From NCBI GenBank assembly GCA_002425225.1, contig DILV01000018.1:117960-181959 (forward strand): DNA of 64,000 bases, read 5' to 3'. A program made the translations under genes and the position numbers. The stretch comes from Thiothrix sp. UBA5583. Lineage in GTDB: Bacteria > Pseudomonadota > Gammaproteobacteria > Thiotrichales > Thiotrichaceae. Shown in pieces: positions 1 to 64,000 of the stretch; positions within the stretch are counted from its first letter, which is position 1, and the number at the start of each line of letters is the position of its first letter. The notes beneath the pieces are model-generated. The model had not been told where the DNA came from. It worked only from the letters and a program-made list of their open reading frames with translations, and searched no databases.

Positions 1-384
1 CAACATTTCCAATGAAGGAGCGTAATGCAACAAGGCATTGACCAGCGTTCCCGACCAGTTTCCCGCAGCGGGGTGCACGACCAGCCCGACAGGCTTGTTA
101 ATAACCAGAATGGCGTCATCTTCGTACACAATGTCGAGCGGAATGTCTTCGGGTGCGAATTCTGTTTGCACCTCCTGTACGGCATTGATTATGATGGCTT
201 CGCCACTGGTTAAGCGTTCCTTGGGTTTGAGGACTTTATCCTCTACCCGAATATGCCCCGCCTTGATCCATTTCTGGAGCTGGCTGCGGGAATACTGGGG
301 GCACAGGCTGGCGACGACCTGATCCAGGCGATAACCGTCCATTTCGGGCGGGACGATGCTGATGATCTGTTGATTTTGAAGCAT
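1..384 (-). CDS. rluD: 23S rRNA pseudouridine synthase D (RluD), N-terminal part
   Basis: This is the N-terminal 128 codons of a pseudouridine synthase; the gene runs off the left edge. The minus-strand translation starts MLQNQQIISIVPPEMDGYRL and continues with an S4 RNA-binding domain (about residues 15-75). It then enters the catalytic domain with NKPVGLVVHPAAGN, a motif typical of the RluA/RluC/RluD family. RluD modifies uridines in helix 69 of 23S rRNA. The gene is divergent from bamD, the same arrangement as in E. coli and many gammaproteobacteria, which supports RluD over RluA or RluC. The catalytic HRLD segment lies outside the window. The plus-strand open frames over this stretch are shadows. 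Confidence 0.9.
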   Translation of the reverse strand, partial: MLQNQQIISIVPPEMDGYRLDQVVASLCPQYSRSQLQKWIKAGHIRVEDKVLKPKERLTSGEAIIINAVQEVQTEFAPEDIPLDIVYEDDAILVINKPVGLVVHPAAGNWSGTLVNALLHYAPSLEML

Positions 385-447
385 TCTTAATCCGGTTGAA
401 TACGCTATACTTGCAAACTCATTCTATCATCATGTGTTGTTAAGCAA

Positions 448-1266
448 ATGTCGATAACCACAAAAAGACTCAAGGCCAGTGCTTATCTGGCGGGTATGTT
501 GGCTCTCACGGCTGGTTTTAGTGGCTGTTCCATCATGTCCCAAACCACGTCGATCTTTTCCCAGACTGAAAAAGACCCTACTGAGGGCTGGTCTGCCAAC
601 AAGATTTACGTAACCGCCAAGGAAGCCCTCAACGCAGGTGACTACGAGCGAGCCATCACCCTGTATGAAGCACTGGAAGCCCGTTACCCGCTAGGCCGTT
701 TTGCCCAGCAGGCACAACTGGAAAAAGCCTATGCTTACTACAAGTACGACGAGGCCGATTCCGCACTGGATGAAATCGACCGCTTCCTACGCATGAATCC
801 CGGCAGCGAAAATGTGGATTATGCCCTGTACCTGCGTGGTCTGGTGAATTTCAACCGGGGCAGCAGCATCGTTGACCAAGTTTTCCCGCGCAGCATTGCC
901 GATCTGGACAGCGTGCGCCAGAAAGAGTCATTCCAGGACTTTTCGCATGTCGTAACCCGCCACCCGAACAGCAAATACGCACCGGATGCCCGTTCCCGCC
1001 TGCAATACCTGCGCAACAGTCTGGCGGAATCCGAAGTCAATGTGGCGAAATACTACATGTTGCGTGGTGCGTGGCTGGCTGCTTTCAACCGGGCAGAATA
1101 CGCTATCAAGCATTATCAGGGGTCGCCAGCCATTGCAGATGCATTGGAAATCAAGATTCAGGCTGCCCACAATCTGGGTAAAACCGATTTGGCGGCTGAC
1201 AGTATGCGGGTCATGGAACTGAATTTCCCGCAACGTGCTGCTGCTTTGCAAAGTAAACTCCGCTAA
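448..1266 (+). CDS. bamD: Outer membrane protein assembly factor BamD
   Basis: A 272-residue lipoprotein of the BAM complex, which folds beta-barrel proteins into the outer membrane. The N-terminal signal peptide ends in a lipobox (GFSGC, Cys at about residue 27). TPR-like helical repeats follow, beginning around ALNAGDYERAITLYEALEAR, with the family-typical segments YPLGRFAQQAQLEKAYAYYK and ALYLRGLVNFNRG. Length matches the family (about 245-280 residues). The gene is monocistronic: it is divergent from rluD and followed by a strong hairpin. The start at 448 puts the signal peptide at the very N terminus. Confidence 0.95.
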   Translation: MSITTKRLKASAYLAGMLALTAGFSGCSIMSQTTSIFSQTEKDPTEGWSANKIYVTAKEALNAGDYERAITLYEALEARYPLGRFAQQAQLEKAYAYYKYDEADSALDEIDRFLRMNPGSENVDYALYLRGLVNFNRGSSIVDQVFPRSIADLDSVRQKESFQDFSHVVTRHPNSKYAPDARSRLQYLRNSLAESEVNVAKYYMLRGAWLAAFNRAEYAIKHYQGSPAIADALEIKIQAAHNLGKTDLAADSMRVMELNFPQRAAALQSKLR

Positions 1267-1277
1267 AACATCGCGCT

Positions 1278-1313
1278 GAAGCTGGAAAAATAAACGGTTA
1301 TTTTTCCAGCTTC
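1278..1313 (+). terminator. Hairpin terminator after bamD
   Basis: A perfect 16-bp inverted repeat (GAAGCTGGAAAAATAA / TTATTTTTCCAGCTTC) with a 4-nt loop, 12 bp after the bamD stop. The descending arm contains a run of five T, so the stem carries its own U-rich part and can work in either direction. There is no further T tract after the stem. Confidence 0.7.
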
Positions 1314-1431
1314 CACTTATCGGAACATTATCCCCATCCCTCAGAAAATAATTTACATTATAGGCATTAGCCTAAAAGCATAAAAACCTTGGCTAAACCC
1401 AAAACAATAATAAGCAAGGGGCTTTGCGAAA

Positions 1432-2034
1432 ATGATTTCACCAAAACTTTCCGGGATTACCGCGCTGTTGTTGTGCGCCATGAGCGCTAACACCTTTGCA
1501 GCGGAGTCCTCCGCGATTTTCACCCCCATTGGCAAATCCGCCAGCAAACCAGACAACTATTTGGGTGGCAGCATTGGTCAGTCATCTGCTGATGGCTTTT
1601 GTGATGCACTCCAGAACTGCGAAGACACTGACCAAAGCTGGAAGCTGTTTGGCGGTGTGCGTGTAAACGAGACTTTTGTGGTGGAAGGTGGTTACATCAA
1701 CTTCGGCGATCACAAAGGGCAAGATACTGGCACAGATGTTTCCCGCTCCACTACTGCCGCCATGCTGGCTGGGGTGGCAGGCATTCCCGTGAATGAAGAG
1801 ATCGAATTGTTCGGCAAAGCTGGCATTGCCCGTTGGAGTCAGGAACGTACCGATGCATCTGGCAAGTCAGACAGCAAAGGAACCAACCTGATGATGGGGG
1901 CGGGAGCCAACTATGATCTGGGTGACAACATGGGCATCCGCGCCGAATGGGAACGTTTCAAGGATATAGGCGATGCCAGCAGCAAGGGCGATGTTGATCT
2001 GCTGAGCGTCGGGGTGACTTTTTCTTCGTTATAA
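1432..2034 (+). CDS. Small outer-membrane beta-barrel protein, copy 1
   Basis: A 200-residue secreted protein with a signal peptide (about 24 residues, cut near NTFA-AES). The mature part looks like a small eight-stranded barrel: alternating strands, GGSIGQSS near the start, FGGVRVNETFVVEGGYINFG in the middle and a C-terminal strand ending in VGVTFSSL, the aromatic-rich end recognised by BAM. It is the first of three tandem paralogues. All share a GGS(I/L)G...C...C-D motif near the mature N terminus; here the two Cys are in DGFCDALQNCED and could form a disulfide. Function is not known; OmpA/OprF-like or opacity-type barrels are the closest general description. Confidence 0.75.
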   Translation: MISPKLSGITALLLCAMSANTFAAESSAIFTPIGKSASKPDNYLGGSIGQSSADGFCDALQNCEDTDQSWKLFGGVRVNETFVVEGGYINFGDHKGQDTGTDVSRSTTAAMLAGVAGIPVNEEIELFGKAGIARWSQERTDASGKSDSKGTNLMMGAGANYDLGDNMGIRAEWERFKDIGDASSKGDVDLLSVGVTFSSL

Positions 2035-2068
2035 CAATAACCCTGCAACTGGGGTAATGAGGGCTTGC

Positions 2069-2740
2069 ATGAAAACATATCTTTCCTGCTCACTGGCAGG
2101 TCTTGCACTATTGCTGAATACCGCCCACGCTGGCGGTGGCTTGGAAGGCTTCGGCCTACCATCCAACATGGATTTTTACGGTGGCGGCAGCATTGGCTCC
2201 TCCAGTGAAGACGGTGCATGTGATGCAGTCAACGGAACAACATCCTGTGAAGACTCTTCCACCGGCTACAAGATTTTTGCAGGCGCACGCCTAGCACCCA
2301 CTGTTAACCAGAATACCCTACCAACCCTGGGTGTGGAAGGCGGCTATATCAATTTTGGCGAAAGCAGTGCGGAAGGTGTCATTCTGTCAGACAGGGGTTT
2401 TGTCATTGATAACAGCTCTTCCGAAAGCGAAACATCTGCGGCTTATCTTGCTGCGGTAGGTTATTTGCCCGTTGCGCCACGAACCGAATTGCTTGGCAAG
2501 GCAGGTATTACCTACTGGAGCCAGGATGGCAAAATTACCAGCGCAACAGGTGAAACACCATCAACAACATCGTCCGAAAGTGGCATCGGTACATTGCTGG
2601 GTGTCGGGGCACAATACCAGATTAATGACAACCTGTCGGTGCGGGGTGAGTACGAACAGGCATTTGGTATCGGCAAGGATACCAGTTTCGCCACCGAACC
2701 CAAGATGATGAGCGTTGGCGCGGTCTTCTCAACCTTATAA
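2069..2740 (+). CDS. Small outer-membrane beta-barrel protein, copy 2
   Basis: Second tandem paralogue, 223 residues from the ATG at 2069, which has a GAGG a few bases upstream and begins directly with a signal peptide (MKTYLSCSLAGLALLLNTAHA). An ATG at 2057 is in frame but would add MRAC before the signal. It keeps the shared blocks YGGGSIGSSSEDGACD, a second Cys in TSCEDSS, VEGGYINFGE, and the C-terminal strand MSVGAVFSTL. It has longer Ser/Thr-rich loops than copy 1. The gap from copy 1 is 34 bp and to copy 3 is 14 bp, so the three genes are probably one transcript. Confidence 0.75.
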   Translation: MKTYLSCSLAGLALLLNTAHAGGGLEGFGLPSNMDFYGGGSIGSSSEDGACDAVNGTTSCEDSSTGYKIFAGARLAPTVNQNTLPTLGVEGGYINFGESSAEGVILSDRGFVIDNSSSESETSAAYLAAVGYLPVAPRTELLGKAGITYWSQDGKITSATGETPSTTSSESGIGTLLGVGAQYQINDNLSVRGEYEQAFGIGKDTSFATEPKMMSVGAVFSTL

Positions 2741-2754
2741 CAAGAACAAAAGCC

Positions 2755-3396
2755 ATGAAAAAACAGCTACTGACAGCCTTGCTCTTTTGCATGAGTGGCA
2801 GTGTATACGCCAACGGTTTTTTCAGCCCTGGCATCAACACCGGCACAACACGCCCTCCCGGCTTCATGAATGGCACCAAACTGTACGCAGGCGGCAGCCT
2901 TGGCGCAGGCCAGCAGGGAGATGTCTGCAATGATCCATTTTTTAACGGTTCCTGTGATGATAAGGACGTTGCCTGGAAAGTCTTTGGCGGAGCACGATTC
3001 GACCCTATGTGGGGAGCAGAAGCCGCTTACAACAAGCTGGGCACAACCAGCAAAACCGGCAATACCAGTGGCAGTTCTGCCGGACTGGAAAACGAGCTGA
3101 CGGGCATCAGTGTTGCCGCTGTGGGTTACGTGCCGGTTGCTACCCAAATTGAAGCTTTCGGCAAGGGTGGGGCCATTTTCTGGGATCGTGAAACAACGCA
3201 AACAGCCGGTGGAGCAACCACCAGCAGCAAGGATGAGGGAACCAGCCCACTGCTGGGCGCAGGCGTGCAATACCAGGTCAATGACAACCTGCACCTGCGC
3301 GGTGAGTGGGAACACATGTTCAATGTCGGCTCGGATTCTGCCTATGAGACCGATGCCGACCTGTATTCCATCGGCCTGATGTATTCCACCCTGTGA
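2755..3396 (+). CDS. Small outer-membrane beta-barrel protein, copy 3
   Basis: Third tandem paralogue, 213 residues, with signal peptide [19 protein letters not shown]. The shared N-terminal block appears as [15 protein letters not shown] with a second Cys in NGSCDDKD, followed by [20 protein letters not shown]. The chain ends in the barrel-type strand [10 protein letters not shown]. It is the most diverged of the three in its loops. Role unknown; the conserved Cys pair and the variable loops fit a surface-exposed barrel. Confidence 0.75.
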
Positions 3397-3409
3397 AAAC
3401 CTATCTCCC

Positions 3410-3441
3410 CCGGAAGGGCTGCATTGCAGCAACCTTTCCGG
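3410..3441 (+). other. Stem-loop between the barrel genes and rpe
   Basis: An inverted repeat with arms CCGGAAGGGCTGC and GCAGCAACCTTTCCGG, loop ATT, with small bulges. It starts 13 bp after the stop of the third barrel gene and ends 46 bp before the rpe ATG. It may end or attenuate transcription from the upstream operon. There is no T tract after it, so a simple Rho-independent terminator is not certain. Confidence 0.45.
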
Positions 3442-3487
3442 TAGAGTGGGGAGCGTTTTGGTCGCCACAGTTCTGAGGAGAAACAAT

Positions 3488-4186
3488 ATGGCACGTCAAG
3501 CTGATTTCATTGCACCTTCCATCCTGTCCGCCGACTTTGCCCGTCTGGGGGAAGAAGTCGTCAACGTACTGACTTCCGGCGCTGATATTGTGCACTTCGA
3601 CGTGATGGATAACCATTACGTCCCCAACCTGACCATCGGCCCGCTGGTATGCGAAGCCCTGCGCAAGCACGGCGTGACCGCCCCCATCGACGTGCACCTG
3701 ATGGTCAAGCCAGTTGACCGCATCATTCCTGACTTCGCCAAGGCGGGCGCAACCTACATTACTTTCCACCCGGAAGCCTCCGAACACGTTGACCGCACCC
3801 TGCAACTGATCCGCAGCGAAGGCTGCAAATCTGGTATGGTGTTCAACCCGGCTACTCCGCTGTCGGTGCTGGAATACGTGATGGACAAGGTGGACATGAT
3901 CCTGCTGATGTCGGTCAACCCCGGTTTCGGCGGGCAGAGCTTCATTCCGTCCGCACTCGACAAACTGCGTCAGGCTCGCAAGATGATTGATGACTCCGGT
4001 CTGGACATCCGTCTGGAAATCGACGGTGGCGTGAAAGCCAGCAATATCCGTGAAATCAAGGAAGCGGGTGCAGATACTTTCGTGGCTGGTTCAGCGATTT
4101 TCAATGCAGCCAAAGCCACCGATCCGCAGCATTACAACAGTATTCTGGCGGAATTCCGGGCGCAATTGGCAGAAGCGAAGGTTTAA
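3488..4186 (+). CDS. rpe: Ribulose-phosphate 3-epimerase
   Basis: A 232-residue TIM-barrel enzyme that interconverts ribulose-5-phosphate and xylulose-5-phosphate in the pentose phosphate and Calvin pathways. Family motifs are all present: [53 protein letters not shown] and [12 protein letters not shown] chose the ATG at 3488 because an AGGAG lies just upstream and translation then starts [14 protein letters not shown], the normal N terminus; the frame is open to 3446 but that start would add 14 atypical residues. It leads the rpe-gph-trpE-trpG run. Confidence 0.95.
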
Positions 4187-4194
4187 GATAAAGA

Positions 4195-4236
4195 ACCCCT
4201 CACCCCCAACCCCTCTCCCTCAAGGGGAGAGGGGTT
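4195..4236. repeat. Palindromic GC-rich repeat (half element)
   Basis: The 64-bp gap between rpe and gph is mostly one repeat: ACCCCTCACCCC followed by a hairpin CCCCTCTCCC-TCAAG-GGGAGAGGGG. The same unit occurs twice, in inverted pairing, inside dnaX at 55501-55627, and a degenerate hairpin of similar type lies near 22401. It sits 9 bp after the rpe stop and 14 bp before gph, so it may modulate the mRNA between the two genes. Confidence 0.8.
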
Positions 4237-4250
4237 AAGAGAGAGAAATC

Positions 4251-4925
4251 ATGTTCAAACCAAAAATGGTATTGATCGACGTGGACGGGACGCTGGTTGA
4301 CAGCGTTCCCGACCTGACGTTTTGCGTCGATGCAATGATGCAGCAACTGGATATGCCGGTGCGTGGTGAAGCGGCGGTGCGCCAGTGGGTCGGCAATGGC
4401 GTGCAACGGCTGGTAGAACGCGCCCTGACCAACGATCTGGATGGAATGCCGGATGCCGCACTGTTTGCACGCGCCATGCCGGTTTTCATGGACTTGTACG
4501 CAGAAAACACGTCTAAACGCAGTCGTCTGTATGACGGTGTGCTGGAGGGGCTGGATTTCCTGCAAGGTTGCAAGGGGCTGAAAATCGGCTGCGTCACCAA
4601 CAAGGCTGCGCAATTCACCCACCCATTGCTGAAGGATCTAGGCATTTTCGACCGTTTCGAGATCATCATCAGCGGCGATACCCTGCCGGAAAAGAAACCG
4701 CATCCCCTGCCATTGCTGCACGCTGCCGAGGCATTGTGCGTAAAGCCGGAAGATGCAGTGATGATCGGTGACTCAAAGTCCGACGTAAAAGCGGCGCGGG
4801 CTGCCGGTTTCCAGATCATCTGCATGACCTACGGCTATAACCACGGCGAAGATATTCGTAACTATCACCCCGATGCTGTGATAGACTCGATGGCTGAATT
4901 CAGCAACCTGATTAGCTGCAACTGA
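4251..4925 (+). CDS. gph: Phosphoglycolate phosphatase (HAD family)
   Basis: A 224-residue HAD-superfamily phosphatase. Motif I is DVDGTLVDS (nucleophile Asp at about residue 10), motif II Thr lies in GCVTNKAAQ, motif III Lys in EKKPHPLP and motif IV in MIGDSKSDVKAARAAG. The helical cap (residues 20-90) is that of Gph. It removes phosphate from 2-phosphoglycolate, a by-product of Rubisco oxygenation and of DNA 3'-end repair. Its position between rpe and trpE is the classic gammaproteobacterial order. Confidence 0.93.
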   Translation: MFKPKMVLIDVDGTLVDSVPDLTFCVDAMMQQLDMPVRGEAAVRQWVGNGVQRLVERALTNDLDGMPDAALFARAMPVFMDLYAENTSKRSRLYDGVLEGLDFLQGCKGLKIGCVTNKAAQFTHPLLKDLGIFDRFEIIISGDTLPEKKPHPLPLLHAAEALCVKPEDAVMIGDSKSDVKAARAAGFQIICMTYGYNHGEDIRNYHPDAVIDSMAEFSNLISCN

Positions 4926-5014
4926 TGAAATACATTCCGAATAAAACGTGGCGATGGCGTTCCCGCTAACCCCAGCAGGAAGTGTTTCGTTGACCGTTTT
5001 ATTTGGAAGCCCTC

Positions 5015-6496
5015 ATGAATCAGGATACCTTTGATACTTATATTGCCCAAGGCTACAACCGTGTCCCCGTCCGCCGCACCACTCTGGCAGACCTCGACAC
5101 CCCGTTAAGCGCCTATCTCAAACTGGCTGATGCGCCCTATTCCTACCTGTTCGAGTCTGTACAGGGCGGGGAGAAATGGGGGCGTTATTCCATGCTCGGC
5201 CTGCCCGCCAAAACGTTCATCAAGGTGTTTGGTTTGCGGGTGGAATTGCACCGCGCCCATCAACCGGTTGAAAGTTTTGACGTAGTTGACCCATTGGCGT
5301 GGATTACGTCATTCCAGCAACAATACAACGTGCCGGACATTGAAGGTTTGCCACGTTTCAACGGCGGTCTGGTCGGCTATTTCGGCTACGAAACCATCCG
5401 TTACATTGAGAAAAAACTCAGCACGGGGCGTGACAAGCCCGACCCGATCGGCACGCCTGACATCCTGCTGATGGTGTCAGATGAGGTGGTGGTATTCGAC
5501 AACCTGCGCGGCGAACTGCATTTGATCGTGCTGGCAGAAGCCGGTGGTTTCCAGCAAGCGCAGCAACGGCTGGATGCGCTGGAACGCCAGTTGCAGGAAG
5601 CTCGCCGCCTCTACCAACCTGCCCCTAAAGCCCGGCAGGTTGAGGAAAGCGATTTCGTTTCCGGCTTTACCGAGCAGGGCTTCAAGGATGCGGTGGTCGC
5701 TGCCAAGGAATACATCAAGGCCGGTGACATCATGCAGGTAGTACTTTCGCAACGCATGAGCATCCCGTTTGAAGCCCCACCGCTGGACTTGTACCGCGCC
5801 TTGCGCCGCCTCAACCCGTCGCCGTACATGTATTTCCTCAATCTGGGCGATTTCCACATCGTCGGCTCCTCACCGGAAATCCTGGTGCGTCTGGAAGACG
5901 ACGTGATCACTGTGCGCCCGATTGCCGGAACCCGCAAGCGCGGCGACACCGAACAACGCGATCAGGAACTGGAAACCGAACTGCTCAACGACCCCAAGGA
6001 AATAGCCGAACACCTGATGCTGATCGACCTTGGGCGCAACGACACCGGGCGCGTCAGCGAAATCGGCTCCGTCAAGCTGACCGATAAAATGATCGTGGAA
6101 CGCTATTCGCACGTCATGCACATCGTTTCCAACGTCACCGGCAAACTGCTGCCGGGGCTGGATGCGATGGACGTATTACGCGCCACCTTTCCCGCCGGAA
6201 CCGTCAGCGGCGCACCCAAAATCCGTGCGATGGAAATCATCGACGAATTCGAGCCGGTCAAGCGTGGCGTCTACTCCGGTGCGGTCGGCTATCTGGCCTG
6301 GAACGGCAATATGGATACTGCCATTGCCATCCGTACCGCCGTGATCAAGGATACTGTGCTGCACATCCAGGCCGGTGCAGGTGTGGTGTACGACTCCATC
6401 CCCGATTTGGAATGGAAGGAAACCATGAACAAAGGGCGTGCGGTGTTCCGCGCCGCCAGTGCTGCATTATCCGGCCTCAACGGCAAACACAAATAA
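5015..6496 (+). CDS. trpE: Anthranilate synthase component I
   Basis: A 493-residue chorismate-using enzyme that makes anthranilate from chorismate and ammonia, the first step of tryptophan synthesis. An N-terminal TrpE domain (residues 20-170) with the feedback-binding region is followed by the chorismate-binding domain with [51 protein letters not shown] and [20 protein letters not shown] prefer the ATG at 5015 with GGAAG about five bases upstream over the in-frame TTG at 5003. The glutaminase partner trpG follows after 14 bp. Confidence 0.94.
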
Positions 6497-6510
6497 GCAG
6501 GAGGTGTAAG

Positions 6511-7095
6511 ATGCGTGTCTTAATGGTTGATAACTATGACTCTTTTACTTACAACCTTGTTCAGTATCTGGGTGAGTTGGGTGCAGACGTTCAGGTTGTA
6601 CGTAACGACGAAATCCCGGTGGAAGCGATTGACGATATTGCGCCGGACAAGATCGTGCTGTCCCCCGGCCCTTGTACGCCGACCGAAGCGGGTATTTCCA
6701 TCCCCACCCTGCTGCGCTTTGCCGGAAAAATCCCGATTCTGGGCGTATGCCTTGGGCATCAATCCATCGGGCAGGCGTTTGGCGGCAGGATTATCCGCGC
6801 CAAGGAAATCATGCACGGCAAAACCTCCATGATCCATCACAAAGGCGTGGGCGTATTCAGCAACTTGCCCAGCCCGCTGGAAGCTACCCGCTACCATTCG
6901 CTGGTGATTGAGCAGGCAACCATCCCCGACTGTCTGGAAATTACCGCGTGGACGAAAACGGCAGACGGCAAGCTGGATGAAATCATGGGCGTGCGGCATA
7001 AAACCCTGCCGGTGGAAGGGGTGCAGTTCCACCCGGAATCCATCCTGACGCAGTATGGGCATGAGATGCTGAGGAATTTTCTGGATGGAAAATAA
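6511..7095 (+). CDS. trpG: Anthranilate synthase component II (glutamine amidotransferase)
   Basis: A 194-residue class I glutamine amidotransferase supplying ammonia to TrpE; it could also serve aminodeoxychorismate synthase as PabA. The start is fixed by a strong GGAGG ten bases before the ATG and by the family N terminus [20 protein letters not shown]. The nucleophile is Cys80 in GVCLGHQ, and the His-Glu pair lies in VQFHPESI. Oxyanion region LSPGPCTP is intact. The trpD and trpC genes that usually follow are absent here; an RDD membrane gene overlaps the 3' end by 11 bp instead. Confidence 0.93.
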
Positions 7096-7531
7096 CGTCA
7101 CCCTCCTGCGCCGCCTTGGTGCAATGATCTACGACACCGTACTCGCCGGTTTCAGTATCGTGGTGGTCGCTGGCATCATTGCCGTCATTTTCCAGAGCAT
7201 CACTGGCATCAAACTGCCTGACGTGGCGATGATCCTGCTCTACGCGGGCATGGCTTATGGCTTTTTTACCTTTTTCTGGATGCGCGGCGGGCAAACGCTG
7301 GGGATGCGGGCTTGGAAAGTGCGCGTAGTCACCAGCGACGATCAGCCCATCAACCGCCAGCAGGCCTCGGCGCGTTTCCTCTGGTCTATTGCCAGTTGGG
7401 CTGCGCTGGGTATCGGTTTTCTGGTTTCCCTTGTCAACACTGACAAACTGACGTGGCATGACCGTTTTTCCGGTACACGTCTGATCAGGATTGAAAAACC
7501 CCTTCCCTGGTGGCCCCGGCAGCAAAAATAG
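7085..7531 (+). CDS. RDD family membrane protein
   Basis: A 148-residue inner-membrane protein with three or four hydrophobic helices (about residues 15-40, 50-70, 95-115). The RDD signature is recognisable: [15 protein letters not shown] at the N terminus, [16 protein letters not shown] in the middle and [13 protein letters not shown] near the end. Members are proposed to be transporters or membrane scaffolds, but the substrate is unknown. The start codon lies inside the end of trpG (ATGGAAAATAA overlap), so the two are probably translationally coupled. Confidence 0.85.
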
Positions 7532-7587
7532 TCGGTCTGGGGTAAACTTACCCGCTATCACCACCAGAATGACTGCAAGGATAATGC

Positions 7588-9075
7588 ATGAACTACCACT
7601 TTGAGGCATCTGCCAACCCCGCCACCATCCATACCGATTGCGTGATCGTGGGCATCTATAAACAGGGCAAACTGTCAGCGGCGGCCAGTCAACTGGATGC
7701 AGCCAGTGAAGGTGCCATTACTGCCCATCTGGACATGGGTGATTTCAGCGGCGACAAGCATCGTACCAGCCTGGTGTACAAACTGCCGGGTGTTACCAGC
7801 AAACGAGTGCTGCTGGTGGGCATGGGGGAAAAGGACAAACTAACCCAGGAATCCCTCGCACAGCTTACCCAAACAGCAGTTAATGCGCTGAAAACCAGCA
7901 AAACCAACAATGTGGTTTCCTTCCTGACCGATGAAATTGCCCCGGACTTTCTGGAAGCAGCCGTGCGCCAAACAGTAACTGCCGTAACGGATGCGCTGTA
8001 CACTTTCGACCAGTTCAAGAGCAAGAAAGACGAAGCAGCCCGCCCGGTATTGGCAGGCTGGACGGTTGCCCACACACTCGCCGGTGATTTCAGCAAACCA
8101 CTCAGTCATGGTATTGCCATTGCTGAAGGCATGTGCGTCGCCCGTGACCTTGCCAACAGCCCCGGCAATGTCTGCACCCCCTCCCATCTGGCAATGGTGG
8201 CGCAGGAGCTTGCCAATTCTTCCAACAAAACCGACGTCAACATTCTTGAAGAAGGCGACATGGAAGCCTTGGGCATGGGTTCTTTCCTGTCGGTGTCCAA
8301 GGGCAGTGCGCAAGACGGCAAAATGATCATCCTGCAATACCACGGCGGTAAAACCGGTGAAGCGCCGCTAGTACTGGTAGGCAAAGGCATTACCTTCGAC
8401 ACCGGTGGCATCTCACTTAAACCGAGCGCTGCCATGGATGAAATGAAATTCGACATGAGTGGAGCAGCCAGTGTGTTGGGGACAATGACCGCCTGCATTG
8501 CCATGCAATTACCCTTGAATGTGGTCGGCATGATCGCAGCGGCTGAGAACATGCCTAGCAGCAAAGCCAGCAAACCGGGCGACATCGTGACCAGCATGTC
8601 CGGCAAGACCATCGAAATTCTCAATACGGATGCGGAAGGTCGTCTGGTCTTGTGTGATGCCCTCACCTACGCCGAACGCTTCAACCCGGCAGCCGTCATC
8701 GACATTGCTACCCTGACTGGTGCGTGCATCACTGCGCTGGGGCATCACACCAGTGGACTGCTTGGCAATAGCGATGCACTGGCAGAAGAAATCATCATTG
8801 CCAGCAAACAGGCCAGTGATGATGTGTGGCGCTTGCCTATGGGTGAAAAATATCAGGATCAGCTCAAAAGCAACTTCGCCGACATGGCAAACATTGGTGG
8901 CGCACCGGGCGGCACGATCACCGCCGCCTGTTTCCTGTCACGCTTTGCCGAAAACTATCCGTGGGCACATCTGGATATTGCCGGTACTGCCTGGAAAAGC
9001 GGTGCGGCAAAAGGCGCGACCGGACGCCCGGTTCCCCTGCTGTGCCAATGGCTGATCAACCGTGCTGGCACATGA
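7588..9075 (+). CDS. pepA: Leucyl aminopeptidase (M17)
   Basis: A 495-residue M17 metallopeptidase that removes N-terminal residues from peptides in the cytoplasm; in some bacteria PepA is also a DNA-binding accessory protein. The C-terminal catalytic domain carries VGKGITFDTGGISLKPS, the metal-binding signature NTDAEGRLVL (about residue 346) and IDIATLTGAC. Length is the usual one for the family. The stop overlaps the start of holC by four bases, as in many gammaproteobacteria. Confidence 0.95.
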   Translation: MNYHFEASANPATIHTDCVIVGIYKQGKLSAAASQLDAASEGAITAHLDMGDFSGDKHRTSLVYKLPGVTSKRVLLVGMGEKDKLTQESLAQLTQTAVNALKTSKTNNVVSFLTDEIAPDFLEAAVRQTVTAVTDALYTFDQFKSKKDEAARPVLAGWTVAHTLAGDFSKPLSHGIAIAEGMCVARDLANSPGNVCTPSHLAMVAQELANSSNKTDVNILEEGDMEALGMGSFLSVSKGSAQDGKMIILQYHGGKTGEAPLVLVGKGITFDTGGISLKPSAAMDEMKFDMSGAASVLGTMTACIAMQLPLNVVGMIAAAENMPSSKASKPGDIVTSMSGKTIEILNTDAEGRLVLCDALTYAERFNPAAVIDIATLTGACITALGHHTSGLLGNSDALAEEIIIASKQASDDVWRLPMGEKYQDQLKSNFADMANIGGAPGGTITAACFLSRFAENYPWAHLDIAGTAWKSGAAKGATGRPVPLLCQWLINRAGT

Positions 9076-9500
9076 CCAAAGTTGATTTTTACGTTGGCAA
9101 GACCAACAGTTTGCAGGCACGGCTGTTGCTGGCCTGCAAGGTCGTGACCAAAGCCCATCAACACGGGATGCCGACCTACATCCACACCGACAGCCCCGCC
9201 ACGACCGCACGACTGGATGATTTGTTGTGGACATTTCACGACATTGCGTTCATTCCTCATGCACTGGCTCCCAGCAAGGAAGCCAATAGCCGCATCCTGC
9301 TGGGGCATGATCACGAGCCGATGGAAAACTGTGGATTGCTGATTAATTTATCCAACGAAATACCGTCTTTTTTCTCGCGGTTTGAACGTCTGGCTGAAAT
9401 TCTGGATCAGGAAGAAGCTATTTTGCACGCTGGTCGCAAACGTTATCAGTTTTATCGGGACAGGGGCTATAATCTGGACTACCATCAACTGAATATCTGA
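9072..9500 (+). CDS. holC: DNA polymerase III chi subunit
   Basis: A 142-residue protein of the replicative clamp-loader assembly; chi links the DnaX complex to single-strand binding protein. The start is the ATG at 9072 overlapping the pepA stop (ATGA). Family features visible are MTKVDFYVGKTN at the N terminus, ACKVVTKAHQHGMPTYIHTD, LDDLLWTFHDIAFIPHAL and the C-terminal LINLSNEIPSFFSRFERLAE. A longer upstream frame exists but lies inside pepA. Confidence 0.92.
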   Translation: MTKVDFYVGKTNSLQARLLLACKVVTKAHQHGMPTYIHTDSPATTARLDDLLWTFHDIAFIPHALAPSKEANSRILLGHDHEPMENCGLLINLSNEIPSFFSRFERLAEILDQEEAILHAGRKRYQFYRDRGYNLDYHQLNI

Positions 9501-9517
9501 CAACAGCCACAAGCAAC

Positions 9518-9856
9518 ATGATGCAGGATTTTGACAAAACCATACGCATTCCGGTCATTACCGATCTGGTAAGAGCAGGTAATCCTGAGGTTGTGGGTGT
9601 AACCAAAAACCAGCAAGCCAAACAGCAGCGTCGCCAGGTCTTTGAACAACGCCTGAAGGAACGCATTGCCGAGCTGCAATCTGCCACCGGACAAGATGAA
9701 TATTCCGGCTTGGCGCGTGCCCATGCCATCCGCTCGGAAAGCCACCGGGAAAACGACGCATCCACCCAGTCGCGTTTCGACCCTTCAGTAGAAAAGCACA
9801 TCGACGCCGCCCGCCACGAGCTGATCCGTGAACTTTCCGGGATGTTGAAGCCGTAA
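9518..9856 (+). CDS. Small hypothetical protein between holC and valS
   Basis: A 112-residue soluble, charged protein with no signal peptide or membrane segment. It begins MMQDFDKTIRIPVITDLVRAG; the second Met at 9521 is an equally good start. Residues 30-55 (QQAKQQRRQVFEQRLKERIA) and the C-terminal VEKHIDAARHELIRELSGML look helical, possibly coiled. It sits 17 bp after holC and 47 bp before valS on the same strand, so it is probably cotranscribed. I recognise no family; function unknown. Confidence 0.7.
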   Translation: MMQDFDKTIRIPVITDLVRAGNPEVVGVTKNQQAKQQRRQVFEQRLKERIAELQSATGQDEYSGLARAHAIRSESHRENDASTQSRFDPSVEKHIDAARHELIRELSGMLKP

Positions 9857-9903
9857 AATCCCGTTATAATGCCGTGTTTTGGACTTGCACAAAGTAGCGG
9901 CAC

Positions 9904-12729
9904 ATGGAAAAGACCTACCAACCTCAAGACATCGAACAACGCTGGTATCAGCACTGGGAACAAAGCGGCTATTTCGCCCCCAAAGGCGAAGGCAAGCCGT
10001 ATTGCATCATGATCCCGCCGCCGAACGTCACCGGCACGCTGCACATGGGGCACGGTTTCAACCAGATGGTGATCGACACCCTGATCCGCTACCACCGCAT
10101 GAAGGGCGACAAAACCCTCTACCAACCCGGCACTGACCACGCAGGCATCGCCACGCAAATGGTGGTGGAACGCCAATTGCTGGCACAAGGTGTGACCCGC
10201 CACGATCTGGGGCGTGAGGCTTTCCTCGAAAAGGTCTGGGAGTGGAAAGGGCAATCCGGCGACACCATCAACCGCCAATTGCGCCGTTTGGGGACGACCC
10301 CCGACTGGTCACGCGAACGCTTTACGATGGATGAAGGCTTGTCGGAGGCGGTGCGTGAAGTGTTCGTGCGCCTGCATGAAGAAGGCTTGATCTATCGCGG
10401 CAAACGCTTGGTGAATTGGGATACCGTGTTGCACACCGCTGTTTCCGACCTTGAAGTTGTGTCCGAAGAAGAAAACGGCAATATGTGGCACTTCCGCTAC
10501 CCGCTGGCGGATGCGGCGGGCAATGCCACTGACGAATTCCTGATCGTTGCCACCACGCGCCCGGAAACCATGCTGGGTGACTCCGCCGTGGCGGTGAACC
10601 CGAAAGACGAGCGCTACCAGCATTTGATTGGCAAAAACGTGGTGCTGCCGCTGGTGGGGCGCTTGATTCCGGTGGTGGGCGACGATTACGCTGACCCAGA
10701 AAAAGGCACGGGCTGTGTGAAAATTACCCCGGCACACGATTTCAACGACTATCAGGTGGGCAAGCGTCACCACCTGCCGCTGATTAATATTTTTACCATT
10801 GATGCCTGCATCAACGAGGTAGCACCGGAAAAATATCAGGGTCTGGAACGCTTTGCGGCGCGTAAGCAAATCGTCGCGGACATGGACGCGCTCGGCTTGC
10901 TGGACAAAATCGAAGACCACAAGCTGATGGTTCCGCGTGGCGACCGTTCCGGCACGGTGATCGAACCGTACCTGACGGATCAGTGGTACGTGGATTTGAC
11001 CCGCGAAACGCTGGATGACGGACGACCCGGCGGCAAAACCGCGATTGCCCAACCGGCGATTGACGTGGTGGCGAATGGTGAAGTGCGCTTCATTCCGGGC
11101 AACTGGGTGAACACCTACAACCACTGGATGAACAACCTCGACGACTGGTGCATTTCACGCCAATTGTGGTGGGGGCATCGCATTCCGGCGTGGTATGACG
11201 AGGCGGGCAATGTTTACGTGGCGCGTTCCGAAGCTGAAGTACGCAGCAAATACAGCCTGCCTGCCGACCTCGCCTTGCGTCAGGATGAGGACGTGCTGGA
11301 TACGTGGTTCTCCTCCGCGCTGTGGCCGTTTTCTACCCTCGGTTGGCCGAATGTTGACGATGAGGCACTGAAAGCCTTCTACCCGACCCAAATGCTGATG
11401 ACCGGCTTCGACATCATCTTCTTCTGGGTGGCGCGGATGATCATGTTCGGCAAGAAATTCATGGGCGACGTGCCGTTCCGCGACGTGTACATCCACGGGC
11501 TGGTGAAGGATGCGGACGGGCAGAAAATGTCCAAATCCAAGGGTAACGTACTCGACCCGCTCGACATTATCGACGGCATCGACCTCGAAGCACTGGTTGC
11601 CAAACGCACTACTGGTTTGATGCGTCCCGAAGATGCTCCGAAAATCGAAAAGGCCACCCGCAAGCAATTCCCCGACGGCATCACCCCGCACGGCACGGAT
11701 GCGCTGCGCATGACCTTTGCCTCGTTCGCCACGGCGGGGCGCGACATCCGCTTCGATATGCAGCGGCTGGAAGGCTACCGCAATTTCTGCAACAAGCTGT
11801 GGAACGCGGCGCGTTACGTGCTGATGCAGTGCGAAGAGCAGGATACCGGGCTGGACGCATCCTTGCCGGTGGAATTGTCGGCGGCAGATCGCTGGATCAT
11901 TTCCTTGCTGCAACAGACCGAGGCTGAAGTCGCCGACCACATCGACAATTACCGCTTCGACCTTGCCGCCAAAGCGATGTACGAATTTGCCTGGCACGAA
12001 TACTGCGACTGGTATCTGGAGCTGACCAAGCCGATTTTAAGCAAAGCCAACGACAACCAGGCCGCCAAACGTGGCACACGCCGTACCTTGGTGCGCGTAC
12101 TGGAAGCAGCGTTGCGCCTGATGCACCCGATCATGCCGTTCATCACCGAAGAAATCTGGCAGAACATCAAGGGCTTGGCGGGCGTATCCGGCGATTCCAT
12201 CATGCTGCAACCCTACCCCGTCGCCGACACGGCACTGGTTGACCAAGCCGCGCTGACGGAAATCGAATGGGTGAAAGCCTTCATCATGGGCATCCGCCGC
12301 ATCCGCTCCGAGATGGACATCAAGCCGGGGCAAGTGCTGGACGTGCTGCTGCAAAACTGGAACGACACCGACAAGGCGCTGTTCACCACCAGCGAAGCGT
12401 TTGCGCGGACGCTGGCGAAAGTCGGCAACGTGACGTGGCTGGAAGCGGGGGCGGATGCGCCGGAGTCGGCTACCGCACTGGTTGGCGAAATGCAAATCCT
12501 CATCCCGCTGGCGGGGCTGATCGACAAAGACGCGGAAATTGCGCGGCTGAGTAAGGAAATCGAGAAGCTGCAAAAGAATCTCGGCGGGTTGGAAGGTCGG
12601 CTGAATAATCCGGCGTTTGCGGACAAAGCTCCGGCAGCAGTGCTGGAACAGACGCGCAAGCAGGCGGATGAGCAGCGCGTGGCGTTGGGACAGTTGGTGG
12701 GGCAGTTGGAGAAGATTCGGGCGTTGTGA
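9904..12729 (+). CDS. valS: Valyl-tRNA synthetase
   Basis: A 941-residue class Ia synthetase that charges tRNA-Val. The HIGH-type motif is HMGH at residues 47-50 and the second signature is KMSKS at about 541-545. The editing domain (CP1) lies between roughly 190 and 350 with [11 protein letters not shown], and the anticodon-binding and C-terminal coiled-coil tail ([20 protein letters not shown]) follow. Length matches the family. The last 139 bp (12591-12729) have a decayed second copy at 13207-13332. Confidence 0.97.
12591..12729 (+). repeat. valS 3' end, left copy of a flanking direct repeat
   Basis: The last 139 bp of functional valS. It matches 13207-13332 in long blocks, for example CGGCTGAATAATCCG, AAAGCTCCGGCAGCAGT and ACGCGCAAGCA. 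The pair brackets the brnT remnant and brnA. Confidence 0.85.
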
Positions 12730-12733
12730 TTGA

Positions 12734-12865
12734 CTGAATCCTTATCGTAAATTGCGCTTGCAGACGTTGGGATTATGGAACGGGGTGGTTGTATTTGTGG
12801 TACACACGCCCCGTTTGTATAAAGACCACATTATCTCCATCCGTAAGGAAGGCAGAGAAACATGA
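12734..12865 (+). pseudogene. Remnant of a BrnT-type toxin gene
   Basis: A frame without a start codon, opening right after the valS stop, encodes RLQTLGLWNGVVVFVVHT and then HIISIRKEGRET before a TGA at 12863-12865. This matches the C-terminal half of BrnT ribonuclease toxins (the TLG..nGvvvFVVHT block and the later rIISiRKa.k.E block). The N-terminal half with the catalytic Lys/Glu is missing. The stop overlaps the brnA start, the normal brnTA coupling. Assignment is from memory of the family pattern, not from a search. Confidence 0.65.
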
Positions 12866-13188
12866 AGAACGAATCTACTGGAAGTATTTCCCCCGATAAC
12901 CTGACCGATTGGGCGCAGGTACGGGCGATGAAAGATGAAGATATTCATCATGATGCCGATAGCCCCAAGACTACTACCGATGACTGGGAAGGCGCAGTGA
13001 TGAAGGTGGCAGGGAATGAAGTCGGTACAGTACGCACACGCGGGCGGCAAAAAACACCACCTAAAGTGCAACTGTCGCTACGGATTTCCCCAGACGTGGT
13101 GGAATTTTTCCGCGCAACAGGTGATGGCTGGCAAACACGCATGGATGATGCTTTGCGCGAGTGGGTGGAGCAGCATAAAGCAGCTTAG
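12862..13188 (+). CDS. brnA: BrnA-family antitoxin
   Basis: A 108-residue protein of the BrnA (DUF4415) type. The N-terminal part has LTDWAQVRAMKDEDIHHD, typical of BrnA antitoxins, and the C-terminal part is a ribbon-helix-helix DNA-binding domain (KVQLSLRISPDVVEFFRATG, then WQTRMDDALREWV). BrnA normally binds BrnT and represses the shared promoter. Here the toxin is truncated, so brnA is an orphan antitoxin that might act on a BrnT elsewhere. It lies inside a segment bounded by two copies of the valS 3' end. Confidence 0.82.
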   Translation: MKNESTGSISPDNLTDWAQVRAMKDEDIHHDADSPKTTTDDWEGAVMKVAGNEVGTVRTRGRQKTPPKVQLSLRISPDVVEFFRATGDGWQTRMDDALREWVEQHKAA

Positions 13189-13206
13189 TAATTACCTCGA
13201 AAGGCG

Positions 13207-13332
13207 GGAAGGACGGCTGAATAATCCGCTATTTGCGGATAAAGCTCCGGCAGCAGTATTCCACAAACGCGCAAGCAAGCGGGTTAGCAGCGGGCTACTT
13301 TGGGGCAGTTGAAGAAAATTCGGGTGTTGTGA
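13207..13332 (+). pseudogene. Decayed duplicate of the valS 3' end
   Basis: A 126-bp degenerate copy of the valS tail with substitutions and small deletions relative to 12591-12729, ending at a TGA that matches the valS stop position. It has no start codon and cannot make a functional product. It is what remains of the original valS end, or of a duplication, beyond the brn segment. The following 118 bp (13333-13450) hold only AT-rich sequence and presumably the promoter of the next operon. Confidence 0.85.
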
Positions 13333-13450
13333 ACTAATAATTACTTCTGCCAGATGTTTATATCTTCCGGCAAAAGTCAGAAATGATATTTTATGTAATG
13401 AAAAGAGTGTCGAAGCATGACGAATACACGGAAATTTAGATTCAAGTCAG

Positions 13451-14446
13451 ATGAGTCATATGGCCACTGAAATATATCAAACTCAATATGGAAAACTGTT
13501 TGGTGCTAACTTTAACGATCTGCACCTAGACCTATTAAAAGAAAAATACCAAGGAAAATTTAACTTAATAATAACATCGCCACCGTTCCCTCTGAACAAC
13601 AAAAAAAAATATGGAAACCTGAAAGGCGAAAATTACTACCAATGGTTTGCTGATTTAGCTCCTATATTTTATGATCTCCTTGCAGATGATGGCTCATTAG
13701 TAATAGAAATAGGAAATTCTTGGGAGGCTAATAGACCCGTCCAATCACTCCTTCACTTGGAATGTTTATTCTCACTTGTTAAAAATGAAGATTCCGATTT
13801 AAGATTAATACAAGAATTCATTTGTTATAACCCCTCACGCTTACCATCTCCTGCACAGTGGGTAACAGTTAATAGGTTGAGAACAGTAGATAGCTATACG
13901 CATGTATGGTGGTTAGCCAAAAGTGATTTCCCCAAAGCAGATAATTCAAAAGTGCTACGTCCTTACTCTAAAGGCATGAAGAAACTTATAGAAACCAAAC
14001 AATATAATGCAGGAAAACGACCATCAGAACATGACATTAGCCTACAAACCTTTGCAAAAGATAACGGTGGCAGCATTGCTCATAATCTGATAGAGCTAGA
14101 ATCAATAGATGAATCTCGTGATGTCAGATTGCCACATAATGTTTTAAGCTTTTCTAATACAAGCTCAAATGATCACTACTCAAAACAGTGTAGAAAAAAT
14201 GGCATTACGCCCCATCCTGCCCGGATGCCACAAGGATTAGTTAATTTTTTTATTCAGTTTTTAACTAATGAAAATGATCTAATTCTTGATCCATTTGCGG
14301 GAAGCAATACAACAGGATATTGTGCGGAAAAGTTAAATCGGCAGTGGATTTCTGTTGAAGCGGACAAAAACTATGCTTATGATTCCATTGTGAGATTTGA
14401 AGACCCAAGCATTGACTCAAAACTTGAGATCATAACCCCAAAATAG
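13451..14446 (+). CDS. DNA methyltransferase, permuted N4-cytosine/N6-adenine type
   Basis: A 331-residue S-adenosylmethionine-dependent DNA methyltransferase. The catalytic motif TSPPF is at about residues 43-47 and the SAM-binding motif DPFAGSNTTG is near 280-289, so the order is permuted (catalytic before SAM-binding). TSPP is more common in N4-cytosine enzymes, but base specificity cannot be fixed by eye. A target-recognition stretch lies between (about 110-250). There is an in-frame second ATG at 13460. The gene is AT-rich compared with its flanks and is 12 bp upstream of the HerA-like gene, with a GAGAGG ribosome site between. Confidence 0.88.
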   Translation: MSHMATEIYQTQYGKLFGANFNDLHLDLLKEKYQGKFNLIITSPPFPLNNKKKYGNLKGENYYQWFADLAPIFYDLLADDGSLVIEIGNSWEANRPVQSLLHLECLFSLVKNEDSDLRLIQEFICYNPSRLPSPAQWVTVNRLRTVDSYTHVWWLAKSDFPKADNSKVLRPYSKGMKKLIETKQYNAGKRPSEHDISLQTFAKDNGGSIAHNLIELESIDESRDVRLPHNVLSFSNTSSNDHYSKQCRKNGITPHPARMPQGLVNFFIQFLTNENDLILDPFAGSNTTGYCAEKLNRQWISVEADKNYAYDSIVRFEDPSIDSKLEIITPK

Positions 14447-14458
14447 AGAGGCAAACCA

Positions 14459-16531
14459 ATGATTACCCAACAACTAAATTTAATAATGGAAGGTGATATT
14501 TTCAAGGATGGTCGTGATCAGTCTCTTTTTGTTGGGCGACCATACTACCTTGATTATGAACAAGCTAATATTCTTGTTTCAGATGCTTGGAAACACCGAG
14601 TCAAGGGCATTCCTCAAGGTGCATTTTTATTAGCATTCTATGATGGAGAAGATGGCGTAGATGAGGCTTTATTATTACGAGCATTAGCCCCTTCAAAACT
14701 ACCAACTGATAATAATATTGTTAGCTCCATGATTGAATATTACAAAGAAGGCACAGACATAAGTGGAAGAGCAGACAGCGAACAAAAAAGTAAACTTGAC
14801 GATTTTACACGTTATGAATTCAGTTTTTCTGGCTTACAATGTAGAGTACTTGGATCATTTTACAAAATAAAGAAAAGTATAGGACAAGGAAAAGCAAAAG
14901 AAACTATTGAATTTGGTGCTGACTTAGAAAACTTTTATTCTGCCAACAATTACAGTGTTTATAAAGCCACAGATAAAATTTTGCAAAAGATTACTAATCA
15001 ACGTGACCAAGGAATTATTGCAGGTAACGAAAACGAATTCAAAATAGGTGTTGTGCGGTATAGTTCAAACCGTCGCTTTCAGTCTACTGAGAAGGAAGTG
15101 GATGTTTTTGTGAGTCCCCAAGACCTTATCGGAAAACGAACAGCACTTTTTGGCATGACTAGAACAGGAAAATCAAATACAGTCAAAAAAATTATTGAAG
15201 CAACTGCTGAAATATCTAAAAAATCCCCCACTAAAACATTGCCAAATACCGTCACGTCATCAACGCCTTTTACACAAGATGGATCACCACAGTATCCAGT
15301 CGGACAAATTATCTTTGATATAAATGGAGAATATGCAAATCCCAACATGCAGGATCAGGGAACTGCCATTTATGAGCTGTATCAAAATAATGTAATTAGA
15401 TATTCCATCACTGACAAAACATCTGAAGGTTTTAAAGTTTTAAAAATAAACTTTTATAATGAGATTCAAGCAGGATTCAGATTAATAGTAAGTGCACTCT
15501 CAGATGAAAGTAGTGCCTATATTAAAAGCTTTTGCACTGTTGATCTTGTTGAACCAGAAAATTACAAAGCACCTCGCGATCAAAAAACCAGCGATGAAAG
15601 AAATGCAGCAATTGCATATGACAAAAAAATCGCCATTTACAAATGCTGTTTACATGAAGCAAAATTCAAAAAATCATCTAGTCATAATACGGTAAAATTT
15701 TATGGTGATGCAGGAACAATCAATAAAATTGTTCCAAATATAAAGCCCCATTCTGGAATTTCTTTAGAAGATGCATCTTTTTGGTTTCAAGAAGTCTTTA
15801 ACGCTATGGCATCAGATGAGCATAAAGAAAAATTTGAAGAATACAAAAAAGAGAAGGGGAAGAACTTTTTTGATGAGGATATGTTGGCACTTCTCACATT
15901 TTTAACTAGAAAACCAGCACCGGGCAAACAAGCTAGTTATAGTGGATTTAGATTATTGCGTCAGTTTCAGAACTTACATACCGAGTTATCAAATACATCT
16001 TTTGAACAAGAAATTCTCTATAGTTTACGAAAAGGTAATATCATCATAATAGATTTATCGCAAGGAGAAGAAAATATAAGAAGATTATATTCAGAAAAAA
16101 TCACTCGTAAAATATTCGAAAATTCCATGGATAGGTTTACAAAAACATTACCTAATAACTTCATTCAGTTCTACTTTGAAGAGGCTCACAATCTTTTCCC
16201 AAAGCAAGAGGAAAAAGACTTATCGAATATTTACAATCGACTTGCCAAAGAAGGAGCAAAACTTAGTTTGGGGATAGCATATGCCACACAAGAAGTTAGC
16301 TCCATCAGTGCAAATATCTTGAAAAACACTCAAAATTGGTTTATTGCGCATTTAAATAATGAAGATGAATTAAAAGAATTAAAGAAATACTATGACTTTT
16401 CAGATTTCACTGCTTCATTATTGAAATTTAGTTCCGGCAATGATAAAGGCTTCGTAAGAATGAAAACATATACAAATCCTTTTGTTGTTCCAGTTCAAAT
16501 TGATAGATTTCTGGCTAACAGAGAGGTATAG
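14459..16531 (+). CDS. HerA-like ATPase / DNA translocase
   Basis: A 690-residue P-loop ATPase of the HerA/FtsK superfamily. An N-terminal region (1-215) that may include a HAS-barrel precedes Walker A GMTRTGKSNT (about 232-241) and the HerA-typical IIFDINGEYA (about 283-292). The C-terminal part has IIIIDLSQGEEN (about 528), Walker-B-like FYFEEAHNLFPKQEE (about 571) and ATQEVSSIS (about 605), also HerA-like. HerA hexamers pump DNA and work with NurA nucleases. The NurA-like gene starts four bases after its stop, so the two are an operon. AT-rich codon use suggests transfer. Confidence 0.88.
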   Translation: MITQQLNLIMEGDIFKDGRDQSLFVGRPYYLDYEQANILVSDAWKHRVKGIPQGAFLLAFYDGEDGVDEALLLRALAPSKLPTDNNIVSSMIEYYKEGTDISGRADSEQKSKLDDFTRYEFSFSGLQCRVLGSFYKIKKSIGQGKAKETIEFGADLENFYSANNYSVYKATDKILQKITNQRDQGIIAGNENEFKIGVVRYSSNRRFQSTEKEVDVFVSPQDLIGKRTALFGMTRTGKSNTVKKIIEATAEISKKSPTKTLPNTVTSSTPFTQDGSPQYPVGQIIFDINGEYANPNMQDQGTAIYELYQNNVIRYSITDKTSEGFKVLKINFYNEIQAGFRLIVSALSDESSAYIKSFCTVDLVEPENYKAPRDQKTSDERNAAIAYDKKIAIYKCCLHEAKFKKSSSHNTVKFYGDAGTINKIVPNIKPHSGISLEDASFWFQEVFNAMASDEHKEKFEEYKKEKGKNFFDEDMLALLTFLTRKPAPGKQASYSGFRLLRQFQNLHTELSNTSFEQEILYSLRKGNIIIIDLSQGEENIRRLYSEKITRKIFENSMDRFTKTLPNNFIQFYFEEAHNLFPKQEEKDLSNIYNRLAKEGAKLSLGIAYATQEVSSISANILKNTQNWFIAHLNNEDELKELKKYYDFSDFTASLLKFSSGNDKGFVRMKTYTNPFVVPVQIDRFLANREV

Positions 16532-16535
16532 AAGC

Positions 16536-17891
16536 ATGGCGATTACATCTCGAAGCTCCAAACCAAATGAATGGGCGGCAAAAATAAACCACACTCATTT
16601 GATCAATGATCCTTTTATAAAAAACTTCATTGATAACTGCCATCTCCCCAAAGATTGTTCGGATGTGGACATTGCAGATATTAGCGAGATCAACACGTTA
16701 CCTCAAAATATCAACAATCCAATTAATTATATTCTTACTGTTGATGGCGGTTATACAATAGTTGAGCCAAAAAAGACTTTTCCATCTTCACAAATTGCTT
16801 TTTTTCAATTTGGGGCAATCTTATTAAAGACTAAGGATCTAAATGACTTATCAGAAAAACCATTTATCTTTCCCGAAGATATGCAAAAGCTACATAATTT
16901 GGAAAGACTTAAGCTAGCTATCCCAATAAAAGGCATAACTCGTAGAAAAGAAAATTCACTCAATAACTCCATAAGAAAAACATTGCATGAATTTTTCTTG
17001 CAAGATAGAGGTGATGGTACATCTTTAATGGAAAGTCTTAAGTGGCTTTTATTTAGAGAGTATAAGAATACACCTACTGAAAAATACACCTTAGGTAGCG
17101 ACCCAAACAAGAATATAGAAGATTGCAAAATAGATATTATCAGAAGCCAAATAAAATCAGACTTCACATTTGAATCTAGCTCAGGCTTGATATATTTAAC
17201 AGATGTGTTTCGTCTGCACGAAATTGTGGATGAAGAGCATGGTGCATCTGGTCTGCTTGGTTATTTAACACGAGCAGTTGAACAACTAATAATTGTTTAT
17301 TACATTCATTATTTATACAAAAAACAATCATCTTTAATAAAAGAGTTTCTCTTTGTATCAGATGGCCCTCTAAGTTTTGCAGGACAAACTGCCAGATTAC
17401 ATCAGCCATTAAGGGAATTATGTAATTTTTTGAGAGAAAAAGATTACTTATTTTTAGTTGGGGTAGAAAAAAGTGGAGCTTTCACTGAACATGCTCAGCA
17501 AATTTGCTCGGCGAAAGATTCTATTCTCAAGTATGGACAGTATATCTTATTGAATAACCAGTATATTTACAAGTATATAATACCTGGCGAAGCAGATAAA
17601 ACCACTTATGGATCGACTTCTTACTACAGCGGAAAGGTTATTTTTTATTCTAACGACAAACAAATACTAACGATTACTGTACCAACACCTGATAAAAACT
17701 CTGTCTTATCTCCCAACAAAAATGACTATGCTAATTTGGATATAATCCTACTGAATCTTCAAAAATTAAGATGTAATATGTATGACGACTCTATTGTTCC
17801 TGTTGCATTGGCAAATAAATTAGTTTCACTATCTAACCACCCAAGTCAGATCTTACTCGAAAAATTCACAAAGACAACCATGAAGTTATAG
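16536..17891 (+). CDS. NurA-like nuclease
   Basis: A 451-residue protein with the marks of a NurA domain: ILTVDGGYTIVEPKK (about residues 63-77, acidic catalytic motif of the DGS type) followed by AFFQFGAILL, and near the C terminus FLFVSDGPLSFAGQTARLHQ and LVGVEKSGAF. NurA enzymes are 5'-3' nucleases that act with HerA. The start at 16536 has GAGAGG nine bases upstream; an earlier in-frame start would lie inside herA. The 3' end overlaps the convergent xisI-like gene by six bases. The family call is from motif pattern and from the HerA neighbour. Confidence 0.8.
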   Translation: MAITSRSSKPNEWAAKINHTHLINDPFIKNFIDNCHLPKDCSDVDIADISEINTLPQNINNPINYILTVDGGYTIVEPKKTFPSSQIAFFQFGAILLKTKDLNDLSEKPFIFPEDMQKLHNLERLKLAIPIKGITRRKENSLNNSIRKTLHEFFLQDRGDGTSLMESLKWLLFREYKNTPTEKYTLGSDPNKNIEDCKIDIIRSQIKSDFTFESSSGLIYLTDVFRLHEIVDEEHGASGLLGYLTRAVEQLIIVYYIHYLYKKQSSLIKEFLFVSDGPLSFAGQTARLHQPLRELCNFLREKDYLFLVGVEKSGAFTEHAQQICSAKDSILKYGQYILLNNQYIYKYIIPGEADKTTYGSTSYYSGKVIFYSNDKQILTITVPTPDKNSVLSPNKNDYANLDIILLNLQKLRCNMYDDSIVPVALANKLVSLSNHPSQILLEKFTKTTMKL

Positions 17892-18209
17892 CAAAGCAAA
17901 ACCTGTATATTGCCTCACTGATGGATGCCGAAACCCCAATACAATATCCGACTTGGGAATACCGGCATCCACCAATTCAGTTGCTACGCCTTCTTCCGTA
18001 CCGTCGTACTGAATCCAAATCTTACCATCAATCAACTGGATATGAATAACCGCACCTTGTAGATAATCATCTCCACGCCAACCCGCCTGCAATAAAACAT
18101 AATTGCCATGTTCATCATCAAAACTTACACTGGATTTGATGACATCATCTACGGAATCGTATTTGAGGTATTCCAACAGAATTTTCCTGATAATCTCGGA
18201 GTAACTCAA
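17886..18209 (-). CDS. XisI-like protein
   Basis: A 107-residue protein resembling XisI, the fdxN-element excision controlling factor of cyanobacteria. Visible family features are YVLLQAGWRGDDYLQGAVIH, then GKIWIQYDGTEEGVATELV and the end DIVLGFRHPSVRQYTGFA. The likely start is the TTG at 18209, which overlaps the Uma2 stop (TTGA); an ATG at 18260 inside the Uma2 gene is the alternative. XisI usually pairs with the nuclease-fold XisH; here the upstream partner is a Uma2 endonuclease, which could play that role. No excised element is visible. Confidence 0.8.
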   Translation of the reverse strand: MSYSEIIRKILLEYLKYDSVDDVIKSSVSFDDEHGNYVLLQAGWRGDDYLQGAVIHIQLIDGKIWIQYDGTEEGVATELVDAGIPKSDIVLGFRHPSVRQYTGFALL

Positions 18210-18778
18210 TTCAGCACACCCTGATAAATTGCCGCCACACTCAACACTATATCCAAACAAGGCAGCGTAATTTCATCATCCAACCGATCGAACTGCTGTA
18301 ATCCCCAGCTACCATCAGGCAAGCGTACCAGTATATCCACCTGCGCTTTATCCTGCGCAACGACCAGATAGGCTTGCAGGGAGGCAATACTCTGATAGGC
18401 CAGGGATTTTTCCATATAATCCTTGCGAATGGTGGAATCAGAAGCAACCTCAACAATCAAGCAAGGCTTTTCCAAGTAGTAGTCATCCGCCTCATCATCT
18501 GCCGAGCAACTCACCACCACATCCGGGTAATAATAGGTTTTGTATTTGGCTACCCGTACTTTTACGTCAGAGAAAAACACCTCACAGCCTTTGCGGTTGG
18601 CTGCATCCTCCATGCGATTAATAAAGTTTCTAGCAATACGGTTGTGCCGCTTGCTCGCCCCTGCCATCAGGTAAATTTGCCCATCCACATATTCATGGCG
18701 TTCAGCGGCAAGTTTTTCACCTTCCAGATACTCAGCCTCGCTAAGATATTGCCCCGACATTTGACGCGCTACAGGCAT
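18206..18778 (-). CDS. Uma2-family (DUF820) putative endonuclease, copy 1
   Basis: A 190-residue protein of the Uma2/DUF820 family with a PD-(D/E)XK nuclease fold. It has YLSEAEYLEGEKLAAERHEYVDG at the start (shown in part), GQIYLMAGASKRHNRIARNF, the acidic YYYPDVVVSC and the ExK-like LIVEVASDST. The family is abundant in cyanobacteria and other filamentous bacteria; function is not established. It shares its layout with the neighbouring Uma2 gene 9 bp upstream and its stop overlaps the xisI-like start. Confidence 0.85.
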   Translation of the reverse strand: MPVARQMSGQYLSEAEYLEGEKLAAERHEYVDGQIYLMAGASKRHNRIARNFINRMEDAANRKGCEVFFSDVKVRVAKYKTYYYPDVVVSCSADDEADDYYLEKPCLIVEVASDSTIRKDYMEKSLAYQSIASLQAYLVVAQDKAQVDILVRLPDGSWGLQQFDRLDDEITLPCLDIVLSVAAIYQGVLN

Positions 18779-18787
18779 AACATTCTC

Positions 18788-19360
18788 CTACAACACCCTT
18801 CGATAAATATCCGCCACCGTCACCCGACATTCCAGCGTACTGATTTCCACCACATCCTGCATCTCATGAAACTCGGAATAGACCCACTGCTTATCCGCCT
18901 GCCGCTGGTATTTTTCCACGCGGCAATAATCCTGCGCCACCAACAGGTATTCCTGCAAGGACGGGATCAGTTGGTAATGGAAGAATTTCAGCCCACGGTC
19001 ATAGGCTTCGGTAGATGCAGACAGGACTTCGATAATCACCAGCGGATTCAGCAATACATCGCCGTTTTCATCCTCATATAGCTCATCACCACAGGTAACG
19101 ACCACATCGGGATAGCTGAACTTGTTGGTTTTGTCGGTGCGTGTCCTGACTTTCATATCGCTGGAATAAACCCCACAAGGTTTTTCCAGCAATTGCGCCC
19201 CCAATGAAACTACCAGATTGGTGGAAATCTGCTTATGTTCGCGGCTTGCCCCCGCCATTGCGTACATTTCGCCGTTCAAATATTCACTTTTGAACTCGGC
19301 TTGGCGTTCGTGCTGGAGGTATTCCGCTTCGCTCAACAGGTAAGCAGGTTGCGCTGGCAT
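18788..19360 (-). CDS. Uma2-family (DUF820) putative endonuclease, copy 2
   Basis: A 190-residue paralogue of the downstream Uma2 gene. Starting at 19360 gives MPAQPAYLLSEAEYLQHE, with AAGGA eight bases upstream; the frame is open to 19393 but lacks a ribosome site there. Motifs are GEMYAMAGASREHKQIS, FSYPDVVVTCGDE and PLVIIEVLSAST. It heads the Uma2-Uma2-xisI cluster. Tandem Uma2 pairs are common, and this pair probably arose by duplication followed by divergence. Confidence 0.85.
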   Translation of the reverse strand: MPAQPAYLLSEAEYLQHERQAEFKSEYLNGEMYAMAGASREHKQISTNLVVSLGAQLLEKPCGVYSSDMKVRTRTDKTNKFSYPDVVVTCGDELYEDENGDVLLNPLVIIEVLSASTEAYDRGLKFFHYQLIPSLQEYLLVAQDYCRVEKYQRQADKQWVYSEFHEMQDVVEISTLECRVTVADIYRRVL

Positions 19361-19503
19361 GGTGTATTTCCTTAAGTCACTACCGCTGAACATAGCACGG
19401 CTCGCCCGCTGTCGCTATTCCGATTGAAATACCAGGCAACACTTAGCAGCACCGCTGTTGCCTCCACAAATCCCACGCATTCCAACCAGTCCAAACCAAT
19501 TAC

Positions 19504-19524
19504 GAGGGGCAGTTTGCGCCCCTC
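19504..19524 (-). terminator. Hairpin after the small secreted protein gene
   Basis: A 7-bp GC stem (GAGGGGC / GCCCCTC) with a 7-nt loop, located 14 bp beyond the stop of the gene ending at 19538. It lacks a clear T tract on the minus strand. Confidence 0.5.
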
Positions 19525-19537
19525 TAGCTGTCAACAA

Positions 19538-19909
19538 TTACTGCAACTTCAGCTTCGCCTTCACCCCATCCACCAAGCCCTTGACCTTGGTATAATCCGG
19601 TCCTGCCACAATCACTGTGCCACCGCTAGCATAAGGCTCTTCCGGTGCATCGCAGCCACCTTCGTCACTCACGCAATACAGCACGACCTTATAGTCGCTT
19701 TTGAAACCAACAACTTCGTTACGCGGATTGGTGGAACTTTTTTCGGTGACACCCAAGGCAGCAAAGGCTTTTTTGCCCTGCTCGCGGCATTCAGCCAATG
19801 GCATACTGGACTCGAAAAAGCCGGTAGTGTGCTCGATGAAAGGGGCATCAGCAGACGCTGCTGCGCTCAGGCAGAACAGGGAAGTGGCTAACCAGGATGT
19901 GATTTTCAT
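19538..19909 (-). CDS. Small secreted protein of unknown function
   Basis: A 123-residue protein from the ATG at 19909, which has AAGGA upstream and opens with a signal peptide (MKITSWLATSLFCLSAAASA). The mature part has three Cys, in AECREQ, VLYCVSDEGGC and nearby, which suggests a disulfide in the periplasm, and ends in a basic helix VDGVKAKLKLQ. I recognise no family. It is monocistronic, between a Uma2 gene and phaC, and is closed by a hairpin. Confidence 0.7.
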   Translation of the reverse strand: MKITSWLATSLFCLSAAASADAPFIEHTTGFFESSMPLAECREQGKKAFAALGVTEKSSTNPRNEVVGFKSDYKVVLYCVSDEGGCDAPEEPYASGGTVIVAGPDYTKVKGLVDGVKAKLKLQ

Positions 19910-19992
19910 TACGATGTCCTTGCAGTGATAAACAGCCACGATCATGGCATGTTCCTGCTACGTAGTCATCAGTAACCCCCTGTCAGCCGACA

Positions 19993-20011
19993 CCTCCCCG
20001 ACGAGGGGAGG
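19993..20011 (-). terminator. Hairpin after phaC
   Basis: A perfect 7-bp GC stem (CCTCCCC / GGGGAGG) with a 5-nt loop, 14 bp downstream of the phaC stop on the minus strand. No T tract follows, so termination may be weak or factor-dependent. Confidence 0.45.
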
Positions 20012-20025
20012 CGGGCGGGAAACTG

Positions 20026-21087
20026 TCAGCTACGTTTGGTCAACCATTCGCCAATGGCGGGTGGAATGGTTTTCTGTGCCTTGCCGCTGACGTAGATACC
20101 GATATGACCGCCCTTGAAAGACAGCTCGGTATAGTCAGATGAGCCAGTCGCACCATTCAGCGCACGGGACGCATCCGGCGGAACCAGGTGATCCTGCTCG
20201 GCAAACACATTCAGAATCGGCATGGTGACATTTTTCAGATCAATCGTGTACTTGCCGATCTGGACTTCACCTTTCAGCAGCTTGTTTTGCTGGAAAAAGT
20301 CCTTGATGAACTGGCGGAAAGTTTCTCCCGCCTGATCCGGGCTATCGAAAATCCACTTTTCCATGCGCATGAAGTTTTTCAGGGTCTTGGCATCGCCCAT
20401 CATGTCGACCATGCCGAGGTACTTCTGCCCCATCAACTGGTATGGCTTCAGGTTGAGGAATGTCCAGTTGAGCATTTCGCCTGGAATATTGCCGGTCGTA
20501 TCCACCAACAAGTCGATGTCGATGTTTTGTACCCAGTGGCTGAGCATATTGTCTGGCGTTTGGTAGTCAACCGGCGTCACCATTGTCACCAGATTCTTGA
20601 CCTTTTCAGGGTGCATGGCACTGTAGCACAGGCTAAATGCACCACCCTGACAAATACCCAGCAGGTTGATGGCATCCACCCCGTGGCTTGCACGGATGAA
20701 GTCCACACAGTTGTCCAGATAGCCGTTGAGGTAGTCATCCATCATCAGGTAACGGTCGGAAGCATCCGGGTAGCCCCAGTCGATCAGGTACACATCCTGA
20801 CCCGCATCCAGCAAGCCCTTGACGGTGGAACGGTCTTCCTGAATATCGGTCATGTACGGGCGGTTCACCAGCGCGTACACAATCAGCATTGGCACGGTAT
20901 TGGTCGGCTCTTTTTCACCCACGTAACGCAGCAGCTTGAGCTTGTCTTCGGTATACACCACCTCGAACGGAGTAACGCCGGAAGAAATCTCGCCGACTTC
21001 CATCAGGTTGGTCACACCCTGGGCAAGTTTTTCGTTGAAAGTTTTCACTTCGCTCAGGATCGCATCGGGACGCATTTGAAACGGCAT
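20026..21087 (-). CDS. phaC: Class III PHA synthase, catalytic subunit PhaC
   Basis: A 353-residue alpha/beta-hydrolase enzyme that polymerises 3-hydroxyacyl-CoA into polyhydroxyalkanoate. The short length and the phaE partner mark class III. The lipase-like box is GICQGG with nucleophile Cys146; Asp299 (FAEQDH) and His328 (KGGHIG) complete the triad, each three positions before the residues known in the Allochromatium enzyme. It follows phaE by 29 bp on the same strand and ends before a GC hairpin. Confidence 0.96.
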   Translation of the reverse strand: MPFQMRPDAILSEVKTFNEKLAQGVTNLMEVGEISSGVTPFEVVYTEDKLKLLRYVGEKEPTNTVPMLIVYALVNRPYMTDIQEDRSTVKGLLDAGQDVYLIDWGYPDASDRYLMMDDYLNGYLDNCVDFIRASHGVDAINLLGICQGGAFSLCYSAMHPEKVKNLVTMVTPVDYQTPDNMLSHWVQNIDIDLLVDTTGNIPGEMLNWTFLNLKPYQLMGQKYLGMVDMMGDAKTLKNFMRMEKWIFDSPDQAGETFRQFIKDFFQQNKLLKGEVQIGKYTIDLKNVTMPILNVFAEQDHLVPPDASRALNGATGSSDYTELSFKGGHIGIYVSGKAQKTIPPAIGEWLTKRS

Positions 21088-21116
21088 GTTCGTTCTCCTT
21101 GAATTCGCTGTGGTGA

Positions 21117-22226
21117 TCAGGCTTTCTTGCTACGACGGGCTGGTTTGGCAGGTGGTGCAGCTTCAGCAACAGGTTCTGTTGCCGGGGCGACTTCCGCAAC
21201 CGGGGCAGGTGCGGCTGCCGGAGCCGAAGCAACTGCGCTCAAGGCGTCCAGCTTGCGGGAAAGTTCCTGAACCTGCTGACGCAAAGCACGGATTTCACGG
21301 CGGGCTTCCTGCTGTTTCTGGAACGCTGCATTCAGCTCTTTACGGGTTGGCAGGTTGGCAGCCTCATAAATGCTATCCATTTCTGCATTGACACCCTGCT
21401 TGAATGCCATCAGCGCATTGACCAAATCACCGTAAACCACTTGATATTCATCGGTCATGGCAAATTTGCCGTAGACTTCTTCGTTAACATCCACCCACAG
21501 GTCATACAGCTCACGCAGGCTGCTGATACTCTTGCCCTCTTCACGCAGACTGGCAACCCGCGCACGCAGGGCATTCACCGATTCCAGCCCCTGCTTGGCG
21601 AAGGCTTTCAGGTAATCATCCAGCGCTTCCTGATAGTTTGCACCCAGTTGTGTCAGGGCTTGCAGACGTTCCTGGGATTCGCGGTTGTAACCGATCGCTG
21701 GCGTACCCAGCAATTTATCCAGTTGTTCCTGCCAGTTTTGTGACATTGGCATCTGGAAACCACCTGCACCCATTTTCTGGAACGCTTCCATCCCCAGACT
21801 TTTGGTGACACGCTGCCAACTGTCCAGCAATGCTTGGCCTGCGCCGAAACCGTGGGCAGAAAACTTGCCTGCATCCAGATTCGCACAGCAAGACTGAAAA
21901 CCGGATTCCATCGAGTTCATCCACGCTTCAATGGCTTCTGCGCCAGTAGCACCCGCCTGCCGGACTTTGTAGGTACTTTCTGCGAGGTTCATGTAGACCT
22001 TGCCCATGTCAACCATGCGCTGGAAAGCATCGGTAGAGGCACCGGGAACAGTGTGAGGGCTAACCGCTTTCCACCACTGATCCAGACCCTGTGTCCAGTC
22101 TGGCATGGCAGGTTGTGCAGCAATACCTGGCTGACCCATTTTGGACAAATCCGCCCACGCATCCCAGTAACGCTTTTGTGCATCAGACCAGTTTTTCATC
22201 ATATCGTCAGACCAAGCAGGTATCAT
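21117..22226 (-). CDS. phaE: Class III PHA synthase subunit PhaE
   Basis: A 369-residue partner of PhaC needed for full activity of class III synthases. It starts MIPAWSDDMMKNWSDAQKRY with a GAGGA site upstream. The middle has the PhaE-type YDLWVDVNEEVYGKFAMTDE block (about 230-250), then a coiled-coil (about 290-325) and an Ala/Pro-rich tail with basic end RRSKKA. The tail is longer and more Ala/Pro-rich than needed for the core and may contact granules. It is first in the phaE-phaC operon. Confidence 0.93.
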   Translation of the reverse strand: MIPAWSDDMMKNWSDAQKRYWDAWADLSKMGQPGIAAQPAMPDWTQGLDQWWKAVSPHTVPGASTDAFQRMVDMGKVYMNLAESTYKVRQAGATGAEAIEAWMNSMESGFQSCCANLDAGKFSAHGFGAGQALLDSWQRVTKSLGMEAFQKMGAGGFQMPMSQNWQEQLDKLLGTPAIGYNRESQERLQALTQLGANYQEALDDYLKAFAKQGLESVNALRARVASLREEGKSISSLRELYDLWVDVNEEVYGKFAMTDEYQVVYGDLVNALMAFKQGVNAEMDSIYEAANLPTRKELNAAFQKQQEARREIRALRQQVQELSRKLDALSAVASAPAAAPAPVAEVAPATEPVAEAAPPAKPARRSKKA

Positions 22227-22352
22227 TGTTCTATCCTCAATGCGTAAAAAAGGTTGCCTTTCACGAGCTTATCATGCTAATTTGTGCGCCGCAACAATGT
22301 TGACAGTTCCACTCAATTACGGCTTGCCAAAACAACAGCAATCGGCTTATTG

Positions 22353-22380
22353 TTGACAACCCAAGCGCATAGCATAGTTT
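22353..22380 (+). promoter_or_regulatory. Candidate sigma-70 promoter for phaB
   Basis: TTGACA (22353-22358), a 16-bp spacer and TAGTTT (22375-22380), 88 bp upstream of the phaB ATG. The -35 is perfect and the -10 is fair. The intergenic stretch 22227-22468 also holds the phaE upstream region and a short hairpin at 22401-22416. Confidence 0.45.
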
Positions 22381-22400
22381 GAGACATTCTACACCCCCCA

Positions 22401-22416
22401 TCTCCCGCTAGGGAGA
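22401..22416. repeat. Short palindrome related to the GC-rich repeat
   Basis: TCTCCC-GCTA-GGGAGA, followed by GAGGG, in the phaE/phaB gap. It resembles the core hairpin of the repeat at 4195-4236 and in dnaX but is shorter and may be a decayed copy or a local leader hairpin. Confidence 0.4.
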
Positions 22417-22468
22417 GAGGGAAGCAAATTGATGACAGATTACATTACTACATTGAGGAGCATTGATT

Positions 22469-23197
22469 ATGAGTAAGGTTGCACTGGTAACTGGCGGTAC
22501 TGGCGGTATCGGTAACGCGATTTGCAAACAATTTGCCGCAGAGGGCTACAAGGTAGTCACCACCTATTTCGAGCCGGAAGAGCAAGCCAAAGCCTGGCAA
22601 GCCAAGCAAGGCTATGAAGTTGCCATCTACCCTTGTGATGTCAGCAGCTACGACGATTGCGTGAAACTGAAAGAAGCAGTGGAAGCCGATTTTGGTCAAG
22701 TTGACATCGTGGTCAACTGCGCAGGCATTACCCGCGACGCCACTTTCAAGAAAATCACCCCGGCGCATTGGGCTGCGGTCATGAAAACCAACCTCGACAG
22801 CATCTTCAACGTAACTCACCAGTTCGTTAACCAGATGGCTGACCGTGGTTTTGGTCGTGTCATCAATATCTCTTCCGTCAATGGTCAGAAGGGTCAGTTC
22901 GGTCAAACCAACTACAGCGCAGCGAAAGCAGGTGTACACGGTTTCACCATGGCGCTGGCACAGGAAGTAGCACGCAAGGGCGTTACCATCAACACTCTGT
23001 CCCCTGGCTACATCGCTACCGAAATGGTTATGGCGATTGCCGAAGACGTGCGTAACAAAATCATTGCGCAAATCCCGGTAGGCCGTCTGGGTACACCAGA
23101 AGAAATGGCTGCGATCGTTTCCTTCCTGGCATCCGACAATGCTGGCTTCATCACTGGTGCGAACATTTCTGCCAACGGCGGTCAGTTCATCCACTAA
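22469..23197 (+). CDS. phaB: Acetoacetyl-CoA reductase
   Basis: A 242-residue short-chain dehydrogenase that reduces acetoacetyl-CoA to 3-hydroxybutyryl-CoA with NADPH, feeding PhaC. The nucleotide-binding motif is VTGGTGGIGNAI (about 8-19), the catalytic Ser is in INISSVNGQKGQ and the YxxxK pair is in NYSAAKAG. The PhaB-like end FITGANISANGGQFIH is present. GAGGAG lies eight bases before the ATG at 22469. It is divergent from phaEC and closed by a good terminator. Confidence 0.94.
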   Translation: MSKVALVTGGTGGIGNAICKQFAAEGYKVVTTYFEPEEQAKAWQAKQGYEVAIYPCDVSSYDDCVKLKEAVEADFGQVDIVVNCAGITRDATFKKITPAHWAAVMKTNLDSIFNVTHQFVNQMADRGFGRVINISSVNGQKGQFGQTNYSAAKAGVHGFTMALAQEVARKGVTINTLSPGYIATEMVMAIAEDVRNKIIAQIPVGRLGTPEEMAAIVSFLASDNAGFITGANISANGGQFIH

Positions 23198-23219
23198 GAC
23201 TGGCATTATCCTGTCTAAT

Positions 23220-23251
23220 ACCCTTCCCCCATGCGAGGCGGGAAGGGTTTT
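23220..23251 (+). terminator. Rho-independent terminator after phaB
   Basis: A 9-bp stem ACCCTTCCC / GGGAAGGGT (23220-23228 and 23240-23248) followed at once by T residues, 22 bp after the phaB stop. Confidence 0.85.
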
Positions 23252-23395
23252 CAGCCTGCATTCCCCCTTTTCGTGCACAAGTTCACGTTTTTTGTGTGCA
23301 TAACAAAACGTTAACCTATAGAATCAAGGCAAGAGCGACACGGCAGATGTACGCCTGATCTTGTTATCCACAGCACGACAACCAATCGACTATCT

Positions 23396-23848
23396 ATGGC
23401 AGAAGAACGCATCATCAAAAAATACCCGAACCGTCGTTTGTATGACACTACCCAAAGCTGCTACATCACCCTGAATGATGTACGCGATTTGGTACTTGCA
23501 GACACACCGTTCAAGGTTATTGACCGCCAATCTGGCGATGACATCACCCGTAGCATCCTGTTACAAATCATCATGGAACAGGAGTCTGGCGGTCAACCCC
23601 TTTTCAGCGCAGATATTCTGGAACAATTCATCCGCAATTACAGTGATACCACCCGTATGGGCTTCTCGGAATACATGCGTCAGAGCATTGATTTGTTTAC
23701 CAGCCAACAAACTGCCATGCGCGAGCAGATGCACAAGGTACTGGCAGGCACACCATTGGATACATGGCTCAAAGTAGGCGAGCACAACATGCACACCTGG
23801 CAAAAAATGCAGGAAAGCATCATGTCAAGTTTACAGCCAAAAAAGTAA
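23396..23848 (+). CDS. phaR: PHA synthesis regulator PhaR
   Basis: A 150-residue granule-associated DNA-binding regulator. The N-terminal PHB/PHA accumulation regulator domain is clear (IIKKYPNRRLYDTTQSCYIT, DDITRSILLQIIMEQES). The second half holds the DNA/polymer-binding region with EYMRQSIDLFTSQQTAMREQ. PhaR represses phasin and its own gene and is displaced by PHA. No phasin gene is present in this window. The 198 bp upstream contain the phaB terminator and no further gene. Confidence 0.93.
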   Translation: MAEERIIKKYPNRRLYDTTQSCYITLNDVRDLVLADTPFKVIDRQSGDDITRSILLQIIMEQESGGQPLFSADILEQFIRNYSDTTRMGFSEYMRQSIDLFTSQQTAMREQMHKVLAGTPLDTWLKVGEHNMHTWQKMQESIMSSLQPKK

Positions 23849-23888
23849 CTGTACCTTATCCCCAACACGACCAGACAGCAGGACAGGC

Positions 23889-24422
23889 ATGGATTGCATC
23901 CGAATTGGCATCATCACTGCATCAGACCGGGCAAGTGCAGGCATTTACGAAGATATTTCCGGCATGGCAATACAGGACACCTTGAAAAGCTACCTGTTGT
24001 CATCCTTCGAGATTGTTTACCGCTGCATCCCTGACGAACAGGCTGTGATTGAACAAACCATGATCGAACTGGCAGATCAACAAGCCTGTTGCCTGATTGT
24101 GACCACAGGTGGAACCGGGCCTGCCCCGCGTGATGTCACCCCGGAAGCCACTGAAAATGTCTGCATCAAAATGCTGCCCGGCTTTGGGGAATTGATGCGA
24201 CAGGTGAGCCTGCAATATGTGCCCACTGCCATCCTTTCCCGCCAAACTGCCGGTATCCGGGGTCAGTCACTGATCCTCAACCTGCCGGGCAAACCGGCCT
24301 CCATCCGCCAATGTTTGGATGCGGTATTCCCTGCCATTCCCTACTGTATTGATCTGATTGGCGGCCCTTACCTCCAGTGCAATGAAGCAGTAATCAAGGC
24401 ATTCCGCCCGAAATCCACCTGA
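23889..24422 (+). CDS. mog: MogA/MoaB-type molybdopterin adenylyltransferase
   Basis: A 177-residue MoCF-fold protein that adenylates molybdopterin before metal insertion. Motifs are IGIITASDRASAGIYEDISG at the start, LIVTTGGTGPAPRDVTPEAT (substrate-binding, about 72-91) and LILNLPGKPASIRQCLDAV. The last motif and the single domain point to Mog/MoaB rather than MoeA. It lies 40 bp after phaR on the same strand. Mog versus MoaB cannot be decided by eye. Confidence 0.85.
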   Translation: MDCIRIGIITASDRASAGIYEDISGMAIQDTLKSYLLSSFEIVYRCIPDEQAVIEQTMIELADQQACCLIVTTGGTGPAPRDVTPEATENVCIKMLPGFGELMRQVSLQYVPTAILSRQTAGIRGQSLILNLPGKPASIRQCLDAVFPAIPYCIDLIGGPYLQCNEAVIKAFRPKST

Positions 24423-24504
24423 TGCATGGAACGGGAGGGTATTCATTATATTGCGAAATAATAATGCTATACTGCCGTCACCCGATACCGCCAAGAAAGT
24501 TCCC

Positions 24505-25773
24505 ATGCAACAACTTGAAAACCATGCTACCGAGCAGCCGCTAGTCCCTGCCCCCCACCAGATGCAGACGCAGGCTGGAATCCGTTGGGAACTGCTGTTG
24601 CCTATTGTGACTCGCGTACTGGTGTGGGGGGCATTTTTTGGTTTACTGGCATTGCTCAGTTCCTTTTTCACCCTGATCTTCCTGACCTTTGTATTTGCTT
24701 ATCTGCAATCCAGCATCGTGGATTTGCTGGCACGGCGGGTACGTTATTCGCGCATCCCGATGGTAGTGTTGACCGGGGTGATGTTCCTCAGTGTCATTAT
24801 AACAGTCGGAGTCTTCGTTACCCCCAAGGTTTACCAGCAAGCCACCGGATTTGCCAAAGGGCTGTTTGTCTACATGGAGCAGCTTGACAAGACCATTCTG
24901 GATGTGGCGGAACGCTACCCGATCATCCAGGAAGCCATCCCGGAACTGCGCAAACCTAATACACCCGCCCAACAGCAACCTGCACAGCAACCCGTACCGG
25001 AATGGGCAACAGGCACGTTACCACAAGCCACCCCGACGACAAGCAAAGAGCCAGCCCAGCACACCTTCCAGGGATCACCAACCAGCTTGCTGCTGGGGGT
25101 GCTAACCGGAGGGGGCAAACCGGTTGATGGTGGACAAGCCGCCAAGGTAGTGCTGGATCATCTGACCAACATCAGCCGCCAGACGGTGACGATACTCTCC
25201 ACCTTCCTGCTGGCATTACTGTTTTCATTCCTGATCGTACTGGATTTGCCGCGCCTGTCTGCCAGTGTGCGTGAGCTGGAAAATACCCGCCTGCGCTTTG
25301 TCTATGTGGAAGTCGCCAACAACATCTACGAATTCGGCAAGGTGCTGGGGCACGCCATGCAGGCACAGTTTTACATTGCCTGCGTCAATACTTTCCTTAC
25401 CTCCATTTGTTTGCAATTTCTGGGCATGGGGGAACACATCGCGTTCCTGGCGGTGATCGTGTTCCTGTTCAGCTTTGTACCTGTCGCGGGTGTTTTCATC
25501 AGCTCCATCCCCATTTGCCTGATTGCCCTGAACATGGGAGGCATCAATCTGGTATTGCTGGTCATCGGCATGATCATATTTATACACATGGTAGAAGGTT
25601 ATATCCTCAATCCAATGATTTACGGGGCACGCTTGCGGGTGAATCCGGTCATTGTGCTGATTATCCTGACCGTGGGCGGCAAGCTCTTCCATATCTGGGG
25701 ACTGATACTGGGTTTACCGGTATGCACTTACTTGTTCAACCATGCGATTCGTTACAAACCGCCAAAACCTTGA
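24505..25773 (+). CDS. AI-2E family transporter (PerM-like)
   Basis: A 422-residue polytopic inner-membrane protein. Paired N-terminal helices (about 35-85 from this start), a soluble middle and four C-terminal helices with FSFVPVAGVFISSIPICLIA and YILNPMIYGARLRVNPVIVL are typical of the AI-2E/PerM family. The loop between the helix pairs has a Pro/Gln-rich insertion (PAQQQPAQQPVPEW). Members are Na+/H+ antiporters or exporters; the substrate here is unknown. The frame is open from a TTG at 24451, but the ATG at 24505 is the better start, with a possible -10 (TATACT) near 24469. Confidence 0.85.
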   Translation: MQQLENHATEQPLVPAPHQMQTQAGIRWELLLPIVTRVLVWGAFFGLLALLSSFFTLIFLTFVFAYLQSSIVDLLARRVRYSRIPMVVLTGVMFLSVIITVGVFVTPKVYQQATGFAKGLFVYMEQLDKTILDVAERYPIIQEAIPELRKPNTPAQQQPAQQPVPEWATGTLPQATPTTSKEPAQHTFQGSPTSLLLGVLTGGGKPVDGGQAAKVVLDHLTNISRQTVTILSTFLLALLFSFLIVLDLPRLSASVRELENTRLRFVYVEVANNIYEFGKVLGHAMQAQFYIACVNTFLTSICLQFLGMGEHIAFLAVIVFLFSFVPVAGVFISSIPICLIALNMGGINLVLLVIGMIIFIHMVEGYILNPMIYGARLRVNPVIVLIILTVGGKLFHIWGLILGLPVCTYLFNHAIRYKPPKP

Positions 25774-25793
25774 CCCATCCGTCATTTTCCAAG

Positions 25794-25825
25794 GCTTGAT
25801 CAAGCATTGATTTGACACAGGTCAA
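25794..25825 (+). promoter_or_regulatory. FNR/Dnr-type box and adjacent palindrome upstream of the hydrogenase operon
   Basis: TTGAC-ACAG-GTCAA (25812-25825) matches the TTGAY-N4-RTCAA consensus of the FNR/CRP superfamily. It is 90 bp upstream of the hydrogenase small-subunit start. A perfect 12-bp palindrome GCTTGATCAAGC lies just before it (25794-25805). Oxygen- or nitric-oxide-responsive control of hydrogenase is known in other bacteria, so this placement is plausible. Confidence 0.6.
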
Positions 25826-25915
25826 GCCTCTACCTCCCAAAAGACAGACAATAAGAAGGCGCTAATAGAGAACAGGCCATACTGTCATCCCGCAAGGGAT
25901 AAGGAGGGAAAAAGC

Positions 25916-27022
25916 ATGGCTGATATAACCCTACACACACAAACCGTCGGCGAACACCTGCGAGCGCAGGGCATTTCGCGGCGCGGTTTCCTAAAATTCT
26001 GCGGGCTACTGGCTTCCAGCATGGCTCTTGCGCCCAGCATGATCCCCAAGATCGCTGAAGCATTGGAAAACGCCAAACGCCCCTCAGTGATCTGGCTGTC
26101 TTTCCAGGAATGCACTGGCTGTACCGAATCCATCACCCGTTCGCACAGCCCCAGCATTGAAGGGCTGATCTTCGACGCGATTTCGCTTGATTACCACCAC
26201 ACTTTGCAGGCTGCATCCGGTGATGCCGCCGAACATGCCCGCGAAGAGGCAATGAAAGAACACTACGGCAAATACGTGCTGGTGGTCGATGGTTCGATTC
26301 CGCTGGATAACCCCGGCTATTCCACCATCGCCGGTATCAGCAACCTCGATATGCTCAAGGAAGCAGCCGCAGGAGCAGCCGCCATCGTGGCGGTGGGAAC
26401 GTGTTCCGCTTACGGCGGCTTGCCCAAAGCTGACCCGAACCCGACGGGTGCAGTGTCCGTATCCGACATCATCAAGGACAAACCGATTATCAACGTACCC
26501 GGTTGCCCACCCATCCCGGTAGTGATTACTGGCGTGATTGCCCACTTCCTGACCTTCGGTTTGCCGGAACTGGATAGTTTGGGGCGTCCGAAGGCTTTTT
26601 ACGGGCAAAACATCCACGACCGTTGCTACCGCCGCCCATTCTATGAGCGCGGCTTGTTTGCGGAAACCTTCGATGATGAAGGTGCGAAAGCCGGTTGGTG
26701 TCTGTACAAGCTCGGCTGCAAAGGCCCGGTCACTTACAACGCTTGCGCCACCACCAAATGGAACGGGGGGACGAGCTTCCCGATCCAGTCCGGTCACGGT
26801 TGCCTTGGCTGTTCCGAACCCGGTTTCTGGGATTTCGGCGGGCTATACCGGGCGTTGCCGATCCCGACCGGCAGTGTGGGTGAAAAAGTGGTGTACGCCG
26901 CAGCCGCCGGTATTGCTGCCGGGGTTGCCATTGGCGCACTCAACAAGAAAACCAAATCCGACGCGGTAACGGCGCACAAAACCGTTACGGTCGAAGAACT
27001 GAATCAGGAGTCACAGTCATGA
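25916..27022 (+). CDS. hynS: [NiFe] hydrogenase small subunit (Isp-type, HynS/HupS-like)
   Basis: A 368-residue iron-sulfur subunit exported by the Tat pathway: the twin-arginine motif is SRRGFLKF (about residues 22-29). Proximal cluster ligands begin with ECTGCTES and continue with GTCSAYGG and VPGCPPIP; distal and medial ligands are in DRCYRRPFY, CLYKLGCKGP and HGCLGCSEP. The C terminus has a hydrophobic stretch (YAAAAGIAAGVAIGAL) that may anchor it in the membrane. Neighbours isp1 and isp2 mark the membrane-linked group 1e type known from Thiocapsa. The stop overlaps the isp1 start. Confidence 0.94.
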   Translation: MADITLHTQTVGEHLRAQGISRRGFLKFCGLLASSMALAPSMIPKIAEALENAKRPSVIWLSFQECTGCTESITRSHSPSIEGLIFDAISLDYHHTLQAASGDAAEHAREEAMKEHYGKYVLVVDGSIPLDNPGYSTIAGISNLDMLKEAAAGAAAIVAVGTCSAYGGLPKADPNPTGAVSVSDIIKDKPIINVPGCPPIPVVITGVIAHFLTFGLPELDSLGRPKAFYGQNIHDRCYRRPFYERGLFAETFDDEGAKAGWCLYKLGCKGPVTYNACATTKWNGGTSFPIQSGHGCLGCSEPGFWDFGGLYRALPIPTGSVGEKVVYAAAAGIAAGVAIGALNKKTKSDAVTAHKTVTVEELNQESQS

Positions 27023-27678
27023 ACGAAGTCGATTTCCTGTCACTGGTCAAAGGGCCGCTGTTTGCTGCGGCAACGATCATTTTTGTGTTGGGGCTGGTGT
27101 TACGCCTGTTTGAAATCCTTTCCTTGGGGCGCAAGCACAATTTCGCTGTCCCTAAAGGCGACCCGATGCAGGGCGGTTTGCGTGAAATCCTTCGCCGTTC
27201 CGTACCAGACAAGGCCACCTTCCAGCGTTCGATGTTCACCATCGTGGCAGGTTATGTATTCCACATCGGCCTGTTTGTGGTGATTTTCCTGCTGGCAGCG
27301 CATATTGAAGTGTTCAAAACCGTGCTGGGTTTCGGCTGGCCTAACCTGTCGACTCCGGTGGTGGATGCGTTTGCAGTCATTACCATGCTGGGCTTGCTGG
27401 CAGTGCTGGTACACCGCTTGACCCATCCGGTTAAACGTTTTCTCTCTACCAAAGGTGATTACGTGGTATGGGCAGCAACATTTATCCCAGTGCTAACTGG
27501 CTACATGGCTTATCACCATTTGCTGTTGTCGCCCTCGCTGATGTTAGGGTTGCACATCTTGAGTGTGGAAGTGCTGATGGTGCTGTTCCCCTTCACCAAG
27601 CTGATGCACACTTTCACGGTGTTCCTGTCCCGCTGGTATAACGGTGCATCCATGGGGATGCGGGGGGTGAAATCATGA
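27019..27678 (+). CDS. isp1: Hydrogenase-associated membrane cytochrome b-like protein Isp1
   Basis: A 219-residue inner-membrane protein with about five transmembrane helices, related to NarI/DsrM cytochromes b. His residues likely to bind haem lie in helices, for example VFHIGLFVVIFLLAAHIEVF and YMAYHHLLLS. It passes electrons between the periplasmic hydrogenase and Isp2 or quinone. The start overlaps the small-subunit stop (ATGA), and the end overlaps isp2, so the genes are translationally coupled. Confidence 0.9.
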   Translation: MNEVDFLSLVKGPLFAAATIIFVLGLVLRLFEILSLGRKHNFAVPKGDPMQGGLREILRRSVPDKATFQRSMFTIVAGYVFHIGLFVVIFLLAAHIEVFKTVLGFGWPNLSTPVVDAFAVITMLGLLAVLVHRLTHPVKRFLSTKGDYVVWAATFIPVLTGYMAYHHLLLSPSLMLGLHILSVEVLMVLFPFTKLMHTFTVFLSRWYNGASMGMRGVKS

Positions 27679-28952
27679 GCGCACTGACACTCGAACGCGG
27701 CATCAATGCTTTCAAGGCGCAGATTGACGCGCCCATGGCCAGCTTCTTTTCCTCCTGCGTGTCGTGCGGGATGTGTGCGGAAGCCTGTTTGTTCTACACC
27801 GAAAACCCCGACCCGCGCCATACCCCGATCTACAAGCTCGAACCGTTGCGCCGGGTGTGGGAACAGGAATACACCCTGATCGGCAAACTCAAGGCCAGAC
27901 TAGGCTTGAGCAAACCAGTGACCGACGCCGACCTCGCCGAATGGCAGGAGCTGGTGTACAACAATTGTTCCCTGTGCGGGCGCTGCACCCTGATTTGCCC
28001 GGTGGGTAATGACATCACCTACATGATCCGCAAGATGCGCGAAGGCATGGTGGCTTCCGGTCACGCCCCCGAAGGCTTGATTGGTGCTTCCACCCGTGCT
28101 GTCACCATCGGTAGCCCGATGGGGGTAAAACTGCCCGCCTTGCAAGCGCAAGTGAAACGGCTGGAAAAATCCACCGGCATGGCAGTGCCTTTCGACAAGG
28201 AAGGCGCGGAATACCTGCTGATGCTGTCGTCGATGGAAATCATGAACTACCCGGAATATTTGGGTGCGGTTGCCAAAATCCTCACCAATGCCGGTAAAAC
28301 CTGGACATTGAGCAGCGATTGCTTTGAAGCCACCAACTCCGGCATCCAGATTGGTTCGTCCGACATCGCACGGGAACTAGTCAGCCGGGTGGTCAATGCC
28401 GCCGAAAAGCTCAAGGTCAAAACGGTGATCAGCCCCGAATGCGGTCACGCCTACACCGCCTTGCGCTGGGAAGGCCCCAACCTGATCGGGCGGCCTTACA
28501 CTTTCGCTGCCAAGCACATTGTCGAAGTACTGGACGAATTGCGCGAACAGGGCTTGCTGCAAACCGAAGGCATGGAAGATGCCAAGCTCACCTTCCACGA
28601 CCCGTGCCAGTTGGTACGCCGTGGTGGTGTGGTGCAGCAGCCACGCAACCTGCTCAACATGGTGGCGACAAACTTCGTCGAAATGTCCGATTGCGGCACG
28701 CTCAACTGGTGTTGCGGCGCGGGCGGTGGTGTCTCTGCCAACGAAGATGCCGAAGAAGTCAAAATGAAGGCTTTTTTGCGCAAGAAAAAGCAACTGGATG
28801 AACTGGGCGTGGATACGCTGGTGACAGCTTGCGCCAACTGCCGCATCCAGTTGGAAGAAGGTCTGGAAGTTAACCAGATGGATATTCCGGTGGTCGGCCT
28901 GACGGAAATGATTGCCGAACATCTGGTGGAACGTGAAGGAGGTGCAGCATGA
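27675..28952 (+). CDS. isp2: Hydrogenase-associated HdrD-like iron-sulfur protein Isp2
   Basis: A 425-residue cytoplasmic protein resembling heterodisulfide reductase HdrD and DsrK. Two [4Fe-4S] motifs stand near the N terminus (CVSCGMCAEAC and CSLCGRCTLICPVG). Two CCG-type cysteine-rich regions follow, with SDCFEATNSG/ECGHAYTALRWEG and LNWCCGAGGG ... CANCRIQLEEG. Together with Isp1 it would form a transmembrane electron conduit for H2 oxidation or evolution. Both ends overlap neighbouring genes by four bases. Confidence 0.92.
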   Translation: MSALTLERGINAFKAQIDAPMASFFSSCVSCGMCAEACLFYTENPDPRHTPIYKLEPLRRVWEQEYTLIGKLKARLGLSKPVTDADLAEWQELVYNNCSLCGRCTLICPVGNDITYMIRKMREGMVASGHAPEGLIGASTRAVTIGSPMGVKLPALQAQVKRLEKSTGMAVPFDKEGAEYLLMLSSMEIMNYPEYLGAVAKILTNAGKTWTLSSDCFEATNSGIQIGSSDIARELVSRVVNAAEKLKVKTVISPECGHAYTALRWEGPNLIGRPYTFAAKHIVEVLDELREQGLLQTEGMEDAKLTFHDPCQLVRRGGVVQQPRNLLNMVATNFVEMSDCGTLNWCCGAGGGVSANEDAEEVKMKAFLRKKKQLDELGVDTLVTACANCRIQLEEGLEVNQMDIPVVGLTEMIAEHLVEREGGAA

Positions 28953-29389
28953 TCAGCAATGACAGCGATTTCCGGCAAGCACTCGACAAGCTGGAGGTGG
29001 GGCAACAACGCCGGGTGGGTGCTGCTTTTGTGCGCCACGTGCTGGCCTTCAATCCAGTGGTCAGCAAGGCGGTGGACGTAGCAGCCAATGCCGATGCAAC
29101 CGCCGACGAACTGGCATTAGCCTTCCGCCAAGCCAAGGCTGCCGCGCTCGACAGCCACACCCGTTGCGGCGAAGACAGCGACTGGCAGGCACAAGCCGGT
29201 TACTTTGTTGCCCGTGCCGCTGCCGCACTGGTAGCACCGGACAAACAGGCCAAAGCCCCGGCGTGGGAAGCCGCCGCCAATGCGCGGATGGCACGTACCT
29301 GCCAGCAAATTGATGCCTCCGACGAATCCATGCACGAGGAAAGCGAAGCACAGTACCGCCTCCTTGAGCAGTTCCTGAACGACATTTGA
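28949..29389 (+). CDS. Hypothetical protein embedded in the hydrogenase operon
   Basis: A 146-residue soluble, Ala-rich and mostly helical protein with no signal peptide. It starts MISNDSDFRQALDKLEVGQQ, overlapping the isp2 stop, and ends LLEQFLNDI 10 bp before the large-subunit gene. Two Cys are present (HTRCGED, ARTCQQID), but no metal motif. I do not recognise a family. Its position between isp2 and hynL in a tightly coupled operon suggests an assembly or regulatory partner of this hydrogenase. Confidence 0.75.
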   Translation: MISNDSDFRQALDKLEVGQQRRVGAAFVRHVLAFNPVVSKAVDVAANADATADELALAFRQAKAAALDSHTRCGEDSDWQAQAGYFVARAAAALVAPDKQAKAPAWEAAANARMARTCQQIDASDESMHEESEAQYRLLEQFLNDI

Positions 29390-29399
29390 GGATACTAAA

Positions 29400-31121
29400 A
29401 TGACTGAACGTGTCGTTGTAGACCCCATCACCCGCATCGAAGGCCACTTGCGCATTGAAGCGCAAATGAACGGCAACACCATTGAGCAGGCGTATTCCGC
29501 CGGGACGATGGTACGCGGTATTGAAATCATCCTGCGTGGGCGCGACCCGCGTGACGCCTGGGCGTATGCGCAACGCATCTGCGGCGTATGCACACTGGTA
29601 CACGGGCTGGCATCGGTGCGCTCGGTGGAAGATGCGTTGAAATACAAGATTCCGCCCAATGCGCAACTAATCCGCAACCTGATGATCGCGGCGCAATACG
29701 TGCATGACCACGTGATGCACTTCTACCATTTGCACGCGCTCGACTGGGTGGATGTGGTATCCGCGCTCAAAGCCGACCCGAAGGCGACTTCCGATCTCGC
29801 GCAAAAGATTTCCCCGACTTGGCCGAATTCCTCCGCCGGGTATTTCGCCGACCAGCAAGCCAAGCTGAAAAAGTTTGTCGAAGCCGGGCAACTGGGCATT
29901 TTCGCCAAGGCATACTGGGGGCATCCTGCTTACAAGCTGCCACCAGAAGCCAACCTGATGGCGGTTTCCCACTACTTAGAAGCGCTTGCCTGGCAACGTG
30001 ATGTGGTGAAATTGCACACCATTTTTGGCGGCAAGAACCCGCACCCCAACTTCCTCGTCGGTGGCGTTCCCTGCCCGATTGACCTGAATTCCGATTCCGC
30101 CATCAATATGGAACGGCTGGCGCAGGTGCAGGACATCATCAAGAAAATGCAGGAATTCGTCGACAAGGTGTACGTCCCGGATACCCTCGCCATCGCCAGC
30201 TTCTACAAGGACTGGTTTGCACAGGGCGAAGGTTTGGGCAACTTCATGACTTACGGCGATTTCCCGGAAAAAGGCATGGATGACCCGGCGTCGTTCCTGA
30301 TCCCGTCCGGCGTGATCCTCAACCGCAATCTCGCGGAAATCCACCCGGTTGACCTGAGTGCCGACGACCAGATTCAGGAATTCGTCGCCCACTCGTGGTA
30401 CGACTACAGCGATGGCAAAGACAAGGGCTTGCACCCTTACGCGGGTGAAACCGAGTTGAACTACACCGGGCCGAAACCGCCGTATAAGCAGCTTGACGTT
30501 GACCAGTCTTACTCCTGGCTGAAGTCCCCACGCTGGAAAGGTCAGCCAGTCGAAGTCGGGCCACTCGCCCGCGTGCTGATGCTGTACACCAAAGGTCACG
30601 CACACACCAAGGAACTGGTCGATTACACCCTGAAGTATCTGGATGCACCGATCGAAGCCCTGTATTCCACCTTGGGGCGCACCGCTGCCCGCACGCTGGA
30701 AACCAAGGTCATCGCCGACAATATGCAAACGTGGTTCAACAACCTGCTTGCCAATATCAAGGCGGGTGACACCAAAACCTTCAATGAAACGCTGTGGGAG
30801 CCGTCCAGTTGGCCTTCCAAAGCGCAAGGGGTGGGTTTCATGGAAGCTCCGCGTGGTGCATTGGCGCACTGGATCGTGATCGAAGACCAGAAGATCGCCA
30901 ACTATCAGGCGGTCGTTCCCAGCACATGGAACGCTGGGCCGCGTGACACCAAAAATCAGGCGGGGGCGTATGAGGCTTCGCTGGCAGGTCACGCCCTGCA
31001 CGACCCGAAACAACCGATCGAAATCCTGCGCACCATCCACAGTTTTGACCCGTGCATTGCCTGCGCGGTGCATGTCACTGACCCGGATGGGGAGGAGTTG
31101 GTGAAGGTGCAGGTTCGGTAG
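29400..31121 (+). CDS. hynL: [NiFe] hydrogenase large subunit (HynL/HupL-like)
   Basis: A 573-residue catalytic subunit. Ni-Fe ligands are Cys61 and Cys64 in RICGVC and Cys552 and Cys555 in DPCIACAVH. The maturation protease would cut after His558 and remove a 15-residue tail. The N terminus VVVDPITRIEGHLRIE is typical of group 1 enzymes. No maturation (hyp) genes or protease gene are in the window. The gene closes the operon and faces the surface-protein block across a short gap with a bidirectional hairpin. Confidence 0.96.
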   Translation: MTERVVVDPITRIEGHLRIEAQMNGNTIEQAYSAGTMVRGIEIILRGRDPRDAWAYAQRICGVCTLVHGLASVRSVEDALKYKIPPNAQLIRNLMIAAQYVHDHVMHFYHLHALDWVDVVSALKADPKATSDLAQKISPTWPNSSAGYFADQQAKLKKFVEAGQLGIFAKAYWGHPAYKLPPEANLMAVSHYLEALAWQRDVVKLHTIFGGKNPHPNFLVGGVPCPIDLNSDSAINMERLAQVQDIIKKMQEFVDKVYVPDTLAIASFYKDWFAQGEGLGNFMTYGDFPEKGMDDPASFLIPSGVILNRNLAEIHPVDLSADDQIQEFVAHSWYDYSDGKDKGLHPYAGETELNYTGPKPPYKQLDVDQSYSWLKSPRWKGQPVEVGPLARVLMLYTKGHAHTKELVDYTLKYLDAPIEALYSTLGRTAARTLETKVIADNMQTWFNNLLANIKAGDTKTFNETLWEPSSWPSKAQGVGFMEAPRGALAHWIVIEDQKIANYQAVVPSTWNAGPRDTKNQAGAYEASLAGHALHDPKQPIEILRTIHSFDPCIACAVHVTDPDGEELVKVQVR

Positions 31122-31134
31122 TTACCACTGCAAT

Positions 31135-31159
31135 CCCTCCACCCTTTACGGGCGGAGGG
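31135..31159. terminator. Bidirectional hairpin between convergent hynL and surface-protein operon
   Basis: CCCTCCACCC-TTTAC-GGGCGGAGGG, a 9-bp GC-rich stem with one mismatch, lying in the 59-bp gap between hynL (ends 31121) and the minus-strand gene ending at 31181. It could serve both transcripts. Confidence 0.7.
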
Positions 31160-31180
31160 TCAGGCAGGGAAATTACCCAA

Positions 31181-33247
31181 TCAGTCTTCCCGGCGGCGGC
31201 GGAAGAAGGCGGCTGTAGCCAGCAACATGCTCATGAGCAGCACACCCCACTCACTAAGGGTCGGGATTTGCAGGTTTGCCACAAAACCAAAGCCCAGCGT
31301 GGTATTGGTTGCACCGCCATCATCAGGTTCCTCACCCCACTTGAGGCTGAGCGGCTGGCTGATAACGCTGCCATCACCAGTCGGAATGCCGTTGCTGTCG
31401 TTGCCGTCATCGTTGTTTGGATCTTTGACCACGATGGTTGGCAAATAACCTGGCGGTGGCGTGACCTTGACCACGTAGGAACCTTCACGCAGATCGGTAA
31501 ACAGGTATTTGCCATCCGCATCTGTGGTTTGCGGTGCAACAGGGTTGCCAAACAGGTCTTTGACCGGCTGACCATCCGGGGTCAGCAAGGTAATCAACGC
31601 ACCCGGAACACCCGGCTCACCACCATCCTGCTTACCATTGCCATCCAGGTCGATCCAGATACGGCTACCCAGATTGACCGGACGAATCATGCCGCAATCC
31701 ACCGTACTGTTGCTGTTGGCATCATCACCGTCCACCTTGGCATCCGGCTCTTTGCCAGCAGTCAGAGTGATTGCCGCCGTCTGGAAACGACCATCCACTA
31801 CCTTGCAATTGCTGTCGGTATTGGATTCATCTTCATCCGGGTCAGCTCCACCCTTGGTCAGACTGTAACCTGCTGGTGGTGCAACCGTTACGATATAGTC
31901 ACCCTCAAGCAGATTGTTGAAGCTGTATAAGCCGTCATTACTTGTGGTGTAAGAGCCGACTGGCTTGCCGTTGGCATCCGTAACACCGTTCCCGGCTGCA
32001 TCCGTCAGGGTGACAACCGCATTCGGCAAGCCTTTTTCACCCACGTCCTGAATACCATTGCCGTTCTCATCAAGCCATACAAGGTTGCCAACAGCCACTA
32101 CAGCACCCGGCTCAACTACCGACTTGTAGAAACCGCAATCAACAGTCAGGTTACTGTTGGTATCATTGCCATCTGCTGCCATATCAGGTTCCTGACCCGC
32201 TGTCAGGTTAAACTGCTGGGTCTGGATATGTGCACCGACCACCTGACAGTTATTGTCAGTATTGGAAGGATCATCATCCACACCTGCACCACCTACCGTA
32301 ACCTGATAACCTGCTGGTGGCTCTACACGCACCATGTAATCACCTTCCGGCAGCTTATCGAACAAATAGTAGCCATCACTACCGATGGAAACTGACAATG
32401 CCAGACCATCCCGCTCCACGACTGTCCCATCAGCATGTAGCAACGTGACGATTGCTCCCTCCAGCGCTTGCTCGCCATGATCAATCTGACCGTTTTTGTT
32501 GTCATCAATCCAGATATAGTCACCGACAGAAACGGCTTCCTCCACCACTTTCGGCGGCAGAATGGTCAATGCATAATCTTCCACTTCACCGTCAGCAGCT
32601 TCACCGCCGATGCCGTCACCACCTTCAGTAGAACAGCGGAAACGGGCATAAGCAGCCCCTTCCTTGGCAAAGGCGGGAACATCCAGCGTGAGATTGTTTA
32701 CACCTGCATCAAGCGGTTTATCGTAAAAAATTTGCTCACCGGAACCACCCCAACTGCCATCCTGGTTCCAGTCTACCCAAGCATTCAGTTTGCAGGCAGC
32801 ACTGGCAGTCGCCTGTACCACAACCTTGGCATCACCAACGCGCAGTTCGCCGATAGCCATGCCGTCTTCATCATCTTTTTTGCCAAAAGCATCTGTATCA
32901 CACGTACCGTATACCGGCTGGCCTTCATCGCCATCGTCCGCACTGGCTGAACCTTGCAACAAGCCCGAGTCAGCATCCACACACTTACCCAGATAGACAC
33001 CTGTCCCCAACTGGTGGCGTGCACCCTCACTGGCTGACAGGGTAACAAAGGAAGGATCAGGTGCATCACCGTAATCAAACGGAATAGTCAGGGCTGCACA
33101 TGACTCGTTATTGGAGGCATTAGTGTCGCCATTTTCCACCGAGGATACCTGGGTACAGTTGGTAACAACTTCGTTGGCATAGGCAACGGGTAGTGTTGCC
33201 AGCACACCAACCATGGAGATGCACAAGGACAGCTTGGTTATTTTCAT
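31181..33247 (-). CDS. Secreted GEVED and triple SdrD B-like repeat protein with IPTL-CTERM tail
   Basis: A 688-residue surface protein. A signal peptide (1-24) is followed by a GEVED domain (about 90-230, with ADGEVEDYALTIL). Three SdrD B-like domains follow: SVGDYIWIDDNKNGQ (about 237), VAVGNLVWLDENGNG (about 383) and LGSRIWIDLDGNGKQ (about 522), with DxNxDG-type calcium loops. The C-terminal IPTLSEWGVLLMSML, a hydrophobic helix and RRRRED form an IPTL-CTERM sorting signal. It is the only protein of the cluster with such a tail. It is last in the unit starting with the gene at 37084. Confidence 0.85.
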   Translation of the reverse strand: MKITKLSLCISMVGVLATLPVAYANEVVTNCTQVSSVENGDTNASNNESCAALTIPFDYGDAPDPSFVTLSASEGARHQLGTGVYLGKCVDADSGLLQGSASADDGDEGQPVYGTCDTDAFGKKDDEDGMAIGELRVGDAKVVVQATASAACKLNAWVDWNQDGSWGGSGEQIFYDKPLDAGVNNLTLDVPAFAKEGAAYARFRCSTEGGDGIGGEAADGEVEDYALTILPPKVVEEAVSVGDYIWIDDNKNGQIDHGEQALEGAIVTLLHADGTVVERDGLALSVSIGSDGYYLFDKLPEGDYMVRVEPPAGYQVTVGGAGVDDDPSNTDNNCQVVGAHIQTQQFNLTAGQEPDMAADGNDTNSNLTVDCGFYKSVVEPGAVVAVGNLVWLDENGNGIQDVGEKGLPNAVVTLTDAAGNGVTDANGKPVGSYTTSNDGLYSFNNLLEGDYIVTVAPPAGYSLTKGGADPDEDESNTDSNCKVVDGRFQTAAITLTAGKEPDAKVDGDDANSNSTVDCGMIRPVNLGSRIWIDLDGNGKQDGGEPGVPGALITLLTPDGQPVKDLFGNPVAPQTTDADGKYLFTDLREGSYVVKVTPPPGYLPTIVVKDPNNDDGNDSNGIPTGDGSVISQPLSLKWGEEPDDGGATNTTLGFGFVANLQIPTLSEWGVLLMSMLLATAAFFRRRRED

Positions 33248-33359
33248 GATAATGCCTTGGATATTTATAATTTTTCTAATTGTTCGTGCGTGCTGTACGG
33301 CTTGCCTAGGCTGGCGGTCCTGAATACCGCCAGCCGTTTCTCTTCAACCTGAGCGCGGT

Positions 33360-34886
33360 TTACTTGAGGGTTGCCGTGATCTTCAGCACTTTGCTACCGG
33401 CTGCACCCACTGCCATATCACCCACCGTCCAGATACCGGACGCTTGGTCATACTTGCCTGCGCTATCATCGGAGACATATTGCAGGCTGGCTGGCAGCGC
33501 ATCTTTCACCGTAACGTTGGTGGCATTATCCGGGCCATCGTTGATGACAGTGAGAACATACACAACGCTCTGGCCACGGCGTGCGGTCGTGATCGGGCTA
33601 CCCTTGTCGTCAGTGACTGCCTTGGTCAGATTGATGTCGACTTTCGCATCAGGCGCTACAGTGATTTCAGCTATGTCGTGGTCATCTTCATCACCACCAT
33701 TCTTGCCGTCTTCGTTGATCACATCATCCTTGACCACTGCATCATTACCCTTGTCTGCATCAGGTGTGGAATCCTTGTCAGTAGCCGGGTTGCCATCCTT
33801 GTCCTTGGCTGCGCTGATTTCTGCCGTATTGGTCAGTTTGCCTGCGGTAGCGGTATCAGCAACCTTGAAGATAATGTCAACAGAAGCTGAGGTACCTGCC
33901 GGAATGCTGGCAATAGCTGTTGTCAGGGTTGCAGTGCCATCGGCGTTGTCGGTCCAGTTGGCATCATTCAGGGTCAGACCGGTCGGGATATAATCAGTTA
34001 CGACCACATCCTTCGCATCTACCGTACCCTGGTTGGAAACTTCAATGGTGAACTTGACCGCATCACCTGGCTTGAGCGTGGTAGCCTGACCATCTGCCGG
34101 ACGCTTGACCAATGCTAGGTCGAAGATAGGTTGGGCAGTAAAGGTCACTTTGTAGTCTTCCACCTCGCCATCTGCCAGCAGGCCAGTTGCTTTGGTTCCA
34201 TCAATGACATCGGTAGTCAAACGGCAACGGGCAAATGTGCCATCCGGCATAGCGGTGCTGGCATTTGCGGGTACAGCAGGCATGTTCACGTTGACCGTTG
34301 CATCGGTGCTGCCAGCAGTAACTGTACCGCTACCATATTCAGTGGAATCGAATGTGCCACTCTTGTCGTAGTCGATCCAGCAGGCAACAGCCGCATCTTT
34401 ACCCAGCGTATTGGTAGCTTTCACTTCAAGTGTGACTGCCTGACCATCCATCAGGGTTGGAATGGTAACACCGTCTTCGTCCACGCCATCACCCGTTGCA
34501 CCCGAACTGTTTTGACCATCAGCTTCTTCGTCAACGGTAGCACCTAGTTTCAGACCGGGGATGATTTCATGTTGCGCACCGCTGTCTGCCAGCAATGTAC
34601 CGTATTCCTTGGGAGCGTCCCCGAAATCGTAAATCGACTCGACCGTCAGGATTGCGCACGCCTCATCATCTTCATTGGTCGGCGTAGGTTTGGCAGTGAC
34701 TGCTGCAAGAATATCCGCATCGCTGGCTTTGTTGTTTGGCGTGGAATCAGTGTCTGCCTCGGTAGTCGCCGTCACTTGTGCGCAGTTGGCAACTTCTGTG
34801 GCAGCCCAAGACTGGTTGGCTGCTGACAATACTCCGACAGCACACATGGTCAGAAGCATCGCTTTCAGGTTGGTCATTTTTTTCAT
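33360..34886 (-). CDS. Secreted GEVED and DUF11 repeat protein
   Basis: A 508-residue protein with signal peptide (cut near SWA-ATE). An N-terminal calcium-rich GEVED region ends in LLADGEVEDYKVTF (about 240-253). Two DUF11 (invasin-like, Ig-fold) domains follow: PIFDLALVKRPADGQ (about 256-390) and KVDINLTKAVTDDKG (about 415-508). DUF11 units usually extend adhesins or link envelope layers. No C-terminal anchor is present. It is a clear paralogue of the gene at 37382-38926 with the same domain order, and both lie directly downstream of a propeller-SdrD gene. Confidence 0.85.
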   Translation of the reverse strand: MKKMTNLKAMLLTMCAVGVLSAANQSWAATEVANCAQVTATTEADTDSTPNNKASDADILAAVTAKPTPTNEDDEACAILTVESIYDFGDAPKEYGTLLADSGAQHEIIPGLKLGATVDEEADGQNSSGATGDGVDEDGVTIPTLMDGQAVTLEVKATNTLGKDAAVACWIDYDKSGTFDSTEYGSGTVTAGSTDATVNVNMPAVPANASTAMPDGTFARCRLTTDVIDGTKATGLLADGEVEDYKVTFTAQPIFDLALVKRPADGQATTLKPGDAVKFTIEVSNQGTVDAKDVVVTDYIPTGLTLNDANWTDNADGTATLTTAIASIPAGTSASVDIIFKVADTATAGKLTNTAEISAAKDKDGNPATDKDSTPDADKGNDAVVKDDVINEDGKNGGDEDDHDIAEITVAPDAKVDINLTKAVTDDKGSPITTARRGQSVVYVLTVINDGPDNATNVTVKDALPASLQYVSDDSAGKYDQASGIWTVGDMAVGAAGSKVLKITATLK

Positions 34887-34942
34887 CGTTATAGCTCTCT
34901 TTGTTCTACATTATCGTTCAAGCGAAGGGATCATTTTTATGA

Positions 34943-37084
34943 TTAGTTCACGGTTACTGTAATCTTCAATAGCTTGTCAGCACCATTTTCAATCTCACCA
35001 ACAGTCCATGTACCGGTATCCTTGTCATACGCCCCAGCCCCGTCATCACTGACCCAGCTTACACCTGCTGGCAGCTTGTCGGTCACTTGCACACCTGTAG
35101 CCTTGGCTGGCCCATCATTGTGGAGTGTCAGGGTGTAAGTGAGCGTGCCACCACGGTTGACTGCCGCCTTGTCCACGGTTTTAGTCAGTTTCAGGTCAAT
35201 CGGCGGCACAAAGCCAAAGTCAACCGTCAGGTTGGAGTGTGTGTCTGGCGTGCCTTGACCATCTGCACCATCCTGTTGGTCAGTAATGCCATACTCGCTG
35301 GTTGGCTCGGTAGCATCCAGTGTAACCACTGTAGAGCAAACGCCATTACTGGCATCATCATCACCGCTGTCATCACCATCTACAGTGGTCGTGTTAGCAT
35401 CACTAAAGCCTGTACTGGATTTGTATTTGTCCAGCTTGCTGCCTGCGGCAAAGTTGTCGGCGGTAACACAAACCTGATAGCTGCCTGCCGCCAGACCGTG
35501 GAACAGGTAGCGACCGTTGGCGTCCGTCGTGGTGGTTTGCAGGACAGTATTGCCTGTGCTGTCTTTCAGTTCCAGCTTGATGCCATCACCCGCGTGCTGC
35601 TCGCCGGAATCAGCAATGCCGTTGTTGTTGGTATCAAACCAGACACGGTTGCCAATGCTATGGGTAGGAGGAGGAGGTACAGAACAACCACTTAAAACTT
35701 CCACATCGCCCAAACCAGATTTATCCATATTTTCATTAGAACCGACATTGTTTTCCAAGTCGACAACGTAATCATCTTGCCCCAACGTAGCTGTCGTCGA
35801 ACCCGTCAAAGGGCTAATTTGTATGCCGTAAATGAATGGTGAAGGAAAATGCAGGGCATCGCCCATCAACACGAAAGCGTCTTCGCACGGCTCACTAGCC
35901 CCGGCATTGATACCGTAGTTATTGTGACCATAAGAGACTGAACCGGCCGCATTAATTTTGCCTCCGTATAAGCCGACAGCAATAGTGCCATTCCCACTTT
36001 CCAAACTGTTGTTTAATGCCCAACTCCCACCTGATCCGACCCATTCGATACCTGTCGTATAATGGGAACTTCTGGCGTAACTTCCACCACTGATGGGCAT
36101 TTCTGCTGCAAGCATCCGCTGCCCGTCTTTGCTGAAAGCAATATCGGTAATAACCGCGTGGTTTGACCCAGACCAACTGGGTGAAGCGTAAGACAATTCA
36201 AAACGTGCCGCACCGTTGGTAGTACCGTTGCTGGCGACCGGAACCGACCAGATTTTGTTGCCATCAGATGCCCATACGGAATAGTACAAGCGTTGCTCAA
36301 CCGGATTATATTGAACCGCAGAGATCCGTCGACCTAACTGGGTAAACCCAGCCGTACCATCATCCGTGATCGTGGGGCTGGCGGCTTGTGTACCGTGATC
36401 AAAGGTTTCCAGCGTTGCACCCGTATCCATACTGATGACATAAATTTTGCCATCCTCATAGTTCGCTACGTACAGACTTCTTGCGTTTGGGTTGGCGGCA
36501 ATTTGTGCCAAACCCGCATAACGGGTATAGCCATATGCTGAAAATGTGGTATTAGGTAGATTAACCAAGAGCGAGGCTGCTCCACTGATACCGTCAATTT
36601 TAAAAACCCCGCCATAGCCGTTAGCCAATGAACCAGGTGTCATGTTAAAAGCGGTATTGCCAAAATATGTACTAGAGCTACTGATCACATAAATATCGGG
36701 TTGGGCCTTACTGGTATCCAGTGCCAAACCAAAGACTTCCCCTAAAGTAGCAGCATCCCATGATGCATGTTGGTAGCGCGGAACAGTCCAGTTAGTTGGC
36801 CCCGGCAGAGCGAAGGGTGCGCTATTGGCAACCGGATCGCGAATATCTAGTACGGTCAATACCTTGCCTTCCAATAAGGGAGACCAGGTATTGTTATTTG
36901 TGCCAGAAAAATGTGTGGTAATCGCTTGTCCCTGCAAGAGTGGCAAATCAGCCCACACTGGATTTGCACCCGCCAACACCGCAACGCCAATCAACGAACA
37001 TGCCAGCACCGTACTTTGAATGGCTTGTTGCAACTTACCCTGTCCAGAAAAAGACGTTGATAAAACTAGCTTTTTGTAGGTCAT
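34943..37084 (-). CDS. Secreted beta-propeller, SdrD B-like and DUF11 protein
   Basis: A 713-residue protein. A long N-terminal signal (about 1-45, ending near NPVWA) precedes a beta-propeller-like region (about 50-470) with repeated segments such as [20 protein letters not shown]. An SdrD B-like domain starts at [15 protein letters not shown] (about 475), and a C-terminal DUF11 domain starts near [14 protein letters not shown] (about 622) and ends the chain. There is no anchor. It is first in a three-gene unit with the two genes after it, and a CCGAAGAACGGTAG motif lies 85 bp upstream. Confidence 0.85.
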
Positions 37085-37168
37085 GATATGCCCTGCGCAT
37101 AATTAATATTTATTATTTTCAATAATCAGGCATTGTAGATTCAGTTACCCACGATACTCAAATCAAAT

Positions 37169-37182
37169 CCGAAGAACGGTAG
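37169..37182 (-). promoter_or_regulatory. CCGAAGAACGGTAG motif, copy 1
   Basis: One of three identical 14-base intergenic sequences, each upstream of a surface-protein transcription unit. It contains the dyad CCG-N5-CGG. This copy lies 85 bp before the start at 37084. The rest of the 297-bp gap (37085-37381) holds only the hairpin at 37308-37341 and unassigned DNA. Confidence 0.6.
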
Positions 37183-37307
37183 CCACCTCAGCAACAACAC
37201 CTAGCCGCTATACTTTTTGCCGAAATGACGGCAGCTAACTTCTGGCGCAGCACATGACCCCGACATCTCGACACCGCAGACTTGTGGGGAGCATAGCAAT
37301 AGAGATG

Positions 37308-37341
37308 GCGACAGAGTTTCACTAAACGGAAACCCTGTCGC
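37308..37341 (-). terminator. Hairpin after the GEVED-DUF11 gene ending at 37382
   Basis: A 13-bp stem (GCGACAGAGTTTC / GAAACCCTGTCGC, one G-T pair or mismatch) with an 8-nt loop, about 40 bp past the stop at 37382 on the minus strand. It separates this unit from the next motif-headed unit. No T tract follows. Confidence 0.6.
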
Positions 37342-37381
37342 TGCGTGGGTGGTATGACAGGAATAGCCTTTTTACCCAGCC

Positions 37382-38926
37382 TTATTTTACAGTAGCGGTA
37401 ATCGCAACTGTTTTAGCTGGGGCGTTGGCTACCATGTTACCAATTGTCCAGACAATGGTATGTGTACCGGCATCATAAACAACCGCAGGATCAGCTACGG
37501 CAGGAGCAACATACACCAAGTTGGCTGGCAATACGTCAGTGACAACCACCCCACTGGCGTTGTTTGGCCCTTTGTTGACCGCAGATAAGGTGTAAACCAC
37601 TGACTGACCACGACGGACATTGGTAATGTCAGCACCTTGGTCATCTTTCACCGTTTTGCTCAACTCAACGTCTACTTTAGGTGTAATGGTGATCTTGGCA
37701 ATGTCGTGGTCGTCTTCGTCATTAGCAGGATCTGCCTTACCGTTTTCATTGATTTCGTCATCTTTCACGGTGTCACTGTTGGTCGCATCCGCTGTGGAGT
37801 CTTTATCCTGTAATGGGTTGCCATTGCTGTCTTCTGCACTGACGGCACTGATTTCCGCTGCATTCGTCAGCTCACCAAGTGCCGCATTGCTGTCAATGGT
37901 GAAGCTGATTTCGACTTTGGCAGAACCAGTAGTCGCAGCCAGTGAAGCAATCGGTGTTTTCAGGGTTGCAACATTACCGGCAACATTCCATTCAGCCGCA
38001 GAAGCCGCCGCCAAAGTCAAACCCGCCGGGATGTAATCGGTGAGCGTGATGTCTTGGCCTTCGATACTGCTTTGGTTTCGCACCTCAATTTCAAAAGTCA
38101 CTGTGTCACCAACACTGAAGCTGGCAGGCTGCCCTGCTTTGACTGTCTTGATCAAGGCAACGTCGAACTCAGGTTGTGCGGTAAAGGTGATGGGGTAATC
38201 TTCTACCTCACCATCAGCGATGTCTCCGGCGACACCACTCGGGTCAGGCAAGGCTCCAGTGGATTGTGCTGCGGTGGGTTGTACTGTACTCAGACGGCAG
38301 CGGGCATAACTGTCGCCAGCGGTGGTGGTCAATGGCACATTCGGCATGGATACTTCGATCGGTGCGCCCAAGCTGGGTGTGTTGGCTGGCAATACTGCAC
38401 TGCCGTATTCACTGGCATCAAACGTACCGTTTTTGTCGTAGTCAATCCAGCAAGCAATAAATGTGTTCTGGCTAGTGGTGTTAGTTGCACCGGTCACAGC
38501 CAGTTTGATATTTTTCTGACCAACGACCAGTGAAGGAACGTTCACGCCGTCCTCATCCGTTCCATCACCGTCTGCCGCAGCACTAGGCACGCCGGTTGAT
38601 TCATGGTCAATGGTATTACCCAGAGTCAACCAGGGTACAACTTCATGCCTTGCGCCATCATCAGCCAACGTGGTTTGGTAACTTTGGGGCGCATCACCAA
38701 AGTCGTAGACAATTTCCAGCGGCACGAGCACACAGGATTCGTCATCCTGCACAGGTGTTGTGCCTGCAAGGTTATTGGGTTGGGAATCCGCATCCGTTTC
38801 AGCCGCTGCTGAAACCTGGGCGCAGTTGGTAATGTCGGCTGCCCATGTTGGGCTGGCGATTGTCAACATCCCCACCGCACAACAGGTCAGCACCAGACTG
38901 CTCAATCCACCTTTATTGTTTTTCAT
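37382..38926 (-). CDS. Secreted GEVED and DUF11 repeat protein (paralogue)
   Basis: A 514-residue protein with signal peptide (cut near TWA-ADI). Its GEVED region ends in DIADGEVEDYPITF (about 245), followed by two DUF11 domains (EFDVALIKTVKAGQP, about 260-400, and KVDVELSKTVKDDQG, about 425-514). It matches the gene at 33360-34886 along its length, including the VYDFGDAP block and the two-DUF11 end, so the two are duplicates. It lies 41 bp downstream of the 1787-residue gene and is probably cotranscribed with it. Confidence 0.85.
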   Translation of the reverse strand: MKNNKGGLSSLVLTCCAVGMLTIASPTWAADITNCAQVSAAAETDADSQPNNLAGTTPVQDDESCVLVPLEIVYDFGDAPQSYQTTLADDGARHEVVPWLTLGNTIDHESTGVPSAAADGDGTDEDGVNVPSLVVGQKNIKLAVTGATNTTSQNTFIACWIDYDKNGTFDASEYGSAVLPANTPSLGAPIEVSMPNVPLTTTAGDSYARCRLSTVQPTAAQSTGALPDPSGVAGDIADGEVEDYPITFTAQPEFDVALIKTVKAGQPASFSVGDTVTFEIEVRNQSSIEGQDITLTDYIPAGLTLAAASAAEWNVAGNVATLKTPIASLAATTGSAKVEISFTIDSNAALGELTNAAEISAVSAEDSNGNPLQDKDSTADATNSDTVKDDEINENGKADPANDEDDHDIAKITITPKVDVELSKTVKDDQGADITNVRRGQSVVYTLSAVNKGPNNASGVVVTDVLPANLVYVAPAVADPAVVYDAGTHTIVWTIGNMVANAPAKTVAITATVK

Positions 38927-38967
38927 TCATAAGTTCCTGTTTTTAATTATGTAAATAATAAAGTCAC

Positions 38968-41900
38968 TTATTTTACTTCAACGCTCAAACTCAGCGTGAC
39001 TGTGCTGTTTGCCGTTACTGTCCCGATATTCCAAATGCGCGTAACCTTGTCAAATGAACCTTGGCTCGCCACCGGGTTGCCCATGATTTCCACACCTGCG
39101 GGCAGGTTGTCCGTAACATTGACACCGGTTGCCACCGTATTGGATTCATTGCTCAGGGTTAACGTGTAAGTGAGCATGTCACCCCGCTTGGCAGAAGCCT
39201 TGTCCACGGTTTTGACCAGCTTTAAATCAGTCGGTGGCACAAAGCCAAAATCTACCATCAGGTTGGAATGGGTGTCGGGCGTACCTTGACCATCTGCACC
39301 GTCCTGCTGGTCGGTGATGCCGTACTCGCCAGTCGGTTCTTTGTCATCCAGCACCAGTACTGTGGAACAACTGCCGTTGCTGAGGTCGTCATCACCCCGG
39401 TCAGTGCCATCTGTGCTGGAACCTTCCGTATCGGCTTGACCGGTGCTGGAGCGGTATTTTTCCAGCTTGCTGCCTGCGGCAAAGTTGTCGGCAGTAACGC
39501 AGACCTGATAATTGCCTGCTGTCAAACCGTGGAACAGGTAACGACCGTTGGCGTCCGTCGTGGTAGTTTGCAGGACAGCGTTGCCTGTGCTGTCTTTCAG
39601 TTCCAGCTTGATACCATTACCCGCGTGCTGCTCGCCGGAATCCGCAGTGCCGTTGTTGTTGGTATCAAACCAGATGCGGTTGCCAATACTGTGGGTGACG
39701 GGGGGAGCTTCTGCACAGAAGATTTCCAGATCACCCATACCGGCAGCCTTGCCAAAGTAGGGGCTACCTGCACCTTGCTGGCGATAGACTTGTACGCCTG
39801 CGTTGGCACTGCGCCCACCTGTGGCATTATCCAGCCAGATGACACCGCCTGCATTGGCGTTGGGGTTGAGCGGGTTCATGGCAGTCAGGGCAATTTCACC
39901 TGAACCGGCTTTGAAGGCCAAACCACCAAAGCTGGTTTCCTGGTGGAAACCACCATCGGCATTCCACGGGTTAAAGTCCCACATTTCACCCCAGTAATAT
40001 TCACCATTGCCGGGGCCTTGGCCTTTATCTTTGCCTGCTGTGCTGCCGCTAGTGCAAGTGGCGTTATTTTCCAGTTCGTATTTGCCGCCGTTGTTACAAA
40101 CGCGAATGATGTCCCCACCCGTTTGCCCTTGGATCATGGTGTTGTCATCCGGGTAGTTTGGTGTGTAGTTAACCCCCCCTACCTGATGCCCCATGCGATC
40201 CATGAAACCCAGAATCAGCGAACCATCCATATCAAACTCGATGTCAGAGAGGATTGGCTGGGGATAAATGGCAAATTCACCGGATGCCAGGGTTTGGAAA
40301 GTACTTGTCCAAGGCTGCCATTTTTCATCACCAGGACCATTGCCAACGCTACCTTTGGGGTAGTTCAGCGCAAAACTGGTGGCGGTAGTGAACGTTGTGC
40401 CATCGAACGCTTGCACATAAGCCTTCAGGTCAGCCGCTTGCTGTGAGGTTTCGGCGGAACAGATGCTGCCAACCCAGACCTTGCCATCGTGTACCTTGAC
40501 CGCCCAAGGGCGGAATTCGCCATTGCTACAACCGGGGTCGGGGATTGCGTGTTTGGCAGTGACTGTGGTGTTAGTCAGATTGATTTCAACCAGTTCGCGC
40601 TGCTTGAGGTTGACCGCCCACAGGATATTGCCATCCGCACTGATGTCGATGTCACCAAGGGAGATTTTACCAATTTGGGCAAAGGCATCCCTGTCCCATG
40701 AGGGTTGGGACGCATCAGCAGGCAATTCGTTAGGGTCATCCACCACGCCATTGGAAAGGGTGCGCGGGCTGCTACCCAAATCCACACCATTCGCTGCCAA
40801 ATCAATCAGCAGGCTTGGCGTTGCGCTGGCAGATCTGCCATCCATTTGGTAAATAGCACCGACACCGCCAGGGCCAAAACTGGCATGGCGTTTGAGGAAA
40901 GCTGAGGTATACAGTTTTTTACGGGTTACGTCATACGCCAAACCCCAAACTGAGCCAACCTGCCCTGCCGTACCCTTGCTAAATGGGGCAGCCAATTCGC
41001 CAGTGGCAGCGTAATCGAAGGTAATCAAGCCATTAACGCTCGCACCTGTACTGCCTGCGGCTTGGCTATCGCCGTTGACGTGGATGGAGGTCGCCAGACG
41101 GGTGTCAGCAGTACAACTCATGGCAGATGGGCCGGGTGGCGGTGGAAAACTGGGCGTGCTGGCGACAACCCCAAAATCCACTGTCAGGTCGGACAGGAAA
41201 TCCAATGTGCCCGCACCATCATTGCCATCATAGTTACCGTCAATGCCGAGTTCTCCAGTAGGTTCGTTGTGATCTAGCATTACTACGGTCGAACAAACCC
41301 CATCGCTCTCATTATCATCCCCACTGTCATCCCCATCCACAGCAGTGGTATTGGGGTCGGTGAACCCGGTACTGGACTCATGGTTTTCCAATAACCCGCC
41401 TGCTGTAAAGTTATCCGCCGTCAGGCAGACTTGGTAGCCTGTGGGCGAATATGCCAACCCTGCGAAGACGTAATGCCCGTTGGCATCAGTAGTGGCCGAT
41501 TGCAGGACATCGCCTGCGGCATTTTTCAGTTCCAGCTTAACGCCAGCGCCTACAGGGGATTCCCCCACATCAGCCGTACCATTGTTATTGGTGTCGAACC
41601 AGACACGGTTGCCGATGCTACGGGTTTCATTAGGCGTAGGTTTGTAACCAAAATCCAGCGTGTGGTTGTTTTCACCTGCTTTGCCGACAGTAAATTTAAT
41701 TTCTGCCATGCTTGCATTCGTCGCAGCATCCGAATCACGCAAGTCTGTCAGGGCGTTGTTATCGGTGATGTTATCGGCATCCTGATCAGTCAGACTATAA
41801 GTAGAAAGTGCTATCTGGTTATTGTCCACCCACAGGGTACAATCTTCGCCATAGTCCATGAACAGCGCATTGCCACCGGCTGCATTGGTAAAACGGAATA

Positions 41901-44331
41901 AACCACCGTTTGACGTGGTTGTCGTTGCCCACTCTGTACCCGATGAACCGCAAAACAGCTTGACTTCGACGGAATCAATGCCTGGTTCATCTGCATCCTG
42001 AATACCATCGCTGTCAATGTCATGCCACACACGGTTGCCAATTTCGATAGGTGCTGGGTCACACAACATTTCAATATCACCAAGTCCTCCAGACTTGCCA
42101 ACAACACTTGGTAAAGCAACCTGGAAGCGGTCAACATAGTTGCCGTTAGTCGTTGATAAAAAAGCAACGCCATTATCATAGTCATTTAACAATGCATATC
42201 CTGTAGCAGCAACTTCACCAGAGCCGGGCAACAGTATCAGACTACCCAATATTTGCTCGTTATGCCCGCCTCTAATGGTATCATTGAAAAACTCTGAGCC
42301 ACCTGGTCCTTGATTATTGCTGCCACTCCCCATTCTAAGCCCAACCACTTTATTGTTTTCCAATGTATAGCTAGTGTCGCTATTAGGGGCTGCCATCAAA
42401 ATATCACCGCCAGCCTCGCCTGTAATTAACACACCTTGCTCACCAGAAACGCCATAATTTCTTTTCCCAAGTTGAAGTGCCAAGCGGTCTATAAACCCAA
42501 GGATCATGTAACCCTGCTCATCAAACTCAATATCCGCAAGGATAGGTTGCTGATACGTGGCCATATCGGGTCCGTCATTCTTCATACCAGCCATTCCAGA
42601 TACCCAAGGATGCCAACCTTTGGCTTGTGCATCAGTGCTGTAAACATTAGCTTTTGTATAATTTAGTGGGAAGTTGAGGACTCGTGTAGCAGCGCCGCCA
42701 GCATCAATCCGGTGAACAAACCCTTGCATCTGATCTTCATTTTGTGAAGTTTCCGCTGTACATACTCCACCTACAAATACTGAACCATTATGAAAACTAA
42801 GACCAAAAGGCCGATACTCCCCAGCAGCAACATTAATAGCAGCAGGGTTTTCATTAATGACTTCCACGCCAGAAATAATAGCTCGATCTGCTTCGACTGC
42901 TCCGGGTTTCAATAGATCAATATTCAGTACACCGTCTGCGGAAACGACTTGCCCTGTAAAGGTTTTGACAATCGCCCTATTTTTCCCACCCGCCTCAGAA
43001 AAAATATCAAAACCACTGGTAACATTCACATTTTCAATGTCAATATTGAAAGTACGTTGACCGGCAGCAGTTTTTGTTGGCTCCGCAAAATGTAACTTAA
43101 TGGTGTAGGTTGTCCCAGTTTTAACCGGGATATTATAAGAAATCGCAGTATTACTATGTTTTGTGCTATTGTAAGTTGCATACAAACCAGCATCGCTAGT
43201 ACCCGTAATTGCATTGCTTGCCGTGTCAATAACCGCTGCATTGGAATATTTCCAAGATTGCCGGTACATGACATCCGCTAGCCATGTGTGGCCTTTGCTA
43301 TCTGTAAAATTAGTTTCAGAACCCGAATTAATCCTCAAATGGTCTGGCGAATACGTGCCGCAATCCACACCTGTAATTGTCCAACTACCCGAAAGACTTT
43401 TACTTGCTATGTCAATGGCATAAACTTTTTTATCATATAGATTGGTGAAATAGATAGTTTTTTCATCATCACTAATCTCAATATCACCGATACCACGCTT
43501 CCCGACTGCATCAAAAGCGTCATCATCGTGGCTTGCAGAATCATATGCTCCCAGACCACGAGCAGTATCAGAGCCAATAGCACCAACATTGATGCCAAGC
43601 GTCGTCACATCTAGCCACAGACTTGCATTAGCTACCCCGGAAAAAGGGTCAACTGCATAAATAGCTCCCAAATTACCTGCATCACTGCCCAATAACCCAA
43701 CGTGGCGCTTCAGGAGAGCGGAGGCAAATAGCCGCTTCTCTGTCCGGCTGTAGGCAAGCCCATACACCGCCCCAGTTTGATTTTTATTAGACAGTGTGGT
43801 GATAACGCCGGGATTAGCTGCCACTGTGCCTGATGCATCGTAAGGCCAGCCGAGAATGCTGCGGAAAGTAGATGCTTGATTGCTTGCGCCTGACATGAGT
43901 TCCGATGTCACTATCGTCGGGTTGGATTGGCAATATTGCCCTGGATTACCAACGGCCATATTCACGCCAGTGGTGCCATCCTTGACAAACTGTACCGAAG
44001 TGCCGCCCGCTGTCCCCGGCTTGAGCCAGCTTTGCGCCCACGAAAATTCCACGCGGTAATCCGTGCTTGCGGTTAAACCTGTTAGGGTATAGCTGCCATC
44101 TGCGTTGGTAGTCGCTGCCGTGCCAACTTGTGCACCTGTTGCATCAAACGCTTTGACGGTAACACCCGCCATCCCAACTTCGTTGAAACTTGTACCGGTA
44201 TCGAATGTACCGTTGGCGTTGAAATCGTGGAAAACTTTGCCGGAAATATCGGCCTGTACCGCAGCGGCAGAGAGCAGCAGCCCAACACCTGCGTATCTCG
44301 CGTAATAGGGTATGTTTTTCGTTAGCATCAT
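38968..44331 (-). CDS. Giant secreted protein with malectin, propeller, SdrD B-like and DUF11 modules
   Basis: A 1787-residue protein. After a signal peptide comes an SdrD-like domain (ISGKVFHDFNANGTFD, about 28-120), a propeller-like region (about 150-750) with an inserted malectin-type carbohydrate-binding domain (about 345-500, containing YTIKLHFAEP), SdrD B-like domains near 760 and 885, a second propeller-like region (about 1070-1535), an SdrD domain ([15 protein letters not shown], about 1547) and a C-terminal DUF11 (about 1699-1787). The propeller-SdrD block therefore occurs twice, suggesting an internal duplication. There is no membrane anchor. The gene heads a two-gene unit with a regulatory-type motif 79 bp upstream. 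Confidence 0.85.
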   Translation of the reverse strand: MMLTKNIPYYARYAGVGLLLSAAAVQADISGKVFHDFNANGTFDTGTSFNEVGMAGVTVKAFDATGAQVGTAATTNADGSYTLTGLTASTDYRVEFSWAQSWLKPGTAGGTSVQFVKDGTTGVNMAVGNPGQYCQSNPTIVTSELMSGASNQASTFRSILGWPYDASGTVAANPGVITTLSNKNQTGAVYGLAYSRTEKRLFASALLKRHVGLLGSDAGNLGAIYAVDPFSGVANASLWLDVTTLGINVGAIGSDTARGLGAYDSASHDDDAFDAVGKRGIGDIEISDDEKTIYFTNLYDKKVYAIDIASKSLSGSWTITGVDCGTYSPDHLRINSGSETNFTDSKGHTWLADVMYRQSWKYSNAAVIDTASNAITGTSDAGLYATYNSTKHSNTAISYNIPVKTGTTYTIKLHFAEPTKTAAGQRTFNIDIENVNVTSGFDIFSEAGGKNRAIVKTFTGQVVSADGVLNIDLLKPGAVEADRAIISGVEVINENPAAINVAAGEYRPFGLSFHNGSVFVGGVCTAETSQNEDQMQGFVHRIDAGGAATRVLNFPLNYTKANVYSTDAQAKGWHPWVSGMAGMKNDGPDMATYQQPILADIEFDEQGYMILGFIDRLALQLGKRNYGVSGEQGVLITGEAGGDILMAAPNSDTSYTLENNKVVGLRMGSGSNNQGPGGSEFFNDTIRGGHNEQILGSLILLPGSGEVAATGYALLNDYDNGVAFLSTTNGNYVDRFQVALPSVVGKSGGLGDIEMLCDPAPIEIGNRVWHDIDSDGIQDADEPGIDSVEVKLFCGSSGTEWATTTTSNGGLFRFTNAAGGNALFMDYGEDCTLWVDNNQIALSTYSLTDQDADNITDNNALTDLRDSDAATNASMAEIKFTVGKAGENNHTLDFGYKPTPNETRSIGNRVWFDTNNNGTADVGESPVGAGVKLELKNAAGDVLQSATTDANGHYVFAGLAYSPTGYQVCLTADNFTAGGLLENHESSTGFTDPNTTAVDGDDSGDDNESDGVCSTVVMLDHNEPTGELGIDGNYDGNDGAGTLDFLSDLTVDFGVVASTPSFPPPPGPSAMSCTADTRLATSIHVNGDSQAAGSTGASVNGLITFDYAATGELAAPFSKGTAGQVGSVWGLAYDVTRKKLYTSAFLKRHASFGPGGVGAIYQMDGRSASATPSLLIDLAANGVDLGSSPRTLSNGVVDDPNELPADASQPSWDRDAFAQIGKISLGDIDISADGNILWAVNLKQRELVEINLTNTTVTAKHAIPDPGCSNGEFRPWAVKVHDGKVWVGSICSAETSQQAADLKAYVQAFDGTTFTTATSFALNYPKGSVGNGPGDEKWQPWTSTFQTLASGEFAIYPQPILSDIEFDMDGSLILGFMDRMGHQVGGVNYTPNYPDDNTMIQGQTGGDIIRVCNNGGKYELENNATCTSGSTAGKDKGQGPGNGEYYWGEMWDFNPWNADGGFHQETSFGGLAFKAGSGEIALTAMNPLNPNANAGGVIWLDNATGGRSANAGVQVYRQQGAGSPYFGKAAGMGDLEIFCAEAPPVTHSIGNRIWFDTNNNGTADSGEQHAGNGIKLELKDSTGNAVLQTTTTDANGRYLFHGLTAGNYQVCVTADNFAAGSKLEKYRSSTGQADTEGSSTDGTDRGDDDLSNGSCSTVLVLDDKEPTGEYGITDQQDGADGQGTPDTHSNLMVDFGFVPPTDLKLVKTVDKASAKRGDMLTYTLTLSNESNTVATGVNVTDNLPAGVEIMGNPVASQGSFDKVTRIWNIGTVTANSTVTLSLSVEVK
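39142..39709. repeat. 568-bp near-identical repeat, copy A
   Basis: This segment encodes the last SdrD B-like domain and the start of DUF11 in the 1787-residue protein. It matches 44610-45177 over its whole 568-bp length with no length change and only scattered base differences, while the sequence on either side is unrelated or much more diverged. A third, more diverged relative lies at about 35130-35680. Confidence 0.85.
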
Positions 44332-44409
44332 TCAGCCCATTGTTATTATTACTGGCTTGATCTTATCAGGGGAAGAATACCGCTCATCAGAGCAATGCAC
44401 CACTAATCC

Positions 44410-44423
44410 CCGAAGAACGGTAG
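44410..44423 (-). promoter_or_regulatory. CCGAAGAACGGTAG motif, copy 2
   Basis: Identical to the copies at 37169 and 47759. It lies 79 bp upstream of the 1787-residue gene, between that gene and the stop of the next upstream gene at 44442. Confidence 0.6.
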
Positions 44424-44441
44424 TTCAATCCACTAATAAGC

Positions 44442-47400
44442 CTATTTTACGGTCACGGTAATCTTCAGCGTTTTGGTTGCGTTTGCTGCCAAACTGCCCA
44501 CTGACCAAAGCCCTGTTGCTGGCGTGTAAGCCCCTGCACTGTCATCACTGACGTACAAAACTCCAGCCGGTAACTGATCAGTCACTTGCACCCCAGTGGC
44601 AGTTACTGCGGATTCATTGCTCAGGGTTAACGTGTAAGTGAGCATATCACCCCGCTTGGCAGAAGCCTTATCCACGGTTTTAACCAGTTTCAGGTCAGTC
44701 GGCGGCACAAAGCCAAAGTCTACCGTCAGGTTGGAATGGGTGTCGGGCGTACCTTGACCATCTGCACCGTCCTGCTGGTCGGTGATGCCGTACTCGCCAG
44801 TCGGTTCTTTGTCATCCAGCACGATAATCGTGGAACAACTGCCGTTGCTGAGGTTGTCATCACCCCGGTCAGTGCCGTCTGTGCTGAAACCTTCCGTATC
44901 GGCTTGACCGGTGCTGGAGCGGTATTTTTCCAGCTTGCTGCCTGAGGCAAAGTTGTCGGCAGTAACGCAGACCTGATAATTGCCTGCTGTCAAACCATAG
45001 AACAGGTAACGACCGTTGGCGTCCGTCGTGGTAGTTTGCAGGACAGCGTTGCCTGTGCTGTCTTTCAGTTCCAGCTTGATACCATTACCCGCGTGCTGCT
45101 CGCCGGAATCCGCAGTGCCGTTGTTGTTGGTATCAAACCAGATGCGGTTGCCAATACTGTGGGTGACGGGGGGAGCTGGCGTATTTTTAAACCCAAAATC
45201 CACCGCATGAGTGTTTTTGCCCGAGTCCAGAGTCATAACCACAGCAACCGCATGAATACCACTCAATTGCCCATCCGAGTTACGCTCTGCATCTGAACCT
45301 TGTTGATCCGGGGTCAAGAATAGACCAGCCAGAGCTGACTGTTTGCCACCACCATCAACATGGCGAATCACTACCTGATAAGTCGTGGCAGCACGCAGGG
45401 ATACCAAGCCATACTTACGACTAGCAGTACTCGCTCGCCCTCCCTGTATATCCGTCGGATCAAACCCACCCGAATTCCCTGCGGTATCGTTAGGCGCAGT
45501 ATTGCCCCCCATTGGATAGCCACGTCCATCACCAGAAAACACATAATAACCATCAACATCTGTCAAAGCGGTTGCCAATGGGGTTGCACTTTCAACATCT
45601 GCACCTTGGGCAAACAACTCGACTTTCACCCCTGCAATGGCTGGCTCACCAGCATCCTGAATGCCGTTACCATCCTTGTCCTCCCACACCCTGTTGCCAA
45701 TTTCAACCGCCGGGTTATCGCACATGACTTCCAGATCGCCAATTGCTGCCTGCTTGCCATTGATGGGGCGGTTATCCGGGTAAGTGAAAGCCCCTGTACC
45801 ACGGTAGAAACCATATCCACGGTTGCGTTGCCCGGCTGTTGCCACATCACCCAAGCCAAGGTCAAACCATGAAACTCCGGCCTCAAAGGTTTGGAAAGGG
45901 TCAGCTATTGTATAGGCAGACTCCAGAAACCCCGGAATATGCGCTGCCCCACCATAACTTGCCTGATGGTAGTTTGCGCCCTGATCAACGGGCCATTCCT
46001 GGAAGAAAAAATCGCCGCCAAAAGGCCCTTGCCCACTATCTTTACCAGCAGTAGTCACACCAGCGCAACTGCCATTGTTTTCCATCACCCAAGTGTGGGT
46101 TGACGCATCCTGCACACAAAGATGCCGAACCACACCATAAGCAGCACCAGCCGCCTTGCCCTCGCTCATCACTTCCCGAAAGGCCAGTACCGCATTACCC
46201 TGCTGGTTGAATGCAATGTCAGACGGAAACTCAAAATGCAAACCATAAATATCGCCTGTCACCTTGTAACTCATGCTGGGTGTCGCGGTAAAAGTCTTGG
46301 TCTGGCGATCAAAACGGAACATGGAAAAAAGCGGTGCTGCCCAGCCTGTATCACAACGGGTCGCTACATAGATAGCTTTTTGATATTCCCCTAACCCAAA
46401 AGCAGCCTTATCGAAGAAACCGACACCATCTGCTTTGCAAGTGCTTTCAAACGGGATAGGGTAACGCTCGATCTTGCCTGCATCAGCCGCCGACAAGGGA
46501 GTCTCCTGGACTGGCAGTACGTACAAATGACGGTCAGCCATATTGACAACCACAATAGACGTGCCATCGCTAGTAACATCCAGATCACCAAACGCCACCT
46601 TGCCCAAGGCATTGCTTATCTGACCATCTTGATTGTCACGGGTTGCATCACCAGAGGGAACATAGCTACCATCCGGGTAATTCGTACCATCCCCCTTGGG
46701 GGCAGTACCGTCTGAAATCTGGGCATAGCCGGGGTTAGCAGGTGAAAATACACCCGTCAAATAGGGGTCTTCACCGGCTGTCGGTGGCGCTGATGGAAAA
46801 ATTTGGTTCAGATCAGCATACAGCACTGTTACCGGATTAGTTGGATCACTGATATTGGTGCGGTAAATACCCCCTGTTCCACCTGTACCAAAACCTGTCC
46901 AGGGTTTCATGTACGCGGCTGAAAACAGACTTTTGGAGGCAGGATGCCACCCCAAACCAAACACGCTGCCCACCTCACTGGCCAATGCCAGATTCTTTTT
47001 GGCCGCATCTGCATCCTTGGGAACATCATACCCGGTAGGCAGTGTTAGCGGTTGACCACTCACCCCACTGTTGTAGGGAAAGCCAAACAAATTGGCGACA
47101 TCATGATTACCGCCCCAAGGAATATTGTGAGTTTGTTGCCCATTGGCATAACGGCTAGTCACCAAATCGGGATTATTCTGGCAGTAACTGGCAGCCTGTT
47201 GCACAGCAAAATTCGCGGTATCGCTAGTGGGACTAACGAATTGGGTCAGGATATTACCTGCACCTGCCTGCGTTGCCACTGCATAGGCGGCTGGCAGCGT
47301 TGACAGTTGCACAACACAATTAAGTGAACCCTCGATTGCTGCAGGAGTTGGCAGGGTAAACTGACCATTCGTATTAGTCGTTACCGGCCCGAAAGCTGTT

Positions 47401-47621
47401 TTGCCACTGGCGGTAACGCATTCGGCACGAATTTCAGCACCAGCAACTCCAGTGTCAACTGCTACATGAATATCGTGAGTATTCGCGAAGTTACGCATCG
47501 TGGAAGTGTTATCCAGTTGCCCATTCAGGTTGTAGTCCAGAAACACTTTACCGGAAATATCTGCATGAACTCCAGGTGAAGCCAGTAGCAAGATTCCCAG
47601 CGCAAAAAGCCGGTACTTCAT
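44442..47621 (-). CDS. Secreted propeller, double SdrD B-like and DUF11 protein
   Basis: A 1059-residue protein from the Met at 47621, which begins a normal signal peptide (MKYRLFALGILLLASPGVHA); an in-frame ATG at 47642 would add seven residues. The mature part opens with an SdrD-like domain (ISGKVFLDYNLNGQLDN), then a propeller-like region (about 120-635), an SdrD domain at AVEIGNRVWEDKDGNG (about 635), another at [15 protein letters not shown] (about 820) and a DUF11 domain at the end. It has no anchor. It is a single-gene unit, with a motif 138 bp upstream shared with the divergent gene. Confidence 0.85.
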   Translation of the reverse strand: MKYRLFALGILLLASPGVHADISGKVFLDYNLNGQLDNTSTMRNFANTHDIHVAVDTGVAGAEIRAECVTASGKTAFGPVTTNTNGQFTLPTPAAIEGSLNCVVQLSTLPAAYAVATQAGAGNILTQFVSPTSDTANFAVQQAASYCQNNPDLVTSRYANGQQTHNIPWGGNHDVANLFGFPYNSGVSGQPLTLPTGYDVPKDADAAKKNLALASEVGSVFGLGWHPASKSLFSAAYMKPWTGFGTGGTGGIYRTNISDPTNPVTVLYADLNQIFPSAPPTAGEDPYLTGVFSPANPGYAQISDGTAPKGDGTNYPDGSYVPSGDATRDNQDGQISNALGKVAFGDLDVTSDGTSIVVVNMADRHLYVLPVQETPLSAADAGKIERYPIPFESTCKADGVGFFDKAAFGLGEYQKAIYVATRCDTGWAAPLFSMFRFDRQTKTFTATPSMSYKVTGDIYGLHFEFPSDIAFNQQGNAVLAFREVMSEGKAAGAAYGVVRHLCVQDASTHTWVMENNGSCAGVTTAGKDSGQGPFGGDFFFQEWPVDQGANYHQASYGGAAHIPGFLESAYTIADPFQTFEAGVSWFDLGLGDVATAGQRNRGYGFYRGTGAFTYPDNRPINGKQAAIGDLEVMCDNPAVEIGNRVWEDKDGNGIQDAGEPAIAGVKVELFAQGADVESATPLATALTDVDGYYVFSGDGRGYPMGGNTAPNDTAGNSGGFDPTDIQGGRASTASRKYGLVSLRAATTYQVVIRHVDGGGKQSALAGLFLTPDQQGSDAERNSDGQLSGIHAVAVVMTLDSGKNTHAVDFGFKNTPAPPVTHSIGNRIWFDTNNNGTADSGEQHAGNGIKLELKDSTGNAVLQTTTTDANGRYLFYGLTAGNYQVCVTADNFASGSKLEKYRSSTGQADTEGFSTDGTDRGDDNLSNGSCSTIIVLDDKEPTGEYGITDQQDGADGQGTPDTHSNLTVDFGFVPPTDLKLVKTVDKASAKRGDMLTYTLTLSNESAVTATGVQVTDQLPAGVLYVSDDSAGAYTPATGLWSVGSLAANATKTLKITVTVK
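44610..45177. repeat. 568-bp near-identical repeat, copy B
   Basis: Partner of 39142-39709; it encodes the second SdrD domain and start of DUF11 in this gene. The boundary is sharp at the 5' side (both end at GTGACGGGGGGAGCT in plus orientation), after which the genes diverge completely. Confidence 0.85.
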
Positions 47622-47758
47622 TGATTTTATTATTATATACATTGCCCCGATCCGTTTTATCGTTGTTGGTCAAATGAACACGGATAACCACTGACTGGAT
47701 ACATTAGCCATTAATCGGTGAAACTCTACCACTGGCACTATATAACCACGATCAAAAC

Positions 47759-47772
47759 CCGAAGAACGGTAG
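47759..47772. promoter_or_regulatory. CCGAAGAACGGTAG motif, copy 3
   Basis: Third identical copy, in the divergent gap between the gene starting at 47621 and the plus-strand gene starting at 47893. From this place a bound regulator could act on both. The remainder of the 271-bp gap has no gene I can support; an in-frame ATG at 47773 exists but starts no signal peptide. Confidence 0.6.
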
Positions 47773-47892
47773 TTGCACGACAACGAGTCACTACGCCAGC
47801 GCAACAAATACAGTTTGTCGGCGATACTTGACTATAGATACACAAACACCCAACAATCACCCGCTTTCGGAAACTCTCCTGGCGGGCTTGCC

Positions 47893-50800
47893 ATGCACAA
47901 TAAAAACAAGGCTGTTTGCGACAGCAAATATAAAATTGCGCTACTTAATTTACTTATGTTATGGGTAACTCCGTGGGTTTACGCCGCTGACGCTGAATTA
48001 CTCATCATCAAGCAAACCAGTACCACTACACCTGCCGCCGGGGAAGTCTTCACCTACACCATCCGCTATCGTTGTGCCGCTACCGATGGCACTTATTGCC
48101 CCCTTGCAACAGTGACGGACAATGTACCTGCCCCCCTGAAAATTGTCAGTCATACCCCGGAAGGCGGCAATGTGGCGAGTACAAACCTGAATGGCAAAAC
48201 CCTGACATGGCATCTGGCAACACCACCTGATCGCTTGCCCGAAGGCGTGCCAGCCGATGGTCTGGCAGCAGGTTCAACCGGCATCCTCAAGCTACAGGTA
48301 AAATTCCCCACCTGCGGAGCGATCACCCCACCAGCCACCGTAAGTAATCAAGCCGTTGCCCAGGCCGGTACAAGCACCCACAACAGTAATGCGCCGGATG
48401 TCATCGTACCAGTCGCTACCGGGCAACCTTGCCCAGCACCCCCTCCACTACCCGCTGGCGATTTCAGTAAAACCGGCAGCGCAGACTTCATCCAGCCCGG
48501 CGGACTGGAACGCTGGAGTGTCAAACTGCCCAACAGCAGTAACCTCTACCACGTCACCGAAACCATTCCTGCCGGAATGCAGGTTTACACTGCCACTGCC
48601 AGCAATACCCCCAAAATCATGAGCCACCCTGAAGTGGATTGCACTGATAACGGCGTGGATGATTTTCACACTATTAACCAGCCATTGCTGGATTGGGTCG
48701 CAGCGGAATACAACGCAGGGCGTGGAGCCGACTTGCGCAATGCCAGCGGTATCGCAACCGGCTGTCGTGCCAGCCAGCAAGCCTCGGGTTTGCTCACACT
48801 CAATGCCAAACACTTGCGCTGGGTAGTCAACGCCAATAGTGGCAACCAGACACTGGACATCAGGCTGGTGCTGGATAGCAGCTTTAACGGTGACAACCTG
48901 CAAAACTGTGCATCATCCTCCCTGCACGGTACGAGCTGTGCACCGCCAGTACCCGTGCTTGCCAATGGGCAGCCCCTGATTACCATCAGCAAAACCACCC
49001 CCGGTGGCGGCATCATCTCGGCGAATGGCTCAACCATCACCTACAACGTGGTTGGCTGGAAACCAACCGTTGCCCCCGCTCCTGCCAGCCATGACCATGT
49101 GTACCGTGCTGCCTTTGCGGTCGATGAACTCTCTGGTACGGGCACACGTTTTCCAGTGATCGAAGACACCCTGCCCGCCGAACTTGACTACCTGAACACA
49201 CCGGCGGGCAACTGGTGGCGCGTTTCTGTTCCCACCAACAAAGCCTCAACCAACCAAAGCGCCTGTAGCAACCCACGCTTCAGCCGCACCCTGCAAGCCG
49301 ATGGGCGGGTAAAACTGCGCTGGGAATTCGACGGCTGCGAATTGCCTGCGGGCATGTCTGACCCGGCATTGGCAGTGTATTTTTCCACCCGTATCCGCCC
49401 CGGCACTGCCGCAGGCACAAAAATCAGCAATATCGCCCACGCTTTGACCGGCGACTACCCGCTGGTGCATTGCGCCAATGGCGCAGACTCGGGCAAAACC
49501 TGGCTGCCGCAGTGCCGCTCCAGCACGACCAGTTTCACCGTGCCGGAACTAACCAATCTGGATAGCACCCAATGGGTCAAGGGTTCACTGGATGCCAGTC
49601 ATACCCGAGTCCCCGGTATTGGGCAAACCGCCTTGCCGGAGGGTCGGGGCAATTACCGGCTGGAAATCCGCAATACCGGCAATGTCACCCATACCCAACT
49701 GGAAGTGGAAGATGTATTGCCCCACACCAATGACACCATGCTGGTCAGTGGCACACCACGGGGTTCAGCGTGGCAGCTTGCGCTGGCAGGTGCTGTTACG
49801 CTAGAAAGGGTTGCTGCGGATGGTACGGTACAAGCCATTCCCGGCAGCGAACTCGGCGATGGCATCCGTTACCAAACGGATCCTCGTGCTTTCCGGCTGC
49901 ACTGGATTCCTGCCACGGGTCTGAAACCGGGGGAAACCTTGCGTATCCATGTCCCGGTACAACAAGCCGATACAGACACCGCCAGCAGTGGGGTGGCATG
50001 GAACAGTTTTGCCTACACTGCCCACTATTTCGACCCCGCTAGCAACAGCACAGAAACCCTGTTACGCACCGAGCCACCCCGACTGGGGCTGGTATTGCTG
50101 GATGCAGCCACTACCGCAGGTATCGGCGATACCGTCTGGTTCGACCGCAACGCCGACGGTAAACAGGATGCAGATGAACCTCTACTGGCAGATGTCAGTG
50201 TGCGTTTGTACGACGGTGCAGTACTGGTAGCGGAAACCCTCACGGATGCCGATGGGCATTACCGCTTTCAGGGCTTGTTGCCGCAACATCCCTACACCCT
50301 ACAGGCAGAAAAACCCGGCGAATACCCAGTCACTCACATGAATGCTACCACCGGGATGGCGGGCAGTTTGATGACAGATGCTGATGTTGGCTTTACCTTG
50401 CCCGCCCAACTGGGGGATAGAGTCTGGCTGGATCATAATGCCGATGGCTTACAGGATGGGGATGAGCCGGGGGTTGCCAATGTGCAAGTCAGGCTGGCTG
50501 ACAGCAAGGGGGATACGATTGCCATGACCCAAACCGACCCACAAGGCTATTACCGTTTTGCAAATTTGAGTGCAGGGCATTATGTGCTGACGTTTACCGG
50601 GCTACCCGCCAACCATGTTTTTACCCAAGCAAGAGCCAGTGGCGACCCGCTCACCGACAGCGATACCGACACCAGCGGCAAAACACCGCTGATCACCCTA
50701 CTTGCGGGCGACAAGGCCAGCGGCTGGGATGCGGGAATCAAAGCCATCACTGACACTGGCTTCTCATGGGGCGCTGGCGTGGATGTCAGCCTGCAAAAAA

Positions 50801-51036
50801 CCTGCGACAGCACCGTATTACGGCGCGGAGCAACCGTATTTTACACCCTCACATTGAGCAACACTGGCCCCGCAGACGCTACGGAAGTGAGTGTACAAGA
50901 GCGTTTGCCGCCAGAATTGCTGTTTCTGCAAGCCAGCCCCAACGGGGTTTACGACCCGGTTAACGGAAGCTGGAACGCGGGCACAGTGCCAGCAGGTACG
51001 CAAACACAATTGCGGATTGAGGCACGAGTGAAGTGA
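47893..51036 (+). CDS. Secreted DUF11 and SdrD B-like repeat protein
   Basis: A 1047-residue protein. The start at 47893 begins a signal peptide (ends near WVYA-ADA); the frame is open to 47773 but those 40 residues look non-coding. An N-terminal DUF11 domain (LLIIKQTSTTTPAAGE) is followed by several Ig-like DUF11-type segments (to about 730), two SdrD B-like domains (GIGDTVWFDRNADGKQ and QLGDRVWLDHNADGLQ, about 780-960) and a last DUF11 domain (VDVSLQKTCDSTVL). It is the only plus-strand member of the cluster. No C-terminal anchor is seen. Confidence 0.85.
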   Translation: MHNKNKAVCDSKYKIALLNLLMLWVTPWVYAADAELLIIKQTSTTTPAAGEVFTYTIRYRCAATDGTYCPLATVTDNVPAPLKIVSHTPEGGNVASTNLNGKTLTWHLATPPDRLPEGVPADGLAAGSTGILKLQVKFPTCGAITPPATVSNQAVAQAGTSTHNSNAPDVIVPVATGQPCPAPPPLPAGDFSKTGSADFIQPGGLERWSVKLPNSSNLYHVTETIPAGMQVYTATASNTPKIMSHPEVDCTDNGVDDFHTINQPLLDWVAAEYNAGRGADLRNASGIATGCRASQQASGLLTLNAKHLRWVVNANSGNQTLDIRLVLDSSFNGDNLQNCASSSLHGTSCAPPVPVLANGQPLITISKTTPGGGIISANGSTITYNVVGWKPTVAPAPASHDHVYRAAFAVDELSGTGTRFPVIEDTLPAELDYLNTPAGNWWRVSVPTNKASTNQSACSNPRFSRTLQADGRVKLRWEFDGCELPAGMSDPALAVYFSTRIRPGTAAGTKISNIAHALTGDYPLVHCANGADSGKTWLPQCRSSTTSFTVPELTNLDSTQWVKGSLDASHTRVPGIGQTALPEGRGNYRLEIRNTGNVTHTQLEVEDVLPHTNDTMLVSGTPRGSAWQLALAGAVTLERVAADGTVQAIPGSELGDGIRYQTDPRAFRLHWIPATGLKPGETLRIHVPVQQADTDTASSGVAWNSFAYTAHYFDPASNSTETLLRTEPPRLGLVLLDAATTAGIGDTVWFDRNADGKQDADEPLLADVSVRLYDGAVLVAETLTDADGHYRFQGLLPQHPYTLQAEKPGEYPVTHMNATTGMAGSLMTDADVGFTLPAQLGDRVWLDHNADGLQDGDEPGVANVQVRLADSKGDTIAMTQTDPQGYYRFANLSAGHYVLTFTGLPANHVFTQARASGDPLTDSDTDTSGKTPLITLLAGDKASGWDAGIKAITDTGFSWGAGVDVSLQKTCDSTVLRRGATVFYTLTLSNTGPADATEVSVQERLPPELLFLQASPNGVYDPVNGSWNAGTVPAGTQTQLRIEARVK

Positions 51037-51051
51037 TGGCTTGCAGTAACA

Positions 51052-51975
51052 TCAAACCCCCGCTTCCTGCTGTGCGCCGACGAATACCCAGCGATCCTGC
51101 CCAGCATCGTAGGTAAACTGGTAAAGCCGCTTGCGCGGATTGTTTTCCGCCAGCAAGCGGAACCCGAACTCGGTTTCCTTCGCCTGCATGACATATTGCC
51201 CCGACTTTGCTGCAAACTCGAGCTTGCGCACACTGGTGGAATTCCCGTCCGGCAGTGTTGCTAGGGCAAACTCATGACGTACATCCTGGGTAAAATCACC
51301 CTTGGTATCCAACGCTACCGAATACACATCCGAAGAACGTGCCGAACCGAAATACAGTCGCTTGTGTTGCACACCGTTGAACACCGCAACCCCAATCGCA
51401 TCGGTTGCCTCCAACTGCGCTTGCACTTGCTGGCTGGCAACCTCAATGCGGTAAATACGCCCATGTGCCTGACGCGGCGCTGACCCCGCCAGCGAACTGG
51501 CATACAAACTGTGGGTATCGCAATCGTAAAACAGCCCCATCGTCCCAAACGGATTTGCGGGTGACGGCGGCGCAACCGCTGGCAATTCCAGCCACAATGC
51601 CATTTCCCCGCTCTTGGCATCAATCTTGTAAATGCGGTTTTGCAAAGCAGGCGGATTATCTGCAAGGCTCACTTCCGGTGTCGGCGCAACGTAAATATTG
51701 CCATCTTTATCGCGGGTAAACGCCCCTACATGCCCGGCATCATCCCACGTCGGGTGTTGCCAAGTTTTACGGGTCTGTGGATTCAGCAAGCGCAAGCCGG
51801 TGTAACCGCGCTGCTGGGTATCAATCGCCACCGCCTGCCCAATCCCGGTTTGACTGATGAACGCAGGCATCGCCTGACAAGCGTTTGCCACACCGGGTTT
51901 GAAATTACCCATGTCCGGCTCGCCGCAAGCACTCAACAATACGCCCAGTATGATTATGCCCAATACCTTGTGCAT
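51052..51975 (-). CDS. Lipoprotein with beta-propeller-like fold
   Basis: A 307-residue lipoprotein. The ATG at 51975 overlaps the upstream stop (TGATG) and starts the signal MHKVLGIIILGVLLSACGE with Cys as the lipid-bearing residue. The mature part has repeated propeller-like blades (VGAFTRDKDGNIYVAPTPE, FYDCDTHSLYASSLAGSA, NGVQHKRLYFGSARSSDVYS). The blade style resembles the propeller regions of the neighbouring surface proteins, so it may be a cell-bound partner. No enzyme motif is seen. Confidence 0.75.
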   Translation of the reverse strand: MHKVLGIIILGVLLSACGEPDMGNFKPGVANACQAMPAFISQTGIGQAVAIDTQQRGYTGLRLLNPQTRKTWQHPTWDDAGHVGAFTRDKDGNIYVAPTPEVSLADNPPALQNRIYKIDAKSGEMALWLELPAVAPPSPANPFGTMGLFYDCDTHSLYASSLAGSAPRQAHGRIYRIEVASQQVQAQLEATDAIGVAVFNGVQHKRLYFGSARSSDVYSVALDTKGDFTQDVRHEFALATLPDGNSTSVRKLEFAAKSGQYVMQAKETEFGFRLLAENNPRKRLYQFTYDAGQDRWVFVGAQQEAGV

Positions 51976-53756
51976 CACAAAGCCCCCTTCACCGGCACAA
52001 ACATCGGCCCTGACCAGCAAGGCCAAACCTCGATATTTGCCACGCCATCTTTTACCCGTATATCCGCCCAGCAATACTCACTACCCGGATTACCGTCGTT
52101 TTTCATCTGCGGTACATACCACAGTACCACGTCCTTATCCTGCAACGGCTCCGCAGGCTCGATGAATTGCTCAGGTCCCTGGCGATAATCACTGTTACAG
52201 CACGAACCAATCGTTACCGTATCCTGCTCACCCTCTTCAGGTTTATAAGCACTGAAATAAGTAAACGCTTTATCACCGCGCCCGCCATCACCAAACTGCC
52301 CGCGCCCCGGCTCGACGAAAAAGCCCGTGCCATCCTTGCTCGTTACCTTGTACTGATAACCTTCTGGGGTCAGCTTGTTATCATCCTGCAACCGCCATTG
52401 CTCTTTGTCCCACGTTTGCCATTGACCGCCATCCCACTCCGCCACCGTTTGTTCCGCGCCAGTTTCCAGATCAATCCGCACCACCGGACGGTACATCCCA
52501 TCCGTCCCGCAACCACGCCCGAAATCGGCTTGCGCTACCCGAAACCGCCCGTCTTTGTAAAACTCAAAGCGTTGCACATAACGGTAGTTGCACGGCGTAG
52601 GCCAAGGCGGTTGACGAAAATCCTGCACCACCGCAAAGCCCACTTCTTGCCCATCATTGACAATCGGCTCCACTTTAGGGCCATCATACGCAATCACCAC
52701 CGCAGCACTGAACAGCGGGCAACCAATCGCATCGCTATACCCAAAGCCTTCGCGGGTCGAATAACTCACGTGCCAATCCAGCAATTTGGCATTTTTCAAC
52801 ACCGGCTTATCGTTGAATTTGACGTTGCTAAGCTGTAAACCATCCGACCCCGTAATCACGTAATCCATGTTCCAGCCATCTTGCGCCAGCGAATTGACCT
52901 TTTCACAGAAATTACGGAAGGTGGTTTCATTTTCTAAACTGCGTTCTGTCACCACCGTTTTCGGACCACTGCTGCCCAAATCTGTCCAGCGCGATCCCAC
53001 CAGTTTGCCATCAGTCAAATCGACAATCGCCCACAGTGCATCGTTTTCAAACACATAGGTTGGCGCAACACACAGATGATGCGAACGTTCGCACATGGAA
53101 TTCTGCAACGCGGTCTTGAACTCTTTCTTGTCCGGTTCGCGCTTACGATCCTGCAAAATGGCTTGGATTTCCGGTGCTGCTCCGGCAATTTTCGCCGCCA
53201 ACTCCACCAAGTGTTGTGGCAAATCCGGCTGGGCGAAATTCTGACGACTTACCCCCAACACCTGCTGCTTGCTAACATCCACAAACGCGATGGTCGAGGC
53301 ATTATGAAAATGGCTATACATCTCCACCCGCCAACACTCGGCTTGCGCACACGGCCCGGCATTGCCGCCGTTGAAATCCCCCGGTAATGCTTTGCGCACA
53401 TTCATGATTTCATTGCGCAACGCCGCACCGCTCTTGTCATCACGGGTAAATTTGCGGAAATCGGGGTTAGCGACCGCCAATTGTTGCGCCGTTTGTGCAT
53501 TGGCATCCGGCAATTGGGTGTTATCCAATTGCAAAATTGGCGGATCAGCTTGCAAGGCAGCCTGCACGCGCTGGAAATAGTCCGCCAACTCCGGGATTTG
53601 CGCCTGCAACTGCTCACGCGACACGTGTGCAGCCAACTGGCTGGTATCGGTGAATTTATCAACAGCCGGTAACGTCACCGCTTGCGGTTTTTCTTCCCCG
53701 CAGCCCCCAAGCCACAGCGAAAGCAGGCATAGCCATATGCCAATACGGGTGTTCAT
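51975..53756 (-). CDS. Lipoprotein related to copper amine oxidases
   Basis: A 593-residue lipoprotein from the ATG at 53756 (signal MNTRIGIWLCLLSLWLGGC; lipobox LGGC). The middle and C-terminal parts resemble the copper amine oxidase fold, for example GWNMDYVITGSDGLQLSNV followed by WHVSYSTREGFGYSD. I cannot find the N-Y-(D/E) topaquinone motif, so it may be inactive as an oxidase. Many Cys in the mature part (for example ECWRVEMYSHFHNAS, MCERSHHLC, GSCCNSD) suggest disulfides. It is translationally coupled to the propeller lipoprotein. The family call is tentative. Confidence 0.65.
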   Translation of the reverse strand: MNTRIGIWLCLLSLWLGGCGEEKPQAVTLPAVDKFTDTSQLAAHVSREQLQAQIPELADYFQRVQAALQADPPILQLDNTQLPDANAQTAQQLAVANPDFRKFTRDDKSGAALRNEIMNVRKALPGDFNGGNAGPCAQAECWRVEMYSHFHNASTIAFVDVSKQQVLGVSRQNFAQPDLPQHLVELAAKIAGAAPEIQAILQDRKREPDKKEFKTALQNSMCERSHHLCVAPTYVFENDALWAIVDLTDGKLVGSRWTDLGSSGPKTVVTERSLENETTFRNFCEKVNSLAQDGWNMDYVITGSDGLQLSNVKFNDKPVLKNAKLLDWHVSYSTREGFGYSDAIGCPLFSAAVVIAYDGPKVEPIVNDGQEVGFAVVQDFRQPPWPTPCNYRYVQRFEFYKDGRFRVAQADFGRGCGTDGMYRPVVRIDLETGAEQTVAEWDGGQWQTWDKEQWRLQDDNKLTPEGYQYKVTSKDGTGFFVEPGRGQFGDGGRGDKAFTYFSAYKPEEGEQDTVTIGSCCNSDYRQGPEQFIEPAEPLQDKDVVLWYVPQMKNDGNPGSEYCWADIRVKDGVANIEVWPCWSGPMFVPVKGAL

Positions 53757-53779
53757 GTTTAGCCCTAAAAAAGAAAAAT

Positions 53780-54124
53780 TTAACCCGGCGGCCAGCCCAA
53801 TGCCCGCCCTGCCAACAAGTGCAAATGAATATGGAACACCGTTTGCCCCGCATCCACCCCACAATTCATGGTGACACGATAGCCATTTTCGGCATACCCT
53901 GCATCCGCCGCAATCTGTTTTGCCGCCAAAAATAGCTTACCCACCAGTGCCGCATCTTCCGGCTGAATGTCATTGATGGTCGCAATGTGTTTACGCGGAA
54001 TCACCAACACATGCAGCGGCGCTTGCGGGTTAATGTCATGAAACGCGATGACATCTTCATCTTGGTAAGCGATTTTTGCCGGAATCTCACCCGCGACAAT
54101 GCGGCAGAATAAACAATTGCTCAT
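53780..54124 (-). CDS. HIT-family nucleotide-binding protein (HinT-like)
   Basis: A 114-residue histidine-triad hydrolase. The N terminus is CLFCRIVAGEIPAKIAYQDE, and the triad motif is HIHLHLL (about 99-105), followed by GRALGWPPG, typical of HinT, which hydrolyses aminoacyl-AMP and similar adenylates. The ATG at 54124 directly adjoins the recR stop at 54125. Its position next to recR-ybaB-dnaX is unusual only in that another gene often follows recR. Confidence 0.92.
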   Translation of the reverse strand: MSNCLFCRIVAGEIPAKIAYQDEDVIAFHDINPQAPLHVLVIPRKHIATINDIQPEDAALVGKLFLAAKQIAADAGYAENGYRVTMNCGVDAGQTVFHIHLHLLAGRALGWPPG

Positions 54125-54721
54125 TTAGTATTTTCTCCGTCCTTCAAAGGCATGGGAAAGGGTTCCGCTATCAACGTATTCCAGTTCGCTGCCCATTGGT
54201 ACACCGTGGGCAATCCGCGATGCCGGAATGCCACGTTTGGCGGCAAGTTCGCTGATGTAATGCGCGGTGACTTCACCTTCCACCGTCGGGTTGGTGGCGA
54301 GGATCAGTTCACGTACTTCACCTTCATCTAGCCGTGCTTCCAGCATGTCCAGCCCGATGTCTTCAGGGCCAATGCCATCCAGTGGCGACAACCTACCACC
54401 CAGTACGAAGTAGTAACCGCGATAACCGGTAGCCTGCTCGATGGCAACCACATCGGAAGGGTGTTCCACCACACACAATAGTTCTTTTTGCCGCGCCGGG
54501 TTGGCACAGATACGGCAGGTAGTGTGTTCAGTCAGGGTACGGCAACGTGAACAATGCTTGATGTCACGCATAGCCCGCCCCATCACATCGGCAAGGCGCT
54601 CGCCACTGCGCCGGTCATGTTCCAGTAAATGGAACGCCATGCGCTGTGCCGTGCGAACTCCTACCCCCGGCAGGCAACGCAGGGCATCAACCAGTTCCTT
54701 CAGCAGCGACGAGTCACTCAT
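54125..54721 (-). CDS. recR: Recombination protein RecR
   Basis: A 198-residue DNA-clamp protein of the RecFOR pathway that loads RecA at gaps. Visible are the helix-hairpin-helix start ([20 protein letters not shown]), the Cys4 zinc finger ([16 protein letters not shown]) and the Toprim domain ([34 protein letters not shown]). It follows ybaB by seven bases, part of the dnaX-ybaB-recR operon common to most bacteria. Confidence 0.96.
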
Positions 54722-54728
54722 GCGTCAA

Positions 54729-55058
54729 TCAGAATGGCATTTTGAAGCCAGGGGGCATTGGCATTCCGGCAGTCACATCAGCCATGCGCTCGCGGCTGGC
54801 TTCTTCGACCTTGTGGACGGCATCGTTGAAAGCGGCAGTCACCAGGTCTTCGATCATGTCCTTGTCGTCTTCAAACAGGCTAGGGTCGATGTTGACACGC
54901 TTGCACTCATGCTTGCCGTTGATAACCACAGAAACCAGCCCGCCACCGGATTGCCCGGTGATTTCCATCGCGGCAATTTCAGCCTGCGCCTTCTGCATGT
55001 TTTCCTGCATTTTTTGCGCCTGCTTCATCAAGCCGCCGATTCCGCCTTTACCCATCAT
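54729..55058 (-). CDS. ybaB: YbaB/EbfC nucleoid-associated protein
   Basis: A 109-residue DNA-binding protein. It has the Gly/Met-rich start [20 protein letters not shown], a coiled N-terminal helix, and the conserved [20 protein letters not shown] and [20 protein letters not shown]. It binds DNA as a dimer and is placed between dnaX and recR as expected. Confidence 0.95.
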
Positions 55059-55102
55059 GGTTTGTCTTTCCTCATTCTTTGATCAATATGGAATGCAGTT
55101 TA

Positions 55103-56776
55103 CTACATTTTATCCGTATCTGTGCGTGGTCGGATGCTGCCCGGCACGATCACCGCGCCAAACGTTTCCTGCAATTGCTTGACGAAGGGGTCATTCCTGA
55201 TCGCGGCTTCTGCTGCCACCTGTTTTTCAGTGGCTTCACGTTTTGTGCGTTTTTCCGGCGTTTCCTCGCTCAACTCCACCTGATTGAAATGCAGTTTCAA
55301 GTCACGCCCGTAATGTTTTGCCAGCGCTTCTGCCAGTTGAGCTGCGGCACGGGGGCTTTGCAGAGTAGAACCGCTTTCGTCCAGCAGCAGGGAAATCTGC
55401 TCCTCCCCGACACTTTCGAGCAGGCAGTGTTGCGCGAGTGGTAGCGCCATGCCGGAAAGGTTTAGTTGGGGGAGGATGTTGTGCCAGTCGTTGGTGGAGA
55501 ACCCCTCACCCCCCGCCCCCCTCTCCCTCTCCCTCAAGGGGCGAGGGGGAGAAAGAAAAGATGAAGCAACAGCGGGGAGATTCTTTAGCCCCTCTCCCCT
55601 TGAGGGAGAGGGGTTGGGGTGAGGGGTGTTATCAACTACAATTTTTTTTTTCTCAGCCTGTGCCGAGTTTGTTACCACCTTCTGTGCCCTGCCGTCATCC
55701 AGCCGGAATGCCAGCATCCGCAACAACAGCATCTCAAAACCGCCGCGCGGGTCAGGAGCTAACGGCAAATCGCGCCGCCCATGCAATGCCATCTGGTAGT
55801 ACAGTTGCACATCTGCTGGCGACAGCAATTTCGCCAGTGCCGCCACGTCCGCATCCACCTCTTCCGACGTGACAACCTGCTGGACTGCCACGCTGTGCAA
55901 CAAAGCAATCAGGCTGTCAGCCGCAGCGGTAAAATCGGTGGTCAGTTGCGACATTTGCGTAACGGTTGCCAGCATTCGTTTGCCATCATCATCCGCAATC
56001 GACTGGATCAGGCTGACCAGATGTTCGTGTGGCAACAGGCCGAGCATGTCTTGCACATCGTCTTCGCTGACAGCCCCTCCCCCGGCAACAATCGCCTGAT
56101 CAGTAAGACTCAGTGCATCGCGCATACTGCCATCTGCCGCCCGAGCCAATAGTCGCAAGGCGGAATCACTGAAAGGAATGTGTTCCTGCTCCAGCACATT
56201 CGCCAGATGCCCGCTGATCATGTCCACCGGCATCCGCTTGAGATTGAATTGCAGGCAACGTGACAGGATCGTCACCGGCAGTTTCTGCGGGTCAGTGGTG
56301 GCGAACAGGAACTTGACGTGTGGCGGCGGCTCTTCCAACGTTTTCAGCAGCGCATTGAAGCTGTGCCCGGAGAGCATGTGCACTTCGTCAATCAGGTAAA
56401 TCTTGAAACGACCACGAGTCGGCGCGTATTGCACATTATCAAGCAGTTCACGGGTATCTTCGACCTTGGTGCGGGAAGCAGCATCGACTTCGATCAGATC
56501 AACGTGCCGACCTTCTGCAATTTCGCGGCAACTGCGGCATTCCCCGCAAGGTTTGGCGGTGACGCCCGTTTCGCAATTGAGGCATTTGGCGAAAATACGT
56601 GCTAGCGTGGTTTTACCGACCCCGCGCGTGCCAGTGAACAGATAGGCATGATGCAGGCGTTGCTGACCATCATCCCCGTTGAGTGCATTCATCAGGGCAC
56701 GCAGCACATGCGCCTGACCCACCATCTGCTGGAAGTCCTGCGGTCGCCATTTTCGTGCCAGTACCTGATAACTCAT
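55103..56776 (-). CDS. dnaX: DNA polymerase III subunits gamma/tau
   Basis: A 557-residue clamp-loader ATPase. Walker A is GTRGVGKTT (about 45-53), the zinc-binding Cys cluster is in CLNCETGVTAKPCGECRSC, Walker B is in IYLIDEVHMLS and sensor 1 in LFATTDPQKLP. Domain III ends near residue 370. Lysines 376-378 are encoded by an A10 run (55651-55642): slipping by -1 gives Asn-Cys-Ser-stop and +1 gives Leu-stop, so a gamma-like product of about 379-381 residues is expected beside full-length tau. Directly after the run, residues about 384-430 are translated from a palindromic repeat element. The tau C terminus follows. Confidence 0.95.
   Translation of the reverse strand: MSYQVLARKWRPQDFQQMVGQAHVLRALMNALNGDDGQQRLHHAYLFTGTRGVGKTTLARIFAKCLNCETGVTAKPCGECRSCREIAEGRHVDLIEVDAASRTKVEDTRELLDNVQYAPTRGRFKIYLIDEVHMLSGHSFNALLKTLEEPPPHVKFLFATTDPQKLPVTILSRCLQFNLKRMPVDMISGHLANVLEQEHIPFSDSALRLLARAADGSMRDALSLTDQAIVAGGGAVSEDDVQDMLGLLPHEHLVSLIQSIADDDGKRMLATVTQMSQLTTDFTAAADSLIALLHSVAVQQVVTSEEVDADVAALAKLLSPADVQLYYQMALHGRRDLPLAPDPRGGFEMLLLRMLAFRLDDGRAQKVVTNSAQAEKKKIVVDNTPHPNPSPSRGEGLKNLPAVASSFLSPPRPLRERERGAGGEGFSTNDWHNILPQLNLSGMALPLAQHCLLESVGEEQISLLLDESGSTLQSPRAAAQLAEALAKHYGRDLKLHFNQVELSEETPEKRTKREATEKQVAAEAAIRNDPFVKQLQETFGAVIVPGSIRPRTDTDKM
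55501..55627. mobile_element. 127-bp palindromic MITE-like element inside dnaX
   Basis: The element has perfect 12-bp terminal inverted repeats (ACCCCTCACCCC / GGGGTGAGGGGT) and two internal hairpins, one of them CCCCTCTCCC-CTTGA-GGGAGAGGGG (55589-55613). It is read in frame on the minus strand as PHPNPSPSRGEG and a further Pro/Arg/Gly-rich stretch. A half copy lies at 4195-4236. It encodes no transposase and would need one in trans. Confidence 0.8.
55642..55651 (-). promoter_or_regulatory. Slippery A10 run in dnaX
   Basis: Ten consecutive A on the coding strand, coding for Lys376-378 and the first base of codon 379. Slippage by the polymerase or the ribosome in either direction meets a stop within four codons. 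dnaX gamma/tau pairs arise by ribosomal frameshift in E. coli and by transcriptional slippage at an A9 run in Thermus. The nearest stable hairpin begins about 28 bases downstream, rather far for a ribosomal stimulator. Confidence 0.75.
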
Positions 56777-56800
56777 GGAATAATTGAATATTTTTGGAGT

Positions 56801-56916
56801 GGGTGGCAGCCCGCACCAGCCACATCCCGGCGCCCGAATCAGCAGTTACCGTTGCTCCCTTCCGGGCCTGGCGGGGTTCACCACTTATCGTCGCGGGAGA
56901 ACCAATGCAGGCCACC
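56801..56916 (-). ncRNA. ffs: Signal recognition particle RNA (4.5S, small bacterial type)
   Basis: About 116 nt that fold into one long hairpin (GGTGGCCTGC at the 5' end against GCGGGCTGCCACC at the 3' end, with internal loops). The highly conserved apical region is present on the minus strand as CAGGCCCGGAAGGGAGCAAC, the GGAA tetraloop and the asymmetric loop that bind Ffh. The location just upstream of dnaX on the same strand is the usual one. Ends are estimated from the pairing. Confidence 0.93.
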
Positions 56917-57035
56917 ATTGCGAAGAGTGCCGATTATGACTAAATTAACTGGGAGTCACAAGCATTTGCTGACCGAGTTATTTAGTCGACGATCTTCGGC
57001 ATTCCGTAGAAATAAGTTTGCTTAATGCCAGTGGT

Positions 57036-57064
57036 TTGACTATAAAGGTGCGAGTGATTAATTT
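57036..57064 (+). promoter_or_regulatory. Candidate promoter of the chemosensory operon
   Basis: TTGACT (57036-57041), a 17-bp spacer and TAATTT (57059-57064), 72 bp before the start of the first response-regulator gene. Spacing is ideal and both hexamers are fair. The stretch 56917-57135 holds no gene. Confidence 0.45.
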
Positions 57065-57135
57065 GTCCGCTCCCCCAAGCGGTCGAGAGACAGGGCGACA
57101 GACCCTGATGCCCCCAACAACATGAAGGGAACCCT

Positions 57136-57522
57136 ATGTTGAGTGAGCAAGGAACCCCATCTGCCATCCACAAAGTATTGATTGCAGATGATTCCAATAC
57201 GGAACGACTGAATCTTAAGCAGATCCTTGAAGCGGCTGGCTATGAAGTAATCACAGCCCAGTCAGGTAATGAAGCCAAAGCCCTGGCAGAGTCCCATATG
57301 CCCGATCTGGTCATGTTGGATATCATCATGGAAGATGGCGATGGCTACCAGACATGCCGGTCATTGAAACGCAACCCGGCTACCCAGTCGATTCCGGTGA
57401 TCATGGTTTCCAGCAAATCCAACCCGGTGGATCGGCAATGGGCGCAAAAACTGGGCGCAAATGCTTACATTGTCAAACCCTACAAGGACGAAGACGTTCT
57501 ACAGCAAATTGCAGCCCTGTAG
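57136..57522 (+). CDS. Response regulator, PilG/PilH-like
   Basis: A 128-residue single-domain CheY-like receiver. The acidic pair is Asp18-Asp19 (LIADDSNTE), the phospho-acceptor is about Asp62 (VMLDIIMEDGDGY) and the conserved Lys is in YIVKPYKDE; a Ser in MVSSKS fills the Thr/Ser switch. Single receivers of this kind act downstream of the type IV pilus kinase. PilH is suggested by the EDGDGYQTCRSLKRNP block, but PilG versus PilH is not certain. It is followed 94 bp later by pilI. Confidence 0.88.
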   Translation: MLSEQGTPSAIHKVLIADDSNTERLNLKQILEAAGYEVITAQSGNEAKALAESHMPDLVMLDIIMEDGDGYQTCRSLKRNPATQSIPVIMVSSKSNPVDRQWAQKLGANAYIVKPYKDEDVLQQIAAL

Positions 57523-57616
57523 TAAAGAAAGCCCGGTATCCAAGAACAATAAAAACAACCCTTCCAGAACAGTAAAAACCTGAGAGGGGAAATGAACAAC
57601 AAGCGAGGAAACATAG

Positions 57617-58066
57617 GTGTCTGAGTTGCCTACGCCGGTTGCGAGCCGGTTTTGTTACCGTATCGGATCGCACCTGATCCTGTTGGAACCTGAAATGAAG
57701 GCTGAGGTCTTGACCGCGCAGCCGCTCTACCCTGTGCCTTTTGCTCCCTCATGGTGCGCCGGTCTCATTAGCTTGCGTGGCGACCTGTTTCCGGTTGTTG
57801 ATATGCACAAGGTTGTACAGGGTTCATCATCCACTACACAGCAACAGTTACTGCTGGTACAACATTTCCGCTTTCCTCCAGTTGTTTTGACCTGTGACGG
57901 CTACCCACGCCAGATCAGGTTGCCGGATGAAGACATGACCGAATATCCTGCCGAAAACCTGCCAGGCTGGATTCCCCATACGCTGCAACACAACGGACAA
58001 ACCCTGCTGGTTGCAGATCATGGCAGGCTTCTGCGACAAATTCAGCGCTCCACCAACAACAGCTAG
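57617..58066 (+). CDS. pilI: CheW-like adaptor PilI
   Basis: A 149-residue single CheW domain that couples PilJ to the kinase. It starts MSELPTPVASRFCYRIGSHL and has the domain motifs PVPFAPSWCAGLISLRGDLF and PVVDMHKVVQG. The N-terminal extension is short, as in PilI. It lies between the response regulator and pilJ on one strand, as in the Pseudomonas Pil/Chp order. Confidence 0.88.
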   Translation: MSELPTPVASRFCYRIGSHLILLEPEMKAEVLTAQPLYPVPFAPSWCAGLISLRGDLFPVVDMHKVVQGSSSTTQQQLLLVQHFRFPPVVLTCDGYPRQIRLPDEDMTEYPAENLPGWIPHTLQHNGQTLLVADHGRLLRQIQRSTNNS

Positions 58067-58107
58067 CAATCAACCACCCGTTTCAAGTCAAGGGAGATAG
58101 AAACATA

Positions 58108-59940
58108 ATGGCTATCCAGGAAAAGAAACCCTCCAACTTTCTAGGCAATCTGTCGGTTGCCCGCCGGATTTACATGCTGATCCTGGTGCCGTTGGTCATC
58201 CTGTTCATTACAGGCATATTTGCTGTCATCGCCTTGAACCAGAACCGCGTGGCATTCCAGGACATCAACAACCGGGTAGTGGCCATCGACAAGGGCAACA
58301 AGGTTATCCGCCGGATGCAACGTGATTACATCGGCGTCCTGTACGAAGTACATATCGGCAGCCGAACCAAGGAAGAAGGCATCACCGCCTTGGAAAAACT
58401 GGATGCTGACTTGCACAGTTCTGTATTGCCCGCCTACCAAGCGGTCAAACCAGCACCGGAACAACAGGATGAACAAACCAAAACAGCCTTTGCCGAACTG
58501 GAAAAACTGCTCGCAACCACAGAAGAACGTAAAAAGCTGCTGCAATCCGAAGACCCTGAGACACTACGCCAATATCTGCTTAACGAACTCAAAAAAGACA
58601 CAACACCATTGCGTGACAGTATCCACAAGGAAGTAGAACGTGACATTCAGCAGGTTGAAGAATCTTTCATGACCGCGCAAAGCAATGTTAAAAAATTCCT
58701 GTACATCACCATCGGTCTGATCCTAGCGGGAACGCTGCTAGCAGCTTTCCTCAGTTACTTCATTTACCATTCCATTGCGACCTCTATTGATAAACTGCTC
58801 AACACAGTACGCAAAATCTCTGCGGGCGATTTGAACGCACGGGTTGAACTGGAAGGGACCAACGAACTGGCAGAACTTGGGCATAACTTTGACCAGATGG
58901 TGGAAGAGCGTCTTGCCACCCAAGCACGTATCGACCGGGATCACCAACAACTCAACCAGTCAGTCAGTTCCTTGCTGGATGCCGTATTCGACCTTAGCGA
59001 ACGTAACCTGACTGTCCGCGCCAAAGTAACCGAAGACGCTACCGGCCCGTTGGCAGATGCGATCAACCAGTTTGCGGAAGACACTTCCGACGTATTGAAA
59101 CAGGTACGTGAAGTTGCCACCTCGGTAGAAACAGCCTCGCAGGATGTAAATCATTACGCACTGGAAGTTAACAAACTGGCACAACTGGAACAGTCGGAAG
59201 CAGAAGAAACCGCCAACCAGCTTGAAAACATCCTGCAAAAACTGGATAGCATCGCGCACGCAGCCCAGCAGGCCAACCAAGTTGCAGATACCACCTCCAG
59301 CACCACCCGTCATGCGCAGGAAACAGTATCCCGTACTCTCGATAACATGACCAACATCCGCTCCACCGTACAAGAAACCGGCAAGCGCCTGAAACGTTTG
59401 GGTGAACGTTCCCAGGAAATCAGCCAGATCATCGACGTAATCAACAACCTCTCCGAACGCACCACCGTACTGGCCTTGAACGCTAGTATGCAAGCCACCG
59501 CAGCCGGTGAAGCGGGGCGCGGCTTCTCCATGATCGCGGAAGAAATCCAGCGGCTGGCAGAAAACTCGCGCGAATCCACCAACCAGATTTCCACCCTGAT
59601 CCGCAACATCCAGCAAGAGGCCAACACCACCATCGCCACGATGGACAACACCATCGAACAGGTTGTGAACGGCTCATCCCTTGCCGAAGAAGCTGCCCAG
59701 CAAATGCAGGCCACCCTAGAAGCAACCAACCAACTGGTTACATCCGTTGAAAAAATTGCGGTCTCCTCCGCAGAACAGGTCTCCATCAGCAAGGAACTGC
59801 AAAACCGTGCCGAACGCATTCTGGATGCCACACAATCCACGGGTAAGGAACTGCTGTCCCTGACCGGCCTGACCAGAAACATGGCTGAATACGGTCAACG
59901 TCTGGTGAAATCCGTTAACGTCTTCAAGCTGGAAGCCTGA
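58108..59940 (+). CDS. pilJ: Methyl-accepting chemotaxis protein PilJ
   Basis: A 610-residue inner-membrane receptor. Transmembrane helices are at about 25-45 and 200-225, with a periplasmic helical PilJ-type domain between. A HAMP domain (about 226-280) and a long cytoplasmic coiled-coil follow, with the signalling tip ERTTVLALNASMQATAAGEA and GFSMIAEEIQRLAENSRE. PilJ senses pilus-surface signals and controls the ChpA kinase. No methyltransferase (PilK) gene follows, unlike the Pseudomonas cluster. Confidence 0.93.
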   Translation: MAIQEKKPSNFLGNLSVARRIYMLILVPLVILFITGIFAVIALNQNRVAFQDINNRVVAIDKGNKVIRRMQRDYIGVLYEVHIGSRTKEEGITALEKLDADLHSSVLPAYQAVKPAPEQQDEQTKTAFAELEKLLATTEERKKLLQSEDPETLRQYLLNELKKDTTPLRDSIHKEVERDIQQVEESFMTAQSNVKKFLYITIGLILAGTLLAAFLSYFIYHSIATSIDKLLNTVRKISAGDLNARVELEGTNELAELGHNFDQMVEERLATQARIDRDHQQLNQSVSSLLDAVFDLSERNLTVRAKVTEDATGPLADAINQFAEDTSDVLKQVREVATSVETASQDVNHYALEVNKLAQLEQSEAEETANQLENILQKLDSIAHAAQQANQVADTTSSTTRHAQETVSRTLDNMTNIRSTVQETGKRLKRLGERSQEISQIIDVINNLSERTTVLALNASMQATAAGEAGRGFSMIAEEIQRLAENSRESTNQISTLIRNIQQEANTTIATMDNTIEQVVNGSSLAEEAAQQMQATLEATNQLVTSVEKIAVSSAEQVSISKELQNRAERILDATQSTGKELLSLTGLTRNMAEYGQRLVKSVNVFKLEA

Positions 59941-59944
59941 GTTT

Positions 59945-62845
59945 ATGGATGACGCCATCGCTTTTGCCGAGGAACTGGAAGACGTTGCCCTGCAACTTTC
60001 CAGTCTCAATCCACTGGTAGAAGAGCCGGATGAAGTTGCGACTACCGTGGAAACTGTCGTTGCCGAATACGAACGCCTTGGCATGACCGCTGCCATGTAT
60101 GGACAGGAAGGTGTCCAGCAGGCAACCGAATGGATCAGTGAAATGCTGGTCAGTTTTCAGGAAACACTACCGGAAGCGATTCTGGAGTTGCTGCAAGGCG
60201 GGCAACTGTTTGGCTGGATCGAACTCACCGCCATTGTCTTGCGGGAACCAGAAGAACTCTCTCACCTGCCAGCCCTGTCAGCCGAACTGATGAGCGATGC
60301 ATGGCCGGAACCACCAGCACCAGAACTAATGGAAAAACTGCTGGTCGGTCTGCGCATGAGTTCCTTGCAAGCTGCCCACTCGACGGCAACGGAAGAAGGC
60401 AATGACGACGCAACAGCCGAGTCACTGAGTGCCAACGCTAGCGGGCAACCCAATCTGCTGGCATGGGATGCCGACATCCATCCTGAACTGCTTGAAGCAT
60501 ACATGCAGGAAACCCCCGGTCAGATTGCGGAGGCTGCCCGTCTGATCCACCTGATTGCCAAAGGTAGCAGCACACCTGAACAGAAACGCCATGCAGCCCG
60601 CCTTGCCCATACTGTCAAGGGAGCCAGCGGGGTAGTCGGTGTCAGTGCCATTGCAGAATTCACCCACAGGCTGGAAGACATTCTCGAACTGGACATCAAC
60701 CGGCACTTGCCGAACGGGTTGGGTGCCACCCTCGAAGCAGCCGCTGATTGTCTGGAAAGCCTGTTTGATCACTTGCAGGAAAACAAACCCCTGCCAGATG
60801 AATATTCCATCCTGCTGGCAGCGATGGATGACTGGGAACAACGCCTGGGCGAACCTGCCACAGATACAGCCGTTCCCGCCGCAGAAGAGATTGCCGACCT
60901 GCTCCCCACGGAGCCATTGGTTCTGCCCGATTTCATCCTGCAAACCGGGCTGGAGGATGACGAAGCCAGTGATGACAACACCCCTGTCGCCGATATTCCC
61001 CGCAGCAGTTCGACCCACCTCAGCGTACCGATGGAAACAGTCCAGCGCCTGCTCAATCTGGCAGGTGAATTGATTACTTCCACCAGCCAAATTGCCGAAC
61101 ATGCTCAACAAACACTGGCTTTCGGCAAATACCTGCAACAGCAAGATGAGCATGTCCGACAAATGCTGGACGAGCTGGGTGAAGCCATTGACCAACAATC
61201 TGCCAATATCGGGCAGGCATCAGGTCGCCGGAATTTCCTGCCCAGCCAGACTGTGGACAATTTCGACCAACTGGAACTGGAGGCATACAATGACCTGCAC
61301 AGCACTTCCAGCCTGCTAACAGAATCCATTGCTGACAACCGGGAGCTGACCCGTAACCTGCAACAACAAATCCGCCAAATTTCCGATCAGGTTTACCAAC
61401 AACAACGTCTGCAACGCCAACTGAGCGAAACCATCCTGCGTACACGTCTGGTTCCTGTACAAGCCATTACCGCCCGTGTAGAACGCACCGTGCGCGAAAC
61501 CTGCCGCCGTACCGGCAAAAATGCTGTTATCCGCATCCATGGTCAAAACCTGCAAATCGACACGGACATCCTGCAAGGGCTGACAGCCCCCCTGCTACAC
61601 ATGCTGCGCAATGCCATCGACCACGGCATCGAACTGCCAGAAGAACGTAACGCGGCTGGAAAAGACGCCCAAGGGCATGTTGAATTGCGCTTTGAACAAA
61701 AAGGCAGTCACATCCACATGACCCTCAAGGATGACGGGCGAGGGCTTGATACCCAGCGCATTCGTACACGTGCCATTGAGCGCAAACTAATCCAGCCGGA
61801 CGACCAATTAAAGGAAGAAGACATCCTACGCCTGATTCTACAACCCGGCTTCACCACTCGCGATCAGGTCAGCGAAATTTCCGGGCGCGGGGTTGGCATG
61901 GATGTTGTCCAGACTGCGGTCGAAAACCTGCAAGGCTTGCTTCACCTCGACAGCAAGCCAGGACAAGGAACCAGTATCCACATCCAGGTTCCACTCACCC
62001 TGATTGCAACTAACGCACTGCTGGTACGTACTGGGGGTCATCTTGTTGCAATTCCCGGTAGCACCATCCAGCAACTGCTGTATGTATCAGCCAACGAACA
62101 TCTGCAAGAAAACGGACAATGGTCTATCCAGCATCAGGAAACAACGTTACACGTCATGCAACTTGCCCATCTACTTGGCTGGCAAAGTACACCTCCTGAC
62201 TTGAGCAAAGGACAATCACTCTTGCTCATGGAAAGCGAACATAAACTTCACGCCTTGCACGTTGATGAAATCCTTCAGCCACGTGATATTGTTGTCAAAA
62301 GTCTTGCGCCGTGGATAAATATCACCCAAGGTGTCAGTGGTGCATGTATTCTTGCCAATGGTACGGTTGCGCCAGTGCTTGATACCTTGCGTCTATTGCG
62401 TAGCCTGGAACAAGGCTTGCTGACACCCGGCAAACAACTGACCACACAATCCCGTGTTGCCCAAGCCCGTTCCCGCATCCTGATTGTTGATGACTCACTC
62501 AGCAACCGCAAATCTCTGAGCCTGATGGTAGAACACATGGGTTATCAGGCGATTACAGCGGTAGATGGGTTGGAAGCTCTGCAACGTTTGCACGAAAATC
62601 CAATAGAACTGGTATTGACCGACCTTGAAATGCCGCGTATGAACGGTTTGGAAATGACACAAGCTATCCGTATTTGGCCAGAAAAGCGCCACATACCTGT
62701 TATCATGATTACGTCACGTAGCACACTTAAACACCGGCAGATGGCACATCAAGCTGGTGTTGATGATTATCTGACGAAACCAGTTAGCCAGGACACATTA
62801 AATACACAACTAGACAAATGGCTCAGAACACAGCTAGCGGCCTGA
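59945..62845 (+). CDS. chpA: CheA-like hybrid histidine kinase ChpA
   Basis: A 966-residue sensor kinase. An N-terminal helical region (1-150) resembles degenerate Hpt or FimL-like domains. One clear Hpt domain has its His near residue 222 (LAHTVKGASGVVG). The dimerisation domain begins at METVQRLLNLAGELI, and the ATPase domain has MLRNAIDHGIELPEE, DDGRGLD and SGRGVGMDVVQ. A CheW domain and a C-terminal receiver (Asp about 893 in VLTDLEMPRMNG) follow. Pseudomonas ChpA has many more Hpt/Spt domains, so this is a reduced form. It starts five bases after pilJ. Confidence 0.93.
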   Translation: MDDAIAFAEELEDVALQLSSLNPLVEEPDEVATTVETVVAEYERLGMTAAMYGQEGVQQATEWISEMLVSFQETLPEAILELLQGGQLFGWIELTAIVLREPEELSHLPALSAELMSDAWPEPPAPELMEKLLVGLRMSSLQAAHSTATEEGNDDATAESLSANASGQPNLLAWDADIHPELLEAYMQETPGQIAEAARLIHLIAKGSSTPEQKRHAARLAHTVKGASGVVGVSAIAEFTHRLEDILELDINRHLPNGLGATLEAAADCLESLFDHLQENKPLPDEYSILLAAMDDWEQRLGEPATDTAVPAAEEIADLLPTEPLVLPDFILQTGLEDDEASDDNTPVADIPRSSSTHLSVPMETVQRLLNLAGELITSTSQIAEHAQQTLAFGKYLQQQDEHVRQMLDELGEAIDQQSANIGQASGRRNFLPSQTVDNFDQLELEAYNDLHSTSSLLTESIADNRELTRNLQQQIRQISDQVYQQQRLQRQLSETILRTRLVPVQAITARVERTVRETCRRTGKNAVIRIHGQNLQIDTDILQGLTAPLLHMLRNAIDHGIELPEERNAAGKDAQGHVELRFEQKGSHIHMTLKDDGRGLDTQRIRTRAIERKLIQPDDQLKEEDILRLILQPGFTTRDQVSEISGRGVGMDVVQTAVENLQGLLHLDSKPGQGTSIHIQVPLTLIATNALLVRTGGHLVAIPGSTIQQLLYVSANEHLQENGQWSIQHQETTLHVMQLAHLLGWQSTPPDLSKGQSLLLMESEHKLHALHVDEILQPRDIVVKSLAPWINITQGVSGACILANGTVAPVLDTLRLLRSLEQGLLTPGKQLTTQSRVAQARSRILIVDDSLSNRKSLSLMVEHMGYQAITAVDGLEALQRLHENPIELVLTDLEMPRMNGLEMTQAIRIWPEKRHIPVIMITSRSTLKHRQMAHQAGVDDYLTKPVSQDTLNTQLDKWLRTQLAA

Positions 62846-62866
62846 GCCCACGGAGAGAATACAGCA

Positions 62867-63892
62867 ATGCTTGCGACAAAAAGCACAACCATTGGCATCT
62901 GCTTGTTTGACTTGCCGGACAAAGATCAGGCGGTCATCCAGCGTGTTATCACTTTCGGCTCCTCTCAAGGAAAACCCTATGCGCAGCACCCACAAGTGGA
63001 AGGCGCACATATCGTTATCGCACTGGACAATATCAGCCTTCCAGCAACTAATGCCCTGACCATCCGCATTGGTGATGCCGGTATACACCCCAGTGATCTG
63101 ATATTGCAACGTCCATTGCTAGTGACCCGCGTCATGCGGGCACTGGATGATGCCGCCCATTTGCTGCAAACCCGCCCAGTCGTTGAACAAACAGATCCGA
63201 CTAGTGAATCCCTTGTGCCAGAGATCCAAGCGGTCATTACGACAGCACATCAGGATCAGGAAACCAACACAGGCATCATCCCTGAACAAACCCAGCATCT
63301 GGAAATCCCACCAACAGCCCCCGTCTCAGTAGCAATACCAGTTCCAGAAACTCCTGCGGCATCAACAGCAAGCCCTCCTGCCCCTGTTGAAGAAGCACCT
63401 GTTGCCAGTCAGGCAGCGACGACACCTCCAGCCAATACAGAAAATGGTCAAGAAACACTACAAATCTTACCCACAGTATCACCCGATGCAGCAACAGAAG
63501 AAGAATATAGTTATCTGGCACTGGTAGTTGATGACAGCGCAGCTATCCGCAAACAACTAGAAATCGAGTTGCGTAATGCCCAAATCAAAGCTGACTTTGC
63601 GGAAAGTGGTGAAGAGGCTCTGGAAAAATCGACTCAAAAACAATATGACTTAGTTTTCCTCGATATTATCATGCCAGGAATTGACGGCTATGAAGTATGT
63701 CGTCAAATGCGCTCGCGTAAAACCATGAAGAAAACACCTATAATCATGCTTAGCGGCAAAACGTCCCCACTGGATGAAGTGCAAGGTGTCATTGCTGGTG
63801 CGTCAACCTATCTGACTAAACCCGTCAAACACGAACAATTTCAGCAAACCCTGAAAAGAGTATCGAAATGGCTAACTGAGTTTGCCCGTTAA
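62867..63892 (+). CDS. Response regulator with an unrecognised N-terminal domain
   Basis: A 341-residue protein. Residues 1-105 form a compact domain (MLATKSTTIGICLFDLPDKD, then SLPATNALTIRIGDAGIHPS) that I cannot assign. A Pro/Ala/Glu/Thr-rich linker follows (about 110-210). The C-terminal receiver (about 217-341) has VVDDSAAIRKQ, the phospho-acceptor in LVFLDIIMPGIDGYE and Lys in YLTKPVKHE. GGAGAG precedes the ATG at 62867. Its place after chpA suggests it is an output of the pilus chemosensory pathway. Confidence 0.85.
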   Translation: MLATKSTTIGICLFDLPDKDQAVIQRVITFGSSQGKPYAQHPQVEGAHIVIALDNISLPATNALTIRIGDAGIHPSDLILQRPLLVTRVMRALDDAAHLLQTRPVVEQTDPTSESLVPEIQAVITTAHQDQETNTGIIPEQTQHLEIPPTAPVSVAIPVPETPAASTASPPAPVEEAPVASQAATTPPANTENGQETLQILPTVSPDAATEEEYSYLALVVDDSAAIRKQLEIELRNAQIKADFAESGEEALEKSTQKQYDLVFLDIIMPGIDGYEVCRQMRSRKTMKKTPIIMLSGKTSPLDEVQGVIAGASTYLTKPVKHEQFQQTLKRVSKWLTEFAR

Positions 63893-63975
63893 CACGGGCT
63901 TTCCAGCTTGTGGGTAGCGCATAGCTTGCATTTTAGCTTTCGGCATCCTTGCTTTGTTTTTCAAATTTTTTCCAT

Positions 63976-63990
63976 AAAAAAAAGCCCTGC
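63976..63990 (-). terminator. Possible end of a convergent gene beyond the right edge
   Basis: On the minus strand GCAGGGC is followed by eight T. This looks like the descending arm and U tract of a Rho-independent terminator whose first arm lies at or beyond the window edge. The stretch 63893-64000 contains no gene. Confidence 0.3.
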
Positions 63991-64000
63991 TAACGTAACA

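Follow-up and report, generated by a model that had tools for sequence, protein, structure and literature searches.

In Thiothrix sp. UBA5583, a DNA methyltransferase, a HerA-family ATPase, and a NurA-like nuclease are encoded by a compact operon that is likely a variant of restriction–modification with a HerA–NurA effector. The best evidence that DNA modification belongs to its function is the repeated swap, among related loci, of the methyltransferase for one of another class. The operon lies within a window of 64,000 nucleotides, the whole stretch of DNA that was analysed, to which all positions refer unless another locus is named.

The operon and its three proteins

Three co-directional open reading frames occupy 13451-17891 of the + strand, with intergenic gaps of 12 and 4 bases, as tightly packed as the initial annotation described (Table 1). 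The sequence motifs that it quoted for the three proteins are all present, and its AT-rich composition is real: the kilobases from 13001 to 18000 have 32-41% GC, compared with 50-59% for 1-13000 and 47-54% for 18001-25000. Read from a TTG codon, the nuclease frame spans 16482-17891 (469 aa); alignment with relatives favours the ATG at 16536. Neither an R.PvuII endonuclease gene (by open reading frame list and Pfam) nor a C-protein gene is present in the operon. The phosphorothioation gene tdpC is likewise absent from it, and the gene in its place encodes an N6_N4 methyltransferase.

Table 1. Coordinates of the genes, motifs, and flanking features (positions in the window unless a locus is given)
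Feature	Position	Strand	Basis or remark
Variable cargo stretch, conserved valS end to XisI	12735..17894		alignment with 13 same-genus stretches
Degenerate copy of valS 3' end	13194..13311	+	77-82% identity to valS ends, own and same-genus
Methyltransferase gene	13451..14446	+	331 aa; PvuII family; predicted N4-cytosine
TSPPF, methyltransferase motif IV, catalytic	13574..13588	+	sequence; aligns with TSPPF of M.PvuII
DPFAGSNTTG, methyltransferase motif I, AdoMet binding	14288..14317	+	sequence; aligned with M.PvuII
HerA/TdpA-family ATPase gene	14459..16531	+	690 aa
Walker A, GMTRTGKSN	15152..15178	+	invariant in 19 aligned sequences
HerA exchangeable block, residues about 316-570	15404..16168	+	identity profiles, clustering; helices in model
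Walker B region, FYFEEAHN	16169..16192	+	E574 and E575 invariant in 19 aligned sequences
NurA/TdpB-like nuclease gene	16536..17891	+	451 aa
VDGGYT, candidate catalytic D70	16740..16757	+	D70 invariant in 16 diverse sequences
DGPL	17361..17372	+	N replaces D276 in 2 of 16 relatives
Nostocales HTH genes	L003 3658-3906; L082 5655-5903; L083 5659-5907		Pfam HTH_3 in the two scanned

The first protein matches Pfam N6_N4_Mtase (E 8e-34) and the PADLOC model MTase_II (2e-86). Its closest solved relative is M.PvuII (1boo; 2e-66 over residues 23-323), and it is 39.7% identical to the enzyme of pPvu1. The motif order is permuted, with motif I C-terminal to motif IV, the order of beta-class methyltransferases. 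The TSPPF motif presumably denotes an N4-methylcytosine methyltransferase and, together with the relation to M.PvuII, it leads to a predicted N4-methylcytosine product. A hypervariable recognition region as in type I and III enzymes was considered and rejected, as residues 139-250 (boundaries chosen by the analysts) are conserved like the other parts of the protein; across 28 loci, identity to the Thiothrix methyltransferase is 45-79% in this region and 43-79% and 51-79% in the other parts. Locus by locus, identity to the Thiothrix proteins is always higher for the methyltransferase (47-75%) than for the nuclease (40-62%; 28 loci).

The second protein matches Pfam DUF87 (E 6e-12). Its best PDB profile match, the first of eight, is TdpA at 1e-21, followed by the next at 1e-10, and a low-confidence AlphaFold model (pLDDT 64.3) also ranks TdpA first. 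The ATPase motifs are intact, and their Walker A, D/E, and Walker B residues do not vary among 19 sequences.

The third protein has a Pfam NurA match that, at E 0.015, misses the Pfam cut-off, and a profile of it finds no match among PDB sequences. Its AlphaFold model is moderate (the best of five has a pLDDT of 72.8, the others 40-60) and matches the TdpB and NurA folds; a relative from Helicobacter (E 6e-56, 29% identical) matches Pfam NurA at 4e-26. Despite the sub-cut-off Pfam score, model and relative agree on a NurA-like nuclease, and with it all three families named in the initial annotation (permuted DNA methyltransferase, HerA-like, NurA-like) hold on Pfam and structure searches. The kinship to HerA–NurA stands; the archaeal end-resection pair as closest relative does not, the closest solved relatives being TdpA and TdpB. 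In PADLOC 2023, no model matches the nuclease, and HerA gives partial matches only. No Pfam match to a SIR2 or DUF4297 effector is found in the third protein, whose fold is that of NurA/TdpB. SIR2–HerA and DUF4297–HerA systems are not known to have a modification gene.

Recurrence and exchange of parts

One genome per species was scanned for related cassettes, which gives 40 loci. A locus is testable when it has a whole HerA gene and a readable neighbourhood, as 32 do; eight (L024, L030, L032, L035, L036, L042, L043, and L044) are left out for a contig end, a fragment, or a missing gene. All 32 testable loci have an adjacent DNA methyltransferase gene, which is of PvuII type in 28, of D12 type in one (Salirhabdus), and of another N6/N4 type in three (Helicobacter; one of these was run against Pfam and the other two are assigned from a similar start). 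The PvuII-type genes are co-directional with HerA and at most 30 bases away in 27 of the 28 cases, the exception being the divergently transcribed gene of Paenibacillus (L022). The Thiothrix genome contains four N6_N4_Mtase matches over 3.55 Mb, so the odds that one falls at random within 3 kb of any chosen point are about 0.7%; a chance neighbourhood is rejected by the linkage at every testable locus, and the three-gene linkage recurs across phyla.

Annotated records add methyltransferase-linked cassettes on Deferribacter and Halorarius plasmids and in a Vibrio phage (two near-identical records). The hosts include Pseudomonadota, Cyanobacteriota, Chloroflexota, Bacteroidota, Bacillota, Campylobacterota, several candidate phyla, and archaea. 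The cassette is rare: one of 15 other same-genus genomes has it, and none of 397 others in a sample of the phylum does (E 1e-10). Its settings are mobile, on plasmids and beside integrases in the Vibrio phage and in Salirhabdus. No relatives are found in the viral contigs scanned, and the HerA DNA has no match in E. coli genomes. On the Deferribacter megaplasmid (L002, 2126-5924), the HerA gene is split by an IS200/IS605 element carrying a TnpB gene. Around 39 loci, 133 of 143 neighbouring open reading frames were scanned (ten were dropped, six of them methyltransferases already counted). The best 25 matches per scan include at least two frames similar to Septu PtuA/PtuB, two similar to GajB, three with ResIII, three with phage integrase, and one each of AbiTii and BpuJI, a tally that carries little weight.

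Methyltransferases of classes other than PvuII type occur in Salirhabdus and the Vibrio phage (D12) and in Helicobacter, Deferribacter, and Halorarius. Since they stand in the place of the PvuII-type enzyme, the modifier is replaced rather than merely lost. On a tree of 40 nuclease sequences, the methyltransferase state requires at least five changes (39 labelled rows, with "none" included), and the D12 type has at least two separate origins; 16 of the 37 inner branches of this tree are open, and its deep placements are unsure owing to long branches (L004, L005). On three related Nostocales plasmids with HerA–NurA, a search for N6_N4 and D12 methyltransferases finds none on the plasmid. A small HTH gene (82 aa) lies directly before HerA–NurA on these plasmids and, in size and kind, resembles the PvuII plasmid's controller gene.

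HerA has an exchangeable block of its own. Residues about 316-570 form a helix bundle in the model (pLDDT 64.3) and come in two discrete versions across the family. The comparison covers 157 HerA proteins (the 120 best matches of a search and 37 loci), of which 118 are non-redundant, and uses the 4,018 pairs with flanks at least 70% identical. Identity of residues 331-525 is bimodal in these pairs, with 1,815 at 30-40%, 58 at 40-45%, and 1,476 at 55-70%. Clustering at 45% gathers the flanks into one cluster of 116 and two singles, and the bundle into two clusters of 70 and 43 and five singles. The bundle version changes at least three times on the nuclease tree (29 labelled loci, with versions from identity profiles), and the sister loci of an Anaerolineae genome (L006) and Brevefilum (L009; support 100/99) differ in it.

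In Deinococcus HerA, the corresponding bundle forms the putative DNA entrance and NurA is bound by the N-terminal barrel (PMC9960219). Distances of the N-terminal part of HerA follow those of NurA best (Mantel r 0.89), a co-evolution that fits docking via the HAS barrel. Methyltransferase distances follow NurA and the HerA N-terminal part moderately (Mantel r 0.52-0.56). The variable middle domain of HerA was also considered as a site-recognition partner of the methyltransferase and rejected as unsupported by partial correlations: controlling for the rest of HerA, the bundle shows no positive link to the methyltransferase recognition region (partial r -0.21, permutation p 0.993). With the same control, the bundle is not linked to any of the three NurA parts compared (r from -0.28 to 0.10; p at least 0.11).

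The genomic slot downstream of valS

The operon is part of a variable cargo stretch. Of 13 same-genus stretches downstream of valS that were aligned (open reading frames listed for 11), seven carry XisI further downstream, in unchanged orientation and at a distance of 1.4-6.8 kb from valS. In one the XisI gene is inverted, two show matches to the Uma2 region alone, and three lack both. The cargo varies among these genomes. One of them (L070, 1220-2744) contains a complete PvuII-type restriction–modification pair, with R.PvuII (Pfam 3e-68) and an M.PvuII-type methyltransferase 42% identical to that of Thiothrix, and another contains a C5-cytosine methyltransferase. An AAA_5-type ATPase is common to two genomes (L072, and L074, with slot genes assigned by similarity to L072); in L072, the gene beside it matches PDDEXK weakly (E 0.0011, under the Pfam cut-off). 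Other slots have transposase-like or unassigned frames, as read from the starts of the open reading frames.

The acquired island suggested by the initial annotation is supported by these findings, as the cassette occupies a hotspot where some sister genomes carry other restriction genes. The neighbours that it cited are confirmed as well: Pfam identifies two Uma2 genes and XisI, and the degenerate valS copy is real and may be the scar of an element targeting the valS end. The other neighbour of the operon identified by Pfam is a BrnA-type antitoxin gene (12862-13188, +; 6.5e-21), located between valS and the operon, and the open reading frame list has no BrnT toxin frame beside it. XisI and a Uma2 gene overlap at 18206-18260. 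In L074, L075, and L078, XisI is followed on the same strand by a 145-aa frame, presumably XisH by position, which seems to have been lost from the Thiothrix locus.

Proposed function and alternatives

On balance, the evidence leans towards restriction–modification: the methyltransferase would mark self, and HerA–NurA would pump in and degrade unmarked DNA. The mark on the host's own DNA would be N4-methylcytosine at a fixed, possibly PvuII-like site, with CAGCTG, the M.PvuII site, as first candidate. A HerA hexamer and a NurA dimer would dock through the N-terminal barrel of HerA, translocate on unmarked DNA, and degrade it. Methylated DNA would block loading, translocation, or cleavage, as phosphorothioate reportedly does for TdpAB, and invading phage or plasmid DNA would be degraded; self/non-self marking and anti-phage action belong to this inferred part. 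The best solved relatives, TdpA and TdpB, are parts of one modification-linked machine, so a modification gene joined to a HerA–NurA-like effector has precedent. The reading is also favoured by the methyltransferase beside HerA at every testable locus and its replacement by other classes, by the PvuII pair in the same slot of a congener, by restriction genes next to plasmid-borne relatives of the methyltransferase, by the patchy and mobile distribution, and by the co-evolution of NurA with the N-terminal part of HerA. The Nostocales plasmids, with HerA–NurA and neither methyltransferase type sought, argue against this reading, as do the modest quality of the NurA and HerA models and the rarity of the cassette.

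A tentative and rather doubtful extension is a distinct class of restriction–modification, in which the HerA ring would thread DNA past an exchangeable inspecting entrance and deliver DNA without host methyl marks to the NurA-type nuclease. Its reader module would take varied methylation (PvuII-like m4C, D12-type m6A), and the entrance cassette would be swapped independently of the mark, perhaps against phage inhibitors. Two findings count against the preferred restriction–modification reading itself: a dedicated recognition domain was detected in neither HerA nor NurA, and the methyltransferase class shifts without a matching block in either protein. Compared by windows, the D12-paired HerA and NurA of Salirhabdus differ from PvuII-paired relatives by no single recognition block.

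These findings suit the main rival, which is nonetheless unlikely, in which the methyltransferase is a working subunit, as in type I and III systems, that finds the site and recruits HerA–NurA only where it is unmethylated. HerA–NurA would then need no specificity of its own, which agrees with a methyltransferase class that changes beside the same kind of HerA–NurA, with the lack of any HerA or NurA block that tracks it, and with a known type of site-recognition region in the methyltransferase only. However, D12 and PvuII-type enzymes would share little surface for binding HerA–NurA, the Nostocales pairs have neither type on the plasmid, and methyltransferase distances track HerA and NurA only moderately. 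Less probable still, HerA–NurA would be a defence nuclease with a trigger unrelated to missing methylation, for instance a phage protein that the entrance bundle detects, or free DNA ends; the methyltransferase would then guard only against stray cutting or act as a regulator. Two bundle versions exchanged independently of the methyltransferase are what phage pressure would produce, the Nostocales pairs are again consistent with it, and SIR2–HerA and DUF4297–HerA exemplify HerA defence (PMC11291478) that is not known to include a modifier. Against this stands a methyltransferase adjacent at every testable locus and replaced by other DNA methyltransferases. A role of the operon in DNA repair or end resection, with the methyltransferase as an accessory, is very improbable and already disfavoured. 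The fold does resemble Deinococcus and archaeal HerA–NurA, but the cassette is rare and patchy, AT-rich in a higher-GC genome, found on plasmids and in a phage, and placed in a cargo hotspot with restriction genes in some relatives; its HerA is 77% identical to a cyanobacterial and an Orbaceae protein and only 66% to that of a congener.

TdpABC is the nearest precedent for the mechanism of the preferred reading. It is reported to be a phosphorothioate-based defence of thermophiles in which TdpAB is blocked by phosphorothioate (An et al. 2025, Nat Chem Biol 21:1160, as cited in PMC13251355). Both systems couple a HerA-like ATPase and a NurA-like nuclease effector (the best PDB matches) to a DNA-modification gene, whereas the modifier is TdpC (phosphorothioation) there and a base methyltransferase here; the TdpB chain has 358 residues, against 451 in the Thiothrix nuclease, with 12-14% identity in aligned parts. 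If the preferred reading is true, HerA–NurA-type machines are restriction engines for varied self-marks, phosphorothioate (Tdp) or base methylation (here). PMC12977600 doubts end resection by archaeal HerA–NurA and suggests antiviral defence, and this doubt would be linked to a readily testable system. The family spans bacteria and archaea with a nuclease outside the PADLOC 2023 models, and the swapped HerA entrance domain is a concrete part to mutate.

Other known systems share single features with the cassette. Archaeal and Deinococcus HerA–NurA have the same two families in tandem, a motor feeding a nuclease (PMC9960219, PMC12977600), whereas the Thiothrix type is methyltransferase-linked and mobile, with a nuclease diverged to below Pfam's cut-off. 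SIR2–HerA and DUF4297–HerA likewise pair a HerA ATPase with an effector (PMC11291478), but the effector folds are other than NurA. CglI-type ATP-dependent restriction–modification has a separate ATPase subunit working with a nuclease, but that ATPase is DEAD-family helicase-like rather than HerA (PMC5737866). A literature search, mostly of papers outside subscription, found none, among the papers listed, naming a methyltransferase–HerA–NurA system; the accessible parts of PMC10853773 and PMC12839542 treat HerA/FtsK capture systems, and the word NurA is absent from them. The PvuII type II system of plasmid pPvu1 shares the methyltransferase family and has the small R.PvuII where HerA and NurA would form the restriction part here. 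Plasmid-borne close relatives of the methyltransferase also adjoin restriction genes. On an Aurantiacibacter plasmid (L084, 3941-8906), a PvuII-type methyltransferase 50% identical to that of Thiothrix adjoins genes for a DEAD/DEAH helicase, a "DNA modification system-associated small protein", and an AAA ATPase, which is another unusual modification-linked cluster.
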